Origin: Favolaschia claudopus
Taxonomy: Eukaryota; Basidiomycota; Agaricomycetes; Agaricales; Mycenaceae
Length of the DNA: 64,000 bases
Reading direction: 5' to 3'
Assembly: GCA_037176885.1 (NCBI GenBank)
Contig: JAWWNJ010000052.1
Coordinates: 1,178,001-1,242,000 of the forward strand
The notes below the pieces were generated by a model, which did not search any database, had not been told where the DNA came from, and saw only the letters and a list, made by a program, of their open reading frames with translations. Below are positions 1 through 64,000 of this stretch, in pieces. The translations under genes were made by a program, and so were the position numbers. Numbering within the stretch: position 1 is the first letter of the stretch; the number at the start of each line of letters is the position of its first letter.

Positions 1-560
1 AATGTGGGATGAAAGACTTTATATTAAATACCTGAAAATGCGCGGAAGGCGCAATAACTACACAATGAGTAAGTAAATACAAGTAGGTAGATAGATAGAG
101 AACTCACCCTCAGTCTCCCGCAATGTGGGATGAAAGACTGAGGGTGGTGGACAGACGAGCGCGGTTTATATGTAAGAACAAGGCTGTATGATAAGTACAG
201 ATATCTATCAAGGGCCGGAGCGGCGGGGCGGCTACCCGGAATAATTCATATTCTGACAGTCTGAACGGCCGACGCTCTGAACGAAGCACTGGAGATGCTC
301 GGCGCCACGCTACTCTGGACTATGGTTGTGGTTGTGTCAGGGGAACTCCCTCTTTTGGCACTACACAGCCACCTATGACGCAGGCCTCTTGCAGATTTCC
401 CACTTTCCTGTCAAATCCCCAAAGCCCTATGTCATCGTGGAGTAAGGCATGTGACTTGGCCCATCATTGCCGATTGCTCCGAGCTTGTGAGAACTAGTTA
501 CTATATGTTTACTGCACCTAGCGTGGGAATCCTCAGCCTTTCTTCTCTTTGGATTCTCCC
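1..560. other. no gene seen; one perfect hairpin
   Basis: I see no credible coding region here. A perfect 12 bp inverted repeat (CACCCTCAGTCT at 105-116 with its complement at 135-146, loop 18 nt) is present, and the loop phrase AATGTGGGATGAAAGAC also occurs at 1-17. A similar CTCAGTC hairpin lies in the decayed gag of the gypsy element at 41431-41457, so this may be retroelement debris, but that is inference. Confidence 0.4.
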
Positions 561-2073
561 TAGGACCCCCGACAACCACCTATGATGCCTGCCCGCGAAA
601 TTTTCGATTCGGATAAAACATGCCCAAAAATTGCGCGCACCCTGCCCGGATTCGGATAAGAAATCGACCATCGACGACGCCAACCCTGCCCCACAATTCG
701 GATAAATCATGGAGCCCAGTCAAAAGTCCACGGTATGGAGTGGAATAAAATGAGAAGAAATGAGGAGTATTCAAACCATATCACAACATCTCAAACAATC
801 TGGAAAAGTGGCACAATTTTTGAGATATTGTGAGCTGGATTGATATCATTTGAGTACACGCACAATGCATTTCATTTCATTACACATAGTAGGAAGGGTC
901 ATTGTTTCGTATACAGAATACTTTGGAATACTTTGAAATGGTTCGGATCCGGAGAGAGCACATGGAATGTATATTGAAAAATTGGGCTTGGATAATATTC
1001 GACAATGTAATCGATATAATGCCGCAGCCCCCCGCTGCACCGTACCTGCATACCCTGACGCGCCACTTGACTGCTACACTCAACCCTCTGGCCCCTACAC
1101 CGACACCGGCACCAAGAAATACATACACAGAAGAGTCGGCAAGAGTCGCGCTAAAGATCTCGCCCCATTAGATGACGAAGTCAAGACACAGGTGAACACA
1201 TACCAGGAACACTACCCGATTTGAAGACATCTTGCTCACTGAGACTACCGAAGTACTGAAGGTACAAGCACAACTCAAAAGAAAGTCGTCAAGAGAAATT
1301 GGAATGGAGAACGCACCCCTGGCATTGGCAATCAGGCGTCGGAAAAGTTTCGGGGGACCAATGGTCTGCGTTGAACAAGAGGTGGGCAGCAGAGAGGAGA
1401 TGGACGGCGCTGAAGAAAGCAGTGAGGGCATAGAGGCGGGCAGCACACTCTAGGAGGGAAGGTGGTGGTAGGTGGAAGAGTCTGAGAAAACAAGTCAACC
1501 ATCGTACGATTTTTATTTAAGTAATGACACAATGACGGAATCGGTTGACGACGTCGCGGCGAGCATGGTGAATGGTGTGAACTGGTGTGAGTTGACTGTT
1601 ATGAGACGAGATGGCTTGACCACCACCTATTAAGTGATCTCAGATAATTACACTCAGTTGTTGATTCCGACATTCTATCTCATACCATTCCAATCCATCC
1701 GACCGGCTTTTGACTGGGCATGGAGGCTGGGGGCCAAGGCTGGTTCAGATTCGGATAAAAGATACCCGAGACTCTTTCGGGAATCAGGTGCCGCAAAATT
1801 CGGCAAGCGAAGAACAGCATTCAAACTACATGACAAGCTTCCGCATTACTCAAAGGAGCTAGAGGAGCACCCAGACGCGTCAAGAGATAAATTGCGAATT
1901 TTTGCGATTTTAAGCCGATTTTTTTAGGCCTGGTTCACCGTCCGGATAAAGCATCGACCTCTTGGAAGGCCTGGTTCGGATTCGGATAAGATCTTCCCAT
2001 TTGAGGTCCGGATAAGATGTCCAAATCCCAGATTTTTCGGGGCAGGCATCATAGGTGAATGTCAGAGGTCCTA
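561..2073. mobile_element. candidate TIR element with subterminal TCGGATAA repeats
   Basis: The ends form an inverted repeat of about 39 bp: TAGGACC..CCTATGATGCCTGCC at 561-600 matches the reverse complement of 2035-2073 with a few mismatches. Just inside each end the box T(T/C)CGGATAA(A/G) recurs, three times at 604-705 and at least four times at 1750-2015, always in forward orientation. Flanks share TTCTCC (554-559 and 2074-2079) with a 1 nt offset on the left, an imperfect target duplication. The interior has only short overlapping ORFs and no recognised transposase, so this would be a non-autonomous DNA transposon. No superfamily is assigned. Confidence 0.55.
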
Positions 2074-2326
2074 TTCTCCTTCGCTAGGTGCGCTGTGATG
2101 TATTCTTAGAAGCTTCTTAATTAACTTTGGATTCTCCCTCGCTAGACCTCGAGACATCTCGGGTCCTAAAGGTTGCCCTTACAGCAAAAGAAAGGCTCCA
2201 AGGGATTAACTGGTCAAGATTGCGCGCTTTGGCGATTTTCAGACGCCTTCGTCGGACTCCTCCTCTGCTGTCTCGGACGCGCAAACCGCGAATTTTGCCC
2301 CCTCCTCCCCCTCTCTAGAACCCACC

Positions 2327-2507
2327 ATGACCGACTCCTGCCGCCGCTGCTGCAGCGGCCGCCGAGCGGATGGATAGGCTCGAGAGGACTGTTGACCGTC
2401 TGGTCGAGCTTTTTCAAACTGCTGCCAATCCTTCCACTACTACTGCTCCGACCCCTGCCGCTCCTCCAGAGCCTCCGGCCGAGAGTCCAGGTGGATCATC
2501 CTTGTAG
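2327..2507 (+). pseudogene. retroelement gag N-terminal-like fragment
   Basis: One frame shows an alanine run, then ERMDRLERTVDRLVELFQ (a short amphipathic helix) and a Pro/Thr/Ala tail to a TAG at 2505. This is the look of the N-terminal part of fungal LTR-element Gag proteins. An ATG at 2327 sits one frame off, so at least one frameshift is needed. No CCHC or capsid segment follows. It is probably a decayed fragment. The call rests on composition and the coiled-coil pattern only. Confidence 0.3.
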
Positions 2508-4015
2508 ATGCGATCCTGAAGGAAAATTAGTGTTGGCAATGGGTTAGATTATAAGATTGCGAAGAGTGCACTCACACAATGACGCCACGCGAAGTTAGCG
2601 GACATGAAATCACTCCAACGACGAAAACTTTCCTTGACGACCCCATCGTATTCACTCAACAGAACGTCGGATGTTTTACGGGCCTCAAGTTGAAACAACG
2701 TCGCTGACAGACGGAGGGTGTCATCCGGTAACGTCTGAGGTAAAAAGCCCAGCTACGTAGACGGAGGCCTGGAGGAGAGCGCCGTAGCGTATTCTTAAAC
2801 GCGCTGAGGTTACGAGGTCGTGGTGGAAGGGAGAGAGAGAGAGGAATGTTGCCGCATCAACGACGGCGTGGCAGTCGGGTTGGAGACTGAGAGTGTTAGC
2901 CAACTCTACAAGTATACAGTACATGCACCACTTGCCCCCCAGTTGTCGAATACTCGAAGAATCGAGCCCGAGGGGGAAAAAAAAAAAAAAATCCTGAGAT
3001 TTCCTCGTAACTCCACCTGAAATCCGCCTTTCGATTCGTTTACTTCTCATGCGATTCAAACAACCGAAAGTGTATTCAAGAATAGAAAACTTTATTCATC
3101 CTGCTATTAAGTTACATGGCAGCTCGACGCAGTCGAGCTCACCATTGACACAGAGTGAATAAAGACAGACCGAGCGCAGCGCGGTAAAGCGGGAGCTCAA
3201 GGTCAGACGCAGAATCCGAGCTCACGCCGGCAGCGGAGCTCAAGGATTAGCATCAAGATAAATCCCAAACAAATTCACCTCCAACAAGGAAAAGTGCCGG
3301 CATTGAAGACGAAGACGTTGAGCCACTGATTCCAAGTTCTGCGCGAAGAGGAGGAGAAGGGACATGATCATAAGGCTTATTAGCAATCTCCCGTATGCTT
3401 GTTCAAGTGAGTGAAGTGGAAAGCATACTATAATCAAAATTGAGAACCTTATGATTTTTTTGTGTTTCAGTGAGCGCAGATGGGTATCCCTTATTGAACG
3501 GGTATACCTAGGATTTTGCCGTTATTGTCTCTTGATCTGTGCCCAATCAATTTCCCGCAACTGTTGATAAGCATTCTAGCTTTCACTGTTTGAGCTCCTT
3601 TTCTGAGGGAACTTCTTTCATAGGTCCCCCGCCATCGTCGCTGGCCCTGATCAATCAGATTCATTTTTGACATCGTCTCTTTTAATCCTTACATTTGAAC
3701 GCTGTTCGATTTGCGGCGCAGAGATGATGCATGAGATAATTAACCCCTTAGTACTACACCACTAGTGATCTACTCAGGCGCGATATGCTCACGAAGCGTC
3801 ACTCTCTACCCGAGATTACACTGTCCCGTGACCGCGAAATGATGAATCCGGCTCCGACAAGCGTTGATCCCCTGGTTCGTCCTCGAGGCAGATTTCAAAG
3901 AGAGGGATGTCTCCGGGTCCTGGCATCCCCAAAATGTCAATCCATCACGCAAATCACAGATGCCGCAGTGCCGTCTCGCCTAAACCAAGCTGTCCACTCC
4001 GTGTTGCCATAGGCA
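2508..4015. other. no supported gene
   Basis: Only short overlapping ORFs in several frames are present, without recognisable motifs or intron-linked reading frames. The stretch holds an A13-14 run near 2978-2992 and a GC-skewed patch at 3130-3250. I see nothing that can be named. Confidence 0.3.
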
Positions 4016-4057
4016 ATAGGCGCTCAGCGCCTGAATAGGCGTTCGCTGAGCGCCTAT
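4016..4057. repeat. perfect 14 bp palindromic hairpin
   Basis: ATAGGCGCTCAGCG (4016-4029) is followed after 14 nt by its exact reverse complement (4044-4057). It lies about 45 bp outside the left inverted repeat of the 4.1-10.9 kb block. It could be a MITE remnant or a transposon footprint; its role is unknown. Confidence 0.6.
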
Positions 4058-4101
4058 GCCACTAATCGTGTATGTACTCGAAAAGGTACTATCCGGAGCG
4101 G

Positions 4102-4258
4102 TTACGGTTGGCGGAAGGGCCGCGGTTGATTTTGATTTTTGATTCCTGTCATCAGCCGTTTCGGGAAGTGGTCCGAGTGGCTGTACAGGTCACCTCGCAC
4201 ACAAAACCCAGTGCCAGTTTGGCCATGGGCGCATTGGTGCTTGAGGTGATAGTATAAG
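4102..4258 (+). repeat. left arm of 157 bp inverted repeat pair
   Basis: This segment is about 90% identical to the reverse complement of 10705-10862, including the shared stretches GCCGCGGTTGATTTTGATTT and CCGTTTCGGGAAGTGGTCCG. Homology starts near TTACGGTTGG and ends near GGTGATAGTATAAG. The pair encloses the DDE pseudogene and the alpha-kinase gene. It may be a true terminal inverted repeat of a ~6.8 kb element or two independent insertions of one short repeat in opposite orientation. Confidence 0.75.
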
Positions 4259-4523
4259 TTTCCTAGTACTGCCACCAATACATCTTAATTTGTTACCCCA
4301 AAAAATGAGCCAATGCACGGAGGATGTAAATACTCAACTTTGATCGGAAGTCAGGCTCTCATTCACGATCACATGACATCAGAAATTCGGGTCTCTGGTT
4401 GAGGACTGGCGAGGACAAGGCCAGTCTGATATTTTTTCGACGTGATTTCACGTAGCATACAGTCTCAAGGATATCTAATATCATTCTCAGGGAAAAACAG
4501 CGAGGTCTGGTGGAGAAACATAA
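4259..4523. other. 3' flank of DDE pseudogene, no gene
   Basis: No coding signal is seen. This stretch separates the left inverted repeat from the C-terminal end of the minus-strand integrase-core pseudogene. Confidence 0.3.
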
Positions 4524-4529
4524 TTATTG

Positions 4530-6174
4530 AAGTATGTATTTAAACAGAAGTGCTTCATACAGGCCGTGTAATTCGACTTGTGCCCGAATTAGAGGAGCCA
4601 TTGCGTTAAATACTGCCCAGCCATTCAGCGCCTCCAATCTAGGGGATCCTAGCTCGTGATACACCTCAAATGCTAGGTCATTGATTATGTCAGGGTACCC
4701 AGCGAAGAGCTTCGCTGTGTGGGGTATCAATCAAACCACGAAGCGCGTCTATTGCTTCTTGGGCATCTGGAACGGCAAGGGTTCTCGAGGCCATAGTCTT
4801 GAGGCATATCAAAGACAACGTTGGGAGCCACACCCGAGGGAAGAATCCGACCCGGTTGTTTGCGAGTCTTCTGATTGTTGAAATAATCCAAAAAACTCGT
4901 CCAGACCACCTTGGACTATCTTGGACCAAAGCCAGCGAAATAGATGCCTTGAGTAGGGGTAGAGAACTGATACAGATTAAGCAAGAAGTATCACCTATGA
5001 ATTAAATTCCCCGGGTTGAGATGGATACGTCCCTCTTCAAGAATCTCTCGAAGGCTGCGGCCATTGAAGTTGCGGTCAAATGACCCAGGCAAGACTCAAT
5101 AGAGATATTACTGAACTCTTGACAGAGACATGTAGGCGGCCAGTCGGCCATACTGAGTCGCGGAGCAAACTCTTGCCTGTCCGGAATAAATTAATAAGTA
5201 ATGTGGAAATGAGTTGACACACCGTAGTGTTGTCCTGGAATGCAGCAAGCCAGCCAAGCTCGCTTCCACCGTCAAACGTGACTTGAACTGAGACTGCTGC
5301 AGAGATATCACGTATAAGATACTTGTAAAATAATCAACCAGTTACAGTGATAGGGAGGGTACCTTTGTACTCAGTGACCATGTCCAAAAAGACATGCCCA
5401 ATTGTGTCGCTAAGCCGAGCGTTCGGGACAACTACCAGCCAAAGAATCTTCCCAACATGATCCGTGCTCCGTAACATCAATCCCGATTCCATCGCCCATT
5501 TTCAGGCCCCTTCTCCCAAGTTTTTCATGGCCGTCAACGTGGATCTCTTGAAATATCCCAATAGCATCGAGCGCACCGCGCTTCTTGGGTCGGTACGACG
5601 GCCAGGACGGCGCATATCCGAAGGTCCCTGGCCGACAAGAGCATGCATGGTACTGCGAACGAAATCTCTGGAATAGACACGTCAATTCAAATCATGAAAA
5701 GAGTTGAAAACTTTGAAACATACCGAGGAATGATGAGGTACAGGCGCAATGAGGCGATCTTCTTGACAGTGTCGGGTCCTTGGCCTTGATTGACGTCACG
5801 AGAAATAATGTTGGCGATGGCTGCAGTAGCCTCTTCCAACGGCGCGAAATTTGCGTACACTTGGGACCTCGAATTTGTTGTTCAAATTGTTTCAACTTGG
5901 TTTTACTGTAGGATATATTGGCGATGTCGAACAGGTAGAGTAGATAAAGATAACTGACCCAATCTTGATCCCATGGCGTTCTTCCAAGTAGCGAAGACGA
6001 ACAGCAAGTGACAATGTTCGGCGCTGGAAGTCGTGCAAAATTTCTCGGAGCTCCTCATCCGGGGGAACTAAATTTATTTAGCGTAGAACAACAGTGAAGT
6101 TTAGAGGAAAAGGCTTACAAACTCCGTTGTCCACACCGTTTGCGCCAGTAGGATTAACCATGGAGAGGAGGGTG
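4530..6174 (-). pseudogene. decayed integrase-core (DDE) gene
   Basis: Read on the minus strand, the pieces follow the order of the fungal intron-rich integrase-core proteins: an N-terminal start near 6174 (MVNPTGANG), a helix block ending LRYLEERHGIKI (about 5960-6070), an HTH-like block with NQGQGPDTVKKIASL (5730-5830), an arginine-rich linker (5620-5690), then EIHVDGHEKLG (about 5540), VVPNARLSDTIGHVFLDMV (5380-5430), VTFDGGSELGW (about 5270) and a C-terminal KTRKQPGRILPSGVAP (about 4840). The His-Asp-Gly and Asp-Gly-Gly motifs match the first two catalytic carboxylates of this DDE family. Short introns are visible (for example about 6066-6118), but the reading frame is broken near 5850 and again near 5500, so it cannot make full-length protein. 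Compare the intact copy at 45409-47208. The family is known from mobile and repetitive contexts; its function here is lost. Confidence 0.75.
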
Positions 6175-6227
6175 AACTCGAAGAGGAGATTGAACTTGAT
6201 GCTTCGTCGAAGGCAAGAGCTTTTAAA

Positions 6228-7117
6228 TACTCGGTATTGACAAAAGTAACCGTTAAGGCGACGATTGCTTCGCGACCACGTGATATTTCTCCAAGACTTC
6301 GAGTTTGAAAAATACGTCAGGATATTCCTTAAACCTACACAAGTTGTTGTGGGTAACCTCTGTTCCTGACGCTCTTCAGAGCCAGCGCAATTTTGGCAAT
6401 AGCTTGAAATTCACCTGTGTCTTTCAACTTCTGCTCATTGTTCAACGGAAATCTTAGCAACTGCCCTTCCAGGCCACTTTCGACTACCTCTAGCTTGCAC
6501 ATGTGATCTATTCAGATGTTTTTGCACACTTGCTTTGGCTAGTAAGGGTGGTAAACAAGCCTACAATCTGAAAACTCTTCGGCCCCTTACTTGACCAAAC
6601 ATGGGGAATTACGGAAGCCATGGAGGCCTACTCTGGGATAAAAGTATATTGAATGTGTAGATAATAGGGCTCAGCACTGTGATGGATTAGAAATTAACCA
6701 AGACTGTAGCTAAATTCTTTGCTCTTAGCATCTTTGAACGGCCACGCAATATTTGGGTCCGTGCAGGAGGGACGGTTGAAATTGAACCAGTCCAATGTTG
6801 ACAAGAAATTGATACAATCAGAGATTTCGAGCAGTGAGGGGCTGAAATGGATCCTCAAGTATGGCCTACCGTCCGAGGGCATGTTCTTGAACTTCAAGAA
6901 AATTGGAAATGCAGTCATTTATTGCAACAAACAGTGCAAAACAGCTGCAAATTAGAATCCGCCGAGAAATCAGTTGTGCTTGATGGATTGGTTCAGGCCT
7001 TTGTCCGATGCCGTTCAAAACATGCAGGAGAACATTCCGATGCATTTTAACCTATTACATACTGCAATATTCGGACCATACGAGTCGATTCACGGTTACT
7101 TTTGTCAATACCGAGTA
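6228..7117. mobile_element. TA-flanked TIR element of the TACTCGG family (copy 1)
   Basis: Ends are perfect 26 bp inverted repeats: TACTCGGTATTGACAAAAG.. at 6228-6253 and its complement at 7092-7117. Both termini include TA, so the element proper may be CTCGG..CCGAG with a TA duplication, as in Tc1/mariner-like MITEs. At 890 bp it has the same size as its relatives at 14864-17298 (about 850 bp after subtracting an inserted LTR element) and about 22087-22950. No transposase ORF is present. It lies just upstream of the DDE pseudogene. Confidence 0.8.
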
Positions 7118-7874
7118 GTTGTCCGGGAATTATCTGGCTCACCGTATAATCGACATATACTCAGCTATTTCGATTTTATTCCCACTCTACGAAGTAAGAA
7201 CTGACTTGGAAGTCCCGAGTCACTGAGGTCAAACAATAGCATAATTGTTTCGTGTTTATTGCCCTGTGAAACTACCAAGTCAGTTGAATGATTGTGCCAA
7301 TCTGTTCTCACACTTTTCCTCTGGTTCAAATTGCACCGGGAAATCTATGAGTCAGTGTAAGAGCCAGCGTGGAAACCACTCGAGTCGAACTTGAATCAAC
7401 GCAACGAATCAACTATAGTACGGATCACATTCACATGGTTCATCAATCCTTGCGCCGACTCATTCTCATAGTTAGGTTATATTATAAATTATACTGGGAA
7501 ATACTGGAGTCATTTCGGACTTTGAGCTGAAAGTAGTACTGTGCCGGAGCGAGGCGCGGGAAACACCCGAGTCACTGTCTAGTCAACTCTGACTCGGGTT
7601 GAACAAGTGCGGATCATACTCCCACGGTTCATCAACCTTTTTGTGTCCTCGTTCGGAAAGCCGGAATTTTGCGCACTCATTCACAACTCATTCTCCCACA
7701 GCCAAGTAATTCTTTTGTGCTAATTTTTTGAACCCTCGATCGGACCTCGATCACGGTGCTCGAAGTGAATCAACTCAGAGAGCTCTGTTATATTTAAGCG
7801 ACAGGTTAGTGCGTTATATTCCCTACTTTCTTTTCAAGTTCTCCCTATCTTCTATTCTCTTCTCTCTGCTATTC
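7118..7874 (+). promoter_or_regulatory. upstream region of alpha-kinase gene with tandem duplicated block
   Basis: No gene is seen. Two imperfect direct copies of a block, at about 7365-7470 and 7556-7705, share CGAGTC..GAAC..CGGATCA..GGTTCATCAA and end at CTCATTCTC. A third, weaker match precedes them. The stretch lies immediately 5' of the alpha-kinase start codon and holds a pyrimidine-rich tract at 7825-7870, common before fungal start sites. Regulatory use is inference. Confidence 0.4.
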
Positions 7875-10360
7875 ATGTCCGAAGTCAATCCAACCGCTCA
7901 ATGCTTCGGTGGTGAAGATGCCTGTCTCACCCATTTCGAGTACAAAGCCAGTGCTGGACGTTGTCACAAATGCTGTCTTCTCGCGAATAGCCCGCAGTCG
8001 GAGCACCAAAGAATTATGGTTCGTCTCGTCAAGAGTTGTGTATCTCTCATGTTATTTAACTCATAACTCCATACAGGACATTCCACAGTGTCAAGGGTGT
8101 GGCAATATCTCGACCCGACTCGCAACTGAATTCTGTAATGCGTGCGAGCAGAAGAATGGTTAGTTTCTCTCTCTCTGTATCTTTAAAGCTACAGCCATAT
8201 TCTGACTCTCTTTATTCACGCTTGTCTATTTGTTCCACAGCCAAGCAACAGGGGCCGGTCACTGTGCCTTCGACTGCTCCATCGAATTTACCTCTTGCCC
8301 CAACCACTGCGTCAAATTTATGAAGTCAGTCTCCAATTAATCTCCACTCATTTCACTGCTAAATTGTACAATACAGTTCGAAACGCCGGCCAATTCCATC
8401 GTGCGAACTGGAGGGAGGCCGCAAGCTTCAACAATTCGAACATCAAAGCTCAACAATCTTCGCTGGCGATCACTGGATCTAATATGGCTGCTCTTCGGAA
8501 CAATAATCTGGCAACAACTGAATGTTACTCAGTCGTTTTTGAGCCTTATATCAACTCAAAGCCTTGTGATTATCTTCCGACCTTCGATGTTACTCGCGAG
8601 GCAACACTTAAACTGTCAGGTGTGTTCATTTCAATTTAGATTTGCATGCTGTTATAAATTAATCCTTCGCACTTCAGACCTCACAGATATGGCGGTCGTC
8701 TGCTATAACTCCAGCTGGGAGGAAGGCGCTGAAGCCGGACTCGACCGGTATGTTGTTCAGTACTAATATTGTGAGCAGCAACTGATTGACAAATAATAGT
8801 CGGGACATACGTCTGTCACGGCTGAATAATGCTCACATAGATATTCAACCGCATTCCACCCTTCGCGATATCTTTCAGAGTGTTCTCAAGGACTGTGGTC
8901 AAAGTCCCGAGAAGACTGTCCCTGCCAAAGTTCGCAGTCGGAAGCTCTTGACACTCTATCTTGAAGCCCATATTGATCTTAATAAGGTACGATTCATCTT
9001 GTGATGTTCAATGTTTGCAAAATATTTATGTTGGCCAAGTTTTATGATAGAACTGGAGTCGAGCCGCCCGCAAACGTAATGAAGGCAAGCAAACGACCTT
9101 GGAAGAACAGTGTTTCTGGTGGATCAGTTTTCAAGCGCAGTCGACTTTGTGCGTTACCGTAAATTTCAATTTGAACCAACAGTTGCTGATGTGATTCACA
9201 GTCTCTGGAGGGTCTCACGTGTTGAAGTCTCAGTTCCTCCTCAATGCTGCTTCGACTCCAGAGCCTCCCTCGACTGCAGTCAGTCTTTTCTTCGCAACAC
9301 AGACATCTGATGTAACTACTGGACTTCAGTCCTTCAGCTGGACAGTCGGGGATTGTGTCCCCAATTCTGGTACTCTTGCGAATGGCCCCATCAACAAAGG
9401 AAAATCGAAGCTTGTGTTCAAAGTACGTCTTATGTAATGAGCTAAAAACCAACGGTGTTGCTAAAACTGTGGCGGCAGCTTTCTTTGAATGGTGTTGCAT
9501 ATGTTGCAAAGCGTTGCTATACCCTCGGAGACGGATCTCCTGTCTCTATTCTCGCCAATAGAGACCAACTCGTCAAGGAAGGTGTCACCCTTGGTCGGGC
9601 TGAATTTTTCCTCAACCATTTCAACTCCGAATGTGCATATGAAGCGATAGAAATTGCAGGTAATCGGGCACCTTCTACAGATTAACCGTTGGCTCAGTTC
9701 CTGTTTTATTAGGCTTCGATGTTACGGACTTTCTCATTGCTCGGGAGGGTGTTGCTAGTTTGGCGGAATCTTTTGTCCCGTCCCCAGCATCCGGCATCAC
9801 CTCCACAGATTATTCCAGTCTGACACCGGCAGAGAAAGACGAACTTACTACAGACAGTAATACTATATCTTCGATTACCTGGCTGCTGGAGAGGGAGCGA
9901 GGGGACGTTCAGCTGCGCAAGTACTCTGGTACTCTTGATCACCCCAAATACTCTGACAAGCAGGGTGCGACTATCAACGCATTCCAACATTTTGTCTATT
10001 TGTACTCGAAGAAGACACTGGTTCTGGCAGATATACAGGGTGCGTTGAATTCCCAGCTTCGGAGTTTGAACAGATCTAATGCTCTTTCCATAGCATCAGA
10101 AAGTCACAGTCGTCTGAGTCAGAATGCTGTCTTGTTTGATCTTATGTCTCACACAGCCAACCGGTGCGTACCATAAACATGTCTATAATTTATTTTTGAT
10201 TCGCTTCAGCGAGAGTGGGGCTGGAGACCACGGTGATTTGGGAATCAAGACCTTTGTCAATCAACATGAATGCGTCCAGAAATGTGTTGCATTGAATCTA
10301 GAGGCTCTCAAGACACCAGAGAACGAGGAGGATGCTCAGGAGGAGGAAGAGACTGGCTAA
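7875..10360 (+). CDS. alpha-kinase family protein, 12 exons
   Basis: Exons read 7875-8018, 8077-8158, 8241-8324, 8377-8619, 8678-8747, 8800-8986, 9051-9152, 9228(or 9234)-9422, 9479-9659, 9713-10039, 10094-10163 and 10210-10360, all with GT..AG introns of about 46-83 nt. The N-terminus has two CxxC pairs (CHKC; CQGCG..CNAC), typical of the zinc-binding head of mushroom alpha-kinases. A low-complexity linker follows, then a kinase core: GVAYVAKRCYTLGDG (N-lobe lysine), HFVYLYSKKTLVLADIQG, the C-lobe VLFDLMSHTANR, GAGDHGDLGIKTF, and the zinc-module tail NQHECVQKC. This order matches the MHCK/EF2K alpha-kinase fold, Ser/Thr kinases unrelated to the classical kinases. A TGA at 8321-8323, directly before the predicted donor of intron 3, interrupts the linker, so the allele may be inactive or the exon wrongly modelled. 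Substrate unknown. It is divergent from the DDE pseudogene inside the same inverted-repeat block. Confidence 0.85.
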
Positions 10361-10704
10361 ATTTACTATATCCCGGACGGCATTCAACTGCCACCTGAAT
10401 TTACCTTTGTATTCAACATACTTGCAGTAAATAAATGTGCTACAACTTGCAAAACTCGCTGTTTTCTGGCGGGAATTGTGTCAGAGATTATCTTGATCAT
10501 TATGAACGTGAAACCACCTCAAACAGTTGTCAGACTGTTTTTGTGTCGCCGCAAAGCGAAGCATCAGAGGGACAACTGCCGAGTCATGTGATCGCGTTAG
10601 GCGGCCGTGATACGATCAAAACTTATTTTTTCACTCCCTTATGCATTTGAGCAAGTTTTTATATGATAGATATTGCTCACTACTATAACAGCAGCATATA
10701 TACA
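10361..10704. other. 3' flank of alpha-kinase, no gene
   Basis: No coding feature is seen. The AT-rich stretch after the stop codon (AATAAATG at about 10429) could hold the polyadenylation region. Confidence 0.3.
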
Positions 10705-10862
10705 CTACTTATCTTAGCACCAAAGCGCCCATGGCAAACCGGCACTGGGTTTTGTGTGCGAGGTGACCTGGTACAGCCACTCGGACCACTTCCCGAAACG
10801 GCTGATGACAGGAATCAAAAATCAAAATCAACCGCGGCCTTCCCGCCAACCGTAAGCGGTAC
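10705..10862 (-). repeat. right arm of 157 bp inverted repeat pair
   Basis: Reverse-complement match of 4102-4258. Its outer edge abuts the start of the LINE fragment by 3 bp, so either the LINE flank is the original target or the LINE was truncated by this insertion. Confidence 0.75.
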
Positions 10863-10865
10863 TCA

Positions 10866-13690
10866 CTGAGAAACTTACAAAGTTATATGATACCTCCAAA
10901 ACCATAAAAAAGCCAGAATTAGCGCCAACATTAGAAGCAGACTCGAAGGCGAAGTCATCAGCAAATACTGGTCTATGATCAATAAGCCCAAAAAACCCAG
11001 AGATGTGATCCACCGCCTGCGCAAACCCCCCAACCCCAACCAGCCAAACACGGGCACGGCGATCTATGAATAGGACTCCCGAAGGATGGCCAACATTGCC
11101 CGAAATCACCACAACAATATACAAAATGAAAGGCGAGACAGCACGGAAGACGAACGCAAACAAACCATTCAAAGAGTCCTAAGCCGCACAGCGCGCCACC
11201 TATCCCCAGAACAAATCGAACTTCTCAAGAGGAAGCTGACAAGAGAAGACATAGTGGAAGCCATGAAAGCCTCAGCAAACGACAAAGCCCCGGGCGACGA
11301 TGGCATCATGTACGAAGTTTGGAAAATCCTCGACTCCAGATACGAAACCCGCACTCGAGAGAATAAGCGAGGCTTCGACATAGTCGGCGCCCTCCTAGCA
11401 CTATACAGCGACATCGCAGAATACGGAGTAGTCGAGGGAACTGGCTTCTCCAAGAGTTGGATGGCACCATCCTACAAGAAGAACGATAAAGCGGACATAG
11501 CAAATTATCGCCCAATCTCGCTACTAAACACAGACTACAAAATGCTCACGAAAGCTCTCACCATTAAACTAGCTAAAGTCGCGCCAAGTGTGATACACCC
11601 CGCCCAAGCCGGCTTCGTACCCGGACGCCATATCTACGACCAAATTTGGCTCACTAAACGAATCATAGACCTGGCAGAGGTAACTGAACAGCATGGTGTA
11701 ATCATAGCCCTCGACCAGGAGAAGGCATACGACAAGATCGAACATGATTATCTCTGGCGAGCCTTAAGCAGCTTCGGCGTATCCGATGAATTCATCAACA
11801 TTGTCAAATCCCTATACAGCGACGCGTATACATCGGTAGTAATTAACGGTGTCTTCTCCGACCACCCATTCAAAGTCACCAGAGGGGTCCGCCAAGGCGA
11901 CCCCCTATCCTGCCTCCTCTTCGATCTGGCGATTGAACCCCTCGCGGAGGCCCTACGTCAGGACTCGACGGCATTAAACTACAAGGCACGGATGAGAACC
12001 TTATCACGACGCTGTTCGCCGACGACACGCTGGTCTACCTCTCCTCGAGGGATGACTGGAGCACCCTCTACGCGGTACTAGAGGAATGGTGCATAGCATC
12101 AGGCGCTAAATTCAACATTGGCAAGACAGAAGTCATACCTATAGGTAAGAAGCCGCGCCGCGACAGAATGCGCAACACGAGATGCGTTAACGGCCAAGAT
12201 GGCACCCCCATCCCGGCGAACATCAAAATAGCGCAAGAAAGCGAACCCATCCGCACACTCGGAGCATGGGTCGGGAATGGCGTCAACGAGATAAGCGTAT
12301 GGACGCGTACCCTCGAGAAAAAATAGACGCGGCCCTCGAACAATGGGAACACGGCCACCCCTCGATGGAAGGACGCCGCCTGACAATTCTGATGGTGGTA
12401 GGAGGCATGACACAATACCTAGCGAAAGTCCAAGGAATGCCGAAAGACGTTGAGGCCAAACTAGAGCGAAGAATTCGAAACTTCCTGTGGGGAGAGAAAA
12501 AACGACCGTCGGTGAACCAGGAGACGATATACGCGCCAACCGACATCGGAGGGAGAAACCTCCTCGAAATAGTCGCCCGAAACGAGGCGATTATGATCAC
12601 CTGGCTGAAATCCTACCTGAAATTCGGCCCCGACCGCCCCCTATGGGCCTTTGCAGCGGACGAACTTCAAGCCATTAACATCCTCGGCAAACATGCGAAT
12701 GTAATCTACAGTCGTAAACTGGCAAGGGCAACGATTAGCTTTCCCGCGGATTATTCGATGAAAAAATGCACCAAAACTCTGAGTTTTTTGTGCTAGGGTA
12801 ATAGCCCCGCATCCGTTCTGCAGATTCGTCAAAAATTCGGGGTCGATACAGTCTGTTTTGAGTGAGTTCAAGGGCCAAAGTTTGGCTCCACCCAAATAGG
12901 CCAAATAACGTAGAAGAGCAACAGCAGTAAACAAAGTTAGAATCCTTCCCCGCAGGTCGCGACAACATAGAGCATGTATATTTAGGCCCTAGAAGTATCA
13001 TACCACAAATCAAGCATGCACAGAAACACCAGGTGGTGTTTAGAGTATATTGCAAGGCAAAATTCACAATTCAGCTGAAAGCATCAAAAATCAGCAACAA
13101 ACCAGCTGGTTCTAGCCCTTCAAAGAGGGTATTCAGTCCAATTTTTTTTCCAATGGGAAATATGGTTTGTGGGGACTTTTTAGACACCAAATTTTCCATG
13201 GAGATGTTCAAAGGTTTGGGGAAATCACAAACTTCCTTCCAAAATTGGGGATTTTCGACAAATTGCGCTCCCACTGCCCAGGAAAGTAATTATTAGGCTC
13301 CAAAAAGTAGACCATTGAATTCAGCGACCTCAAAAATGGTAGGAGAATGCAAATTCCAGCTCGCCAAAATGTCCGCGGGTACGGAATATGCGTGTTGCTC
13401 TTCTATGTTACGTTGCGCTTCCCAGTTTACGACTGTACGCCATAGCGTCTTCCTTCAATCATGGACCAGCGCCAGAACGGCGCTTCCGAAAGATCTGAAC
13501 GAACACATGAAGACAGCGCTTCAACGCAATGTACAGCTGGAAGGACTTGCCTTCACCAGGGAAGTCATGCGTGCTCTCCCCATATGGTACCACGTTAAGT
13601 CCACCGCGGAAAGAGGTGTCTTCAATCGGGAGACGCTGTAATCTGCTTCAAGACGAACCACAAAATCGTGAATGAGAGGAGGTAAAGTCC
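10866..13690 (+). pseudogene. Tad1-like LINE ORF2 fragment (reverse transcriptase)
   Basis: The reading starts mid-protein (SKYWSMINKPKKPRDVI at about 10955, the usual region before the RT), crosses an in-frame TAG at about 11069, and continues from 11086 through the RT palm: ADIANYRPISLLNTDYKML, HPAQAGFVPGRHIYDQ, ALDQEKAYDKIEHDYLW, GVRQGDPLSCLLFDLAIEP. The catalytic FADD lies at 12015-12026 in a different frame, so a frameshift occurs at about 11975; another, an extra A in an A-run, lies at about 12320. The thumb region (IGGRNLLEIVARNEAI) runs to about 12730. After a 647 bp interruption, a further LINE block (LPKDLNEHMKTALQRN, EVMRALPIWYH) is found at 13380-13640 with one more frameshift near 13630. 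The endonuclease domain is missing. This is a dead, 5'-truncated copy of a non-LTR retrotransposon. Confidence 0.85.
12731..13377. mobile_element. insertion inside LINE, nature unknown
   Basis: LINE protein similarity stops at about 12730 and resumes at about 13378, so these ~647 bp are probably inserted sequence. The piece contains CAAAACTCTGAGTTTTTTG (12771-12789), an imperfect palindrome. I could not find matching ends or a convincing target duplication, so boundaries are approximate. Confidence 0.45.
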
Positions 13691-13771
13691 ACACACTGTG
13701 GGAAAGTTCCATCAATTCTGATAAGGCAATACGGTTATGTGGCCGCTGATTGTTCCAGACTCTTATGACAG

Positions 13772-14144
13772 TAGACCGGTAACCGATCTCTCGTATGAAG
13801 ACAATCGTTCATAGAGAGACCGGTCGATCTGGTATTTATTTACCGGGATGCCAGAGACGTCACGTTTCTGTCATGTCATCTTGCTTACATGATACGTCTC
13901 TCTTGCTAATTCCATCCTTTTGGCTGTCGAGGAGGTGTGATTTCGTTCAAGAAACTGCATATCATAGAGTGAGGCCCGTTAAGACAATGAAATTGGACAG
14001 AGAGAAGTGTCGCGTAAGCAAGATGACAGCAGTACACGTGCCAGAAACGTGACGTCTCTGGCATCCCGGTAAATAAATACCAGATCGACCGGTCTCTCTA
14101 TGAACGATTGTCTTCATACGAGAGATCGGTTACCGGTCTAAGTA
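13772..14144. mobile_element. MITE with ~120 bp TIRs and 9 bp TSD
   Basis: The arms 13772-13888 and 14014-14140 are near-perfect inverted repeats starting TAGACCGGTAACCGATCTC. TTATGACAG occurs directly before the element (13763-13771) and 4 nt after the right arm (14145-14153), fitting a 9 bp target duplication as made by Mutator-like elements. The other arm of the host element (reverse complement of 14800-14837) shows the uninterrupted CTCTTATG sequence, which supports insertion into it. Confidence 0.75.
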
Positions 14145-14402
14145 TTATGACAGGGTTCCCTTTGGGATGGCAACTTGTGCGCATTCCGCCGCAACGTGCG
14201 CACCTGATAAGGGAATTTGATGAGAGCTGTGTTGATGGCAATCATTCCGGGGAACCTCGGCATCCGCCAAATCCTTGTCCTTCATTTGCGCGAAGGGGAC
14301 CAACCATTCGCGTCCCCTCCCCTCCCTCGCTCCGCTCGGGGGGTCCCCCAAGCCGGGGCCGCTCAGGTTGGCACTCTAAAGCCTCGTTCGCGCGCCCACA
14401 CC

Positions 14403-14520
14403 CCCCCGAACCCTAACCACTAACCCAAACCTTAACCCTAACCAGGTACTAACCGAGTAATCTTTTGGCCTTCGGCAGTCACAAAAGTGGGAGCAAACCC
14501 TAACCACCTAACCAGTGACT
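14403..14520 (+). repeat. interstitial telomere-like CCCTAA repeats
   Basis: GAACCCTAACCACTAACCC, CTTAACCCTAACC and AAACCCTAACCACCTAACC occur within about 100 bp. The fungal telomere unit is TTAGGG/CCCTAA; these are degenerate, interrupted copies. They lie inside a TIR element, not at a chromosome end in this window. Confidence 0.6.
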
Positions 14521-15389
14521 TTTTGGGCCTTCGGCAGTAATAAGTAGTATAAGTGAAGCAAAAAAATGTAAACAGAAAGAATTGAACTCACCACCTCAAC
14601 AATGCGAATCTCCTATCTCCACCTACAAACCTCTATACTACACAGCAATTGGTTGACTCCTTTCTTTGAAAGCTTTCAGCACGACATTACGCCCTCGAAC
14701 CTCGAGTCTCGACGACTCACATTGATCTATAGTGAAAAATATATTTGATCGCCGAGGATTCTGCCGCGATCAAATTCCCTTATCGGGTGCGCACGTTGCG
14801 GCGGAATGTCAAGAGTGGGGATGGCATAAGAGTCTGGTCACGAGACTAGAGGCGTGGGTGAGCTACTCGGTGTCCACAAAAGTAACCGGAAATGCCGATA
14901 TTTCGACGCGATCACGTGAGTTTCCCACGGTTTCTGCACCTGGCTGCATACCTTTCAATGTGAGTAGATCATTCCCTAAGTTTCTTGGAGATCTTCTCTT
15001 TTTACATCACTCTAGAGCTAGTTGAATTCATGATGTTATTGTTTGGCAATGCCAAGTTGTCAACGTTGTGCAAGAAATTGGTTGCTGTTTGCTCAAATAA
15101 GCATGGTTGACCATTTTTGCACAATGCATGCTACATTAGCGCTCTATTGGTATCTTTCAAGCCCTTTGAACCATTCCAAATGATGCACTATTGGACCAGA
15201 ATTGTGGAAACCAGGATTTTCAACCTTTTGCTTAAATTTCAGTTTTGCACTCACATTTATGCAAGTTTGAAGACCGCAGCAATAGCAATAGGCCTCTTAA
15301 ACACAATCAGTGTTCATTATTAGGTGGAACAACACCAGAACTGATTGAATTGTTGCTTAAAACACCCCAAATAACTGTCTGACGATCGG

Positions 15390-15574
15390 TGTCAGGGGAC
15401 TCCACAGCTATGACGTCCTTTGACTTGGGCAGAAGTTCTCTGTCTCCAAGACATCATGCTGTGTGCTCACTTATGTCATATCTTACGTCACCTCTTGTAT
15501 ATAAGTAGTCCGCTGGGGATCTCTGATCCCCAGGTTTGTTATCGACTTGGCTCCTGGGCCCTTCTCCCCTTACA
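15390..15574 (+). repeat. left LTR of KH-domain LTR element
   Basis: This 185 bp repeat begins TGTCAGGGGACTCC and ends CCCTTACA (TG..CA type) and appears identical to 16790-16974. Its outer flank is ATCGG (15385-15389), the 5 bp target duplication. TATATAAG at about 15500 could be the promoter TATA box. Confidence 0.9.
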
Positions 15575-15679
15575 GCATAACAAACCTTCTATTCGACTCT
15601 GGCACTCTCCTAGCCCCAGCCGACCACCCTACTTCCTACTCTGCCCTCATCCTACCATCGACCTTACACCTCCCTTGCT

Positions 15680-16726
15680 ATGGCAACCCCCGCAGTTCCT
15701 CAGGACCTTTATTCCTACTGCACTCTCCTTCGAAGCGAACTACAGCGCGTCCACGACCGTCTTGATCGTCTTGAGTTTGGGGACACTGCAGCCTCTACTC
15801 CCCGAGGGCATGCCTGGCGCTTCTCCTGGGATGGCGCTCGCTGGGGCTCTGAACCTTCAACCCCAGCCCCTACCCCTGCCATCATCGCTGTCGGCCACAC
15901 CACCATACCACTCGCCGAAACCCTCCCTACTGCACAGGACGCACCGTCCCGCTACTCGTGTACGCTTGTGGTGCCTGACTCGGTCGTCGGGCATATCGTT
16001 GGCCGTGGTGGTAAGGGTCTTCATCAGTCGCACGACATCTCCGGCGCCCAACTTCGAGCCTATACTGATAAGGCTTCCCCCTTGGAGCGCCGTGTATCTA
16101 TCCGTGGTACCGACCAGCAAATCGGTGAAGCGCTAATTGCGCTTGGGAAGCGTTTCATGCGTAAGCGTATCCGCTCTAAGAAGAAAGGTCCGTCACGCCT
16201 TTCCGGGGACCCTGCCCCTCCCCCTCCTGGCCCGGTGCCAGTTTTGCCGAACGCTTCTGGCGAGGGCGCTCGCCCGCTGAAGAAGCGCGCACACCCCGTC
16301 CATCCGTCTCAGCCACCGGCTCCGGTTCCACCCCCTCCAGCGGCCAGTGCTCAGCCGCACCCAGGTGCCGCTACACAGCCAAGGAAGTCTGGGGTGCGAT
16401 TTGCACCACAGGAGTCTTCCTACCCCGCCTCTCACTCCCTACCCCATAACCCTGCCATCATCTCTATTCCTACGCAGGTAATGACGTCCCCAATTCCTAC
16501 TCCCCGCCCCAGCTCTACTCCTTATGCCCCCTCGGTGGCCATGCCCACTGCCGTCCCGTCCCCCTCTCCACGTTCAGTAGCTCCTTCGCCTATGGCCATT
16601 GATGCTATTCGACCTGAAAGGGGGTGTCGACCACAGACGGCACGGCGAGGTGGTGCAGTGTCTGCGTCAGATTCGCGGATTGACTCCCAGGGCAACCTAC
16701 TCTTCCGTGGCGATCCAGGATTTTGA
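15680..16726 (+). CDS. KH-domain Gag-like protein of LTR element
   Basis: This 348-residue ORF starts at the first ATG of the internal region. Residues 1-40 form a short predicted coil (LRSELQRVHDRLDRLEF). A KH RNA-binding domain spans about residues 95-165: the hydrophobic strand SCTLVVPDSVVGHIVG, the signature loop GRGG, then a helix and a variable loop with SIRGTDQQIGEALIALGKR, followed by a basic stretch (KRIRSKKK). The remainder is Pro/Ala/Ser-rich and disordered. The KH fold binds single-stranded RNA or DNA, so the protein could act as a Gag-like nucleic-acid packager; this is inference. No CCHC knuckle, protease or RT is present. The reading frame is open and the LTRs identical, so it may be functional. 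Confidence 0.85.
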   Translation: MATPAVPQDLYSYCTLLRSELQRVHDRLDRLEFGDTAASTPRGHAWRFSWDGARWGSEPSTPAPTPAIIAVGHTTIPLAETLPTAQDAPSRYSCTLVVPDSVVGHIVGRGGKGLHQSHDISGAQLRAYTDKASPLERRVSIRGTDQQIGEALIALGKRFMRKRIRSKKKGPSRLSGDPAPPPPGPVPVLPNASGEGARPLKKRAHPVHPSQPPAPVPPPPAASAQPHPGAATQPRKSGVRFAPQESSYPASHSLPHNPAIISIPTQVMTSPIPTPRPSSTPYAPSVAMPTAVPSPSPRSVAPSPMAIDAIRPERGCRPQTARRGGAVSASDSRIDSQGNLLFRGDPGF

Positions 16727-16789
16727 AAGATCGTTCATTCTACTGGGCTTTGGTCTTCGTCGAGGCGACGAATCTTGCAGAGGGGGTGA

Positions 16790-16974
16790 TGTCAGGGGAC
16801 TCCACAGCTATGACGTCCTTTGACTTGGGCAGAAGTTCTCTGTCTCCAAGACATCATGCTGTGTGCTCACTTATGTCATATCTTACGTCACCTCTTGTAT
16901 ATAAGTAGTCCGCTGGGGATCTCTGATCCCCAGGTTTGTTATCGACTTGGCTCCTGGGCCCTTCTCCCCTTACA
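16790..16974 (+). repeat. right LTR of KH-domain LTR element
   Basis: Same 185 bp sequence as the left LTR, followed by the TSD ATCGG at 16975-16979 and preceded by a polypurine tract at about 16777-16789. Confidence 0.9.
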
Positions 16975-17303
16975 ATCGGTTGAAAGTGACAGACTGAGAC
17001 AGTCAAAATAAACGCTACAGATATCAACTGTACACAGTTTCTTTTCAACATTGAGTGTTCGTGCCCACAAAAGGACACCATGCTGAAGAGTCTTGCAAAA
17101 TCAAAACCATAATTTTCCTCCCAGAACAAGCTGTGTTTGTCCCTCTACAACGGTCTCTCCTGAGCAGCTTTACACATGATATGTATGATATGTGACCAAA
17201 ATAAAGCAAGGATTACACCTATCTAGTTTGCTTCCGAAAATACTACAAATTTGGCAAGCAATAAGCGAATTTCCGGTTACTTTTGTGGACACCGAGTACA
17301 TAC

Positions 17304-17891
17304 ATGACAGCGTGTGCTCCAAGCGAGCACCGCGAGCCAGAGCACATAGCCGGCTAGCTAAGGGTTACTCCGGCAGCGGAGCAGGATCTGGATTTGATGG
17401 GATTTGGATTTGATGGTGGAACTGATGTCTGTATGTAACGTGGTCCGCGGAATGTCCGACGTTAGCCGCCGTTGTGTTTGCAACATGCCTGCTCGTCGGC
17501 GACGACGACCAGCTCCTTCATTGAGCCCATTGCTTGCCTCCAGAACGGCGCACTTTGTGAAAACGGTGTGCTTTGATTACTATATGTTGCCTGCCCAATT
17601 TTATTGCTACAGCAGACCTCTTAAGTGCCAGCGCAGGCACGGCGGGAAATGGAGCGGGATGGCGGGAAAATGCCGACGAGACAATGCGCTGGCAGTTTGG
17701 CGGGAACAGTCCCGTCATCAGTTGGCAACGGTGACTGATTGGTGACTGATCGTCACCCATCAGCTCCAAATCCCATCAAATCCAAATCCAAATCCGCTGC
17801 CGGAGTGACTCTAAGAGAGCGAGAAGGAAAGATGCCGATCATTGATTGTTGATCGTCTCTCTTGCCTTCCGCTCTCTCGACACTTTCTCGG
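17304..17891 (+). repeat. duplicated ~134 bp segment, copy interrupted by MITE
   Basis: 17304-17362 plus 17816-17891 match 21642-21775, where the two halves are contiguous (GCTAGCTAAGAGAGCGAGAAG). The shared text begins TGACAGCGTGTGCTCC and ends GACACTTTCTCGGC. The copy here holds an extra 448 bp element at that junction. The origin of the duplication is unknown. Confidence 0.8.
17363..17810. mobile_element. MITE with paralogous empty site
   Basis: The ends are inverted: GGTTACTCCGGCAGCGGA..GGATTTGATGGGATTTGG on the left, the complement of the 17755-17810 end on the right. CTAAG flanks both sides (17358-17362, 17811-17815). The paralogous segment at 21690-21700 has CTAAG once and no insert, which proves insertion of this unit. 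A 5 bp TSD does not fit the common MITE superfamilies. Its only ORFs are short and unremarkable. Confidence 0.85.
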
Positions 17892-18633
17892 CTTGTGAAC
17901 TTCGTTGTCTTTGGCTGGTTCTGGGGTGGTTCTGGCCATGTCTTCCGCTTCTCCAATCATCATATCCTTCAACTTCTTCCTTTTCTGTATCATTTCCGCG
18001 CGAGGAAGATGAAATGGTAGTAACCCCTAACCTACCCGGATTCGACGGAAACGACTCTCTCGCTGGCGAATTGCTTTTAAAATCTGCACTCTAGTCTAGG
18101 CCCTCATTATGCTCTCCACATATACTCAGTCTCGAGACAGCTCCGAGCAAGGCATCGAGTCTCACTACACTCCTATCTTTGCATCTCACGCCCGACGTCA
18201 CATCTGAATACGATCAACGGTCTTTCCTAGGTTGCCTTTCTTTGACGAGTCCTTCTCATGTCGACTAATTAAACCGGCTTCAATATACACTGTACTTTGC
18301 TTCTTGGTTCCCTTTGGCTGGTGCTTGTATCGGGTTGGGATCCAAAATGGCTTTCTATTACTTGTTTCATTTGCATGCTCCTTGCGGGCCGCCGCGACCT
18401 GTACGCCGGAACTTCCGTGCCTCTGCAGCATTATTTCTGCCTACATGCCACTGTACTGTAAACTACCTGTGGTTGGGCCAATGTTGGCGGGTTATCATTC
18501 TGGTAAGTTTCTCCGTCATACTTGCAGATAATGTACTGCTCTCCTTCCTTCAGGTCGAGATCTCAGATGTTCTTCGTCTGGGATTTCCAAAAATCTAGCT
18601 CTACAGTGCAAATTGTATGATCCACTGCGATAT
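17892..18633. other. no supported gene
   Basis: Pyrimidine-rich plus strand, only short ORFs; nothing recognised. Confidence 0.3.
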
Positions 18634-19475
18634 CCATTCCGTTCGCATGCCTTCGTGCCGCTGCGACTATTTCGCTGGTATGCTGGTTTGTACACCGCTA
18701 CTATGCCCATTCCGTTCGCATGCCTTCGTGCCGCTGCGACTATTTCGCTGGTATGCTGGTTTGTACACCGCTACTATGCCCATTCCGTTCGCATGCCTTC
18801 GTGCCGCTGCGACTATTTTGCTGGTATGCTGGTTTGTACACCGCTGCTATGCCCATTCCGTTCGCATGCCTTCGTGCCGCTGCGACTATTTCGCTGGTAT
18901 GCTGGTTTGTACACCGCTACTATGCCCATTCCGTTCGCATGCCTTCGTGCCGCTGCGACTATTTCGCTGGTATGCTGGTTTGTACACCGCTACTATGCCC
19001 ATTCCGTTCGCATGCCTTCGTGCCGCTGCGACTATTTTGCTGGTATGCTGGTTTGTACACCGCTGCTATGCCCATTCCGTTCGCATGCCTTCGTGCCGCT
19101 GCGACTATTTTGCTGGTATGCTGGTTTGTACACCGCTACTATGCCCATTCCGTTCGCATGCCTTCGTGCCGCTGCGACTATTTTGCTGGTATGCTGGTTT
19201 GTACACCGCTGCTATGCCCATTCCGTTCGCATGCCTTCGTGCCGCTGCGACTATTTCGCTGGTATGCTGGTTTGTACACCGCTGCTATGCCCATTCCGTT
19301 CGCATGCCTTCGTGCCGCTGCGACAAATTATTCGCTGGTATGCTGGTTTATACACCGCTACCTATGCCTGCTGGTTGTACACCGCTCTATGCCCCATTCC
19401 GTTCGCATGCCTTCGTGCCGCTGCGACAAATTATTCCGCTGGTATGCTGGTTTATACACCGCTACCATGCCCATT
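18634..19475 (+). repeat. 73 bp minisatellite, about 11 copies
   Basis: GTTCGCATGCCTTCGTGCC recurs at 18641, 18714, 18787, 18860 and every 73 bp to 19298, then once more at 19401 after a degenerate unit. Units differ mainly at two sites (TATTTCGC/TATTTTGC and GCTACTATG/GCTGCTATG). Because 73 is not a multiple of three and no unit has a stop, all three plus frames stay open for 0.8-1.2 kb and each encodes the same 73-residue Cys/Arg/Phe-rich repeat in rotated order. I do not consider this evidence of a real protein. Confidence 0.95.
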
Positions 19476-21540
19476 TTGGTCACAAAGCTGGACTCGCTGG
19501 TTTATGGCTAATAGAATTAAGTTTGATATACTTCTGTGCCGCTGACAGCGCTGCGCAAAGTATCTCCCAGGTACGCCGCTATGCTTCGGTAACGACTATC
19601 CTCCTTCATATGCGCCGCTGCGCGCCATCAGCCAAGATTGCAGGGTGCAGATCATTTTGCCTTGTACGCTTCCGCTGCTGCAGTGCACTATATCTTGCTC
19701 GCATGCGCTACTGCAGGCCCTCTGCGTCCTGTAACCAAATTCGCTGTCTATCCCTGCATTTGCATGCTCCATTGAGCGCCGCCTGCAACCTGTATCGCTG
19801 TTTCCCGGCTTGAGTGTTTATTTTCTGTGCCAATATGCCGCTGTTTCATGCCCTGTCCATGGGCGCTACGAAGCGAGTATTGATTTCCTTGATTGCTCCA
19901 TTGCCTATTATCTCTGTTTTATGCCTCTGTGCCCCTGCGACGCCTTCCATTTGTTACTATGCTAAAGCTTACACTTCTCCACGTTCGATTCATATGCCCC
20001 TCCCGCCTTTGCGACCGAGTATCCTGCTCACATGCTTTATGCGGCTGCGACTGATTTTTTTTTTTTTATATCCGGGTACTCTACTGCCCTCACTGCTACT
20101 ATTCTGTCTGTTTGGAATTGATCTCGTTGAACTTGCCACTATACGCTGGTGCGCGTACTGTTTGCATTTTTCTCTTCAAGCGAAGCTGATTCGGTGAGTC
20201 TCTGTCCATTCTTTGTGAAGTTTGGCTTTCTGTCGCCTGTTCCTTGCTTCAAGTTCGTCTTATTTGGCTTACCCGACAATCTACTTATCCAATTCGCTGT
20301 TGAATTGTTCATTTCAGCCGATTTGGCTTCCCAAATTGCAAGGTAGCCTATATTTTCGCTCAATTTAACGGCATTTGATTCTTTATTCGCCAATTTGGCA
20401 TCGTAACCGTTCGCTTTGACGGTGTTCTACCGTGTCTAATTCGTCTGTGATTCTTCTGCGGCCAACCCGTGTACTTCGGCTGATTTGCTAGCGCTTCCGC
20501 GTTCGTCTGCAACAAGTTTGGGGGTGAAATTATACCAATTCATCCGTGAACCATTTTATTTCTTCCAATTCGGCGCATATCTCTCGTGGACTTGGCTTCG
20601 TGTCTTGTTTCGGCCTTCTCGGCCAACTTCATTTTGCCGTTCTTTCAACCGACACTACCCCAGTGTTGCCCTGCACCTGGTTCGTTTCATGGAGGGAGCG
20701 CCACAGTCATGAATTTTCAGTGGATGGATATATGCCAGTGCACATTGGGAGAGCGGCGCATACTTTCTCGAGCTCCTCGTTTCAACGCGTCGAGGCAGAA
20801 TCCGAAATTTCGGTGTCTCGTCTTTTCCCTCTCCCGAATCTCGCAAGTTTTGCTGTGCTCCAGACTGTCGCACCTCACCATTGGCAAGCGATATCAAATT
20901 GACTACCCGGCGACACTGGGCCGATATTGGTATTGTCGCAAAGTATTTTCGTATTATGATTGCAAGTCGAATCAAAATTTAACGGCAAGGTTGGATACAA
21001 ATTTGACTGTATTTTGTTAACTGTTTCGCTCTCTTGGTTCTTTTAGTTTTCCTCCTCGTATCCTGGCTCTTTGCCCTACCCATGCAACTGCTTCAAATTT
21101 GCTTGATTACCCTCGTCGGATTTCTTACTACGGGTTTGGCATTCCCTCAGATCCTATATTCTCCCTGAACGAGGCGGACGTCTTCGTATTCATTTTTGAA
21201 TCTCTCTACTGAATCTTTGTCCTGACATGCTCATCTTCGGACCAATGGTCAGCTCGACGTTCCGAGTCTCTATCCATTTCCAGTGACCTTTGTCGCTCTC
21301 GTTCTTTTTCCGAAGTTTGAATAGTTTGACTCTTGTATTCAGAAGTCAGCGTGGTTAAATGGCTCGTTCAATTTTTCGAACATCTTCATTATCTCGGAGT
21401 ATCTGTGCTCTGCCTTTGCAACGCGTTCCATATCTCTAATCTGATGTTCCATCTACAAAATCTCTTTGGGTTGGGGGAGTCGTCTTCTCGGATTCCGCCT
21501 GTCCGGTCTCTGCGTTCCCTGTGTTTGTGGGTTGGTGCTC
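19476..21540. other. degenerate repeat tail and unassigned sequence
   Basis: 19476-20110 keeps echoes of the minisatellite (GCCGCTGCGAC, CGCTATGC) and looks like its decayed extension. 20110-21540 is pyrimidine-rich and has only unsupported ORFs with no motif or intron-linked frame. Confidence 0.4.
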
Positions 21541-21930
21541 ATCCGGAAGCCTCACGCACAGAGACCTCAGAAACCGAAGTTTCTGAGGCTCCTCTCCCCA
21601 AAGATTTATTTGATTTGAATTTCCTAGCCACTTAGCTAGCTGACAGCGTGTGCTCCAAGCGAGCACCGCGAGCCAGAGCACATAGCCGGCTAGCTAAGAG
21701 AGCGAGAAGGAAAGATGCCGATCATTGATTGTTGATCGTCTCTCTTGCCTTCCGCTCTCTCGACACTTTCTCGGCCCACCCACCACACCCTGAGTCTTGG
21801 TTTCTGGTTGACACTAGGGTTAGTGCTCATCCGGAAGCCTCACTCACAGAGACCTCAGAAACCGAAGTTTCTGAGGCTCCTCTCCCCAAAGATTTATTTG
21901 ATTTGAATTTCCTAGCCACTTAGCTAGCTG
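21541..21930 (+). repeat. two ~102 bp direct repeats with internal palindrome
   Basis: 21539-21641 and 21829-21930 share TCATCCGGAAGCCTCAC.. to CTAGCCACTTAGCTAGCTG with one or two differences. Each contains the perfect palindrome CCTCAGAAAC-CGAA-GTTTCTGAGG. Between them lies the second copy of the 134 bp segment also found at 17304-17891, so several duplications are nested here. Confidence 0.85.
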
Positions 21931-21943
21931 TTTACAGTGGCGG

Positions 21944-22086
21944 CGCCATCTGATGCCACCCCCCAAAAAATTGATGTGACCCAATCGCCTCCATTTGCAT
22001 CAAAGGCATCAGATGGCGGCGCCATCTGATGCCACCCCCAAAAAATGATGGGGCCCCAATCAACTCCACTTGCATCAAAAGTTCTA
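21944..22086. repeat. palindromic GCATCAGATGGCG repeats
   Basis: GCGCCATCTGATGCCACCC occurs twice about 80 bp apart (21952, 22020), each followed by a C/A-rich tract and a CATTTGCATCAAA / CTTGCATCAAA phrase. The second forms an inverted pair with GGCATCAGATGGC. The same phrases reappear, inverted, at 57595-57660, including CATCAAAAGTTC(T/C)AGAAAT. It is a dispersed MITE-type repeat. Confidence 0.6.
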
Positions 22087-22950
22087 GAAATGGGCTGCTA
22101 TTTTGACGCGGTCACGTGTTTTTCTCACGGAACTTGTATCCTATATTGTAGTTTGGTATGTTCCATTTACCCCGTATGAGTTTGAAGAAGATTGCCGTTG
22201 TATACGTTGACCAGGAGTCTGCACAAATTCGAGAGTGCCTCGGTTTGCAGTAGTTTGACTGTGAATAATGCAGAGAATATAACCAAATCCCTGTTTGAGA
22301 CGCATGTAGGGTGATTGTGGTGTGATATTGTAGTTGTCCAGACTTAGGGGTACCCTGAGCAGCCTTTTGTATGACCTTCAACCTGCAATATTGGCAAAAA
22401 AAGGTGCATGCAAAGATCTTAGCCAGAATTGTTGAAATTGTGGTTTTGGTTCGAAATGAAACTGTTGGAAGATACACGAATGACGCATAATACTAGTTCA
22501 GCGTCTTATCTTGTAGTTACAGACAGTTTGGAAGCAACTGCCCTTTAAAATATGACTTTCAGCTGTGAAAATGTTGCAGCACGCAAATCTGTTTATGTTT
22601 GTTGTGTGCCCTCGGACAAAACTTGCCTAGACTTTGCATTTGCACTTATCTTTCCGGTCCAATTCTTGTGCTGTGGAATCATTCCATACATATCTACTAC
22701 CCAAGAGTATCAAACTCATAACTATGTGCAAAAATCATTGTCCAATGCTGCGCTTTTGTCGAATTGCGCAAAATCACAAGTGCCAAAGTTATTCTCAGTC
22801 TACGAGCTGTACTGAATCTTCCTGGCTGAGATGACCAGTGCATGAGATGTTAGTAGATGCCAAACATTATGTTCATAAAAAATTCACCACAAAAAACTAC
22901 AAATTTGGCCCAAACCGATCAAATTTCCGGTTACTTTCTGTGATGACGAG
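22087..22950. mobile_element. TACTCGG-family element (copy 3), left end truncated
   Basis: The right end (CTACAAATTTGGCCC..ATTTCCGGTTACTTTCTGTGATGACGAGTA, up to 22950) aligns with the right end of the copy ending at 17298. The left subterminal GAAATGGGCTGCTATTTTGACGCGGTCACGTG aligns with its left end, but the terminal ~25 bp are lost next to the palindromic repeats. Size about 864 bp, as in the other copies. Confidence 0.6.
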
Positions 22951-23241
22951 TAGGTCCATTCATTGAGGAGAACTGGGCCAAAGATGATTGGAAAGTCTTG
23001 CCCAAAAAGTGTCAATTTTCGAGGTATCCTAAGATGGAAAAAGGTGCATGTGTTTCAAATGTATGTTGAATGCACTCTGAAAGGTCCGACCACAGAAAAG
23101 AGAAGAAAACGGGTTGAATTCATGAGAATTTCCTTTTTTGGGGGTGACATCAGATTTTGCCGCCACTGTACATCGAGCTCGAAAGTCACGTGTCTGACAC
23201 GTCACGTCCTCTCCTTTCATTGTCCTTTCAGTTTCACCAAT

Positions 23242-24492
23242 ATGTCCACCCACAAGCGCAAACGCAGCTTATCGGAGGATCCTGTCAGTACCGATCAACT
23301 TCACTACCTCAAGAAACATACGGCTCTTCTTCGTGAAGAACTCGAAGGGATTGAGGAGACGGAAACCGAATTGGAAACAGTCATGCAACACATCATCAAT
23401 TTGGAGAGGCTCCTGAGCAACGTGAAAAAGCCTGTTGAGTCCACGAATTCCTCAGATCTGCAATACAGCTCATGTGTGCGCGTTGCAGCGCTACACCTTC
23501 TCCTCGATGACGAAGAAAGACTTGACTCGTTTAGGTGTCAAAGGCCAAATGCTGGTTTTCAAGTCGGAGGGACTGGCAACAATACTTGGCAAAAGCAACG
23601 ACGGCGACACTTTCAACGAAGAAGTCAGCTCACTCCGCACTCGGTTGATTGATATTTACGCTCATGTGAATATGGATGTAGGCTTTGTTTCGTCTGGCGC
23701 ACACGAACTTCTACTTAGCTTTTTTTTCAGTATGAAGCAGGGTCACGAATGTTGCTCGATGCCGTTCTTCTTTCTATTGCAAAGATTTCGTCGAAGCGGG
23801 ACCCCGAGACCTCTGTCGCCATTCTTCCAGAAATGCGGTTGACAAGTTCGGAAGGAACAGTAATCACAAACCCTGAATCCAAATTCCAAGCCTGGTTGAC
23901 TGGTAATGTTGACTACGGTGTCATTCGCTATCTAGACCAAGACGATAACAAAGGCACGTCTCTCCCTCATGAGTGTCACACCCCAGCTCAACAAGTGCCA
24001 GCTCGTTTCATCGGAGTCGATGCATCTCGTGATGGCATTTTGCACCTGGCTGCGGGACATCTGTTTCTTGTGGAGGCAAAACGTATGTCAGATAAAGGCC
24101 TATCACAACACATGCCGGAAGCTGTGGGTCAAGCCATGGCACTGAGCGAAATCACTGGGTATTGAGCACACAACTTGACAACTACTGTCTGATTTGCCCT
24201 GAACAGGTCCAACAAAGTCAGATTCTGCTTGTCTAATGGACATTCTTGGATTTTCGCCATTCTTCTTAAGGATGAGGCGGGTAATCGTTCCTACTACGAG
24301 TCTACCCCACGTTACCTAGACAAAAGTCAAACCGAGAGCGATCTCCCCTCATCCTTGCAGCACATAGGTGGACTCGTGGCACTTGTTTTGCAGTGGGTCA
24401 GTTTTCGTGTCTGTGTGCGTCTTGGAGTAGGACTCATTGGAGTTAGCTTTCTCCTACTGACTCGCATCCCGAGAATCAGCTTTTCACCTTGA
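23242..24492 (+). CDS. PD-(D/E)XK-like nuclease-fold protein, multi-exon
   Basis: The first ATG (23242) opens a basic/coiled N-terminus (MSTHKRKRSLSED; acidic EELEGIEETETELETV). The frame must change between about 23470 and 23520 (an unrecognised intron or a frameshift) to reach KKDLTRLGVKGQ. Introns 23678-23730 and 24159-24206 have clean GT..AG ends and keep phase. The C-terminal half shows WLTGNVDYGVIRYLDQ, then LFLVEAKR followed by HMPEAVGQAMALSEITGS, KVRFCLSNGHSWIFAI. A conserved Asp, then E-x-K inside a hydrophobic strand, then Q-x-x-x-A helix residues is the core pattern of PD-(D/E)XK enzymes. Whether it cuts DNA is unknown. The last exon is uncertain: a possible donor lies at about 24396 (GTCAGT), so the true stop may lie further on. 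The gene sits between two TACTCGG-type ends. Confidence 0.65.
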
Positions 24493-24659
24493 AAAATTGG
24501 ACCCAGTAGGCGGATAACTCTGTTTGGAAACCCGGGTTCTTCTTTCAAAGGGCCGAGCAAGTTGGCAGATCAGAAATAATTTTGTGCCATAGCAGGAGAT
24601 GTGAAGATACTACTCACTAACTTATAATTCCTAAATCGATATTTTCTCCCTTGCTTACT

Positions 24660-24690
24660 TACTACTCGGCATTACCAAAAGTAATCGCAA
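24660..24690 (+). repeat. isolated TACTCGG-family end
   Basis: TACTCGGCATTACCAAAAG (24664 on) resembles the left terminal repeat of the TA-flanked family, with changes. I found no matching right end downstream, so this is a solo or diverged remnant. Confidence 0.4.
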
Positions 24691-25443
24691 ACGTGGATTT
24701 TACGATTCTCAAGCAGGCTCCTACACCGGCATTGCAATGTGGATTCTGAAATATGTCTTGTATGCCAGGTTCCTGGCCTACCGAAGGGCGAGCTTGCCTA
24801 ATGCAAATTTTCAATACAACACGTTGATTCGAACAGCCATTCAAAACCTCCCTGCGCTTTTGCAACCCTAGAGCGAGTACTTACGTGTGTGTTAGAAATT
24901 TCGGTTGCAGGTGCCCATGCGCAGCAGGCGTAATTTATGACTCGTGATGTCACGTGACCCATTCGGCTCCGACTTGGGTCCTCGATTCTCTATCGCGCCG
25001 TCTTCCCTACGTGCTGTAAGACTGTCGGTCGTCGCATGCCGCCTGACCCTCTCCCGCGCATAACGAAATTGTTCTCGAAGAACCAGCACCTCGACTCCGG
25101 CTATTTTGGGCCGTCATGTGCAGCACACTGAAAGCATATGAGAGTCCGAGACAGACGCGCAAGGGGCTCGTGCGGTTGGAGAAAACTAGAAACAGATCAA
25201 ATTCTTGTGTATTTCTTGGCTATCCACCTCGATTTAGCTACATAGGCAGTCTCATTTAGGCCTAATAATGCACTTGCTTGAACACCGCGCTTGCGTGGAG
25301 AGATACTTGCTACTACTTGCCTTTATGGTCTTTCAACGCCTGGGTTTTGGACTGTGTTGAGGCTCGCGTGCGGCGGGGTCGACCATTCAGACAGGTTTCA
25401 GGTTGGAGGCCAATAAATGAGACGCTTTGGGTAGCAGTCTTGG
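24691..25443. other. no supported gene
   Basis: Short ORFs on both strands only; no motif recognised. CACGTG boxes occur (for example at about 24951). Confidence 0.3.
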
Positions 25444-25930
25444 ACCTCAGTGTTCGCCCTTAAGCCTTAAATTCAGGTCTGGCCGACCCTTAAGGCTTAT
25501 TAAGCCTTATCCCTTAATAACCCTTAAGACCTTGAAGGCTTAATTTCCTTTTTAGGTAGGTAGTTCCCACCCTCGAACAGGCGTAAATTTTTCAGTGGAG
25601 CATGTATATCGGAGCATATTTGCACAATTAACCTTCAGGTCAAGGTCAGTTAGATGATACCCCCATCAATTATTAGGTCAATTATTTGGTACGGGCGGCG
25701 CCGACACGGCATCGACCTTGTTCCCGAAGCTTCAAGGAGGATGCCCAAGGCCGACAGCCACGAAATTCGGATGGTTTGGTTGGCAGGCGCCGGAGATACC
25801 CGGGTTGTCGGCATGAAGCTCGGCATCACCCTTAAGGGCTCTTAAGCCCTGGATACCTGAGCGGCCAGTGCTTAAGGCTTATGTTAAGGCCTTAACCTTA
25901 ATAAGGCCTTATCCCTTAGGGCGAACACTG
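25444..25930. mobile_element. hAT-like MITE rich in CTTAAGG
   Basis: CAGTGTTCGCCC at 25448 is repeated inverted as GGGCGAACACTG at 25919-25930. The flanks (A/G)GTCTTGG at 25436-25443 and 25930-25937 give an 8 bp duplication with one mismatch. TIRs of the CAGTGTTCG type and an 8 bp TSD suit hAT elements. The interior is dense in CCTTAAGG/TTAAGGC palindromes near both ends. No transposase. Confidence 0.65.
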
Positions 25931-25988
25931 GTCTTGGTCGGAAGGCAAAGCTGAGCCTTGATTACAAGGGTTCCACGGCCTCGGCAGG

Positions 25989-27387
25989 TCAGTGAATGAG
26001 AAAGTCAAAGGATGGCCACACGACGAGCGATGCAGTCCGTATTGTCGCTGCCGTCCAGCGCAAGGTGATCACCATCAGTGAAAGATGGAAATCTTCAGCG
26101 TCCTGCCAGAGGACGACAGGCCAAAGCATGCGCACCACATCTTTGCGGCCGGAGGGGGACCTCAGATTGCACGGCAGGCTTACAGCGAGCCCGCCGTTGT
26201 GGAAGATAAGGACCCGAAAGTCGCAAGTGGCCTGGTTATAACCAAAGACGAGCCTGAAGGCACGCTCAAGGGTAGCGCTACGAAGAGCTCGAGCGTATGT
26301 TCCCGCCTGCCATATGAGCTCCGGCCACGCCTTCTTCACCTCCACCGGAAGCCGAACTTGTGGATTTGTCGCATCCAAGAAGCCCCAACAGCAAGGAAGG
26401 GCCTTGGGGTTGAAGTCTTTTTCGTGGAGCCCCACAACGTCCGGTTTCAGTAGTGTTGCCGGGAGCTGAGTTGGAGCTGAACTCGAGTTGATTGCCCATC
26501 AGCTCGCTGTCAGCTCGAGTTGACCGGAGCTGGCTCAGAGCTGATACCGGATATGGGAATCTAGTGTCCAAGGGTTCATCTTTCCACCCGAAGGGGGAGG
26601 GGAGAATGGACCAAAATTTTATGTGGAAGGTTTTCCTGAGCTCTCTTCAAGCTCAGACTGCTTTTTATACGTCGAAAACGGCCAAGAAACGGCCAATACA
26701 GAAACTGGGGAGGGAGTGTGATGTCACTCAGTTACACCACCAGAAATGTCACGTCGTCCGCTTTGGGTGACGAGGGTGGAGTCGAGGCGAGCTGGCATCA
26801 CCTCGAGGTGCCGCTTTTGGGAAGGGGTCGAGTTGGAGTTGAACTCAGCTCGGAGCTAGCTCCAGCTTCCGGCAACACTAGGTTTCAGCGGAGCGGCTGA
26901 ATCGATGCCATCCACAGTAGCCTCCTCGTTGCGGTGGAAATAGAGCTGCGGGTACCATCGCTTCTGTCTGGGCTTCAGCACGAACTTGCCGATGCTGGGG
27001 TGTGCATTCGCGAGCCGGTCGTACGCGCTATTGATTGCCTGCACGCAGTCATTGAGGAAGACGCAAAGCATTTCGTAACTCTGCGACTCCCGATCGACCG
27101 GTTTCGGCGCCGGGGAATGGATGTCAATCTCGCCGAGTGCACTCGCCACCGCCGCGTCGTCTACGAGGCAACTGTGGTCGTCCAGAGTGGGCTGAAGCGG
27201 TCCTTTGTGCCCGTCGGTGATCAGGCCTGCAATGTAGGTGGACATTAGCCGCTTCGGGGATAGGATCTGCGAGGTTTATTCGAAAACTGGCAGATGTAGC
27301 CGCCAAACTCGTCGGCCATATCCTTCTTCAGCTCCGACTGGAGCGAAGCGACCGGTGCTGTGTCGAGCGTTGTGGCGTGAGCCGTCG
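25989..27387 (-). pseudogene. FunK1-type N-terminal domain gene, 3' part, split by MITE
   Basis: On the minus strand the frame runs VASLQSELKKDMADEFGG (about 27300), a less clear stretch with a frame change or intron near 27250, VQAINSAYDRLANAHPSIG (about 27020), then AAPLKPDVVGL across the hAT-like MITE at 26451-26880. After removal of MITE plus one TSD the frame is continuous into VRLPVEVKKAWPELIWQAG, TYARALRSA and FRVLIFHNGGL. KPD..G, VEVK..W..L..QA..YAR and a following HRGGL-like strand are the hallmark of the N-terminal domain found before fungal-specific FunK1 kinases. D..E-x-K also resembles a PD-(D/E)XK core, but that is only inference. No kinase domain follows; the frame ends at 25989. 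The 5' part lies 16.4 kb away at 43788-44000, because the gypsy element inserted between them. Confidence 0.75.
26451..26880. mobile_element. hAT-like MITE inside FunK1-type gene
   Basis: TIRs TAGTGTTGCCGG..CCGGCAACACTA (12 bp, one mismatch-free core) and an exact 8 bp TSD GGTTTCAG at 26443-26450 and 26881-26888. The subterminal zones repeat GAGCTGAGTTGGAGCTGAAC-type words in both orientations. Length 430 bp, no ORF of note. Removing it with one TSD copy restores the reading frame of the host gene. Confidence 0.93.
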
Positions 27388-27645
27388 TGTGACGAAAGAT
27401 TACCGTTAAGTAATAGTTCCAGCACACGAAAGGTTTGGTTGAGAGCTGGTGGCGAACAGAGTGACTGTTTTAAGTTCTAGATTCCCAAAGTCTAATACAA
27501 AGTACATCACAGTATTTAAAGTAAACTAAGAAACGAGACAAAGCGGAATGAAGTCATACATGAGCGCAAGGTAATGGACGGAGCGGGAGGTGGATAGTAC
27601 GTCTAAGTCAAACACGGTGACGAGGAGAAAAATAATAGTGTTACA
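27388..27645 (-). repeat. 3' LTR of gypsy element
   Basis: 258 bp; in element orientation it starts TGTAACACTATT and ends TTCGTCACA. It differs from the 5' LTR (43524-43787) by three substitutions and one 6 bp indel. The outer flank CGTCG (27383-27387) is repeated at 43788-43792. Confidence 0.93.
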
Positions 27646-28482
27646 TACGCCCTCCGGGTTGACGCGTCGGCAACCCCAATCTAAGTTTGCATCTCATCAG
27701 AACCTCCCGTGGACGGTCCCGCGCGCTTCTCGGCGGCGAGAAAGCTGCCGCCTTTTCAGCAGCCAACTCAGCCTCGATCTGAGCATCCAATTCCTCTCGC
27801 TCCTTCTTTTCCTCCTCCATACGAGCCTTCAACGCCAAACGCTGAGCCATAGCCGTTGCCTTCTCATACTCCGGCGCGTCCCTCTGCTGTCTCTTAACAC
27901 GCCCCTCGGCCTTCGCACGCTGACGATTATCCTGACGGCGCATATCCATCTCCGTCAGGCGGTTCAACGCGCCTGGGAAACAAGGACTTGCCCGGAAGGC
28001 GGCGCCTCGGCGAGATCACTCTCGCGAACAAGATAGGTGACGATAGAAGGGAGAGGATGATCGGGGTACCAGAGGTTGCGTCCGGAATCGAGGTCGTAAT
28101 AAGCCCATTTCTCGCCAGACAGGCAGTTGGCGTTGAGAATGCGGGCGAAGTCGACGTAGCCCCACGGCATGTCCTTGAAGCGATTGGCGGGGTCGTTAAG
28201 GAGGTAATTGAAAAGGATATACACGCGGACGAGAACCGCGGGAACAACGTGGCTGGTTTCGAGGTCCGGGTCGCGAAGGAGGAAGGTGTGGTCATCGATG
28301 TGCTGGAGCCAGTGCGAGTTATTAAACTCGAGGAATTTGGCGAGGGCGACGATGTCATTGCGAAGGACACCGTTAACGCGGAAGCTAGCTGATTTGGTGG
28401 AAGAGGAAGAGGAATTGTTGGAATGTTTGTGGTTGGGCATGGCGGGGAAGGGAATAGCGGTTGAGGAAGCAGAGGATGAATA

Positions 28483-29229
28483 CAGCCGTTTTGGAAACAA
28501 TATACGGGTTTTGATTGAGTGGTGCTCGTTCGTTTGTGCTTACATTTGTTGACGATTCTGTCATCGGCAAAGCCGGGAGCACCACTTTGTGGGGCGTTGC
28601 CGTACCACATCAAGTGCCGCTGGTCTCTTGTTTTGGCCCTTGCTCGCAAGTCATGGCCCTGTCGAGCTCTGGGCAAGTAGCAGCTGAGTCTTAATCCTCA
28701 GTTCTGTTAACTCCCTGTTTTTCCTGGTGTTCTCTGGGTGGTGGAAGCAAAACTCAGATTCGGCTGGAGTGGAGCTGGTGACGGGAAGCAAAACAGAGGC
28801 AAGCACAAACGAATGAGCACCACTCGATCAAAACCCGTATACAGCCGTTTCAGAAAAAGAATGCGGGTTTTGATCTTCTTTCCTTTTCGATTTTAATTGA
28901 CAGTTGTTGACGATTCCGTCAACGGCACCGTGCGGCTCCACAAGTCTCCACAGCTGCCGTGAGCTTGTCGGTGTAAACAACTGGGCTCAAGCACGCATTT
29001 GAGCCCTGCTGGAGGTCAGATTGGAGCTCTGATGTATTCACAAAGGTTCAGGGAGCCTCACCAACTCACTCTCTGGCAAGAGAATGCGCTGAATGAGACG
29101 AATAGCTGATTCGGCAAGGGTGGAGCCGAGGACGCGGGACCAAACACAGGTCAGCAGATTTCGAAAACGAAAATCAATCAAAACCCGCATTCTTTTTCCG
29201 AAACGGCTGTATTGTTTCCAAAACGGCTG
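28483..29229. mobile_element. outer TA-flanked MITE in gypsy pol
   Basis: TIRs begin CAGCCGTTTTGGAAACAATA and match inverted at the right end; homology of the arms extends to about 40-60 bp (GAGTGGTGCTCGTTCG). TA flanks both ends (28481-28482, 29230-29231). The right arm is interrupted by a second, related MITE. Without that insert it is about 377 bp. The TA duplication and TIRs fit a Tc1/mariner-type MITE. Confidence 0.9.
28842..29209. mobile_element. inner TA-flanked MITE nested in outer MITE
   Basis: TIRs CAGCCGTTTC(A/G)GAAAAAG..GGGTTTTGAT in inverted orientation, 368 bp, TA at both sides (28840-28841, 29210-29211). The intact left arm of the outer MITE reads CCCGTATATTGTTTCC in complement, which is exactly the present right arm with the inner element and one TA removed. 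The two MITEs share the CAGCCGTTT start and GGGTTTTGAT, so they belong to one family. Confidence 0.92.
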
Positions 29230-29686
29230 TAAGATGTAGAGGAGAACTCGGGGTTGAGTTCAACGAACAAAGCCAGTGAGTTCAAGTACTCCTTCTGGTT
29301 TGAGACAATCTTCTGATCCGCCTGAATCAAAACAATATCCGCTGAGAAGACGTCAATGTCTTCCTCGGGTAGTTTGCCAGACCCGCGCGGGAGTTCAGAA
29401 ATATCTGACACTCCGAGAGATTCAAAATAATCCCGCAAAGCGGTGAGATGACTCGCCTGTGAATAGGGCATCCAAGTCTATCCAAGTCCGATCCCCAGAC
29501 TGCCACTGAATCTCAAAGACGGCGTCAGCACGTCCTCCTGAATGACCAACAATCTTGTCAATAGCCCATTCATGGGTCGTTGCATTTGTAGAAACATCTA
29601 ACTGAGTTTCCAATCTTCCTGGAAAGCGACGGTCATCATTAGGAATGTGAATCCTAAGAAGATCATGAATCCCGCGCTGTCTCATG

Positions 29687-30525
29687 GAGAAGCTTGCTTC
29701 CCCATTCATCGGTATAGGGCTCCAAAATGCAGATGCTTACAAATGACTGGGTGCTTTGTAAGCACAGCTGTAAGCACCTTTCCTGACTTCGGAATCGGAT
29801 AATAATATCCAGCTGTCGGTGTCATGTCGCTGTCACTGTCATGTGACTTCGGACTACGCGCCGAATGTTTCCGGCTCCGAGCAAACTCCGAGTGCTCAAC
29901 TTCTGTTCAACTCTTCCTCAGCTCAAGTTCAATTGGCCTGTTTGAACCTCATGTGCTGTGATAAATATATGTACAGTACCTTACCAACACCTATATACTC
30001 AATGGTTGCTTGCTCCAAGCTTGCTCATTGAGAAAGAATTCAGTAAGCATCCAGTTTTGTAACACTGAGTCTCCTCAAGTTACAAGCACTTTAAGCACTT
30101 TGTCACAAGTGCCGGGGCTCAGGGAATGCTTTGAGCAACTTCAAAAAAATTACCAGACTTTGTGCTACTACCAGTGTCTTGGATATACTTACCACTATCC
30201 AGTGAGTATAAGCTTTAGCTGTCAAAATTAATAATCCGGAAGAAACAGGGCCGCTGAGTCACTGCAACCAGATTCATCAGGAGCAGAAGACTCTGAAGGT
30301 GAATATTAGGGCGGTTACTGAGGCGGTTTTGAGGTTCATCAACTGAATAAGTTGGTTACCCAAATCGGGCGAAAAACTGCTCAAGCCAGTAATGTTGCCC
30401 GAATTAATTTAGCAAGATTAGCTACTGTATATGAATGAATTGGACGTATTCAACTAGGATATTGAATTCCCATTCGCACTGAAGCAAGCTTACCCTCCTA
30501 TGTGGACCATTGTCCACATACCCAA
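29687..30525. mobile_element. 839 bp insertion in gypsy integrase C-terminus
   Basis: Integrase coding stops after IELPSNNM and resumes with MRQRGIHD; CATG stands at both junctions (29683-29686, 30526-30529). Near the ends are AAGCTTGCTTC (29690-29700) and its complement (30481-30491), plus the hairpin TATGTGGAC-CATT-GTCCACATA at 30500-30521. The inner sequence has no supported ORF. Superfamily unknown. Confidence 0.65.
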
Positions 30526-31770
30526 CATGTTATTTGACGGGAGTTCAATCTGGAACGAGTTATTTCCGAAGTCTCGGATAATAAGGTAAGGCTCAATGAA
30601 TTTTGGGATAAGCTTGCGCGCCAAACCCTTCTCAAATTTGAGATTCTTCGTCGAAAGGTAGACCAAATCTCCGTTAGAAAATGGTGATGCTTGCCTGCGG
30701 CGATTAGCATTCCGAGTTTGTTTGACCCTGGCGGCAAGAACTGCATCGTGTGCAGCCATAATTGCTAGACGGCGCTGCAATGCAAAATTAGCTATGCCCG
30801 GGTATTCTCGGGAACGGTCTGAATCCCAAATTAATGAACGAGGCATGCGTCCATTATTCAAGAAGAACGGAGCATAGCCCGTTGTTTCGGATCGAGCAGA
30901 GTTCATCGCGAACTCGACAGCTGGTAATTTGGACACCCAGTCTTTCTGCTTGTCGCCTATACACTGTCAAATCATCTGTGTGACAGTACAATTCGCCCGT
31001 TCAGTGCTACCATCTGTCTCCGGATGATAAGCACTGGACATTCGAAGCTTAGTTCCAATTAGTTCATGGAGACGGCGCCAAAAGTTACTTGTAAAAAGAA
31101 CATCTCTATCGCTCACAATAGATTTTGGCAGTCCGTGCAATTTATAGACATTCTCGAACATTAGTTCGGCCATTTGCTTCGCAGTGTAGTTGATGCGACT
31201 GGGAATAATATGTACCATTCCTGTTAATAAGCAAATTACAACAGTAATGGAATTGAACACGCTATCGCGGTTCTTAGACTCGGGTAAAGGTCCCACAAAG
31301 TCTACTCCGATTGTTTCCCAAGGCTGAGTGGGAGGATTAAGCGAATGAAGCAACCCGTAAGGTTTTTGATTGTTTGGCTTACTATCTTTGCAAGTTTTGC
31401 ATGAATCGCAATATATCTGCGTATCCTGCACCATGTCCTTCCACCCACCAGACATATTCCCGAAGATACTCGGTTGTTTTTCGAGGCCCCAGATGCGCCA
31501 GAACGGAGTGAGCTTCCGAAATAATGATTTCCCGAATATTTCGATTTTGGTACCACCTGAAGAATACAAAGCACTTTCCGGTCATGTTCACACAGGAAAA
31601 CAAGCCCGTCAGAAACTTCGAAGTTCTTGAAGGCTTTCGGAGTTGCCAGAATGTCCTTGAAGAATGAATCTTCTCCGTATTTGTTTTGCAAAAACTTGAC
31701 CAGATCAAGGCCGTCAGTCCCTCCAGAGACCACAGGAAATATTGAAGGATCCATATCCTTGAGTTGTTGT
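30526..31770 (-). pseudogene. gypsy integrase
   Basis: Read from about 31620 downwards: an HHCC zinc segment (HSVLAHLGPRKT, then CDSCKTC), the catalytic core with VDFVGPLPES (first Asp), SDRDVLFTSNFW (second Asp) and HPETDGSTER (Glu in the family position), then EFAMNSARSETTGYAPF and SNGDLVYLSTKNLKF. Two frame changes (near 31560 and 31420) and a stop near 30960 break the frame. DDE integrase of the LTR element, inactive in this copy. Confidence 0.85.
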
Positions 31771-34121
31771 TCAAGCTCCGAGAGCGTAGGTGGACGAGGA
31801 GTCAACGGCGCGAGAGGCGGAGGCTCGTCAGAAGCGGAAGACGGAGAAAAAGATTCCGTTGATGCCGGATTTGCTTCCGGGATCAAAGTTTGATCACCGC
31901 TGTCAAACGACTTTGCCTTTGACTTCGCGTCGGTGCCTGCTCTTGACTGCACGTCAGAGCTGCTTGACTTCGCGTCAGCTGTTCTCAATTTCGTTTGGGT
32001 ACTCCCGCCCTCTTTTGCTTCTCCTGTAGAAGCAAATTTCTTCTCGTTTGCAGCACGAGTCATCGACCTCAAGACACGACTTTCCTGGGTCTGTTTTGCC
32101 TTAGCGAGGTCCTGTTTCTGCTTCTGCTCAGCAGCCTTAGTTGCAGACCTCAAGACACGGTCGCTTGCCATCGCTTTCGCTTCTGAACCCGCAAAAACCG
32201 GCATGGAAATGGAGTTGATATTAAGTGCATCATTGTCGACCACATCATGGTACGTGTATTCGCTTCTTGCGCGAACAGTTCCGGGCGCCTCATTCGAGTA
32301 TATGCGAGATAACGCATCCGCAAGAACATTCTCCGTTCCAGGAACATATACAACCTCAAAATCAAATTCTGAAATCTTTTCCATCCATCGAGCTTGTCGT
32401 CCTGACAAGTTCTTCTGGTTCATGAAGTGAATAAGACCCTTGTGGTCTGTTATCCATTTAAAATGGAATCCCTGCAGTATGTCACGATGCCGTAGCATCG
32501 CTTCAACACCTGCTAACATCTCAATCTCATGCACAGGATAATTTTGCTGAGCCGAGTTGAGTTTCGCACTGAAGAATGCGGCAACTTTCGCTGATTTCCA
32601 ATCAGCGCCTTGGCTCACAACTCCAGCAATTGCAGAGCTTGATCCGTCTGTTACAAGAAACGCAGGGTCCGCATCAGGTCCGTATTTTAATGGAACACGA
32701 CGATGATCGCGAGACTGATGGATGATGCATTTGCAGTCCTCAAAAGCCCTTTGCTGAGCATAACCCCAGCGAAATGGCACGGTATCTCCAGTTAATCCGT
32801 AGAGAATACCCATCGGTTCACGAATACGAGCCAAGTCATCGGCAAGATACCCAATCGAACCCAGGAATGCGCGCAGTAAGTCCCGATTAGTTGGTGTTTT
32901 CCAATTTAAGACGCTGTCGACTTTGTCAGGATCCATTCGGATACCGTCATCGTCAACAATACGACCGAGAACCTTCATTTCTGGCTTCAGAAATTGAAGC
33001 TTATGCTCGCTGAGGTACAGTGTCTCGCGTTTTAATATGTCGATAATCGCCTTGACATGCTTGATGTGCTCATCTAGCGATTCAGAATAGATGATCATAT
33101 CGTCAAGATATACATCCATAAATCTCCCAATGAAATCCGAAAAGAGATAGTTCATTAAAGATTGGTACGTCGCCGGCGCATTACAATCGCCTATCTGGAT
33201 TACCAGACTGACCATATTCCCATCAGGAGTAGTTACCGTGGTACGGTCAACATGCTCGGGAATAATCCGAATTTGCTCATAGGCATCCTGTCCGTCAATT
33301 AGAGACCGATATTTACACCGAGCAACTCGGCGCAAAATACCTTCCATGTCCGGAAGTGGAGACGACAATTTGTGAGTGTTCTTTTTGCGGGCTCGCAACG
33401 GCGGGTTTGTTTTTGCTTTTGGAATTAATAGCATGGGAACAGTATTCCCCGAGCTGGTCACTTTCCAGCGCCCAGTCTTCAAATAATTCCGGCGCTTCTC
33501 ATCCCATTGAGGGCGAAGAGCCTCGGGACACCGAGACGGTCTCCGCGGTAGGATCTTCGTCTTATCAATGAGAGGAATTGTGTGATTGATTGCGCGCAAA
33601 GGCGGCAAAGATGTTTCCGCAGCTTTCTTGCAAATCGGCTTTGCGTATTCAATCAACTCATCCCGAGCAGATTGAATTGTATGGCTCTCCAGCTCAGTCG
33701 AGTGAGAGTAAATTTTCGCAGTTGCGACTCCCGAAATTGGTAAGCATTTCGCACTACCGACACAAACTCGAGCTGGATTGAACCCAATATTAACCTGATG
33801 TTGAAACAGCCAGGCTGTCCCCAGAATCAAGTCGTATCCGCTTACATTTGCGATGTAGAAGGTGCGAGGACAACTGATGTCCTGATATTTGAAACTAACT
33901 TCGACAGAATGGTTAATCTTCGACCTTGAGCCCTGAACGGCAAGTTGGAGAATAATTGGTTCGTCCAATTCTCTTCGTTTTAATTGAAGCTGATCTGCCA
34001 GGGAAGTAGAGATCAGATCCCCAAGCGAACCCGAATCCACCAACGCGTGAGCTGGATGTCCGTTGATGTGCACCACAATAATAAGTGGTTTAGCGACGAT
34101 TTTGTCGGGAACTCGGGGCAA
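31600..34121 (-). pseudogene. gypsy protease, reverse transcriptase and RNase H
   Basis: One open frame of about 840 residues holds an aspartic protease (ALVDSGSLGD near 34040; GYDLILGTAWL near 33830), the RT palm (SLIDGQDAYEQI near 33290; YLDDMIIYS at about 33090-33115 with the catalytic DD), and RNase H (LVTDGSSSAIAG near 32645; ITDHKGLIHFM near 32430; LADALSRI). The linker towards integrase is Ala/Lys/Ser-rich and repeats VLRS(A/M)T(K/R)AA. Domain order PR-RT-RH-IN is that of Ty3/gypsy. The frame is intact here but lost before integrase. Confidence 0.93.
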
Positions 34122-35576
34122 GCAAGCGGTACGAGTTATTCCTCAGAGGGAATTTGAATTCCTCCGCAGTACAATGTTGAGTACGCGAAGTTATCGCCAA
34201 TTTTACGTTACGCGAGCATATGCAACAAGTAGGACAACCTCGGTAGTGCACTTGGTCTACCTAGTTGCAATTCAACTGCTTCGCGTTCGATTTCAATAGA
34301 TTGAATTACTTCAAACAACCGAACTTCCTCCTCCGAGTAGCTCGTCTCAAAGAGAAGATAAAGATAACCGAAACCGTCTTCGTTCTCGAATGTGTTCCAA
34401 CGAACACTTTGTTCAAGTTCAATTTTACCGCGTTTGCGGCGGATCCAATTGATGAAATTGAATCTCCAGTTCAATAGACAGTCTTCGGGTAAGTCTAACT
34501 GCCAGCGACATCCTCGCTTTTTAGTTCCTGACACGATATAATGTCCAGGAAGGTGCTTGCGGACACGGTAAGCTGAAACTTCAGGATACTTTTCAACCCG
34601 TTCATTCAAATATTGATTTGCTCCATTACAGAGTAAATCGTCGAGAGGCACCTGATGGAGGGGACGAGGAGCTTCAGCTGGTCTATCCAGTTAATAAAGA
34701 CGCTCTTTAGCGTACCAAGCCGCGAGTTCGAATTCTTCATTGAATAATTGACCTTTAGGTACAATGGTGATTTCGTCGAAATATTCATCCCACACGGTCC
34801 ATTGCAAGTCTACGACTTGATCCAAGTAAAAGCGACGGTTTCCCCGGCATGGTCTGTCTATTTCAACCAATTCATCGCCAGGATATGGCTGAAGAAATTC
34901 AAGGACGGCACAAGCGCCCTCCGCAACCAGATCACCGATGCGATCCGTTCGAAGTCGTTTATTTTCAAAACTTGATGATGGAACATCTTGTAAGTTGAGG
35001 ATCTGTCAGAGGAGATCCAAACGGTCATCCAGTGTTTCTCCTGGATTCCCTGAAAAACCCAATCCTGAATTAATCGCAGGTTCGTCTTCATCATCAGACC
35101 AATCAAACTCATCAATTTCAGAGTCCGAGTCGCTAACCGACATTAACTCTGGTAAATCCGAGTAGTCAGACGTCGTTACAGTGTTCTCTTCTTGACCAGG
35201 TAGGTCCTCCAGCTGTTCTGATTCGAATTCTTCTTCAGATTCAACAGAAAATCCGGGAATTTCAAAGCAACGAGGAAGATCAAAATCTTCGTCGTTTGGA
35301 TCCGAGTCAGACTCGTATTCTGAATCACTCACTTCAAATAATTCAGGTAAGTCGGAGAATTCATCATCCGACTCGCTGGGTTCATATCCTGAAGAGGAAG
35401 AAGTCTCTGAATCCGAAAACGAGTCCGAACCAGCAAACGTCCGCAGGTACCACGCGGAAAGATCAAAGTCTTGATTTTGCAAGTACTCCTTCGGCAGTAG
35501 CTGCGGTTCAGCGTTGCAAAACAAGCTTATAAGACTCGACTCGAATTTGATTATCTGCAATTGCAGGAGTATTAAT
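34122..35576 (-). pseudogene. gypsy pol N-terminal linker, acidic
   Basis: Between the gag part and the protease lies a frame from about 35576 with NAEPQLLPKEYLQNQDFDL followed by a Ser/Asp/Glu-rich acidic region (35050-35450), and a second block (YRVRKHLPGHYIVSGT..) at about 34300-34620 in another frame. Such linkers are common in mushroom gypsy polyproteins. At least one frame break near 34650-35000. Confidence 0.65.
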
Positions 35577-35978
35577 TTTTTGTTCATTGCTTCGTTCGTT
35601 TCGGCAATGGGACAGCCACATAGATGTGGGTGTGGGGAACACACAGCGGCGATGAGCCTTCGCCGCTGGCGCCCAGGTCGTGGGGTGATGGGATGCGCGA
35701 GGATGAACCCATTGCCCCAGTCTGTGGCTACCTCTGTAAATGGAGGAAAGTTTTGAAGTTAACGAATAATCAGGCAAATTTAAAAATGAAGGGTAGGGCG
35801 GGCGGGAGAAGCAAAAGTGTCGTGAATGATGAGCTCTAGCGAGGTGAGAGAGGGTGAACGGGAAGTCGATGGTGGTGGTAGAAGAAGAGGAGAAGCTCGG
35901 ATCAGGTCACATCAGATCGGCCCCTCTCTGCTGCATCACAAAACGGCACACTGTCTTCCCAGGCTCAGACAGTGTTTC
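35577..35978 (+). repeat. short copy of tandem inserted unit (A-m-B)
   Basis: Block A (GTTCATTGCTTCGTTCG.. to GATGAACCCA, 35583-35708) and block B (AGCAAAAGTGTCGTG.. to CAGACAGTGTTTC, 35812-35976) are about 100 bp apart here. Both recur with near identity as the outer parts of the next unit. B ends in a hairpin ACACTGTCT-(10 nt)-AGACAGTGT. This looks like an internally deleted copy in head-to-tail tandem. Confidence 0.7.
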
Positions 35979-36115
35979 TTTTTTGTTCATTGCTTCGTTC
36001 GTTTCGGCAATGGGACAGCCACATAGATGTGGGTGTGGGGAACACACAGCGGCGATAAGCCTTCGCCGCTGGCGCCCAGGTCGTGGGGTGATGGGATGCG
36101 CGAGGATGAACCCAA

Positions 36116-38970
36116 AAAGAGACGCCCAGACGAGGGGATCCCACAGGCCCACGGCTAACCCAAAACAGAAGGCGGCTTTGAATTGACTTGATTTGGGTCA
36201 TGAAATTCGAAACAACTTGGTTGAGTGGAATGCGGGAGTGGCAAGATTGCGTTTTGTGACAAACAGCTTCGGAAATGCGCTGCCGTGATGGAGTCAAGAA
36301 GGAATCCTGTGTTTTATTGGATTTCGGTGTTAAACGTGTCTTGATGAAACTATCGAGACTCGAGAGTGATAAGCTGGGAGGAAGTAGTTGCCTTTAATTG
36401 GATACTATTCCATTTGAAAGAGGTTATGAATAGAGAGCAGTAGGGGATTGTTAGTTGAACTTGAGTAGAATCTGAAGTGTTCGCGCCGTAATCTTGAGTA
36501 ATTAATATTGCATATAGAGGTACCATGATTACGTCTCAGGCCCGATGGAAGATATGTGGAATTTAAAATTGAAGAAGGTCCGAAGGTCGCGAAGGAAAAG
36601 CAAGCATGAACTTGATGAAGATCCAGGGAATCACGTTCCGTGAAGTCGAGGAAAATCTATGAGGTTGAGCTAGAATAGGAAGAACTCGTGAATTGGATGT
36701 ATAGAGGAAGTATTGGAGTATTGAGTTGGAGCCCAATAGGTTGCGTCGACGGACCATGGCTTCTTGAGGATTATGCCTTGGAAAAAAAAAAATAGTACAA
36801 TTGATCGAGGCAGCGCAATCAAATAGCCTCAATGTATGGATTTGACTTGAAGGACAGGTTCGATAATGCGTAGCTATTAATCGGATTTTGAACCGGCTTC
36901 AGACAACTGTCGGTGGGTGGTAATCGTTAGGAGATTGCGAGGGCGACGAGTGCGACGAGTGCGTGTAATGGTGAATGGTGTAGCTGTTAATGCTGAGTAG
37001 TCAAATTTTTGATGGCCAGGATTTGCGTTAAGAAATTGGTTGACTCTAATGGATAAGCCAGTTGAAGGTTGATAACTTGTAACGTGACAATGGCCGTCCA
37101 GCGTATGGAATTGAAATTTGAATGTCAGCGAGGTGCCGTGAGCATCAGATTCTGCACTGACACGTGCACCGAGTGAGCTTGAATGTGAAATGGTTATCAC
37201 CTGAGCTTGAAATAAGTATATGATCGTTAGCGTCAGGCAGTGTGTGCGCGGAAGGCGCTTGAGTGTGAATGTAAGTCGCGGGTGACTGATGCTCTTCGGG
37301 GATTGGAAAGAGAACCAGAGGCAAGCCTTTGAGGAATTAGCGAGTTTGTGCAAAGCGACCCGGGTCGCTTTGCGACCGCTCAGATCTCCACAACGAGCAG
37401 CCTCAGGTGTGAGGTCCCAGCGACCTAGGAATGCCCCAGGGCGATACTCTCCTAGGTCGCTTGGAGCTCATACCTGGTATCTGTTGTTGCGGAGATCTGA
37501 GCGGTTGAAAAGCGACCTGGGTCGCTCGCACAAACTCCCTATTATGGATTCAAGTAAATCAGCGCGAGATGTGGTATGGTTGAAAAGCAATGAGCAAATT
37601 GCGAAGGAGAAATGCGAAGCGACGGTATTGAGAGAGTAGAGAGGCCTTAAGGGACGCCCCAGGGAGCTAAATGGAAATGCTTGACCAGGAAGGGGTATTT
37701 TATGTGAATGGCGGGGAAAAATTTGAGCCTTGAAAGAAATGAGATCACTTTAACCGTGGATGTGAGCATTGGAAGGCAACATTGAGCATAGATGCGAATG
37801 GAAAGTGTAGCCGGACGAGATGTCGCTGAAGACATCGTCATAAAACGTGAGGTAATTCGTGAGATTGGAGATTACTGAGGCTAGACATCAGAATGACGCC
37901 GACTCTAGTGTGAAAGGTGAGAGATAAGTACGCGTGTGTGTGAATGGTTAGCCACTGGGCCGGGATGAGATCGTGCAACATGATGGAAAATCGGTGTGAG
38001 CTTGAGTATGAAAATGAGAGTTTCATCACTTTGGCATTGATGCAATAGTGCAAAAATTAGAGGGAATGAAGGTGTAGTTTCAATGGCAGAGATTGGGATG
38101 TATTAAGCAGAAAGGTTGAAGGGCTAAATTCATAGGAAGCTGAATTTCAACCGTAGATCTTGCTTTAAGACGCGAACTAAAATTGAAAACATACGATAAG
38201 ATGAATGTGATTTCGCGAAGGCACTCGGAGAACATCGCGAAATCAAAATCCCAAGAATTGTGGTGCGTCATCGAGATTGGACTGCGTGGACTTGCGAGTC
38301 TTGAACATGAATGCGAGGGGTCGAGATAGAGGGCTTGAGTATGGATAGGGCGGAGAATGCAAATATGATTCGTGAATATTTCGAAGGATAGAGCGTGGAT
38401 CATGAGGGAAACCGTGCGGTGATATTTGATCGTGAAAGATGATTTGCCAATTTTGACGGTAGGAGCGCGCTCAAGCAGCGCGCGCCTGCCGCTTCGCCTC
38501 TATCACCCTGAAGCGGAGGGCTTGAGTAGCGAAGTGGGAATTGCAGAGTCGATCTGGAGATGTCGGTCGCCGCAAAAATGCGGGAGCTCACAGGAATAAT
38601 ACATGAACTGCGAATACGAACGCTCCGCTTGTGGGGGTGCAGAAATATTGAACAAGCCGAACGTTGACACGAGAATGCACGAATGCATGAATCATAACCG
38701 TGAACGCTCGACTTGCGTGATGGAATGATACTATACCAGTCACGAACACCAACTTCAAACGGATAGATTCGCTGGGGTGCAGAGATTCTTAAACTTGAAC
38801 TGTAATCCGGGAATGCGCAGATGCGTGAATCATCATTGTTAACGCTCGCCCCGCGGAAATGGAGATTCGGGAATAGTGAACGTCGGCTTGAAACGGCTGG
38901 ACCCGCTGGAAGCAGAACTTGAGCGTGAACTTTGCGAATGTGTGGATGCCTGATTTGTGAGCGCCGTCGT
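36116..38970. other. inside of long insert, no supported gene
   Basis: ORFs on both strands are short, overlapping and without motifs. The text is rich in GTGAAT/GAATGTG words. A perfect-type foldback at 37342-37537 is listed separately. Confidence 0.35.
37342..37537. repeat. 196 bp foldback (long hairpin)
   Basis: Arms 37342-37430 and 37450-37537 are inverted copies (about 80% identical) with a 19 nt loop. They begin GAGTTTGTGC and end CG ACCTAGGA. Each arm also contains a small palindrome of the type AGCGACC(C/T)GGGTCGCT. It could be a foldback transposon; no TSD was found. Confidence 0.8.
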
Positions 38971-38984
38971 TTGACCTATGGTAA

Positions 38985-39470
38985 AGTAGAAATTCGTGAA
39001 TTACGAGCGTCAGTTTCAAAGGGCTGGGCCTGCAGAAACGCAGGAATTTGTGGATCGTGAAATGTAAACATCAGCTTCAAACGGCTGGACCTGCGGGAGT
39101 GCAGGAATTCGTGAATATTGCACATCAGCTTCAAATGGCTGGACCCGCGGAAAGGCAGGCATTGGCGAATGTTGAACGTCAGCGTCAGGAGGCTGGACCT
39201 GCGAGAGTGCAGGAATTCGTGAATATTGAACATCAGATTCAAATGGCTGGACCCGCGGAAATGCAGGAATTTGCGAATGTTGAACGTCAGCGTCAGGAGG
39301 CTGGACCTGCGAGAGTGCAGGAATTCGTGAATATTACACATCAGCTTCAAATGGCTGGACCCGCGGGAATGCGGGAATTTGTGCATCTTGAACGTCAGCG
39401 TCACAAGGCTGGACCTGCGGGAACACAGGAATTCCATATAAGGTTAACGCGAATCTTTAGCTCAGCTAGA
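38985..39470 (+). repeat. 54 bp minisatellite with 108 bp higher-order period
   Basis: About eight units; two alternating types, one with CATCAGCTTCAAATGGCTGG and one with CGTCAGCGTCAGGAGGCTGG, so the higher-order period is 108 bp. Degenerate units reach back to about 38755. Since 54 is divisible by three the array is open on both strands (an 18-residue repeat such as QMAGPAxVQEFVNIE on plus). I do not call it a gene. Confidence 0.85.
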
Positions 39471-40215
39471 CCCGCGGGAATGCAAGAGGTCGAGAATATC
39501 GTTAAGCGTGAGCAGGGATTCGTGAGGCGTGTCGACTACGTGAATTGTGGTGGTGGTGGTGAAGGCTAGCCGAGGAGAAATGCAGGAATTTTCGAATTGT
39601 GAAAGTGAAGGATGTATTCATAATAAGGTTGCAGGGATTCATATGTGCGCCGAGGCAACTGTATCAGCGTCAATCGGGTAGCATAAACGTTCCAGTGAGT
39701 CGTGAAATGAGAAATGGCGCCAGAGCGTCGCCAGCTTCAGAGATATGGCAGCAGATCCGGAGTGGAGGCCTCGAAGGCCTCGTCGAGGGGGGGAGTGATA
39801 TGTTTTGGAGGTGAGACATAGGTCAGGGGTACGAGTCGGGGAGGATGGTTGAGAATGTAGGAGAGGTCAGTGAATGTAGACTGTGTGGGACTTGTCTGTG
39901 CCGGGGGGGAAGTTCGGAAGACCACAGTCTGTCGAGCATGAAATTGAGTGCAGGAAGGCCTGGCGTCGGCGAAAGCTTAGATAGGAGTACCACGGAAAGG
40001 GACCTGGAGGCTGAAAAGATCGAGGAAAGAAAGAGAGAGCAGAAGAAGCAAAAGTGTCGTGAATGATGAGCTCTAGCGAGGTGAGAGAGGGTGAACGGGA
40101 AGTCGATGGTGGTGGTAGAAGAAGAGGAGAAGCTCGGATCAGGTCACATCAGATCGGCCCCTCTCTGCTGCATCACAAAACGGCACACTGTCTTCCCAGG
40201 CTCAGACAGTGTTTC

Positions 40216-41176
40216 TTTCTGAATCGACATCCTTCAAGATAAATGTCGCCATTGTGGCGTACAAATCTTCAGATTCAGCGGTAAATCGATCTTCCCATTC
40301 GACATCATCGGGATCTAACCCAATTGCAATCTGGCGCTCGATAGCATACCAGAGACCAATTTTGAAGTCTTCGTCAAACAGAAATTCCATCGGTAAGATT
40401 ACATCTTCCGTCGTAACATTGTCAATGACAACATATTCAGTGGCCGATGTTTCGTACACTTGGAATCGAGATTCCTCTTGAATCTGTTCGTCTCCAGGGT
40501 AAGGCTGAGCCTCCTGTAGCACAATGCGAACGAATTGGGCCGCTAAATCACCAATACGTCGCGGTTTTTCCGGGTGAGAGTTGACAGTTTCCAGAATTTT
40601 CGAGTCCTGGTTCCCGCCCTCCTCGACTTCCATACGGAAAGCCGCAGACACTACAGGTAAGGTTTCTAATACTTCAGTCGATGCTGAAAGTGCTGATTCA
40701 TTCGCAGTACGCATTCGTACACCATGCGCGCCAAAACCCGGAGGTTTTCCTTTCTGATTTGAATTCATGCTCGTCAATTTAGGACAATTGCGAGCCATAT
40801 GGCCTGGTTCTGCACAATTTAAGCACAGGCCAGCAGCCATTAGTTCGTTACGGCGTTTGATCGACATTTTCCGATCATCAAAGGTTCGTTTACCCCTTGA
40901 CTGGTTGTTCGTTGAAGCCCTCGGCTTATCCGAGTTCGGTTTCTCTGAATTCAACTTCACAGAGGAAGATTGAATCGAAGGCTTCTTGAAAAAGCGACCA
41001 CCACGCCCACGATTAGGGTTCTTAGATGATAAGTTAGAAGGTTTGCTTGCGCTTGCCTTCGGCTTATCATCCTCAGGTCTATAATTACCAAGCAACTTTT
41101 CAGCATGCTCGGCTTCAACAACAACGTCGTCCCAACTTGAAACCTCAGGATCAAGCTTTTGGCGGGAAAAGTCCAT
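40216..41176 (-). pseudogene. gypsy gag C-terminal part with CCHC knuckle
   Basis: The frame (from about 41176) begins in the distal capsid (LDPEVSSWDDVVVEAEHAEK), continues through a Lys/Ser/Asn-rich basic region and holds one zinc knuckle CLNCAEPGHMARNC (near 40800-40840), the nucleocapsid signature. An acidic stretch ends at KDVDSE, where the large insertion interrupts it. Confidence 0.9.
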
Positions 41177-43348
41177 TCAACTTCGCGCGTTGTTTCAACC
41201 TCAAGTCTTTAGGGAAACAATAATTCAAGAGTTCAGTGAAGAACTTCGGAAGAGTCCAAGACTTTTCATATTTAACAACCTTGCGTTGGTAAAAGTCTCC
41301 AGCGGTTCCGGTCATGAAATAGCTGATTATAAAAATCTGGTCTTCCTTAGGGACTTAAATAGAATACAGTAAGTATAAACTACCAGGAGAATCAGTAAGC
41401 TGTAAGGGACAGTAGATACGAGTGCACATACCTCAGTCGTGGAGGAAACGACTGAGGAATGTGACGGTGACACAAAGCTACATAAGGAATGTGTGACGCG
41501 TAACGGAACGGATTGCGAGTTGGAGAATGTAAGGTATGTACGGTAAATGGAAGAGAAATAAATACTTCAACAGACTTTACCCATGGTAACATAATTCGTG
41601 CTTTCGCGAACGAACCGGAAATAAGCATAAGGACCAACAGATGCGTTGTACTTGGTAGGTGGAATAGGCTTCAAGTTTATCTTGGTAGCCCGTCGAGATT
41701 TTGATCTCGTCCTGCGATAACCTTTCGCACGTCGCGATTTGCTCGATTTACGCGACTTGTGGGAAGAGTGACGCTTTCCCTTGTGTTTATGGGAGCGCAA
41801 CTTACGACTTCGTTTAGCAGACTTTCCAGAATCGGAAGCACTCTCGTCAGAGCTCAGTGAGCTATCCGAGCTGCTCGAGTCATCGTCCGAATCAGAGGAA
41901 TCCTCATCGGAGGAGTCGGAGCTGGAGCTCGAGGAGCTCGAGCTGGATGAACTCGAGCTGGAGCTTGACGGGGGTGGTGAGGAATTCCGAGCGGCAGCCT
42001 CGCAAATTACTTTGTCAATAAATGTTCCGCCCACAAGGGGTCTAGCAGGAGGGGAATTGGTTCGTTTCTGGTCGTGTTTACCCGACCTTTTAGTGCGTAT
42101 TTCCCGCTCTATGCTAGCTTCAACCGCATCTTTTGCGCGGTTCTTAACCTGTTTAGCCTGCTTTTTCTTAAGCAACTTAGCGGCGCGTTTCGCTTCCGCT
42201 ATTTCGACGTCTTTCTGACGTTTCTCCTCAAGTTTAATTGCCTTCAAACGCCTCTGAAGGCTCAATTTCTCATCAGATAACGAGGCAGTGGTCTGGCCAG
42301 ACACAGATTCAATTGGAGGAGAGTTAGATTCGGGTTTATTAATTACAACGGTAGTGGAGGAGCTATCCGATGGTACATTATTCGCGGGTACATCCCGGAA
42401 TAAATCAAAAGGAGTAGAAATAGGCTCCTTTTTGATTCGATTAATCTCTTCAAAATTAGCGAATGCAGCACGTCGAGCTTCAAACTCAGCTTCAGAGAAC
42501 TCGTCCGACCAAGCAATCTCGCCCCAATTACGAGGATCAGGTCCTTTACCCTTCGGCTGAGACGGCCCTTCGCCTCGAGAGATTTCGCTTTCAGACAACG
42601 AGGCCGAGCGAACTTGAACCTTCCGAACCGGTGCGGGAGTGGATTGCGCCTGAGCACCTGTGAAGCGCGGTGAGCTAAATGTGTTCAATTTAACTTTCGC
42701 AATTTTATCCTCATCATCAGAGGCGAGAGAAATGAGTTCCTCGTCGGAAACACGAGAAGCTCGACGGCGCTTATCAGCAGCCTTGGCCATGCGCATGTAG
42801 CGCTTGCCAATCTGCCTAAGCTCCTTGGAGCTCATTTCCTTAGTCGCACGTTCGATTGGCGACGTAGAAGCGGAGGTAGAACGATTAAGTTCGGCCCCAA
42901 CCAACTTCTTGTCTTCCTTGTGAGACTTGGAAGACTGGCGAGTAACCTGCGTCCAGGTCTCGCGATTCTCGCTTGCATCCAAGTCGAGAATTCCAAAGTC
43001 CACGCTGCTGTCAAGCAACGGGACGAACAACAGCTCGGAGCTTTCCTGAGAAGGAAAAGCTCCCTCCACTACCTGAGTAGGTGGGGCACTAACCGCCCGA
43101 ATGGGTGGTGAAGCAGAAACAACCCGGCTGAACAACAGCTCGGGTGTAACGCTGCGCGACTTGGGCGAACCCAAAGCCGACTTCGGAGCGGATTGCTCGG
43201 GAGCGCGATGCTCGGAACCAATAGAAGAAGAAAGAGAAGTGGAAGACTCACTATCCTCCGCATGTTCCTCGATAGTAACAGGATTGTTCCGAGTAGTTGC
43301 CCGAGTAACATAAGGGGAACGGCCCCGTCCGCGAAGAAAATGAGCCAT
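41177..43348 (-). pseudogene. gypsy gag N-terminal and capsid part
   Basis: The ATG at 43348 (MAHFLRGRGRSPYVTRAT) lies 175 bp inside the 5' LTR. The N-terminal half is Ser/Glu-rich and charged, with a run of about 20 serines (near 41930) followed by an RS/Lys-rich patch (SHKSRKSSKSRR). The capsid starts FRFVRESTNYVTMGKV (about 41590), is then broken by about 200 bp of non-coding text including a hairpin at 41431-41457, and resumes with WTLPKFFTELLNYCFPKDLRLKQRAKL (about 41210-41300). Typical gypsy capsid text is partly deleted between there and the next feature. Confidence 0.85.
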
Positions 43349-43523
43349 TGCGAGTAGACGAGAGAGTAAGAGACAAGAAGCAAGAGGTGAGACAGGAGAT
43401 GAGACAAGAGAAAACTTTGGTGAGAGAGTCGTCGTCGAAGTCGGTAGCGGCGGTTGATCAGACCACAGGTAACCAGAGCAAGCGGCGACGAAGAGCAATG
43501 ATACTAGTTAAGAGTCAAAAATA

Positions 43524-43787
43524 TGTGACGAAAGATTACCGTTAAGTAATAGTTTCAGCACACGAAAGGTTTGGTTGAGAGCTGGTGGCGAACAGAGTGA
43601 CTGTTTTAAGTTCTAGATTCCCAAAGTCTAATACAAAGTACATCACAGTATTTAAAGTAAACTAAGAAACGAGACAAAGCGGAATGAAGTCATACATGAG
43701 CGCAAGGTAATGGACGGAGCGGGAGGTAGATAGTACGTCTAAGTCAAACACGGTCACGAGATAACAGAGAAAAATAATAGTGTTACA
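43524..43787 (-). repeat. 5' LTR of gypsy element
   Basis: 264 bp, TG..CA ends, about 99% identical to 27388-27645 apart from a 6 bp indel. Outer flank CGTCG at 43788-43792 is the target duplication. Confidence 0.93.
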
Positions 43788-44000
43788 CGTCGTTCGACTA
43801 TGTGGAGTGCTGTGGGTGGTGTCGGACGAGGAGGGGGATTTATGGGCGTAACTGGCTCCAAAGCCATGGTGCACTGATTGGCCCAACACGGTGCGCAACA
43901 CCTGACTGACATGTGTCGTGGCGCGGCAACCCCGGGTGATGGCAAATTGGGGAACTTCCGGCCCATGTCCCATGTCGGTGGAGACGAGGGAAAAAATCAA
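43788..44000 (-). pseudogene. FunK1-type gene, 5' part separated by gypsy insertion
   Basis: On the minus strand the frame reads HKSPSSSDTTHSTPHSRTT up to the TSD. Joining it across the gypsy element (one CGTCG kept) gives an uninterrupted frame into AHATTLDTAPVASLQSEL at 27387 and below, the usual Ser/Thr/Pro-rich start followed by the first helix of the FunK1-associated domain. The start codon is not certain; an in-frame ATG lies at about 43972. Confidence 0.65.
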
Positions 44001-44204
44001 AAAGAAAAGGAAGGAAAAAAGAGAAAAAGAGGGGGAAAAAGAGAGTTCAGGAACCTACCTGTGTCATGTACAGTTGATTTTCCGAGCAAACAACCTCTCT
44101 GAATGCAGCACTGTGGCGAATCAAGCTATGAGAGTCCTAGTGCTGTGTAAAATTGCTCCCCGGCCATGTAATTTACTGTAAGTACAAAGCGGGCCCAGAG
44201 AACA

Positions 44205-44767
44205 GGATAATTCTATTTGGGAGCCCCAAACTCTCGGGGCTTCTTTGGGAGCCCCAAGTTTTTATGGGGGGCTCCCAAATAGAACTTTTAAAGATAGTCG
44301 CTAGATCAACAGAGATGAGATTACAATAGCAAATGCATTCAATCTACAACGACTCGTCTACGTTTTCGGGGAGATAAAACCAATCCCACTTCCGCTAAAT
44401 GCCGTTTCTTCTTGTTCTTGGGGGGCATCCGAGTCTTCGGCGCGGGCCTTTGCAGCCGCACTTGAGTTCTGAGAGGTTCTGAGCCATCGCTATCTTTGCG
44501 ACCTTCCCTTCCACCGCTCCAAGCACCTTGCTCCCAAGTCCCTGTTTCTCCACCCCCTTCGCCTTGAGCTTAGTTGCGATGGAGAGAGCGTGACGGCGAA
44601 GGCAGGGTGAAACTTTAGCCAATCATGGCAGATTAGATTGCGGCGAGACGATTAGAAAAGATAAGGAAAAGATAAGAAAGAGTTGGTCACGTGGGGGCTC
44701 CCAAATAGAAAGATTCTATTTGGGAGCCCCTTAGCCGAGAGTTTGGGGCTCCCAAATAGAATTATCC
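44205..44767. mobile_element. MITE with hairpin-forming ends and 9 bp TSD
   Basis: Exact TSD CAGAGAACA at 44196-44204 and 44768-44776. The TIR starts GGATAATTCTATTTGGGAGC and the 33 bp inverted match runs to CTCTCGG. In addition, each end itself folds: CTATTTGGGAGCC recurs inverted ~50-60 bp inside (44268-44285, 44696-44730). A 9 bp TSD fits Mutator-like elements. It interrupts the left TIR of the large element. A minus-strand ORF of 75 codons (44395-44622) has no recognised motif. Confidence 0.92.
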
Positions 44768-44776
44768 CAGAGAACA

Positions 44777-45408
44777 TATGTAATTTACATGTAAATTACA
44801 TGTAAAATTCAAAATTCCCACGCTCCCAGGGTCTAAAAAAATCTCGTTTTCGCTTGCCGAAAATTGGGCCGATCGGTGCCGAACGATTGATCTGGAACAA
44901 ATGCACTGGAATTGGATTTCAAGTTGCTCTTGAACCTGTTTTTGAAATCCTGAAGGCTGATTCCTTTGGTGGCCGGTACCGGACAAAATAGCGGTTTGCA
45001 TCTGTTTCCTCGCCGATCATCACGTTTCCCCATCATTCCGCACGATTCCTTCCCATTCCTCGTCGATCCTCAGCTTTCCTCACAAATCCCTACAAATCAT
45101 CGCTGGTCCTGAGGATTTCCCAATGAATTCTGTATTTCCACGTCTTAGCATTCAACTTTGCATCCTCAGCATTCCTAAGGAATCCGGCCCATTCCTGCTT
45201 TTTCTTGAACTCTGTTTGAAGTTGACATTCTGACTCGTTTTGAATTTGAACTTGCATTCATTGCGATTCCTCATCATTCCCAGCTGATCGAGATCAGCAC
45301 CCGTGTCGTCATCTTGGTGTTTTTACACGGTTTCCAGCTCCCAATCCTCTTTCTTCCTGACTGTCTTGTGCGCATTCTGCCGGATCTCTAGTAGCTCTAC
45401 TGGCTCGT
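44777..45408. repeat. left subterminal TIR region, ATTCCT-rich
   Basis: No gene here. The sequence contains TGTAATTTACATGTAAATTACATG and numerous (C)ATTCCT words which are mirrored inverted at 55680-56160. It also serves as upstream region of the DDE gene. Confidence 0.65.
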
Positions 45409-47208
45409 ATGAACACTGACCAACAACTGAGCAACCTACGAGACGCCTATCACGCTCTTCACAACGATGTTCTCTCAGCTCTGCGCACTATGGTTGGAGA
45501 TCCACCGAGCTTGAATGCTGTTCGAGACAGGGCACTGGCGTTAGCTTCGGCGGCAGAGATGGTAAGAATGGCACCAATACAATTCGCTTTGAATGCTAAT
45601 AGCGTCCATTAGCATCGAGCTGTTTTCCCCCCAGACGAGTATGCTACTCTTCAAACATCTATCACCGACATGGTCACAGCTCTTGATCTTGCTTGCCACG
45701 ACTCGATGGACCCACCTGATGCTGCCCCTCTGACTGTCGTTCATCGTGTTCGTACTGGGCGACGAGGCCGGCCGCGTGTTGAGATTGATCCCCAATTTTT
45801 GAGCGCCGCCCTCGATCTTCGTGGTCCGACCGGAATTGCTCCTGAAATTGGTGTTTCAGCTCGCACTGTTCGCCGTGCTGCTCTTCGAGCTGGACTAGTT
45901 CAACCCGGCGCTCCTGTGTTTCAATCACGAACAAACCCCAACGGCGAACTCGAAGTCGTTCATACCTCGACAGCACCGCCTGTCTCTGTTGTCTCAAACG
46001 AAGAGCTTGATCGACTTCTCTCGGAGACGCTGGAAGTTTTCCCTCAGTTTGGGCGTCGTATGATTCGCGGTCATTTGAAATCCCAAGGGTACCGCATCCC
46101 CCGGGATCGGATCACTGCCTCGTACTTGCGTGTACATGGTGCTCCCGCGATCTTCGGTGATCGCCAGATCAGCCGCAAGAAATATCGCGTCCCTGGACCG
46201 ATGTCACTTGCCCATCTTGACGGTCAACACGGTCGGTTCCTTTGTGAATTTTAATTTATTTAGCTGAACCTTGCATCCCAGGCCTCATTCGCTACAAGAT
46301 TGTCATTCACTGCATCATTGACGGGTATTCCAGGTTCGTGCTCGGCATTCGCGTGCACAACAACAACCGTGGCGCAAGCGTTCTACGCCTCCTGCTCGAT
46401 GTGATTGCTCTCCATGGTTGTCCCAGCCGTATGCGAGGCGATCACGGTGTTGAAAACATCGAAGTTGCGGCATATATGGAACGGGTCAAAGGATCTGGTC
46501 GAGGCTCCTTCATCTGGGGAAGGTAAGTTGAATTTCTGTGCGCACAATTTTCACTCAGCTCTTTGTTTCAGGAGTGTTCACAACACCCGCATCGAACGCC
46601 TATGGTACGATGTCACCCATGGCTTCGGCAAGAAATGGAAAGTTTTCTTTCTTGATTTGGAAACTAACCACGGCCTCAACCCCACGCGCCCGGGCCATAT
46701 ATGGCTCCTTCATCATCTATTCCTTGCGTCGATCAATCGCGATGCTCTGGACTGGTGTGAAGCCTGGAATTCGCATCAGCTTACGGTACGCCGCCAACGT
46801 GAACGCAGTCCACGCGATCTATTCACGTTCGGGATGTTGCGGGAGGGTCCACGGGGGATATCTTCCTTCTTGGCGGCTGAGGACGAGGAAATTGAAGATA
46901 TCAATGAGTACGGGATCGACTGGGAGGCGAATGCGGAGCCGGAGTTAATGGCTCATTTGTTCGAGAACAATCCAGACGAGCGCACCAACAACACTGACCC
47001 TTTTGCGTCGTCCAGCACCCCCGCGAACCTCTCGGAAGTTTTGTGCGAGCCCCCTGGATGTCCTTTTACTCCTAGACAGCTTCAGCTGCTTGACCTGCGA
47101 TTAGATGCGTCAGTCGATCTGTTCTCGAGAAACATGAACGTTCGGCGATTGGTTTGGGTTCGTGCATTGCAGATTGCTCAGGAGATACAACAGGGAAGCG
47201 TACAGTAG
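45409..47208 (+). CDS. integrase-core (DDE) protein, 4 exons, apparently intact
   Basis: Exons 45409-45561, 45613-46231, 46282-46522 and 46572-47208; introns of 51, 50 and 49 nt with GT..AG ends and conserved phase. The protein is 549 residues. Residues 1-100 are helical; about 115-150 form an HTH (GRPRVEIDPQFLSAALDLRG, GVSARTVRRAALRAGL) as in IS3/rve-type transposases. A second helical DNA-binding block (FGRRMIRGHLKSQGYRIPRD) precedes the catalytic core: LDGQHG (first Asp), YKIVIHCIIDGYSRFVLG (strand pair), MRGDHGVEN (second Asp), and HNTRIERLWYDV with the Glu. The C-terminal half contains the conserved W-rich QLTVRRQRERSPRDLF. All three carboxylates are present. It probably mobilises the surrounding inverted-repeat element; this is inference from position. 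A decayed relative lies at 4530-6174. Confidence 0.9.
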
Positions 47209-48179
47209 GTATTAGATGAAACAGTCCAATAGAATATACAGGCTATCGGATCGAGTTGATAAGCGTCCGCATCTCAACGAAGCAGAAGCGTAGAATATTG
47301 GTGTTCAATCGTAATTATAGAGTTAACAGAATAACTCATAATTCAACACTGCACAACGACTGGCAAATCCGAAATGTTCTGTTATATTAGACGACTCGAG
47401 ACTCCTCCGATACTCGACTTCTGTTCATGACTTCAAATCAATTCGAGTACAATCCCTGATCGACTTGATCTGTCTTTCCAATTATTTTGAACCGATTTCT
47501 TTCAAGCACTCATCAGAACACGTTGAACAAAATCATTGATAAAGGCAACACACTTGAAAATAGTGAACCAGCGCTCCAAATTTTCTTTCTCTCTGTCGGT
47601 CAGTCCTGATTCCCCGCCGACCCGAGCATCTATTCAGAAACGCTCCCTTTTGCTAACGCGTATGTAATATCATTCTTGGGGTAAAATTCAAACAATCCCC
47701 TTGGACTGAAGGCCTCTTTCATGCCGGTAACATCAAAAACAAGTCCTATAGAATGTCATCAATCTTGGGGCTCATAAATGTTGGAAGGTATTGAGTGTGT
47801 ACCTTTCAGAACAACAAGGATCCGGGCACCAGACTCGTATTCATCATCTGCTGTTAGGTCAGCGAGCGTCATTGTGGGGAGAGCCTCATTATGTCGAGAT
47901 CCTGGTTGACAGGATTGGGAGGAATCAACAGTGGGAGGTTCCGTCTGCTAGAGACATGACGATCTAGAGGAGGAGGAGAGATAATTGGGAGACGACGCCG
48001 AAATCAGATAAGTATTTATGTACCTCGGACCCGGGGCGCCGGATAGCCGGTGACACACCGTCACGTGAAGTTGATCTTCTTCCTTTCTCCCACCACCTTC
48101 TCGACGTTCTCCTCTCCGTCTCTGCCTTCCCTCACTATGCCCGAAACCCAGGGAATCTAAAGCGTCATTCTTGGCTGCT
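47209..48179. other. intergenic, no supported gene
   Basis: No coding signal is recognised. CACGTG occurs at about 48063, and a pyrimidine-rich tract (48080-48135) precedes the next start codon, as usual for fungal promoters. Confidence 0.35.
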
Positions 48180-50398
48180 ATGAAGCGTCCTCAAAGAGCT
48201 CCTTCAGGCCGTATTAAGCTCCAACTGCTCGGCATCGACATCGACGCGACTGAAGCCGAAGAGACCAAGTTTCCCAAAGGCCATCCTGCTTCCCTCGGTT
48301 TGCCTTATCAATTGACTCCACCTGCACGGTCAAGCGTGGCACAACTTGTCTCAGGGCCTGTTTACCCTCCGAAGTGGCACACAACCAAGGCTGCCGGACC
48401 TGCCGATCCGGACCCGCTTACCACTCACGAACTGAAGGATCTATCATACACATACCGGTCATTGATCCTGGATCTTGGAGCTCTTCACCTCAGTGTAACT
48501 ATAGTTGTTTCTCTGTCGCCCTCTCTCTTAATCCTTAATTCTATAGATTCAATGGCTCACCCATACCTCTGCGCTGTCTGTTCGCGTTCGGACTATGAAT
48601 CGACCATAAGTTTGTACACAAAAAGGTGTGTGATATTAATATGCAACTCATTGATCCATTGCTGAAGTGGCCCAGGTTCGGCGAGCGCGGGTCGGCCTGG
48701 CGCTCGTGTTTGAAGACATGTTCTTGTATTTTTGAGCTCTGATCTTGTCTTTCAAGTGCGTTGTTTTCTTTCTAAATCTATTGAGCTGATCAAACACCCA
48801 GCCAAAATGGGCGAAGTCTCGCAGCGGACTTGCCTCCCCCTCCACCCGACTTCTACAGTCCCAAGTGGTCTTTTCTTGCGGATTTAGCGAAGTGGATCCG
48901 CAAGCGCGTCAACTGTGATCGGAGCGGCCTAGCATGCGAGGTGATGCGAGCGAACAACGAAACCTTCCCCGGAATTGGGGTGTACACCGTTGTCGAGTTG
49001 TTTTTCTTGGCTGGTGCGATAGTGTTGAATCCTTTTTTCTCATCTTGCTCACCGTGTTGACAGGTCTCTCGATGCAACTGACTGAGGCGGAGGTATTCAC
49101 CAACCCTTCTCGCACAGCCCGCATTGCGCTAGCGTATCTCCAGTTTCTCCATCGCTCGAAACCGGATTAGAGTGCGCCGATTTAATTTTATTGTCAATCC
49201 CTGTAAATTGTTGAACTTAATTTCTAGGGAGCTGCTACGACCCGCTCTTCACGACGGTTATCTTGCTCCCACTAAACAGCAGCGGCTAAAATACCTGGAT
49301 TGGCTGCATGTCTACGCCAAGGATCGCACTCGGCTTCCCGAACGAATGGCTTTCCTCGTCGACGAGTATAAAGTAAGGTCCTCGTTGTTTCATTTCATCT
49401 TCACCTCACCACCATTCTCTAGGCCAAGATCGTTGAGTTATCTGCCGAAGATCTGTGGATCCGCGACGAAAACACAACCCTTCACGATGTTTTTGAGCCA
49501 TCCCTTGTCTCGGTTGGTCTTCAGCTCCCTCATACCTCGGCCACCTCGTTTTTGGCCGGGGAGGCATGGATTGCAATGGGAGGTACTCTTTCAGACGAAT
49601 CTGACCCGCTCACTGTTCTATATGCCGACGAAGGGTACGTTTCGAGTTTGGTTTCTGCCTGTCAAGATCTGATTATGTTGTAGAACTGTTGGATTCACCG
49701 ACGTTCTTACGCCCAAAGCATACAGTCCGCTGTTCTTGGCGAGTAGTGATGCCAGCGCTCCTCTATCTCTTCCTCGCCGCCACATCTACACCTATAGAGG
49801 GCAAAGAAACAATTGTGGTCGATCACACCATTTCCACAAACTCTCAAGGTTGCTCCGATACTCGGTGCGCTTCATCTATCTAGTTTTATTGATATCTGAC
49901 CCGTTTCATTGTCCTGTTAGCGACAAGATTGTTCCGACTGAGATCACGGGTGTTCCACGACGTCGCATGCTTTTCTCTTACATCGTTCAGCAGACTCGTA
50001 AGGTTGCTATTGGACCCCTTGAATACTGCGGAAACGCACACCTTGTGCGCATTGGCAGCTCTGATGTGTACGTTGAAGTGGTCTATTGTCCTCAAATCTG
50101 CTCACAATGTTTGATTCAGAGTCGTTCCGTGCTATGGCGATCCAAATCTGCCAGAGTACTATGCCATTCGCGATCTAAAGAACCGTATGCTTCCTCCTGT
50201 ACTGCCGGAGCGCGTCGTGCCGTGCTGACTTCGGAGGAAGCGGCGAGTCTTCATGATGAGATTGAGGATATGGGAAAAGTGTGTCAAGAAAGCGGGCGCG
50301 CGATGGTGATGGAGAAAACGAGCCGGAAAAAAGTAGTGCACGGAAGCCCAAGAAGAACGACTCAGCGCAGACAAGCGACTTGCCACTTATGCCTATAA
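48180..50398 (+). CDS. uncharacterised multi-exon gene in large element
   Basis: The first exon appears to be 48180-48494 (MKRPQRAPSGRIKLQLLGID.., 105 codons) with an intron 48495-48546. The next ~700 bp cannot be resolved with confidence, though VAQVRRARVGLALVFEDM (about 48670) and LTEAEVFTNPSRTARIALAYL (about 49085) look coding. From 49230 exons are clearer: RPALHDGYLAPTKQQRLKYLDW, intron 49373-49422, AKIVELSAEDLWIRDEN, VGLQLPHTSATSFLAGEAW, a further intron near 49636-49682, VGFTDVLTPKAYSPLFLASS, intron about 49864-49919, and EITGVPRRRMLFSYIVQQ. I recognise no known domain. The gene lies between the DDE gene and the repeat array, transcribed in the same direction as the DDE gene. The stop position is tentative. 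Confidence 0.5.
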
Positions 50399-50785
50399 AC
50401 TAGTTCCAATTCCGATTCAATGTGATATGAATAGTTTTAGATTTATTCCAAAGCAAAGTGTGTTCATGTGTTGTTAATAAGCAGAGTATACAGTGTATGA
50501 GCCTTGTAAACGAACATCGGGCATACTGACACAATTTTGATAGGGGGTGGCTTGACACCCTGACCTGGACTGCAATATTGATCGCATCAACTGTTGCCGG
50601 TGGATTCCGAATATTTGAACTAGTCTGTATTCTCGATTCTGTAAACTAGCACACATCTAATTGCTCTACCTGTACCTTCTAAGCACCCCAGGTGTCAGAG
50701 GAGATGAAGTGCAGTCAGTTTCACATTGTTTTGATGACGCAATAAACAAGCACAAAGTTCAACACGGCTTGTATCACAGTCGTTA
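50399..50785. other. 3' flank, no gene
   Basis: No coding region seen between the multi-exon gene and the degenerate repeat array. Confidence 0.3.
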
Positions 50786-51945
50786 TAGAGAGAATACTTC
50801 TATGGCTTGCAATATTCTTATTGAATACCATGGAGTCCTTTCTGTATGCTCAGATATCACTAGGTGCCCAATCCCATCCAGTGAAATCACACTTTCCCGA
50901 GTTGTTGAGCATATAAATATATGCAGAATCGAAGCCGGTTGTGCGCAACAGCAGTAACAGAGAGAATACTTCTGGGATAGTATACAGCTAGATTTGACAC
51001 TATATAACAGGAATACACAGTCGCCTATCATTAGACGTTCAATCCCTTTCAGTGAAACCACATTTTTCGGAACCGCCAAACAAGCACACATACCGGAAAA
51101 GGAAATTAGTTTTGTACAATGGCGGTGACATAGAGAATACTTCTAGGATGGTAGTGAGGCTCATTGGACACTATATAACAGGTCTATACATCCGATTCTC
51201 ATTAGGCGTTCAATCCCTTCCCGCCAAATGATACTTGCTCAACCGGTTTGAATGTACCCGAAAAGAAAGTTGGTTTGCGCCACGGCGGCAAACACGGAGA
51301 ATACTTCTTGAAGGCAGCAGGGAGAATACTTTTAGGAAAGAGAGGAGGTTCATATGACTCCATATACGCGGATTATGCACCCCAGTTTTCATTAGATGCC
51401 CAATCCCTTCCCGCTGAATCGCACTTTACCGAGCTGACGAACCATACCCGAATGTCTTTCGAAACAATTCAATTTCCCAGTATTCTGAGATGGATTCCGC
51501 TAGAAATGTTATACCAGTATATTTACGCTCAAAGGAGTGTGGATGCTCAACAGCAGCTTCCTGAAAGGATCTGTCCCCTGAATTACAGACTCATGATCTT
51601 CGATGCTCTAAGGCAGTCAAAAATTGTGATTTTCTGTGCTGTTTCAATGAAGAAATTGTGAACTAAGTGAGGGATACGACAGAGCAACGGTGCTTTTATG
51701 AATTATAATCTTGATAGCTTATTCTGATAGTACGGGGACAAAAGTTCGAACGAAGGAGAGACGCGGTCACGTGACCGCGTCCATGTCGCGACTCGCTGAT
51801 GTCTGACAGCGGTGGGATAGAGAATACTTCTGTGCTGCTTCAGACATTCTTCAGAGTCATAGAAGAGGTCTATAGTCCCAGATCTCACTAGGTGCACAAT
51901 CCTTAGAGGGAAATCACACTTTTCCCGCTTAGGGGGGCGAGATAG
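50786..51945 (+). repeat. degenerate ~165-175 bp tandem array
   Basis: Units start with GAGAATACTTCT (50789, 50961, 51133, 51297, 51322, 51827) and carry, ~75-110 bp later, (T/A)GG(T/C)G.(C)CAATCC followed by AAATCACACTTT or a variant. Spacing is about 165-175 bp for the first units, then looser. Text before each start (ACAAGCACA..AAAG..GGCGG) is also shared. Units are 60-75% alike, so the array is old. It lies at the 3' sides of two converging genes inside the large element. Confidence 0.75.
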
Positions 51946-53942
51946 ATTTTGGCGCATAGCTCAAGGCACAGGTACTACAACCGTGAGTGGCCCATCGCGG
52001 CAGACTATAAGACAGTGATTTGTACAGACTCAGTTTCGCTTTCACCGCCTTCACCTTTGCCCTGATCGTGATCGCAATCCCAGAGCCACCTGCCCGATCC
52101 AGAGATTGTGCGATATGTGAAGTAGCCAGAGCAGGGGCAAAGCACACCTCCAAGAATCGCCGCAACGCATTCTCTTTTAGCTCGTCTACAGTGGATGCAG
52201 GAGTGGTGCTGGAGTTGTGTCGATCCTGTAAATACATCAGCGTAGCGCGGGCATCCCGGGTGAATGTTTTGTTGTTTCCGTAAGTGGAGAGCTTTAATGC
52301 AGCCCAAAGCGGAACTGTGTCCGTGATTTTGTAGTCGTCGGAGGTTGGAATCCCTGAACCTCTCGCGCGAGCAATGACATCCTCAACAATGAGAATTTGT
52401 CGAATTTGGGTGTATGCGGTTCCAAATTTCGGGTGGGACCCGTCGTCCTCCAACAGAGTCGAGAGTTGATATGCTTCGGGGAGAAAATGCTGGTCAAGCG
52501 CCGCGCTCACCAAGGCAAGATTGGCTAAGCAGCGCTGGACAATCAGGGGTGGTTGCGGCATCGGTGTTCTCGAGGTTGATCGACTCGCTGGACGACTGTT
52601 CTCCAATGGTACTGGAGTAGCGGAGGAGCTAGATGGAGTAGGTGTGGTGTGATACTGAAGACAAATCAGGTCAGATGAGTAGCGAAATCAGAATAAATGC
52701 ACACACCCGAGGGAAGACATAGAGCACAAAAAAAGATGTAGCTTCGGCAATGCCACGAATGCGAAAGATTTCGTGGCTATTAGGTGTATGAGCGGCTCGA
52801 GGCGCAATGACTGTCACAGAAGAATCGAGGTGGGAGCGCAAAGACCCCTTTTCGGAGTAGGTATTTTGGAGCATACTAAAAGTGGGATCCTGGACTTCGA
52901 TTAATCGCTGTGAGCACGCGATACAAAACTCGGTGCGATCCAGCTGATGGCAAATGCTATTTAACATCTCTGCTGCTGTGCCGCTACCGTCACATATCGC
53001 GCGGATGAGATCCCTCAGTGACGGAGCCGAGGGAAGATTGCTGACGAGTTCCAGGAAGCTGCACTGAGCAGGATTCTCAGATGGTAGACCGAGATAGACA
53101 GGGACCTGAGGTTCAGTTGCCAATGGGGAGGGACTGACAGCAGGGGGAATAGGTGGGGCAGGTGTGCGGCGCAGACGTTCACGCTCCCGCAGAGCGGCGA
53201 GACTCCCGTTTCCCGCTCTGGAAGGCGGTGCGACTGCGAGAACTGGATTTGGGTTGACTGGTGGGAACAGCTGGTTCAGATCGGAATCGGATTCGCGGCG
53301 CGTTGATGGGAAATCCAGTGCGATTGGAGAGCCCGTTGTAAGGGGAAATCCGAGCGAACTACTCGCAAAAGAGGTTGAACGAGAAATTGGATAGCGAGCA
53401 CGCGGAGAATGAACAGTAGGGGAATGATGTGAAGTCGTGTCGTGGATATGAGCGCCTTCGGCCGGAGAAGGATTGGTTGAAATTGGCGCCAAGGGGTAAG
53501 ACGGTGAGCTGGAGAGCGCATTCTCAAGAAAGTCCAGCCCAGGTGCGGTCATGAAGTGATGAATGCTGGCCTCGACCTCTGGGTTCAAAGTGACAGTGAG
53601 ATCTTCGCCCATAGCCTCCTCAGGCCAATTATCAAAGTCCAACTCGCTTTGTGAGTTGTTAAAAAACAGCTGACCAAAAATAATGTGGCACGCACGGTAC
53701 GGAATCTCCTGCCTCTGAATGCTCGACAACCACTTCCATGTTATCATCGACCTCATCTATTCCAACTCAGAAATGAGACAAATATTAACGCAAGTTGATT
53801 TACCCTCCACTTGAAGAACAGAGCTGAGCTCGTCTGAGCGTAGGCGATAATGAGGGGTACGAGATCGTTGTGGCAGGGGGCGAACTGGAGATGGAGCCTC
53901 TCCATTGAGCCGGCGACTGTGTCGGGTGGGGGCTTGGCTCAT
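51929..53942 (-). CDS. uncharacterised agaricomycete-type protein, 4 exons
   Basis: Exons on the minus strand: 53942-53804, 53756-53701, 53642-52707 and 52654-51929, with introns of 47, 58 and 52 nt; the joined frame gives about 618 residues. The N-terminus (MSQAPTRHSRRLNGEAPSP) is basic and disordered, with an acidic patch (DEVDDNMEVVVEHSEAGDS). The middle is Ser/Pro-rich (about residues 120-260). The C-terminal 250 residues look folded and helical: LVSNLPSAPSLRDLIRAIC, FCIACSQRLIEVQ (a single CxxC), LANLALVSAALDQHFLPEAY, RARGSGIPTSDDYKITDTV and ALRRFLEVCFAPALATSH. No domain is recognised. It begins 130 bp after the stop of the next gene, same strand, so the two might be one transcription group. 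The stop lies in the last unit of the repeat array. Confidence 0.7.
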
Positions 53943-54074
53943 TGCGCACAGTGAAGAACACTCAAAGACGATTATATAGCAGTACTTGAAGTTTTCACAC
54001 CAACGGTGAGCCCTGAAATCGCTTAAATATTTCAAATGAGCTCGGGTAAAGTACCGAAACATCGTAGCAGTAAT

Positions 54075-55574
54075 CTACGACGAAGTGTAGGCATTCTGGG
54101 AAGCCAGAAGTTGAGCATGAAAGAGGCGACCAAATGTAGTGTCCTTCCCTGCCTCCGCATTTTCTGAGATGAGAAGGTGGCGAAGACGAGCGTTGTTGGT
54201 GATAGAGAAAGTTTTGAAGCAGGAGCGGAAGTCGATGACGACGTCTGGCCCGAAATCGTCATTGCCCGCCGCATCAACGGTCGGGTAGGCTTCGGAATAG
54301 TCATGTGTGATGAGGCACTGTGACAAAGAAAATAAATATTGGAACAGTTGTTCGAAGGCAAAAATTGCTCACCTTGATTCTCCAACCCGCACTAGGGATA
54401 GTAGCAGTAAGAGCTGGGGCGACGTAATCGATGTTGTTGGTAGCACAATGATCCCGAAAAGCAAGCTCGATAGCTTCAAAGATTGGTCCGGTCGTTGAAA
54501 CGTCGACGGTAAAAACTAGGCCCGCAGTTTTGAGAGTAGTTTGAACGTTTTCAATCTCCTCTGCGCTCTTCCAGAAAAAACGCGGAGAAAGATCGAGGGT
54601 GTCGTTAAAATCCGAGGTGTCGAGCTAACAAAAGCAGGGTATAGATATAAATGCATAAGTAGGCAATTAAAAATCGAAACGACATTTGCGCACCACTTTA
54701 GGCAAAATACCGCACCAGACAATCGCCGAGGTCGGAGCAGTCACCGCTGCAAAGTCGTTCAATGCCGGGATAGAAGCCGAGGTTTCCGTGAATGAGCGAG
54801 GCGGACCAGACTTGCGCTTCTTCTTCGGAGATGTGGGAGAAGACGATGTAGCCAGGCTTGAGGAACCGGCAGCAGACCCATGCAAGTTTCGTTGGATTGA
54901 AGCCTGACGCGCCTGTTGTACCGAAGCAGTCGATGGCCGAGCAAGACCGGTGAAAGCGGTGACTGGGCGATGAGGAACACCGATAGAGGAACTGGCTCCG
55001 GCAGAAACAGAGGTAGAGACGAGACCAGATGGGACAGGAGCAGGAGCGGATGTGTTGGAGGTGGTGGAGGGCAAGCTTAATTAACGGATCAACAACCAGT
55101 GATTGACATGATGACGAAATGCGCACCTCGACGACTGAGTGAGTTGAGCGTGTGCCGACCATTTGAGACCACAGATACAGGCCAGATGCATAGTCCAAGT
55201 GGTACTTGTCTTGAAATCAAATCAATCACAACACCGTTTCAAGTTCGCAATACGAGGTAAACACACCGAAAAGAAGGCAGCGCAGCGGCCATCACTCGTT
55301 CCGCCGCGGGCAAACATCTGATTTTGTTCAGTCAAAGACGAAGCTTGAACAACGTGAGTGATCCAAGGGTGGCCACAGATAAAGCAGATGGTTTCCGGAT
55401 TGTCAAAGTCCTACAGTTTTTGAGTTTCGATAGAGTACCGTAAGCATAAAAAAAAGGACACACAGCATATTTTGGAGTGCCGTCGGGGTTTTCGGCGACA
55501 AATCCGAAGCAGGTTTGAACGCAGTCAGCAACGATACAGGCTCCGCGAGAAGGAAGCCGGAAATTTAGACGCAT
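54075..55574 (-). CDS. fungal-specific protein with CxxC/H zinc-type motifs
   Basis: Starts at 55574 (MRLNFRLPSRGACIVADC). Exon 1 55574-55464, exon 2 55410-55267, exon 3 55204-55127, exon 4 from about 55075, with further introns near 54690-54630 and 54368-54320; end at 54075. The N-terminal 85 residues have spaced Cys/His: C..C..C, then ETICFICGHPWITHV and RCAAFFS, a zinc-binding arrangement common in mushroom-specific proteins. A Ser/Ala/Pro-rich region with KKKRKSGPPRSF (NLS-like) follows. The C-terminal part has SPRFFWKSAEEIENVQTTLK, GLVFTVDVSTTGPIFEAIELAF and FGPDVVIDFRSCFKTFSI. The exon 3/4 junction is out of phase in my model, so a frameshift or missed splice site is possible. Function unknown. 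Confidence 0.65.
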
Positions 55575-55679
55575 TATTGAGATCAGTTGTGTTTGAGGGG
55601 GAAATTAGACGACGCAGTTTGCTTTTCTGGGCAGTACTTGAAGGCCATTCTCGGTACGGCATTCAAGCTCGGATAACCG

Positions 55680-56169
55680 GATAACGAAATCCGATCAGCA
55701 GGATTCCTAAGGAATGGCGAGGAAAGCCAAAGTCAAACAGTGACAGCGATTCGGAGAAATACAATGTATTGGGAATTCCTCAGGATTCCGAAGGATTGAT
55801 TCCTGAGGAACTCCCTGGCTATCCTTGTCATTCCTTAGGATTTATCGGGAGAGGCTTCAGGAATTTGAAGGAATCACTCAGAATGCCGAGGTTTCGGAAG
55901 GATTTGCACGGAGTTACAAGGAATATCAAGGATCTGTAGTGATTCATATGCAAAATAGGTCAGGTACAAAGTCAAATGTTTTTTGTCCAATGGCGGCCTT
56001 CATAGATTCCAGCCGTTTTTGAGCGCTTTTGAGCTCCTGCCTCATTCAGTATTTTACGCTATTTTACATGGAGGTTGAGACCCTGGATGTAAATTACGTA
56101 TTTTACAATGTAAATTACACGTAAAAAACCCGTGATGTAATTTACATCGGGCAATTTTACCCAGCACTA
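55680..56169. repeat. right subterminal TIR region, AGGAAT-rich
   Basis: Dense in AGGAATC/ATTCCTAAGGAAT words, then GTAAATTACGTATTTTAC and GTAAATTACACGTAA, closing with GCAATTTTACCCAGCACTA. It is the inverted, diverged counterpart of 44138-45250. Confidence 0.7.
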
Positions 56170-56199
56170 TATGAGACGCAAGCCTCGGCTGTTTTGATG

Positions 56200-56575
56200 T
56201 TGATTGATTTCTTAACCCAAGTCCATCCGGAGCCATTGCCTCCAATAGACTAGGGACCAGCGAATGAAAATCAAACGATTCATCTTATCGTTATCTGCTT
56301 CAACGGCTTCGTCGGCACGCCCTCAACACGTGCTTGGCGACCAATCACCGCGCTTCTTGAATTCTCCCTTCCGTACCTCCCTGCTGAGCTTTCTCCCAAA
56401 ATCATTCAAGGATTATTTGGCAGCGAGCATTTCCAACTCTTGTTTCCTCCTTTACTCAAACCGGCTTGCAAGCAACTATTTCTGTATCTAACCAGCGGGA
56501 CTTCAAAATTCCAGTATCATTCAAACCCGAATCAATTCTGGCGGCGGCGGACATCTACTTGTTGGTCTTGACTCT
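56200..56575 (+). pseudogene. degenerate ORF of unknown origin
   Basis: One plus frame reads LIDFLTQVHPEPLPPID, a TAG (about 56249), then IVICFNGFVGTPSTRAW, LPYLPAELSPKIIQGLFGSE and HFQLLFPPLLKPACKQLF. The amino-acid text looks like real protein, but I cannot name it. It starts 30 bp outside the right end of the large element, and so may be part of the pre-insertion locus. Confidence 0.35.
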
Positions 56576-57594
56576 GGGGCTTCTGCTCATTCCATTATGG
56601 TTTTTCTCTCTGCTTTCAGTCAATGTTCTGTAGGTATTACATTTAATCTGAGGCTCAGAATACTTTTTATCAATGTGATTGATCCCTTCAAGTTATAGAT
56701 TCTCCTCACTGACCTGGCGACTGTGATTCACAGCAGACACAATGACATAGCAGGTGGTGATGGGCCGCTTCATAAATGTATGTCAATTCAACTTGATTGC
56801 TTTCTTGTTTTGTTCTATCTCATCGGGGTCGCGGTTCGGACTGTTTGACCGGTGAGATGCATTGCAACTTCTATTTGAGAGACAGATTCTTGAGGATGGT
56901 AAACGAAAATCTTGAACATCATCTGTGGCTGGATTGCAAAGCTGAACGGTAGATTTTTGTGCGAAGTTGAACTTGAATATGATTAGGACTTGATGCGAGA
57001 AAATGGTCGCGGTTGCTGTACGTGGTTGGTTTTCAGTCAAAACAATTTCAACAGTGTATATAGGCTATATATCTCGTTCCATTAGAGGTATTTGTACTTG
57101 AGAACAACCCATGATAATTACCAGAGTACGAGATTGCTTGAGCATCGAAACTTGATTGAGACGACTCGAGACAAGACGAGAGGGATATTTATTTTGATAT
57201 CTAATGGTGCTGTACGTGGCTTGGGCTTTCCATTCTTCTACGAAAATGTGACTTAGTAAAGGGCAAAACTCACGAGGCGGATTTGAGACATCAGTGATGC
57301 AATCAATTAATCAGTCATGTGAGCTTACGCAATATGCGCAATTTGGATTACGACCTGGCTTCATATGCTCTCATTGAGGTCCATGGGCTAGTATTCTGAG
57401 TCTGCCCCAACCTTGTTCTGCAGCAGAAAATGCAATTTAAATCCGAAATTTCCATGCCAGTCGATTTGAGACACCAGGGATGGCATCAATAATGGGACTT
57501 ATTTGGTGGTGTTTAGGCCGAGCACACCATAGGACGGGCACGGTTCGATTTCCGAGACCGCGGGTTTGATGAATTTGATCGCAGTGTCAATTTG
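56576..57594. other. no supported gene
   Basis: AT-rich, short ORFs only. Two similar phrases (GATTTGAGACA(T/C)CAG.GATG..ATCAAT) at about 57281 and 57463 form a weak direct repeat. Confidence 0.3.
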
Positions 57595-57693
57595 CATCAA
57601 AAGTTCCAGAAATAGGCTGTTCTATTTTTAGGGGTGGCATCAGATGGCGTCGCCACTGCTTGCCATATGCTGCATACGGCAAGCAGTGGCGAC
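57595..57693. repeat. dispersed GCATCAGATGGCG repeat with 16 bp hairpin
   Basis: CATCAAAAGTTCCAGAAATAGG and GTGGCATCAGATGGCG repeat phrases from 21.95-22.1 kb. Immediately after, GTCGCCACTGCTTGCC (57648-57663) pairs perfectly with GGCAAGCAGTGGCGAC (57677-57692) around a 13 nt loop. Confidence 0.75.
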
Positions 57694-60600
57694 GATACTT
57701 TTGCATATTTAACCACCACCATCTCCGACGCAGGCGTTGACCACCAAGCGCCACCACAGGCTTGGCTGCGGGTGGTCCTCGTCTTGAAGACTGCATCTGG
57801 GGGGCCGGCTTACTTTCCCCACTTACTCTTCAAGACTTCTTTCCTGGGGTGGAAGATTCTTCGCGCTGGGCGCGACTTGTTATTTCTTGCGGCTTCCTTC
57901 AAGATTCTTCCCACATCACCAACCACCAAGCGCCGGGCCATGGCTGCTGGTGACCGTTGTGAAGGATTTCGGAGTGGGGGACTGGAGAATGGAGGAGATT
58001 TGGCGGGGGAAAGGGAAGGTTTGGATGGGAGAGGTTTTGAGTTGGAAGGAAATGAGGAACCGGCCAGCTGGCACGCCTAGGGACGGAATTCGTTCAAGTC
58101 GGAGGAAGCGCTGACACTGCGGTGTCTGGCTGCATGCCTCCGACGTCCGTTTCCACGACGTTCGCGAGTGGGGAGCCTCAAGAACTTACCTACTTCTGCA
58201 AGAGGAGACCTTTACTACTACACCGAGCGCGGTCGATCCGCTGCTGGTGCTCGTTGGGCGGGATTTGAGATGGACTCGGAGGGCTGGACATTCCGCATCG
58301 AGAGATGAGACGAATCCTGTGCGAACGAGAAGACAGTAGGCATTTATGCGGCTGTCGCTGTTGCCGCTCTTCCTATTCCTCTCGATATGGAATGAATATT
58401 TGTTAAAATGCGAACTTCGTGGAGTCCCAGGCAGCGCCGACGCTTCGCCGTCTTGGCTGCATACATCAGACGTCCGTACCAATCAACTCGTCTCCGTCAA
58501 CGACTCATTCCGATTACTTTGCATCCGAGCCGATCCCCTCTCTTAAGACGTCCCTTCGGCGAGACATACTCTTCGCGCCACAGTGTTCGAGTATTTCTTA
58601 CGGCCGTCCTGAAGTGTTTGAAGCTTGCAAGGCCTCTTCTGGTTGGGCGAGAATGGAACGAATACTAGATGAATGACAAACTCGCCGACTTCTGAGGAAG
58701 CGCTGGATAGCCAGCTGCATGCCTCAGATCAGACGTTCGTACCAAACGCTCGAGCTCAACGTTTTGCCGAAATTGTTTCCATTGCGCGGTGTCGCATGAT
58801 TGTTCAAACTTCTGCACGCGCTGCCTCCGTGCTCCTCTCGCTCTCCCCTCTCTAAATCGGCCTCGTCTCCTCAGACTCAAGATGTGTCTGCTGCGTACCT
58901 CGTACTTGAAGGGCTCGGATAGCTTGCATCTGAATTCGCCATCTGTGCCCTAGATTTCAAGAGGAAGCGGTTGCCTATTCAGCCGCATGCTATTCGCCGC
59001 TGTCGGCACGCTTACCCCTCACCCCTCCTCGACCTTCGTACCGCGCTGTTTGGCAGGGCTCGACGCGTACACGAAGACCGGAGGCTCGCCCTCTACTTCC
59101 CGTGACCGGTGGTCTTGAAGAACTCACGGCGCTCGCCCGTACTTTGACAACAACCTCGAGCGCCTCACGCTAGCCATGGACTTCTCAGCCCCAGGCCCAG
59201 GTTGGGGGCTAGCTCCTTCTCTTACCTGTCTTCAAGATTGTTTGTTGCCCGCTAACCATCGTGCGCATCGAATTGGCTGCTAGTGGCCCCTGTCTTGAAG
59301 ACCTTCGTTGGGGGGCCGGCATACTCCCTCTTCAAGACCTCTTCTTCGGATTGTCGGAGGATCTTCGCACTTGGTGGTGCTGGAGGAAGCGCTTTTCAGC
59401 TGCATGCCTCTGCTCACCTTGATCCTACTCTTATTATCTCCTCAAACATCTTTCTCACATTTCACTCGCTTCGCCCCGACGTTCTGTCTCCGACGCCTGT
59501 GACCCCTTTGCTTTGTTCCCTGATACTGGCATCTTCTTTTGAGAGGAAGCTTTGTCGCGTGGTTATCTCTTCTTTGCGCGTTTTGCTGGTGGATCTTGGG
59601 GCTATCCCTCTTCGTTTGCGGCCACTGGCGATTGGGCGCGCGGACATCTTTTGCGCGCGATCTGGACGACGTGTTCGACGCAAACCGCAAACGCCATCGC
59701 TGCAGCTGCGGCTACTACTTTGGCGTTGAGATCGGACGGGAATGGGGGGCGGAGGTTCAGCGTGTTGGATGGAAGGATGTTGGATGAGCTGGGAAGCGCT
59801 GACACGGCGCTGTCTGGCTGCATATCCTCGACGTCCGTACCAATCGCTTGACGCTAACCGCGGCGTTGGAGTGTATTGGCTGGATTGCGGAAACGTAGAT
59901 CGAGGGATAGCTTCGTGATTAAAAGTCTATGACGCACTTTGGGTTTTTCTCGAACTGCTGAGACTGTTTGGAGGTCTCTTTGCAGGCGACCTGTCTAGCC
60001 CCACAGGCAGCACTTACTATCTTTGAACCCCCGTCATCGGGTTAGAGCTCGAAGGTTAGTCTGAGCGCCGCGGGACGCGGTCGTCTGTGAAGAGGATTAA
60101 CTCTCCACGATCGACGACGCACTGCTCATGGCACTGCTGAGATTGAAGGAACAAGTTGTTGTCAACGACTTGACGCGTTTGAGGAGCGGATTTGGGTGTT
60201 GTCGATACATCCGTAACGAACCTCGTATATCGGGGGGCAGGGTCGAGCCCACGAAACGACGTGGATACGTTGAGAATGAATTGAGGGACATTCATCGGAA
60301 GGACCTTAGACGTTGAAGTGACTGGAGTGGTGTTAGGATAGCTTACGAGTGTCCGCCGTACCTAAACGGAATGAACGCTGCGGGACTTCGAAGTGATCAG
60401 ACGAGGAAGCGAACTCGTTAAGTCCAGGAAGCGCTGACGCTGCGGCGTCTAGCTGCATACCTCGGACGTCGTTCGCAATCCTGGGGCATGTGGAGATTCA
60501 AGAGAGCTTGTAGGATTGGGCGAGGAAGCGCTGACGCTTTGCGTCTTTGCTGCATGCCTCAGTTCTTCAAATATTGTGCCTGGGGGACCCGGATAGATTG

Positions 60601-62290
60601 ACAACCTATGCACAGACACTTGATGTATACATATCCGTCCCACTGAAAATCTCGTTAGAAAACTCTCTACGCGATATGAATTGGCACGACGCACTTCGAC
60701 CCACTCGTCCTTTGGGGCATCCCTACCCTTATGATCTTCTGCCAACCACCCTCTTCGTATTCGATCGTTCCCGCCGACAACGCCGCTTTTGCTGACCGCC
60801 TTCGCGTCAACTCCTGTCCATATCGCGTTACGGAAGTAGAACATCAAGGGAAGCGACGCACCTGGTGCGCTTGTTCGCTGCTTCATGCAGTCGACTCCGC
60901 GTTGGTGGTCGGGAACCGGAACTTGCTTCGGACGAGCCGATTGTCGTGGGAGTGCCGCACGCCCGCCAACGCTCGAAATCGGAACGGCGGACGATCTTTC
61001 GTTGAAGTTGCACGGATTGGGGGGCGGATGACTCTGGAGTTAGTATATGGGGATTTGATGGGCTTCAATACAGCCTGCGGATCGAAAGTCAACGACGCAC
61101 CTCGGATTTGTACCGAATTGCGGAGACTTTGGGGATCCCGGGAAATCTCCTCACGTGCGGCATGTATAGTCCTGCAGGCCGTCACTGACTGGCACTGGCG
61201 CTCACCTTGAGAGAGATGGAGCGCCGTCGGACGCGGCCGCCACTGAAGAGAGATAAACCCTAGTGATCTGGCGCCGCGCTGCGGAGATCGGGACTCAACC
61301 TCCGCCCTCTCTGTCTTTTGCTGCGAATCCCAGTCATATTTGATTGCGAAGCGCGGCTGCGCGGTGTCGCCAATGGGGGGCATTCACAAGTATGCCTGGG
61401 AAGATGTGGCGTCAGCTAATGGTTCGCGAGAAACCTCGACGCACTGCGGAGATCAGAAGGGCTTTGGATGTTGGGGTGGATTGGGTAGTGTCGGTATAAG
61501 TGGCGAGCACGAGGAAGCGCTGAGCGTTCAGCTGCATGCCTCCGTCCCTTGAATATAGACGTTCTGGGGAGGCCAGGATAGATTGACAAGCTATACACGG
61601 ACAGCTGGTGTATACGAATCTGTCCCACTAAGATCTCGTTAGACAACTCTCCGCGCGATATGAATTGGCGCGACGCACCTCAATCCTTCCGCCATCTCGC
61701 GTATGAGCCTAGGCCGCGTGAGCAGAACGGCGAAGATTGAAGCAGGCGGTACGAGATACCTGTGGCTTGGTCGTCCTCTTACACGCTCCTTCTTTCACGA
61801 TTCCCCGCCAATCCCCTTGCGTTCCGTCCGTTGATCACCTCGCTCTGCTTCCTGCGCTGGCAATGCCTCAGTATCTGCCTGAGCTGTGTTAGCAAAAGGG
61901 GGAAATCGAGTCAATTTATACGACGTACCAGTGAATGGGAAGCTTCGCTTTACGCCGCTCCTTCGCCTCCAGCGCTGGCAATTCCTCACCGATGCCTCAT
62001 CATCTGCATCAGCTGCGTTGGAAAAAGGGGAAGATTGGAACTAGGCGACATACCTCAATCCGTACACTCCGCCATTTGTCGCGAACTCTCTTCAACCACA
62101 TTGCACCCCTCAGAACTCCGTTTCCACCATCTTCGTCTTCACGCGAATCGCGGTCCAGAGCTTCGATGGCAATGCGCAAGTGTATGAACTTTCGGCCCCC
62201 TTCACAGCTAACAGTAACGATTTCTCGACTTTTCTCATTATTACTTGACTTTACTCACTGCTGTACTTATATGACTCTCGGCGGCTGATT
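57694..62290. other. repeat-structured region without convincing protein gene
   Basis: Many ORFs exist but none has motifs, intron-linked frames or consistent codon use. Instead the text repeats itself: CTTGAAGA..GGGGGGCCGGC at 57783 and 59293; TTGACAA(C/G)CTA to ATGAATTGGC(A/G)CGACGCAC at 60598-60690 and 61586-61675 (about 75-80% alike); CTGCGCTGGCAATGCCTCA-type text at about 61850 and 61965. Nine copies of a short hairpin motif (listed separately) punctuate it. Confidence 0.5.
58102..61542 (+). repeat. nine dispersed copies of a ~28-40 nt hairpin motif
   Basis: Frame GAGGAAGCG(C) .. AGCTGCATGCCTC at 58102-58140, 58428-58470, 58694-58725, 58961-58996, 59382-59410, 59790-59829, 60425-60463, 60522-60560 and 61511-61542, all on plus. 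The middle varies but pairs with itself: GACAC/GTGTC, GACG/CGTC, GCTGG/CCAGC, GCGGTTG/CAGCCGC, GACA/TGTC, GACGC/GCGTC (twice), GCTGA/TCAGC. The ends GAGG/CCTC also pair in most copies. Several copies are followed by GACGTCCGTACCAA or a variant. Confidence 0.85.
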
Positions 62291-62819
62291 GATTAATTAC
62301 AGCCTCGTACACCTTGTAGGATTTATACGGACTCATTTCTGTACGCTCCTCAGACGTTGTTACGCTCCTAAACAACTCTGAGGTATTTCTTCATTTACTT
62401 ATCTTAGAATCTGGTGGTGCATGAAGCGGAAGATTTCAACGAGCCAATATCGCGCAGTAAATATATTAATATTGTTGGATCAACCGGCATGTGGGCTCAA
62501 GGGAAGCTGCCGAACTCTCCTGGCTTGGAGAATTCAGCCCCGATTCAGATGGAAGGGGTAGAAATGTCCCTTCCCCAACCAAGAAAGCTCCACAGTGTCA
62601 GGTTTACCCCTCACAATTTTCATTCAAGTCGTCCAAAATATTGGCCGTACCCCATTTCTCGTGGAAAATATGCGATTATATGCTTGAAATGCGTCTTTTT
62701 GCGAGTGGAGTTTGATTCTGTAGTCAGATATATTCCGAAATTAAAATCTCGGCCAGAAATCAATTTGTCATGTTTGACTGTCCACGACTGTACTCTTGTC
62801 CCATCCTCGACATCACATT

Positions 62820-62985
62820 TCCCTTAAAGATATTAATTTTCCTTTTCTTTTCTATTTTACTGTAATCGCCCCATAACCTACTCACATATACGTACCTTTA
62901 CCTACCCTTTTGTACTGCCGCATAGCCTTACTACTGGCCAGGTACGGCATATAATAGAACTCAAGTCAAGTCAAGGCGGAAAAGC
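62820..62985 (+). mobile_element. possible non-LTR retrotransposon 3' end
   Basis: The stretch ACTACTGGCCAGGTACGGCATATAATAGAACTC ends in the short tandem tail TCAAGTCAAGTCAAG at about 62960-62976. Short tandem tails instead of poly(A) are usual for some fungal LINE and SINE 3' ends. No coding part is recognised upstream (62290-62820), so this may be a heavily truncated copy. Confidence 0.35.
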
Positions 62986-64000
62986 CCATATTGAAGACGA
63001 ACAATCGCAGGAAATGTCACGCTTCACATAAATTTATTCGGGGTGGCTTCGCTACGAAGGAATCTTTACGCGAGTAGAGGCTTTCGGCGAGCCCAACATA
63101 AGGGCAGAACGCGCGGAGCGGCGGCATAAGAGGACGATGAAGGGGATCTGACGCGGGAATATCCAAACGAACGTAGCGGCGTTGCCAGAGCGACTCGTAG
63201 GTGGGGAAAGGTGGGCGATAATGGAGCTTAGCCTCAGTGCGCATCAAGCATTTGAAGCGGAGGCATCGAGAAGCTGCCTGTTAGCAGACGTAGCTGCTAC
63301 GGGAGGAGTTGACGCTCCGAGAAGTGAGCGCAGGACGGAGCTCAGCTTGGGACAAGCTCAACCTCCCAGCAGCCAAAAGACACCTGCAACAACTGGCGAG
63401 TTTAACGCAGGCAAAGGCGGAGTAAGGCGTAGAGGGGGAGAAGGAGGAGGAGAAAGAGCTCGAGCGGGGGAAGCCGGAGCGAGCTCAAGCGTCAACAAGA
63501 CAAGGAATCGACACAACGCGCGGAATGGGAAAGGGGTATAGCTGGGATACAGAGTCAATGCACAAGTCACTCGTTACAAATGACATGCACAGGAGATGAC
63601 GAAGAGGGATGTTGGGGCGGCAGCACCCAAAGGACTGCGTTACGCAAGTGGGAGAGACGAATCTGAGTCAGAGAGGGGGTAAGGAGCCGCTGCGGCGGGC
63701 TGCTCGAAGACGGAGCTCAGCTCGGAGTGAGCGCAACGTCTCGGCACGCCAAAATACAGCTGTAACGGGTGGGGCGGCAGGAGGCTCGAGCAGGTTCCGT
63801 CATAGTCGACGGATTGTATCCAGCCGTTGATGAATGGAATATCCAGACATCAGGGCCGCGGTTGTGGATAGTTGAGCGAGGGAGAATGAGAGCTTGAACG
63901 GCGAGCGTAGTCCAATAATCTGAATCGAGGCGACGCCGCAGCACAGTGCCTTCCAGAGATAGACCCATTGTGGTGGACGAGTATTTTGCGTAGAATAACC
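62986..64000. other. no supported gene at right edge
   Basis: Purine-rich on plus, with GAGCTCAGCT(C/T)G-type words repeated (63338, 63715). The minus ORF at 63717-63968 and the others have no recognised motif; a partial gene running off the window cannot be excluded. Confidence 0.3.

Follow-up and report, generated by a model that had tools for sequence, protein, structure and literature searches.

An 11-kb gene-carrying, IS3EU-like DDE transposon nested within a short non-coding MITE of Favolaschia claudopus

The window—the whole stretch of 64,000 nucleotides analysed here—lies on contig C52 of the assembly of Favolaschia claudopus, a fungus of the Mycena group, which comprises 264,566,041 bases in 460 contigs. 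Positions 44138–56169 of the window form a nest, in which a short non-coding MITE is interrupted by an 11-kb gene-carrying transposon occupying 44965–56004. The left part of the MITE (44138–44964, plus strand) is itself split by a second insert of 563 bp (44205–44767, plus strand), and the right part (56005–56169, plus strand) follows the inner transposon. The 563-bp insert exhibits the inverted ends GGATAATTC../..GAATTATCC and is flanked by the 9-bp duplication CAGAGAACA (44196–44204 and 44768–44776). The DDE transposon (11,040 bp, plus strand), whose edges are common to other copies, is flanked by the 6-bp duplication GATTCC (44959–44964 and 56005–56010). The nest as a whole is environed by an outer 8-bp duplication, the right copy of which reads TATGAGAC (56170–56177); the left copy (44127–44134) is altered to TATGAGAG and followed by TCC. 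In related copies of the DDE transposon, the genes are arranged in the order rva_4 DDE transposase, MAPR/cytochrome-b5-like gene, gene 2, gene 3, and gene 4.

The outer tips (44138–44156 and 56151–56169) are identical at 18 of 19 positions, as an earlier note on this DNA had observed. The genome contains at least 41 matches to the left outer end and at least 40 to the right one, which form 21 facing pairs within 13 kb. Eighteen of these pairs span 387–420 bp, one spans 598 bp and one 1,711 bp; the window's own pair, at 12,032 bp, is the only one with such a spacing. A typical short MITE copy corresponds to the window segments 44138–44204, 44766–44964, and 56005–56169 joined to each other, and the window without its two inserts amounts to 414 bp that agree with copy L012 at 409/414 positions and with two further copies at 406/414 and 408/414. 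An 8-bp duplication was sought at 14 of 20 MITE loci, the rest having only one end or overlapping copies; it is perfect at nine of the 14 (seven distinct sequences) and absent at five. In these 8-bp duplications and in its tips TAGTG..CACTA, the outer 414-bp element resembles hAT-type MITEs.

The flanks of the window's MITE are repeated sequence, of which the genome holds 27 paralogous, unoccupied sites. At these, the alignments of the left flank (up to 44133) and of the right flank (56170 onwards) have the 7 bp TATGAGA in common; both alignments reach the edge at 13 sites, and the last 2–11 bases are extrapolated at the other 14. The pairing draws on 29 of 40 left-flank rows and 27 of 40 right-flank rows, two of the 29 being unpaired. 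The unoccupied sites give TATGAGAC as the outer duplication, from which the left copy has changed, and they support an insertion of the MITE at this position. Both the near-duplicated flanks described in the earlier note and the empty sites with a single TATGAGA for which it proposed to look are found in this genome.

It had further taken the tips at 44138 and 56169 as the bounds of the gene-carrying unit. If 44138–56169 were indeed a single 12-kb transposon, the MITEs of about 414 bp would be derivatives of it by internal deletion, as larger transposons commonly produce; the agreement of the outer tips and the presence of both ends of the window unit in the MITEs fit this reading. However, the MITEs join exactly at one GATTCC, the motif that is duplicated around 44965–56004, and copies of the inner unit elsewhere begin at 44965 and show different 6-bp duplications. 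In addition, the 12-kb spacing is confined to the window among the 21 end pairs, and the duplications are unequal in length—8 bp outside and 6 bp inside. On these four grounds the single transposon was rejected, and we regard it as extremely improbable. At other places in the genome, the outer tips are found with no such genes, and the gene unit is found with tips of its own; this corresponds to the refuting condition set in the earlier note, so that the proposed bounds have to be abandoned. The nest would rather have arisen by insertion of a 414-bp MITE, with 8-bp duplications, into an older repeat; the MITE would then have received the 563-bp element and, independently, the 11-kb cut-and-paste transposon.

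The edges of the inner transposon were determined with a query extended by 500 bp beyond the left edge and by 596 bp beyond the right one. Eight of ten joined copies start exactly at 44965, and the remaining two start at 44961, owing to a four-base chance match, and at 44991, where that copy is interrupted; on the right side, four copies stop exactly at 56004. A perfect 6-bp duplication is present in 6/7 inspected copies—GATTCC in the window and CATAAT, AATAAG, CCTTTC, GACAAC, and TTTGCC in five others—and copy C103 has none. The 5' tip (TTTGGTGGCCGG..., 44965–44994, plus strand) and the 3' tip (...GGCCTTCATA, minus strand, at the end of the right subterminal stretch 55690–56004) form an imperfect inverted repeat: the first and last 30 bases agree at 18 positions, which is equalled by 1 of 20,000 random pairs, and the tips read TTTGG...TCATA in all seven copies. 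The left subterminal stretch (45000–45300, plus strand) is rich in ATTCC, and the right one contains ATTCC/GGAAT in both orientations. In the window, the first 400 bp hold seven ATTCC and one GGAAT and the last 400 bp five of each, compared with 0.3–0.5 ATTCC/GGAAT per 400 bp in the interior. Such repeats had been noticed before at both ends and are present there, but they are a property of the inner element 44965–56004 and not of the outer one.

The transposase gene (45409–47211, plus strand) encodes 549 aa in four exons (45409–45561, 45613–46231, 46282–46522, and 46572–47211) with no internal stop, and by inspection carries the acidic residues D254, D311, and E346 of a D,D34E arrangement, in line with the four-exon DDE gene read previously. 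It matches the Pfam family rva_4 (PF24764) at 5e-56; its match to Pfam rve (6.7e-5) is under Pfam's cut-off, and a PDB sequence search with the transposase gave no match. Mobility of the element is evidenced by the 6-bp duplications at its insertions, by tips of its own, by the intactness of its transposase gene, and by sister copies that agree with it in tips and gene order.

A small gene on the minus strand (47465–47957), overlooked in the earlier note, encodes about 130 aa in copy C103 and contains indels in the window copy. The protein matches the MAPR proteins 1t0g_A (3.6e-8), 1j03 (3.8e-8), and PGRMC1 (4x8y, 4e-4) in sequence over the domain, and scores 13 bits against Pfam Cyt-b5, under the cut-off of 23.7. 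By this similarity it is MAPR/cytochrome-b5-like, resembling a haem-binding protein. It differs from the MAPR proteins in being encoded on a transposon and in its Cyt-b5 score below the cut-off.

Gene 2 (48137–50403, plus strand; 619 aa in copy C103) is predicted to adopt the two-domain fold with an H2TH motif of Fpg/Nei DNA glycosylases. In the structure alignment, its residue 2 falls onto residue 2 of the matched chain (or 1, depending on the numbering of the entry), and the top three matches in a search of viral structures are giant-virus Fpg proteins, two of them at E <= 0.001; a PDB sequence search with the gene 2 profile gave no match. The Fpg/Nei family is characterized by the N-terminal catalytic residues Pro2 and Glu3, a conserved Lys in the N-terminal domain, and an Asn in the H2TH motif. 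Gene 2 starts with Met-Pro-Glu: Pro2 is found in 28/30 rows and Glu3 in 26/30, and 25/30 predicted proteins begin with Met-Pro. The positions that, by motif alignment, we take to be those of the Lys and the Asn are occupied by Arg107 and Val233 (28/30 rows each), and no zinc-finger Cys pattern was seen in the consensus. Because of these two replacements, gene 2 is described as having a predicted Fpg/Nei fold, and membership in the family is not claimed. It is thus like the Fpg/MutM/NEIL glycosylases in its predicted fold and N terminus, but unlike them in having twice the size, no sequence-profile match, and Arg and Val at two active-site positions. The replacements, as well as the unseen zinc-finger pattern, could also mark a structural relative that has lost DNA cutting and merely binds or recognizes DNA, for instance as an accessory protein of transposition. 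The retention of Pro2 and Glu3 together with a dN/dS of 0.06–0.09 would be odd for a useless N-terminal proline, which leaves the loss of cutting a serious, if minority, possibility.

In the window, gene 2 is frameshifted, which may be seen in the earlier note's description of a multi-exon plus-strand gene that it could not resolve; the gene is there, and the frameshifts are found in the window copy alone among seven aligned copies. Relative to copy C48 (11,041 bp; window copy 11,040 bp), the window shows 53 indels, largely of one base, and 13 substitutions. Such a number might suggest genuine decay of the gene, but all of these differences lie within about 47.5–52.0 kb, the remaining about 6.5 kb being identical between both copies, and the six other aligned copies are without these indels in the gene 2 region. 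Decay is hence unlikely, and the indels look like assembly errors in an unpolished stretch of the assembly.

Two further genes on the minus strand, gene 3 (51961–53942) and gene 4 (54072–55574), lie where they had been placed before, beyond an array of diverged repeat units (50951–51219, e.g. 50951–51048 / 51122–51219) located between plus-strand and minus-strand genes. Gene 3 encodes about 530 aa with no assigned function, the 5' end being the least certain part of its model. Gene 4 encodes 1001 aa in copy C103, with a Cys/His-containing N terminus and a C terminus that is tentatively assigned as a HECT-C-lobe-like domain, which would make the product a putative protein-tagging enzyme. Neither Foldseek with the gene 4 model nor a PDB sequence search with the gene 4 profile gave a match, and the HECT sequence profile, PF00632, is listed for none of the 24 gene 4 members at E 0.1. 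An assignment of gene 4 as the alpha-kinase of the IS3EU elements of rust fungi was rejected, no such Pfam family being among the listed matches.

Gene 4 of the window lacks 2,405 bp at 54390/54391. Copies C103, C41, C200, and C124 carry about 2.4 kb at 54391 that are missing from both the window and C48, and since this stretch contains gene 4 exons, the short form is a deletion. As the 6-bp duplications of the window and C48 copies differ and their sequences are otherwise identical, the deleted form moved recently. The window copy is hence a recent derivative, which transposed after the loss of 2.4 kb from its gene 4, and the missing part is therefore dispensable in cis.

A census with five markers yielded 71 units (70 clusters, one of which consists of two units). 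At least four markers are present in 29 of them, always in the order 5' end, MAPR, gene 2, gene 4, and 3' end, with some units lacking one marker. The census used 40/43, 40/40, 28/28 (gene 2), 40/40, and 37/39 rows, the five omitted rows being second pieces of listed copies; with at most about 40 candidates scored per search, marker copy numbers are lower bounds, and an absent marker may reflect divergence. Units with both ends span 11.04–14.57 kb, except for C99 with 8.26 kb and C200 with 16.8 kb and two 3' matches. With these ordered units and the 6-bp duplications, the earlier idea of a unit of transposition carrying a DDE gene and fungal cargo stands, yet the unit is 44965–56004 inside the MITE. 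Identity between C174 and C103 is 75% in the transposase part, rises to 95% across MAPR and gene 2, and drops to 69% in the right part, so that copies are mosaic and blocks seem to have been exchanged between lineages. The genes of the element are under purifying selection: compared between C103 and two diverged copies, dN/dS is 0.055 and 0.048 for the transposase, 0.064 and 0.087 for gene 2, and 0.088 and 0.11 for gene 4; for the MAPR-like gene, one comparison gives 0.18 and the second is saturated.

Homologues of the cargo genes occur in many Agaricomycetes, as would be expected if the cargo were ordinary host genes trapped by chance between transposon ends. Against this, the order is identical in the 29 units, and 26 of 28 gene 2 matches sit in the same unit as another marker. 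Moreover, homologues of these genes share contigs in Mycena species. In M. crocata, M. latifolia (87 kb), and M. capillaripes, the transposase is found together with gene 4; M. albidolilacea has the transposase together with gene 2, and in M. olivaceomarginata and Mycena sp. CBHHK59/15 the shared contig bears genes 2 and 4. These six coincidences among the listed pairs denote shared contigs rather than adjacency, with the longest contig per cluster considered. They derive from Mycena species–contig pairs, 43 for gene 4, 40 for gene 2, and 31 for the transposase (the latter from the 120 of 227 transposase matches listed). Chance trapping of host genes thus appears very unlikely.

As for the mechanism, the rve/IS3-like DDE transposase would cut the imperfect tips and join them to a target staggered by 6 bp, and the ATTCC-rich subterminal repeats may serve as its binding sites. 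The element carries a stable kit composed of a MAPR/cytochrome-b5-like protein, an Fpg/Nei-fold protein with an N-terminal Pro-Glu, the gene 3 protein, and the gene 4 protein with its Cys/His-containing N terminus and HECT-like C terminus. The gene 2 protein most likely acts on the DNA of the element itself, where it might remove or recognize modified or damaged bases arising from silencing or transposition, similar to what has been proposed for TET/JBP proteins; the cargo could in this manner aid survival of the element in the host genome. Taken together, an insertion nest, an inner cut-and-paste transposon with a stable cargo kit, and a gene 2 protein acting on its own element's DNA are a reading that we consider probable. 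A bolder version, possible but rather doubtful, is a self-protection kit of the Mycena group, in which an Fpg/Nei-type glycosylase would excise modified cytosines, or the lesions to which these give rise, out of the element's own silenced copies, and a HECT-type ligase would remove a silencing factor of the host. Such a kit would have evolved independently of the transposon-borne TET/JBP dioxygenases, as their counterpart acting via base excision. Fungal transposons carry TET/JBP dioxygenases that are thought to reverse methylation-based silencing, as stated in passages of PMC12730594, and a DNA-modification gene in a transposon therefore has a parallel. A multi-copy family with a conserved Fpg/Nei-fold protein, a MAPR-like protein, and a HECT-like protein would add to these a second group of passengers, unrelated to the first, that modify DNA and proteins. 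It would allow a test of whether base excision by such an enzyme assists a transposon in evading silencing or in finishing transposition, and would offer a mobile-element explanation for some unnamed "integrase core" and hypothetical proteins in mushroom genomes.

The earlier note knew of no large transposon with terminal inverted repeats built on such proteins. However, rust fungi (PMC12730594) and Styx (PMC10853768) already provide described examples of large elements of the IS3EU type that bear additional genes. Within the open-access full-text literature (Repbase, subscription papers, supplements, and preprints lying outside), no Fpg/Nei-fold, MAPR-like, or HECT-like gene was found as stable transposon cargo, and the cargo set appears new in this scope. 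The open-access full text likewise yielded no integrase-core transposons with terminal inverted repeats in Agaricomycetes, no transposable elements of Favolaschia claudopus, and no cytochrome b5/progesterone-receptor genes on Agaricomycetes transposons; HECT does not occur in PMC12730594.

According to the passages on them in PMC10045372, GingerRoot and IS3EU elements create 6-bp duplications and have the termini TA..TA, GingerRoot occasionally TG..CA. The DDE element shares the rve-type DDE transposase and the 6-bp duplications with them, but its tips are TT..TA in all seven copies. It is thus IS3EU-like and works like IS3EU/GingerRoot, and is not placed in that group because its 5' tip is TT instead of TA. 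Styx of Zymoseptoria, as portrayed in parts of PMC10853768, is likewise IS3EU-related, with 6-bp duplications and further genes beside the integrase gene; unlike the present element, it measures 7,927 bp and has four ORFs, with GATA, CCHC, and DUF3577 proteins as cargo. In the IS3EU elements of rust fungi, TET/JBP lies between the transposase and alpha-kinase genes (Kojima 2025, PMC12730594, in the passages concerned). Like the one described here, these elements are DDE transposons of IS3EU type with 6-bp duplications and several genes, including one for a DNA-modification enzyme and another that is reversed. They differ in their tips, which read TAYGG..CCRTA and have TIRs longer than 30 bp, as opposed to TTTGG..CATA with imperfect TIRs, and in their cargo, which is TET/JBP and alpha-kinase there and Fpg/Nei-fold, MAPR-like, and HECT-like genes here.

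One genomic copy of the DDE transposon, C174 (L051-L052), is a mosaic. The block that comprises the MAPR/cytochrome-b5-like gene and gene 2, which encodes an Fpg/Nei DNA-glycosylase-fold protein, is 95% identical to copy C103, whereas its surroundings reach only 69-75%. This contrast suggests that cargo blocks have been swapped among element lineages.

In the window copy of the transposon, one-base indels of error-like appearance are seen at 47500-52000, only in the middle of this repeat copy. Frameshifts in the young repeats of the assembly should be read with caution.

The left half of the 414-bp host MITE contains a 563-bp insert (44205-44767) flanked by a 9-bp duplication; its GGGGCTCCCAAATAGAA motifs are inverted and recur internally. 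This insert is itself a MITE, of a different kind from its host. Elsewhere in the genome, copies of the 414-bp MITE overlap one another at locus L018, and a variant of 1.7 kb is found at L020.

The window holds further reading frames: 335 aa with a reverse transcriptase domain (11074-12081, plus strand), 370 aa with a KH domain (15614-16726, plus strand), and 324 aa with a zinc knuckle (40202-41176, minus strand). A 946-aa frame (31302-34142, minus strand) is LTR-retrotransposon-like, as it combines the domains of an aspartyl protease, a reverse transcriptase and an RNase H.
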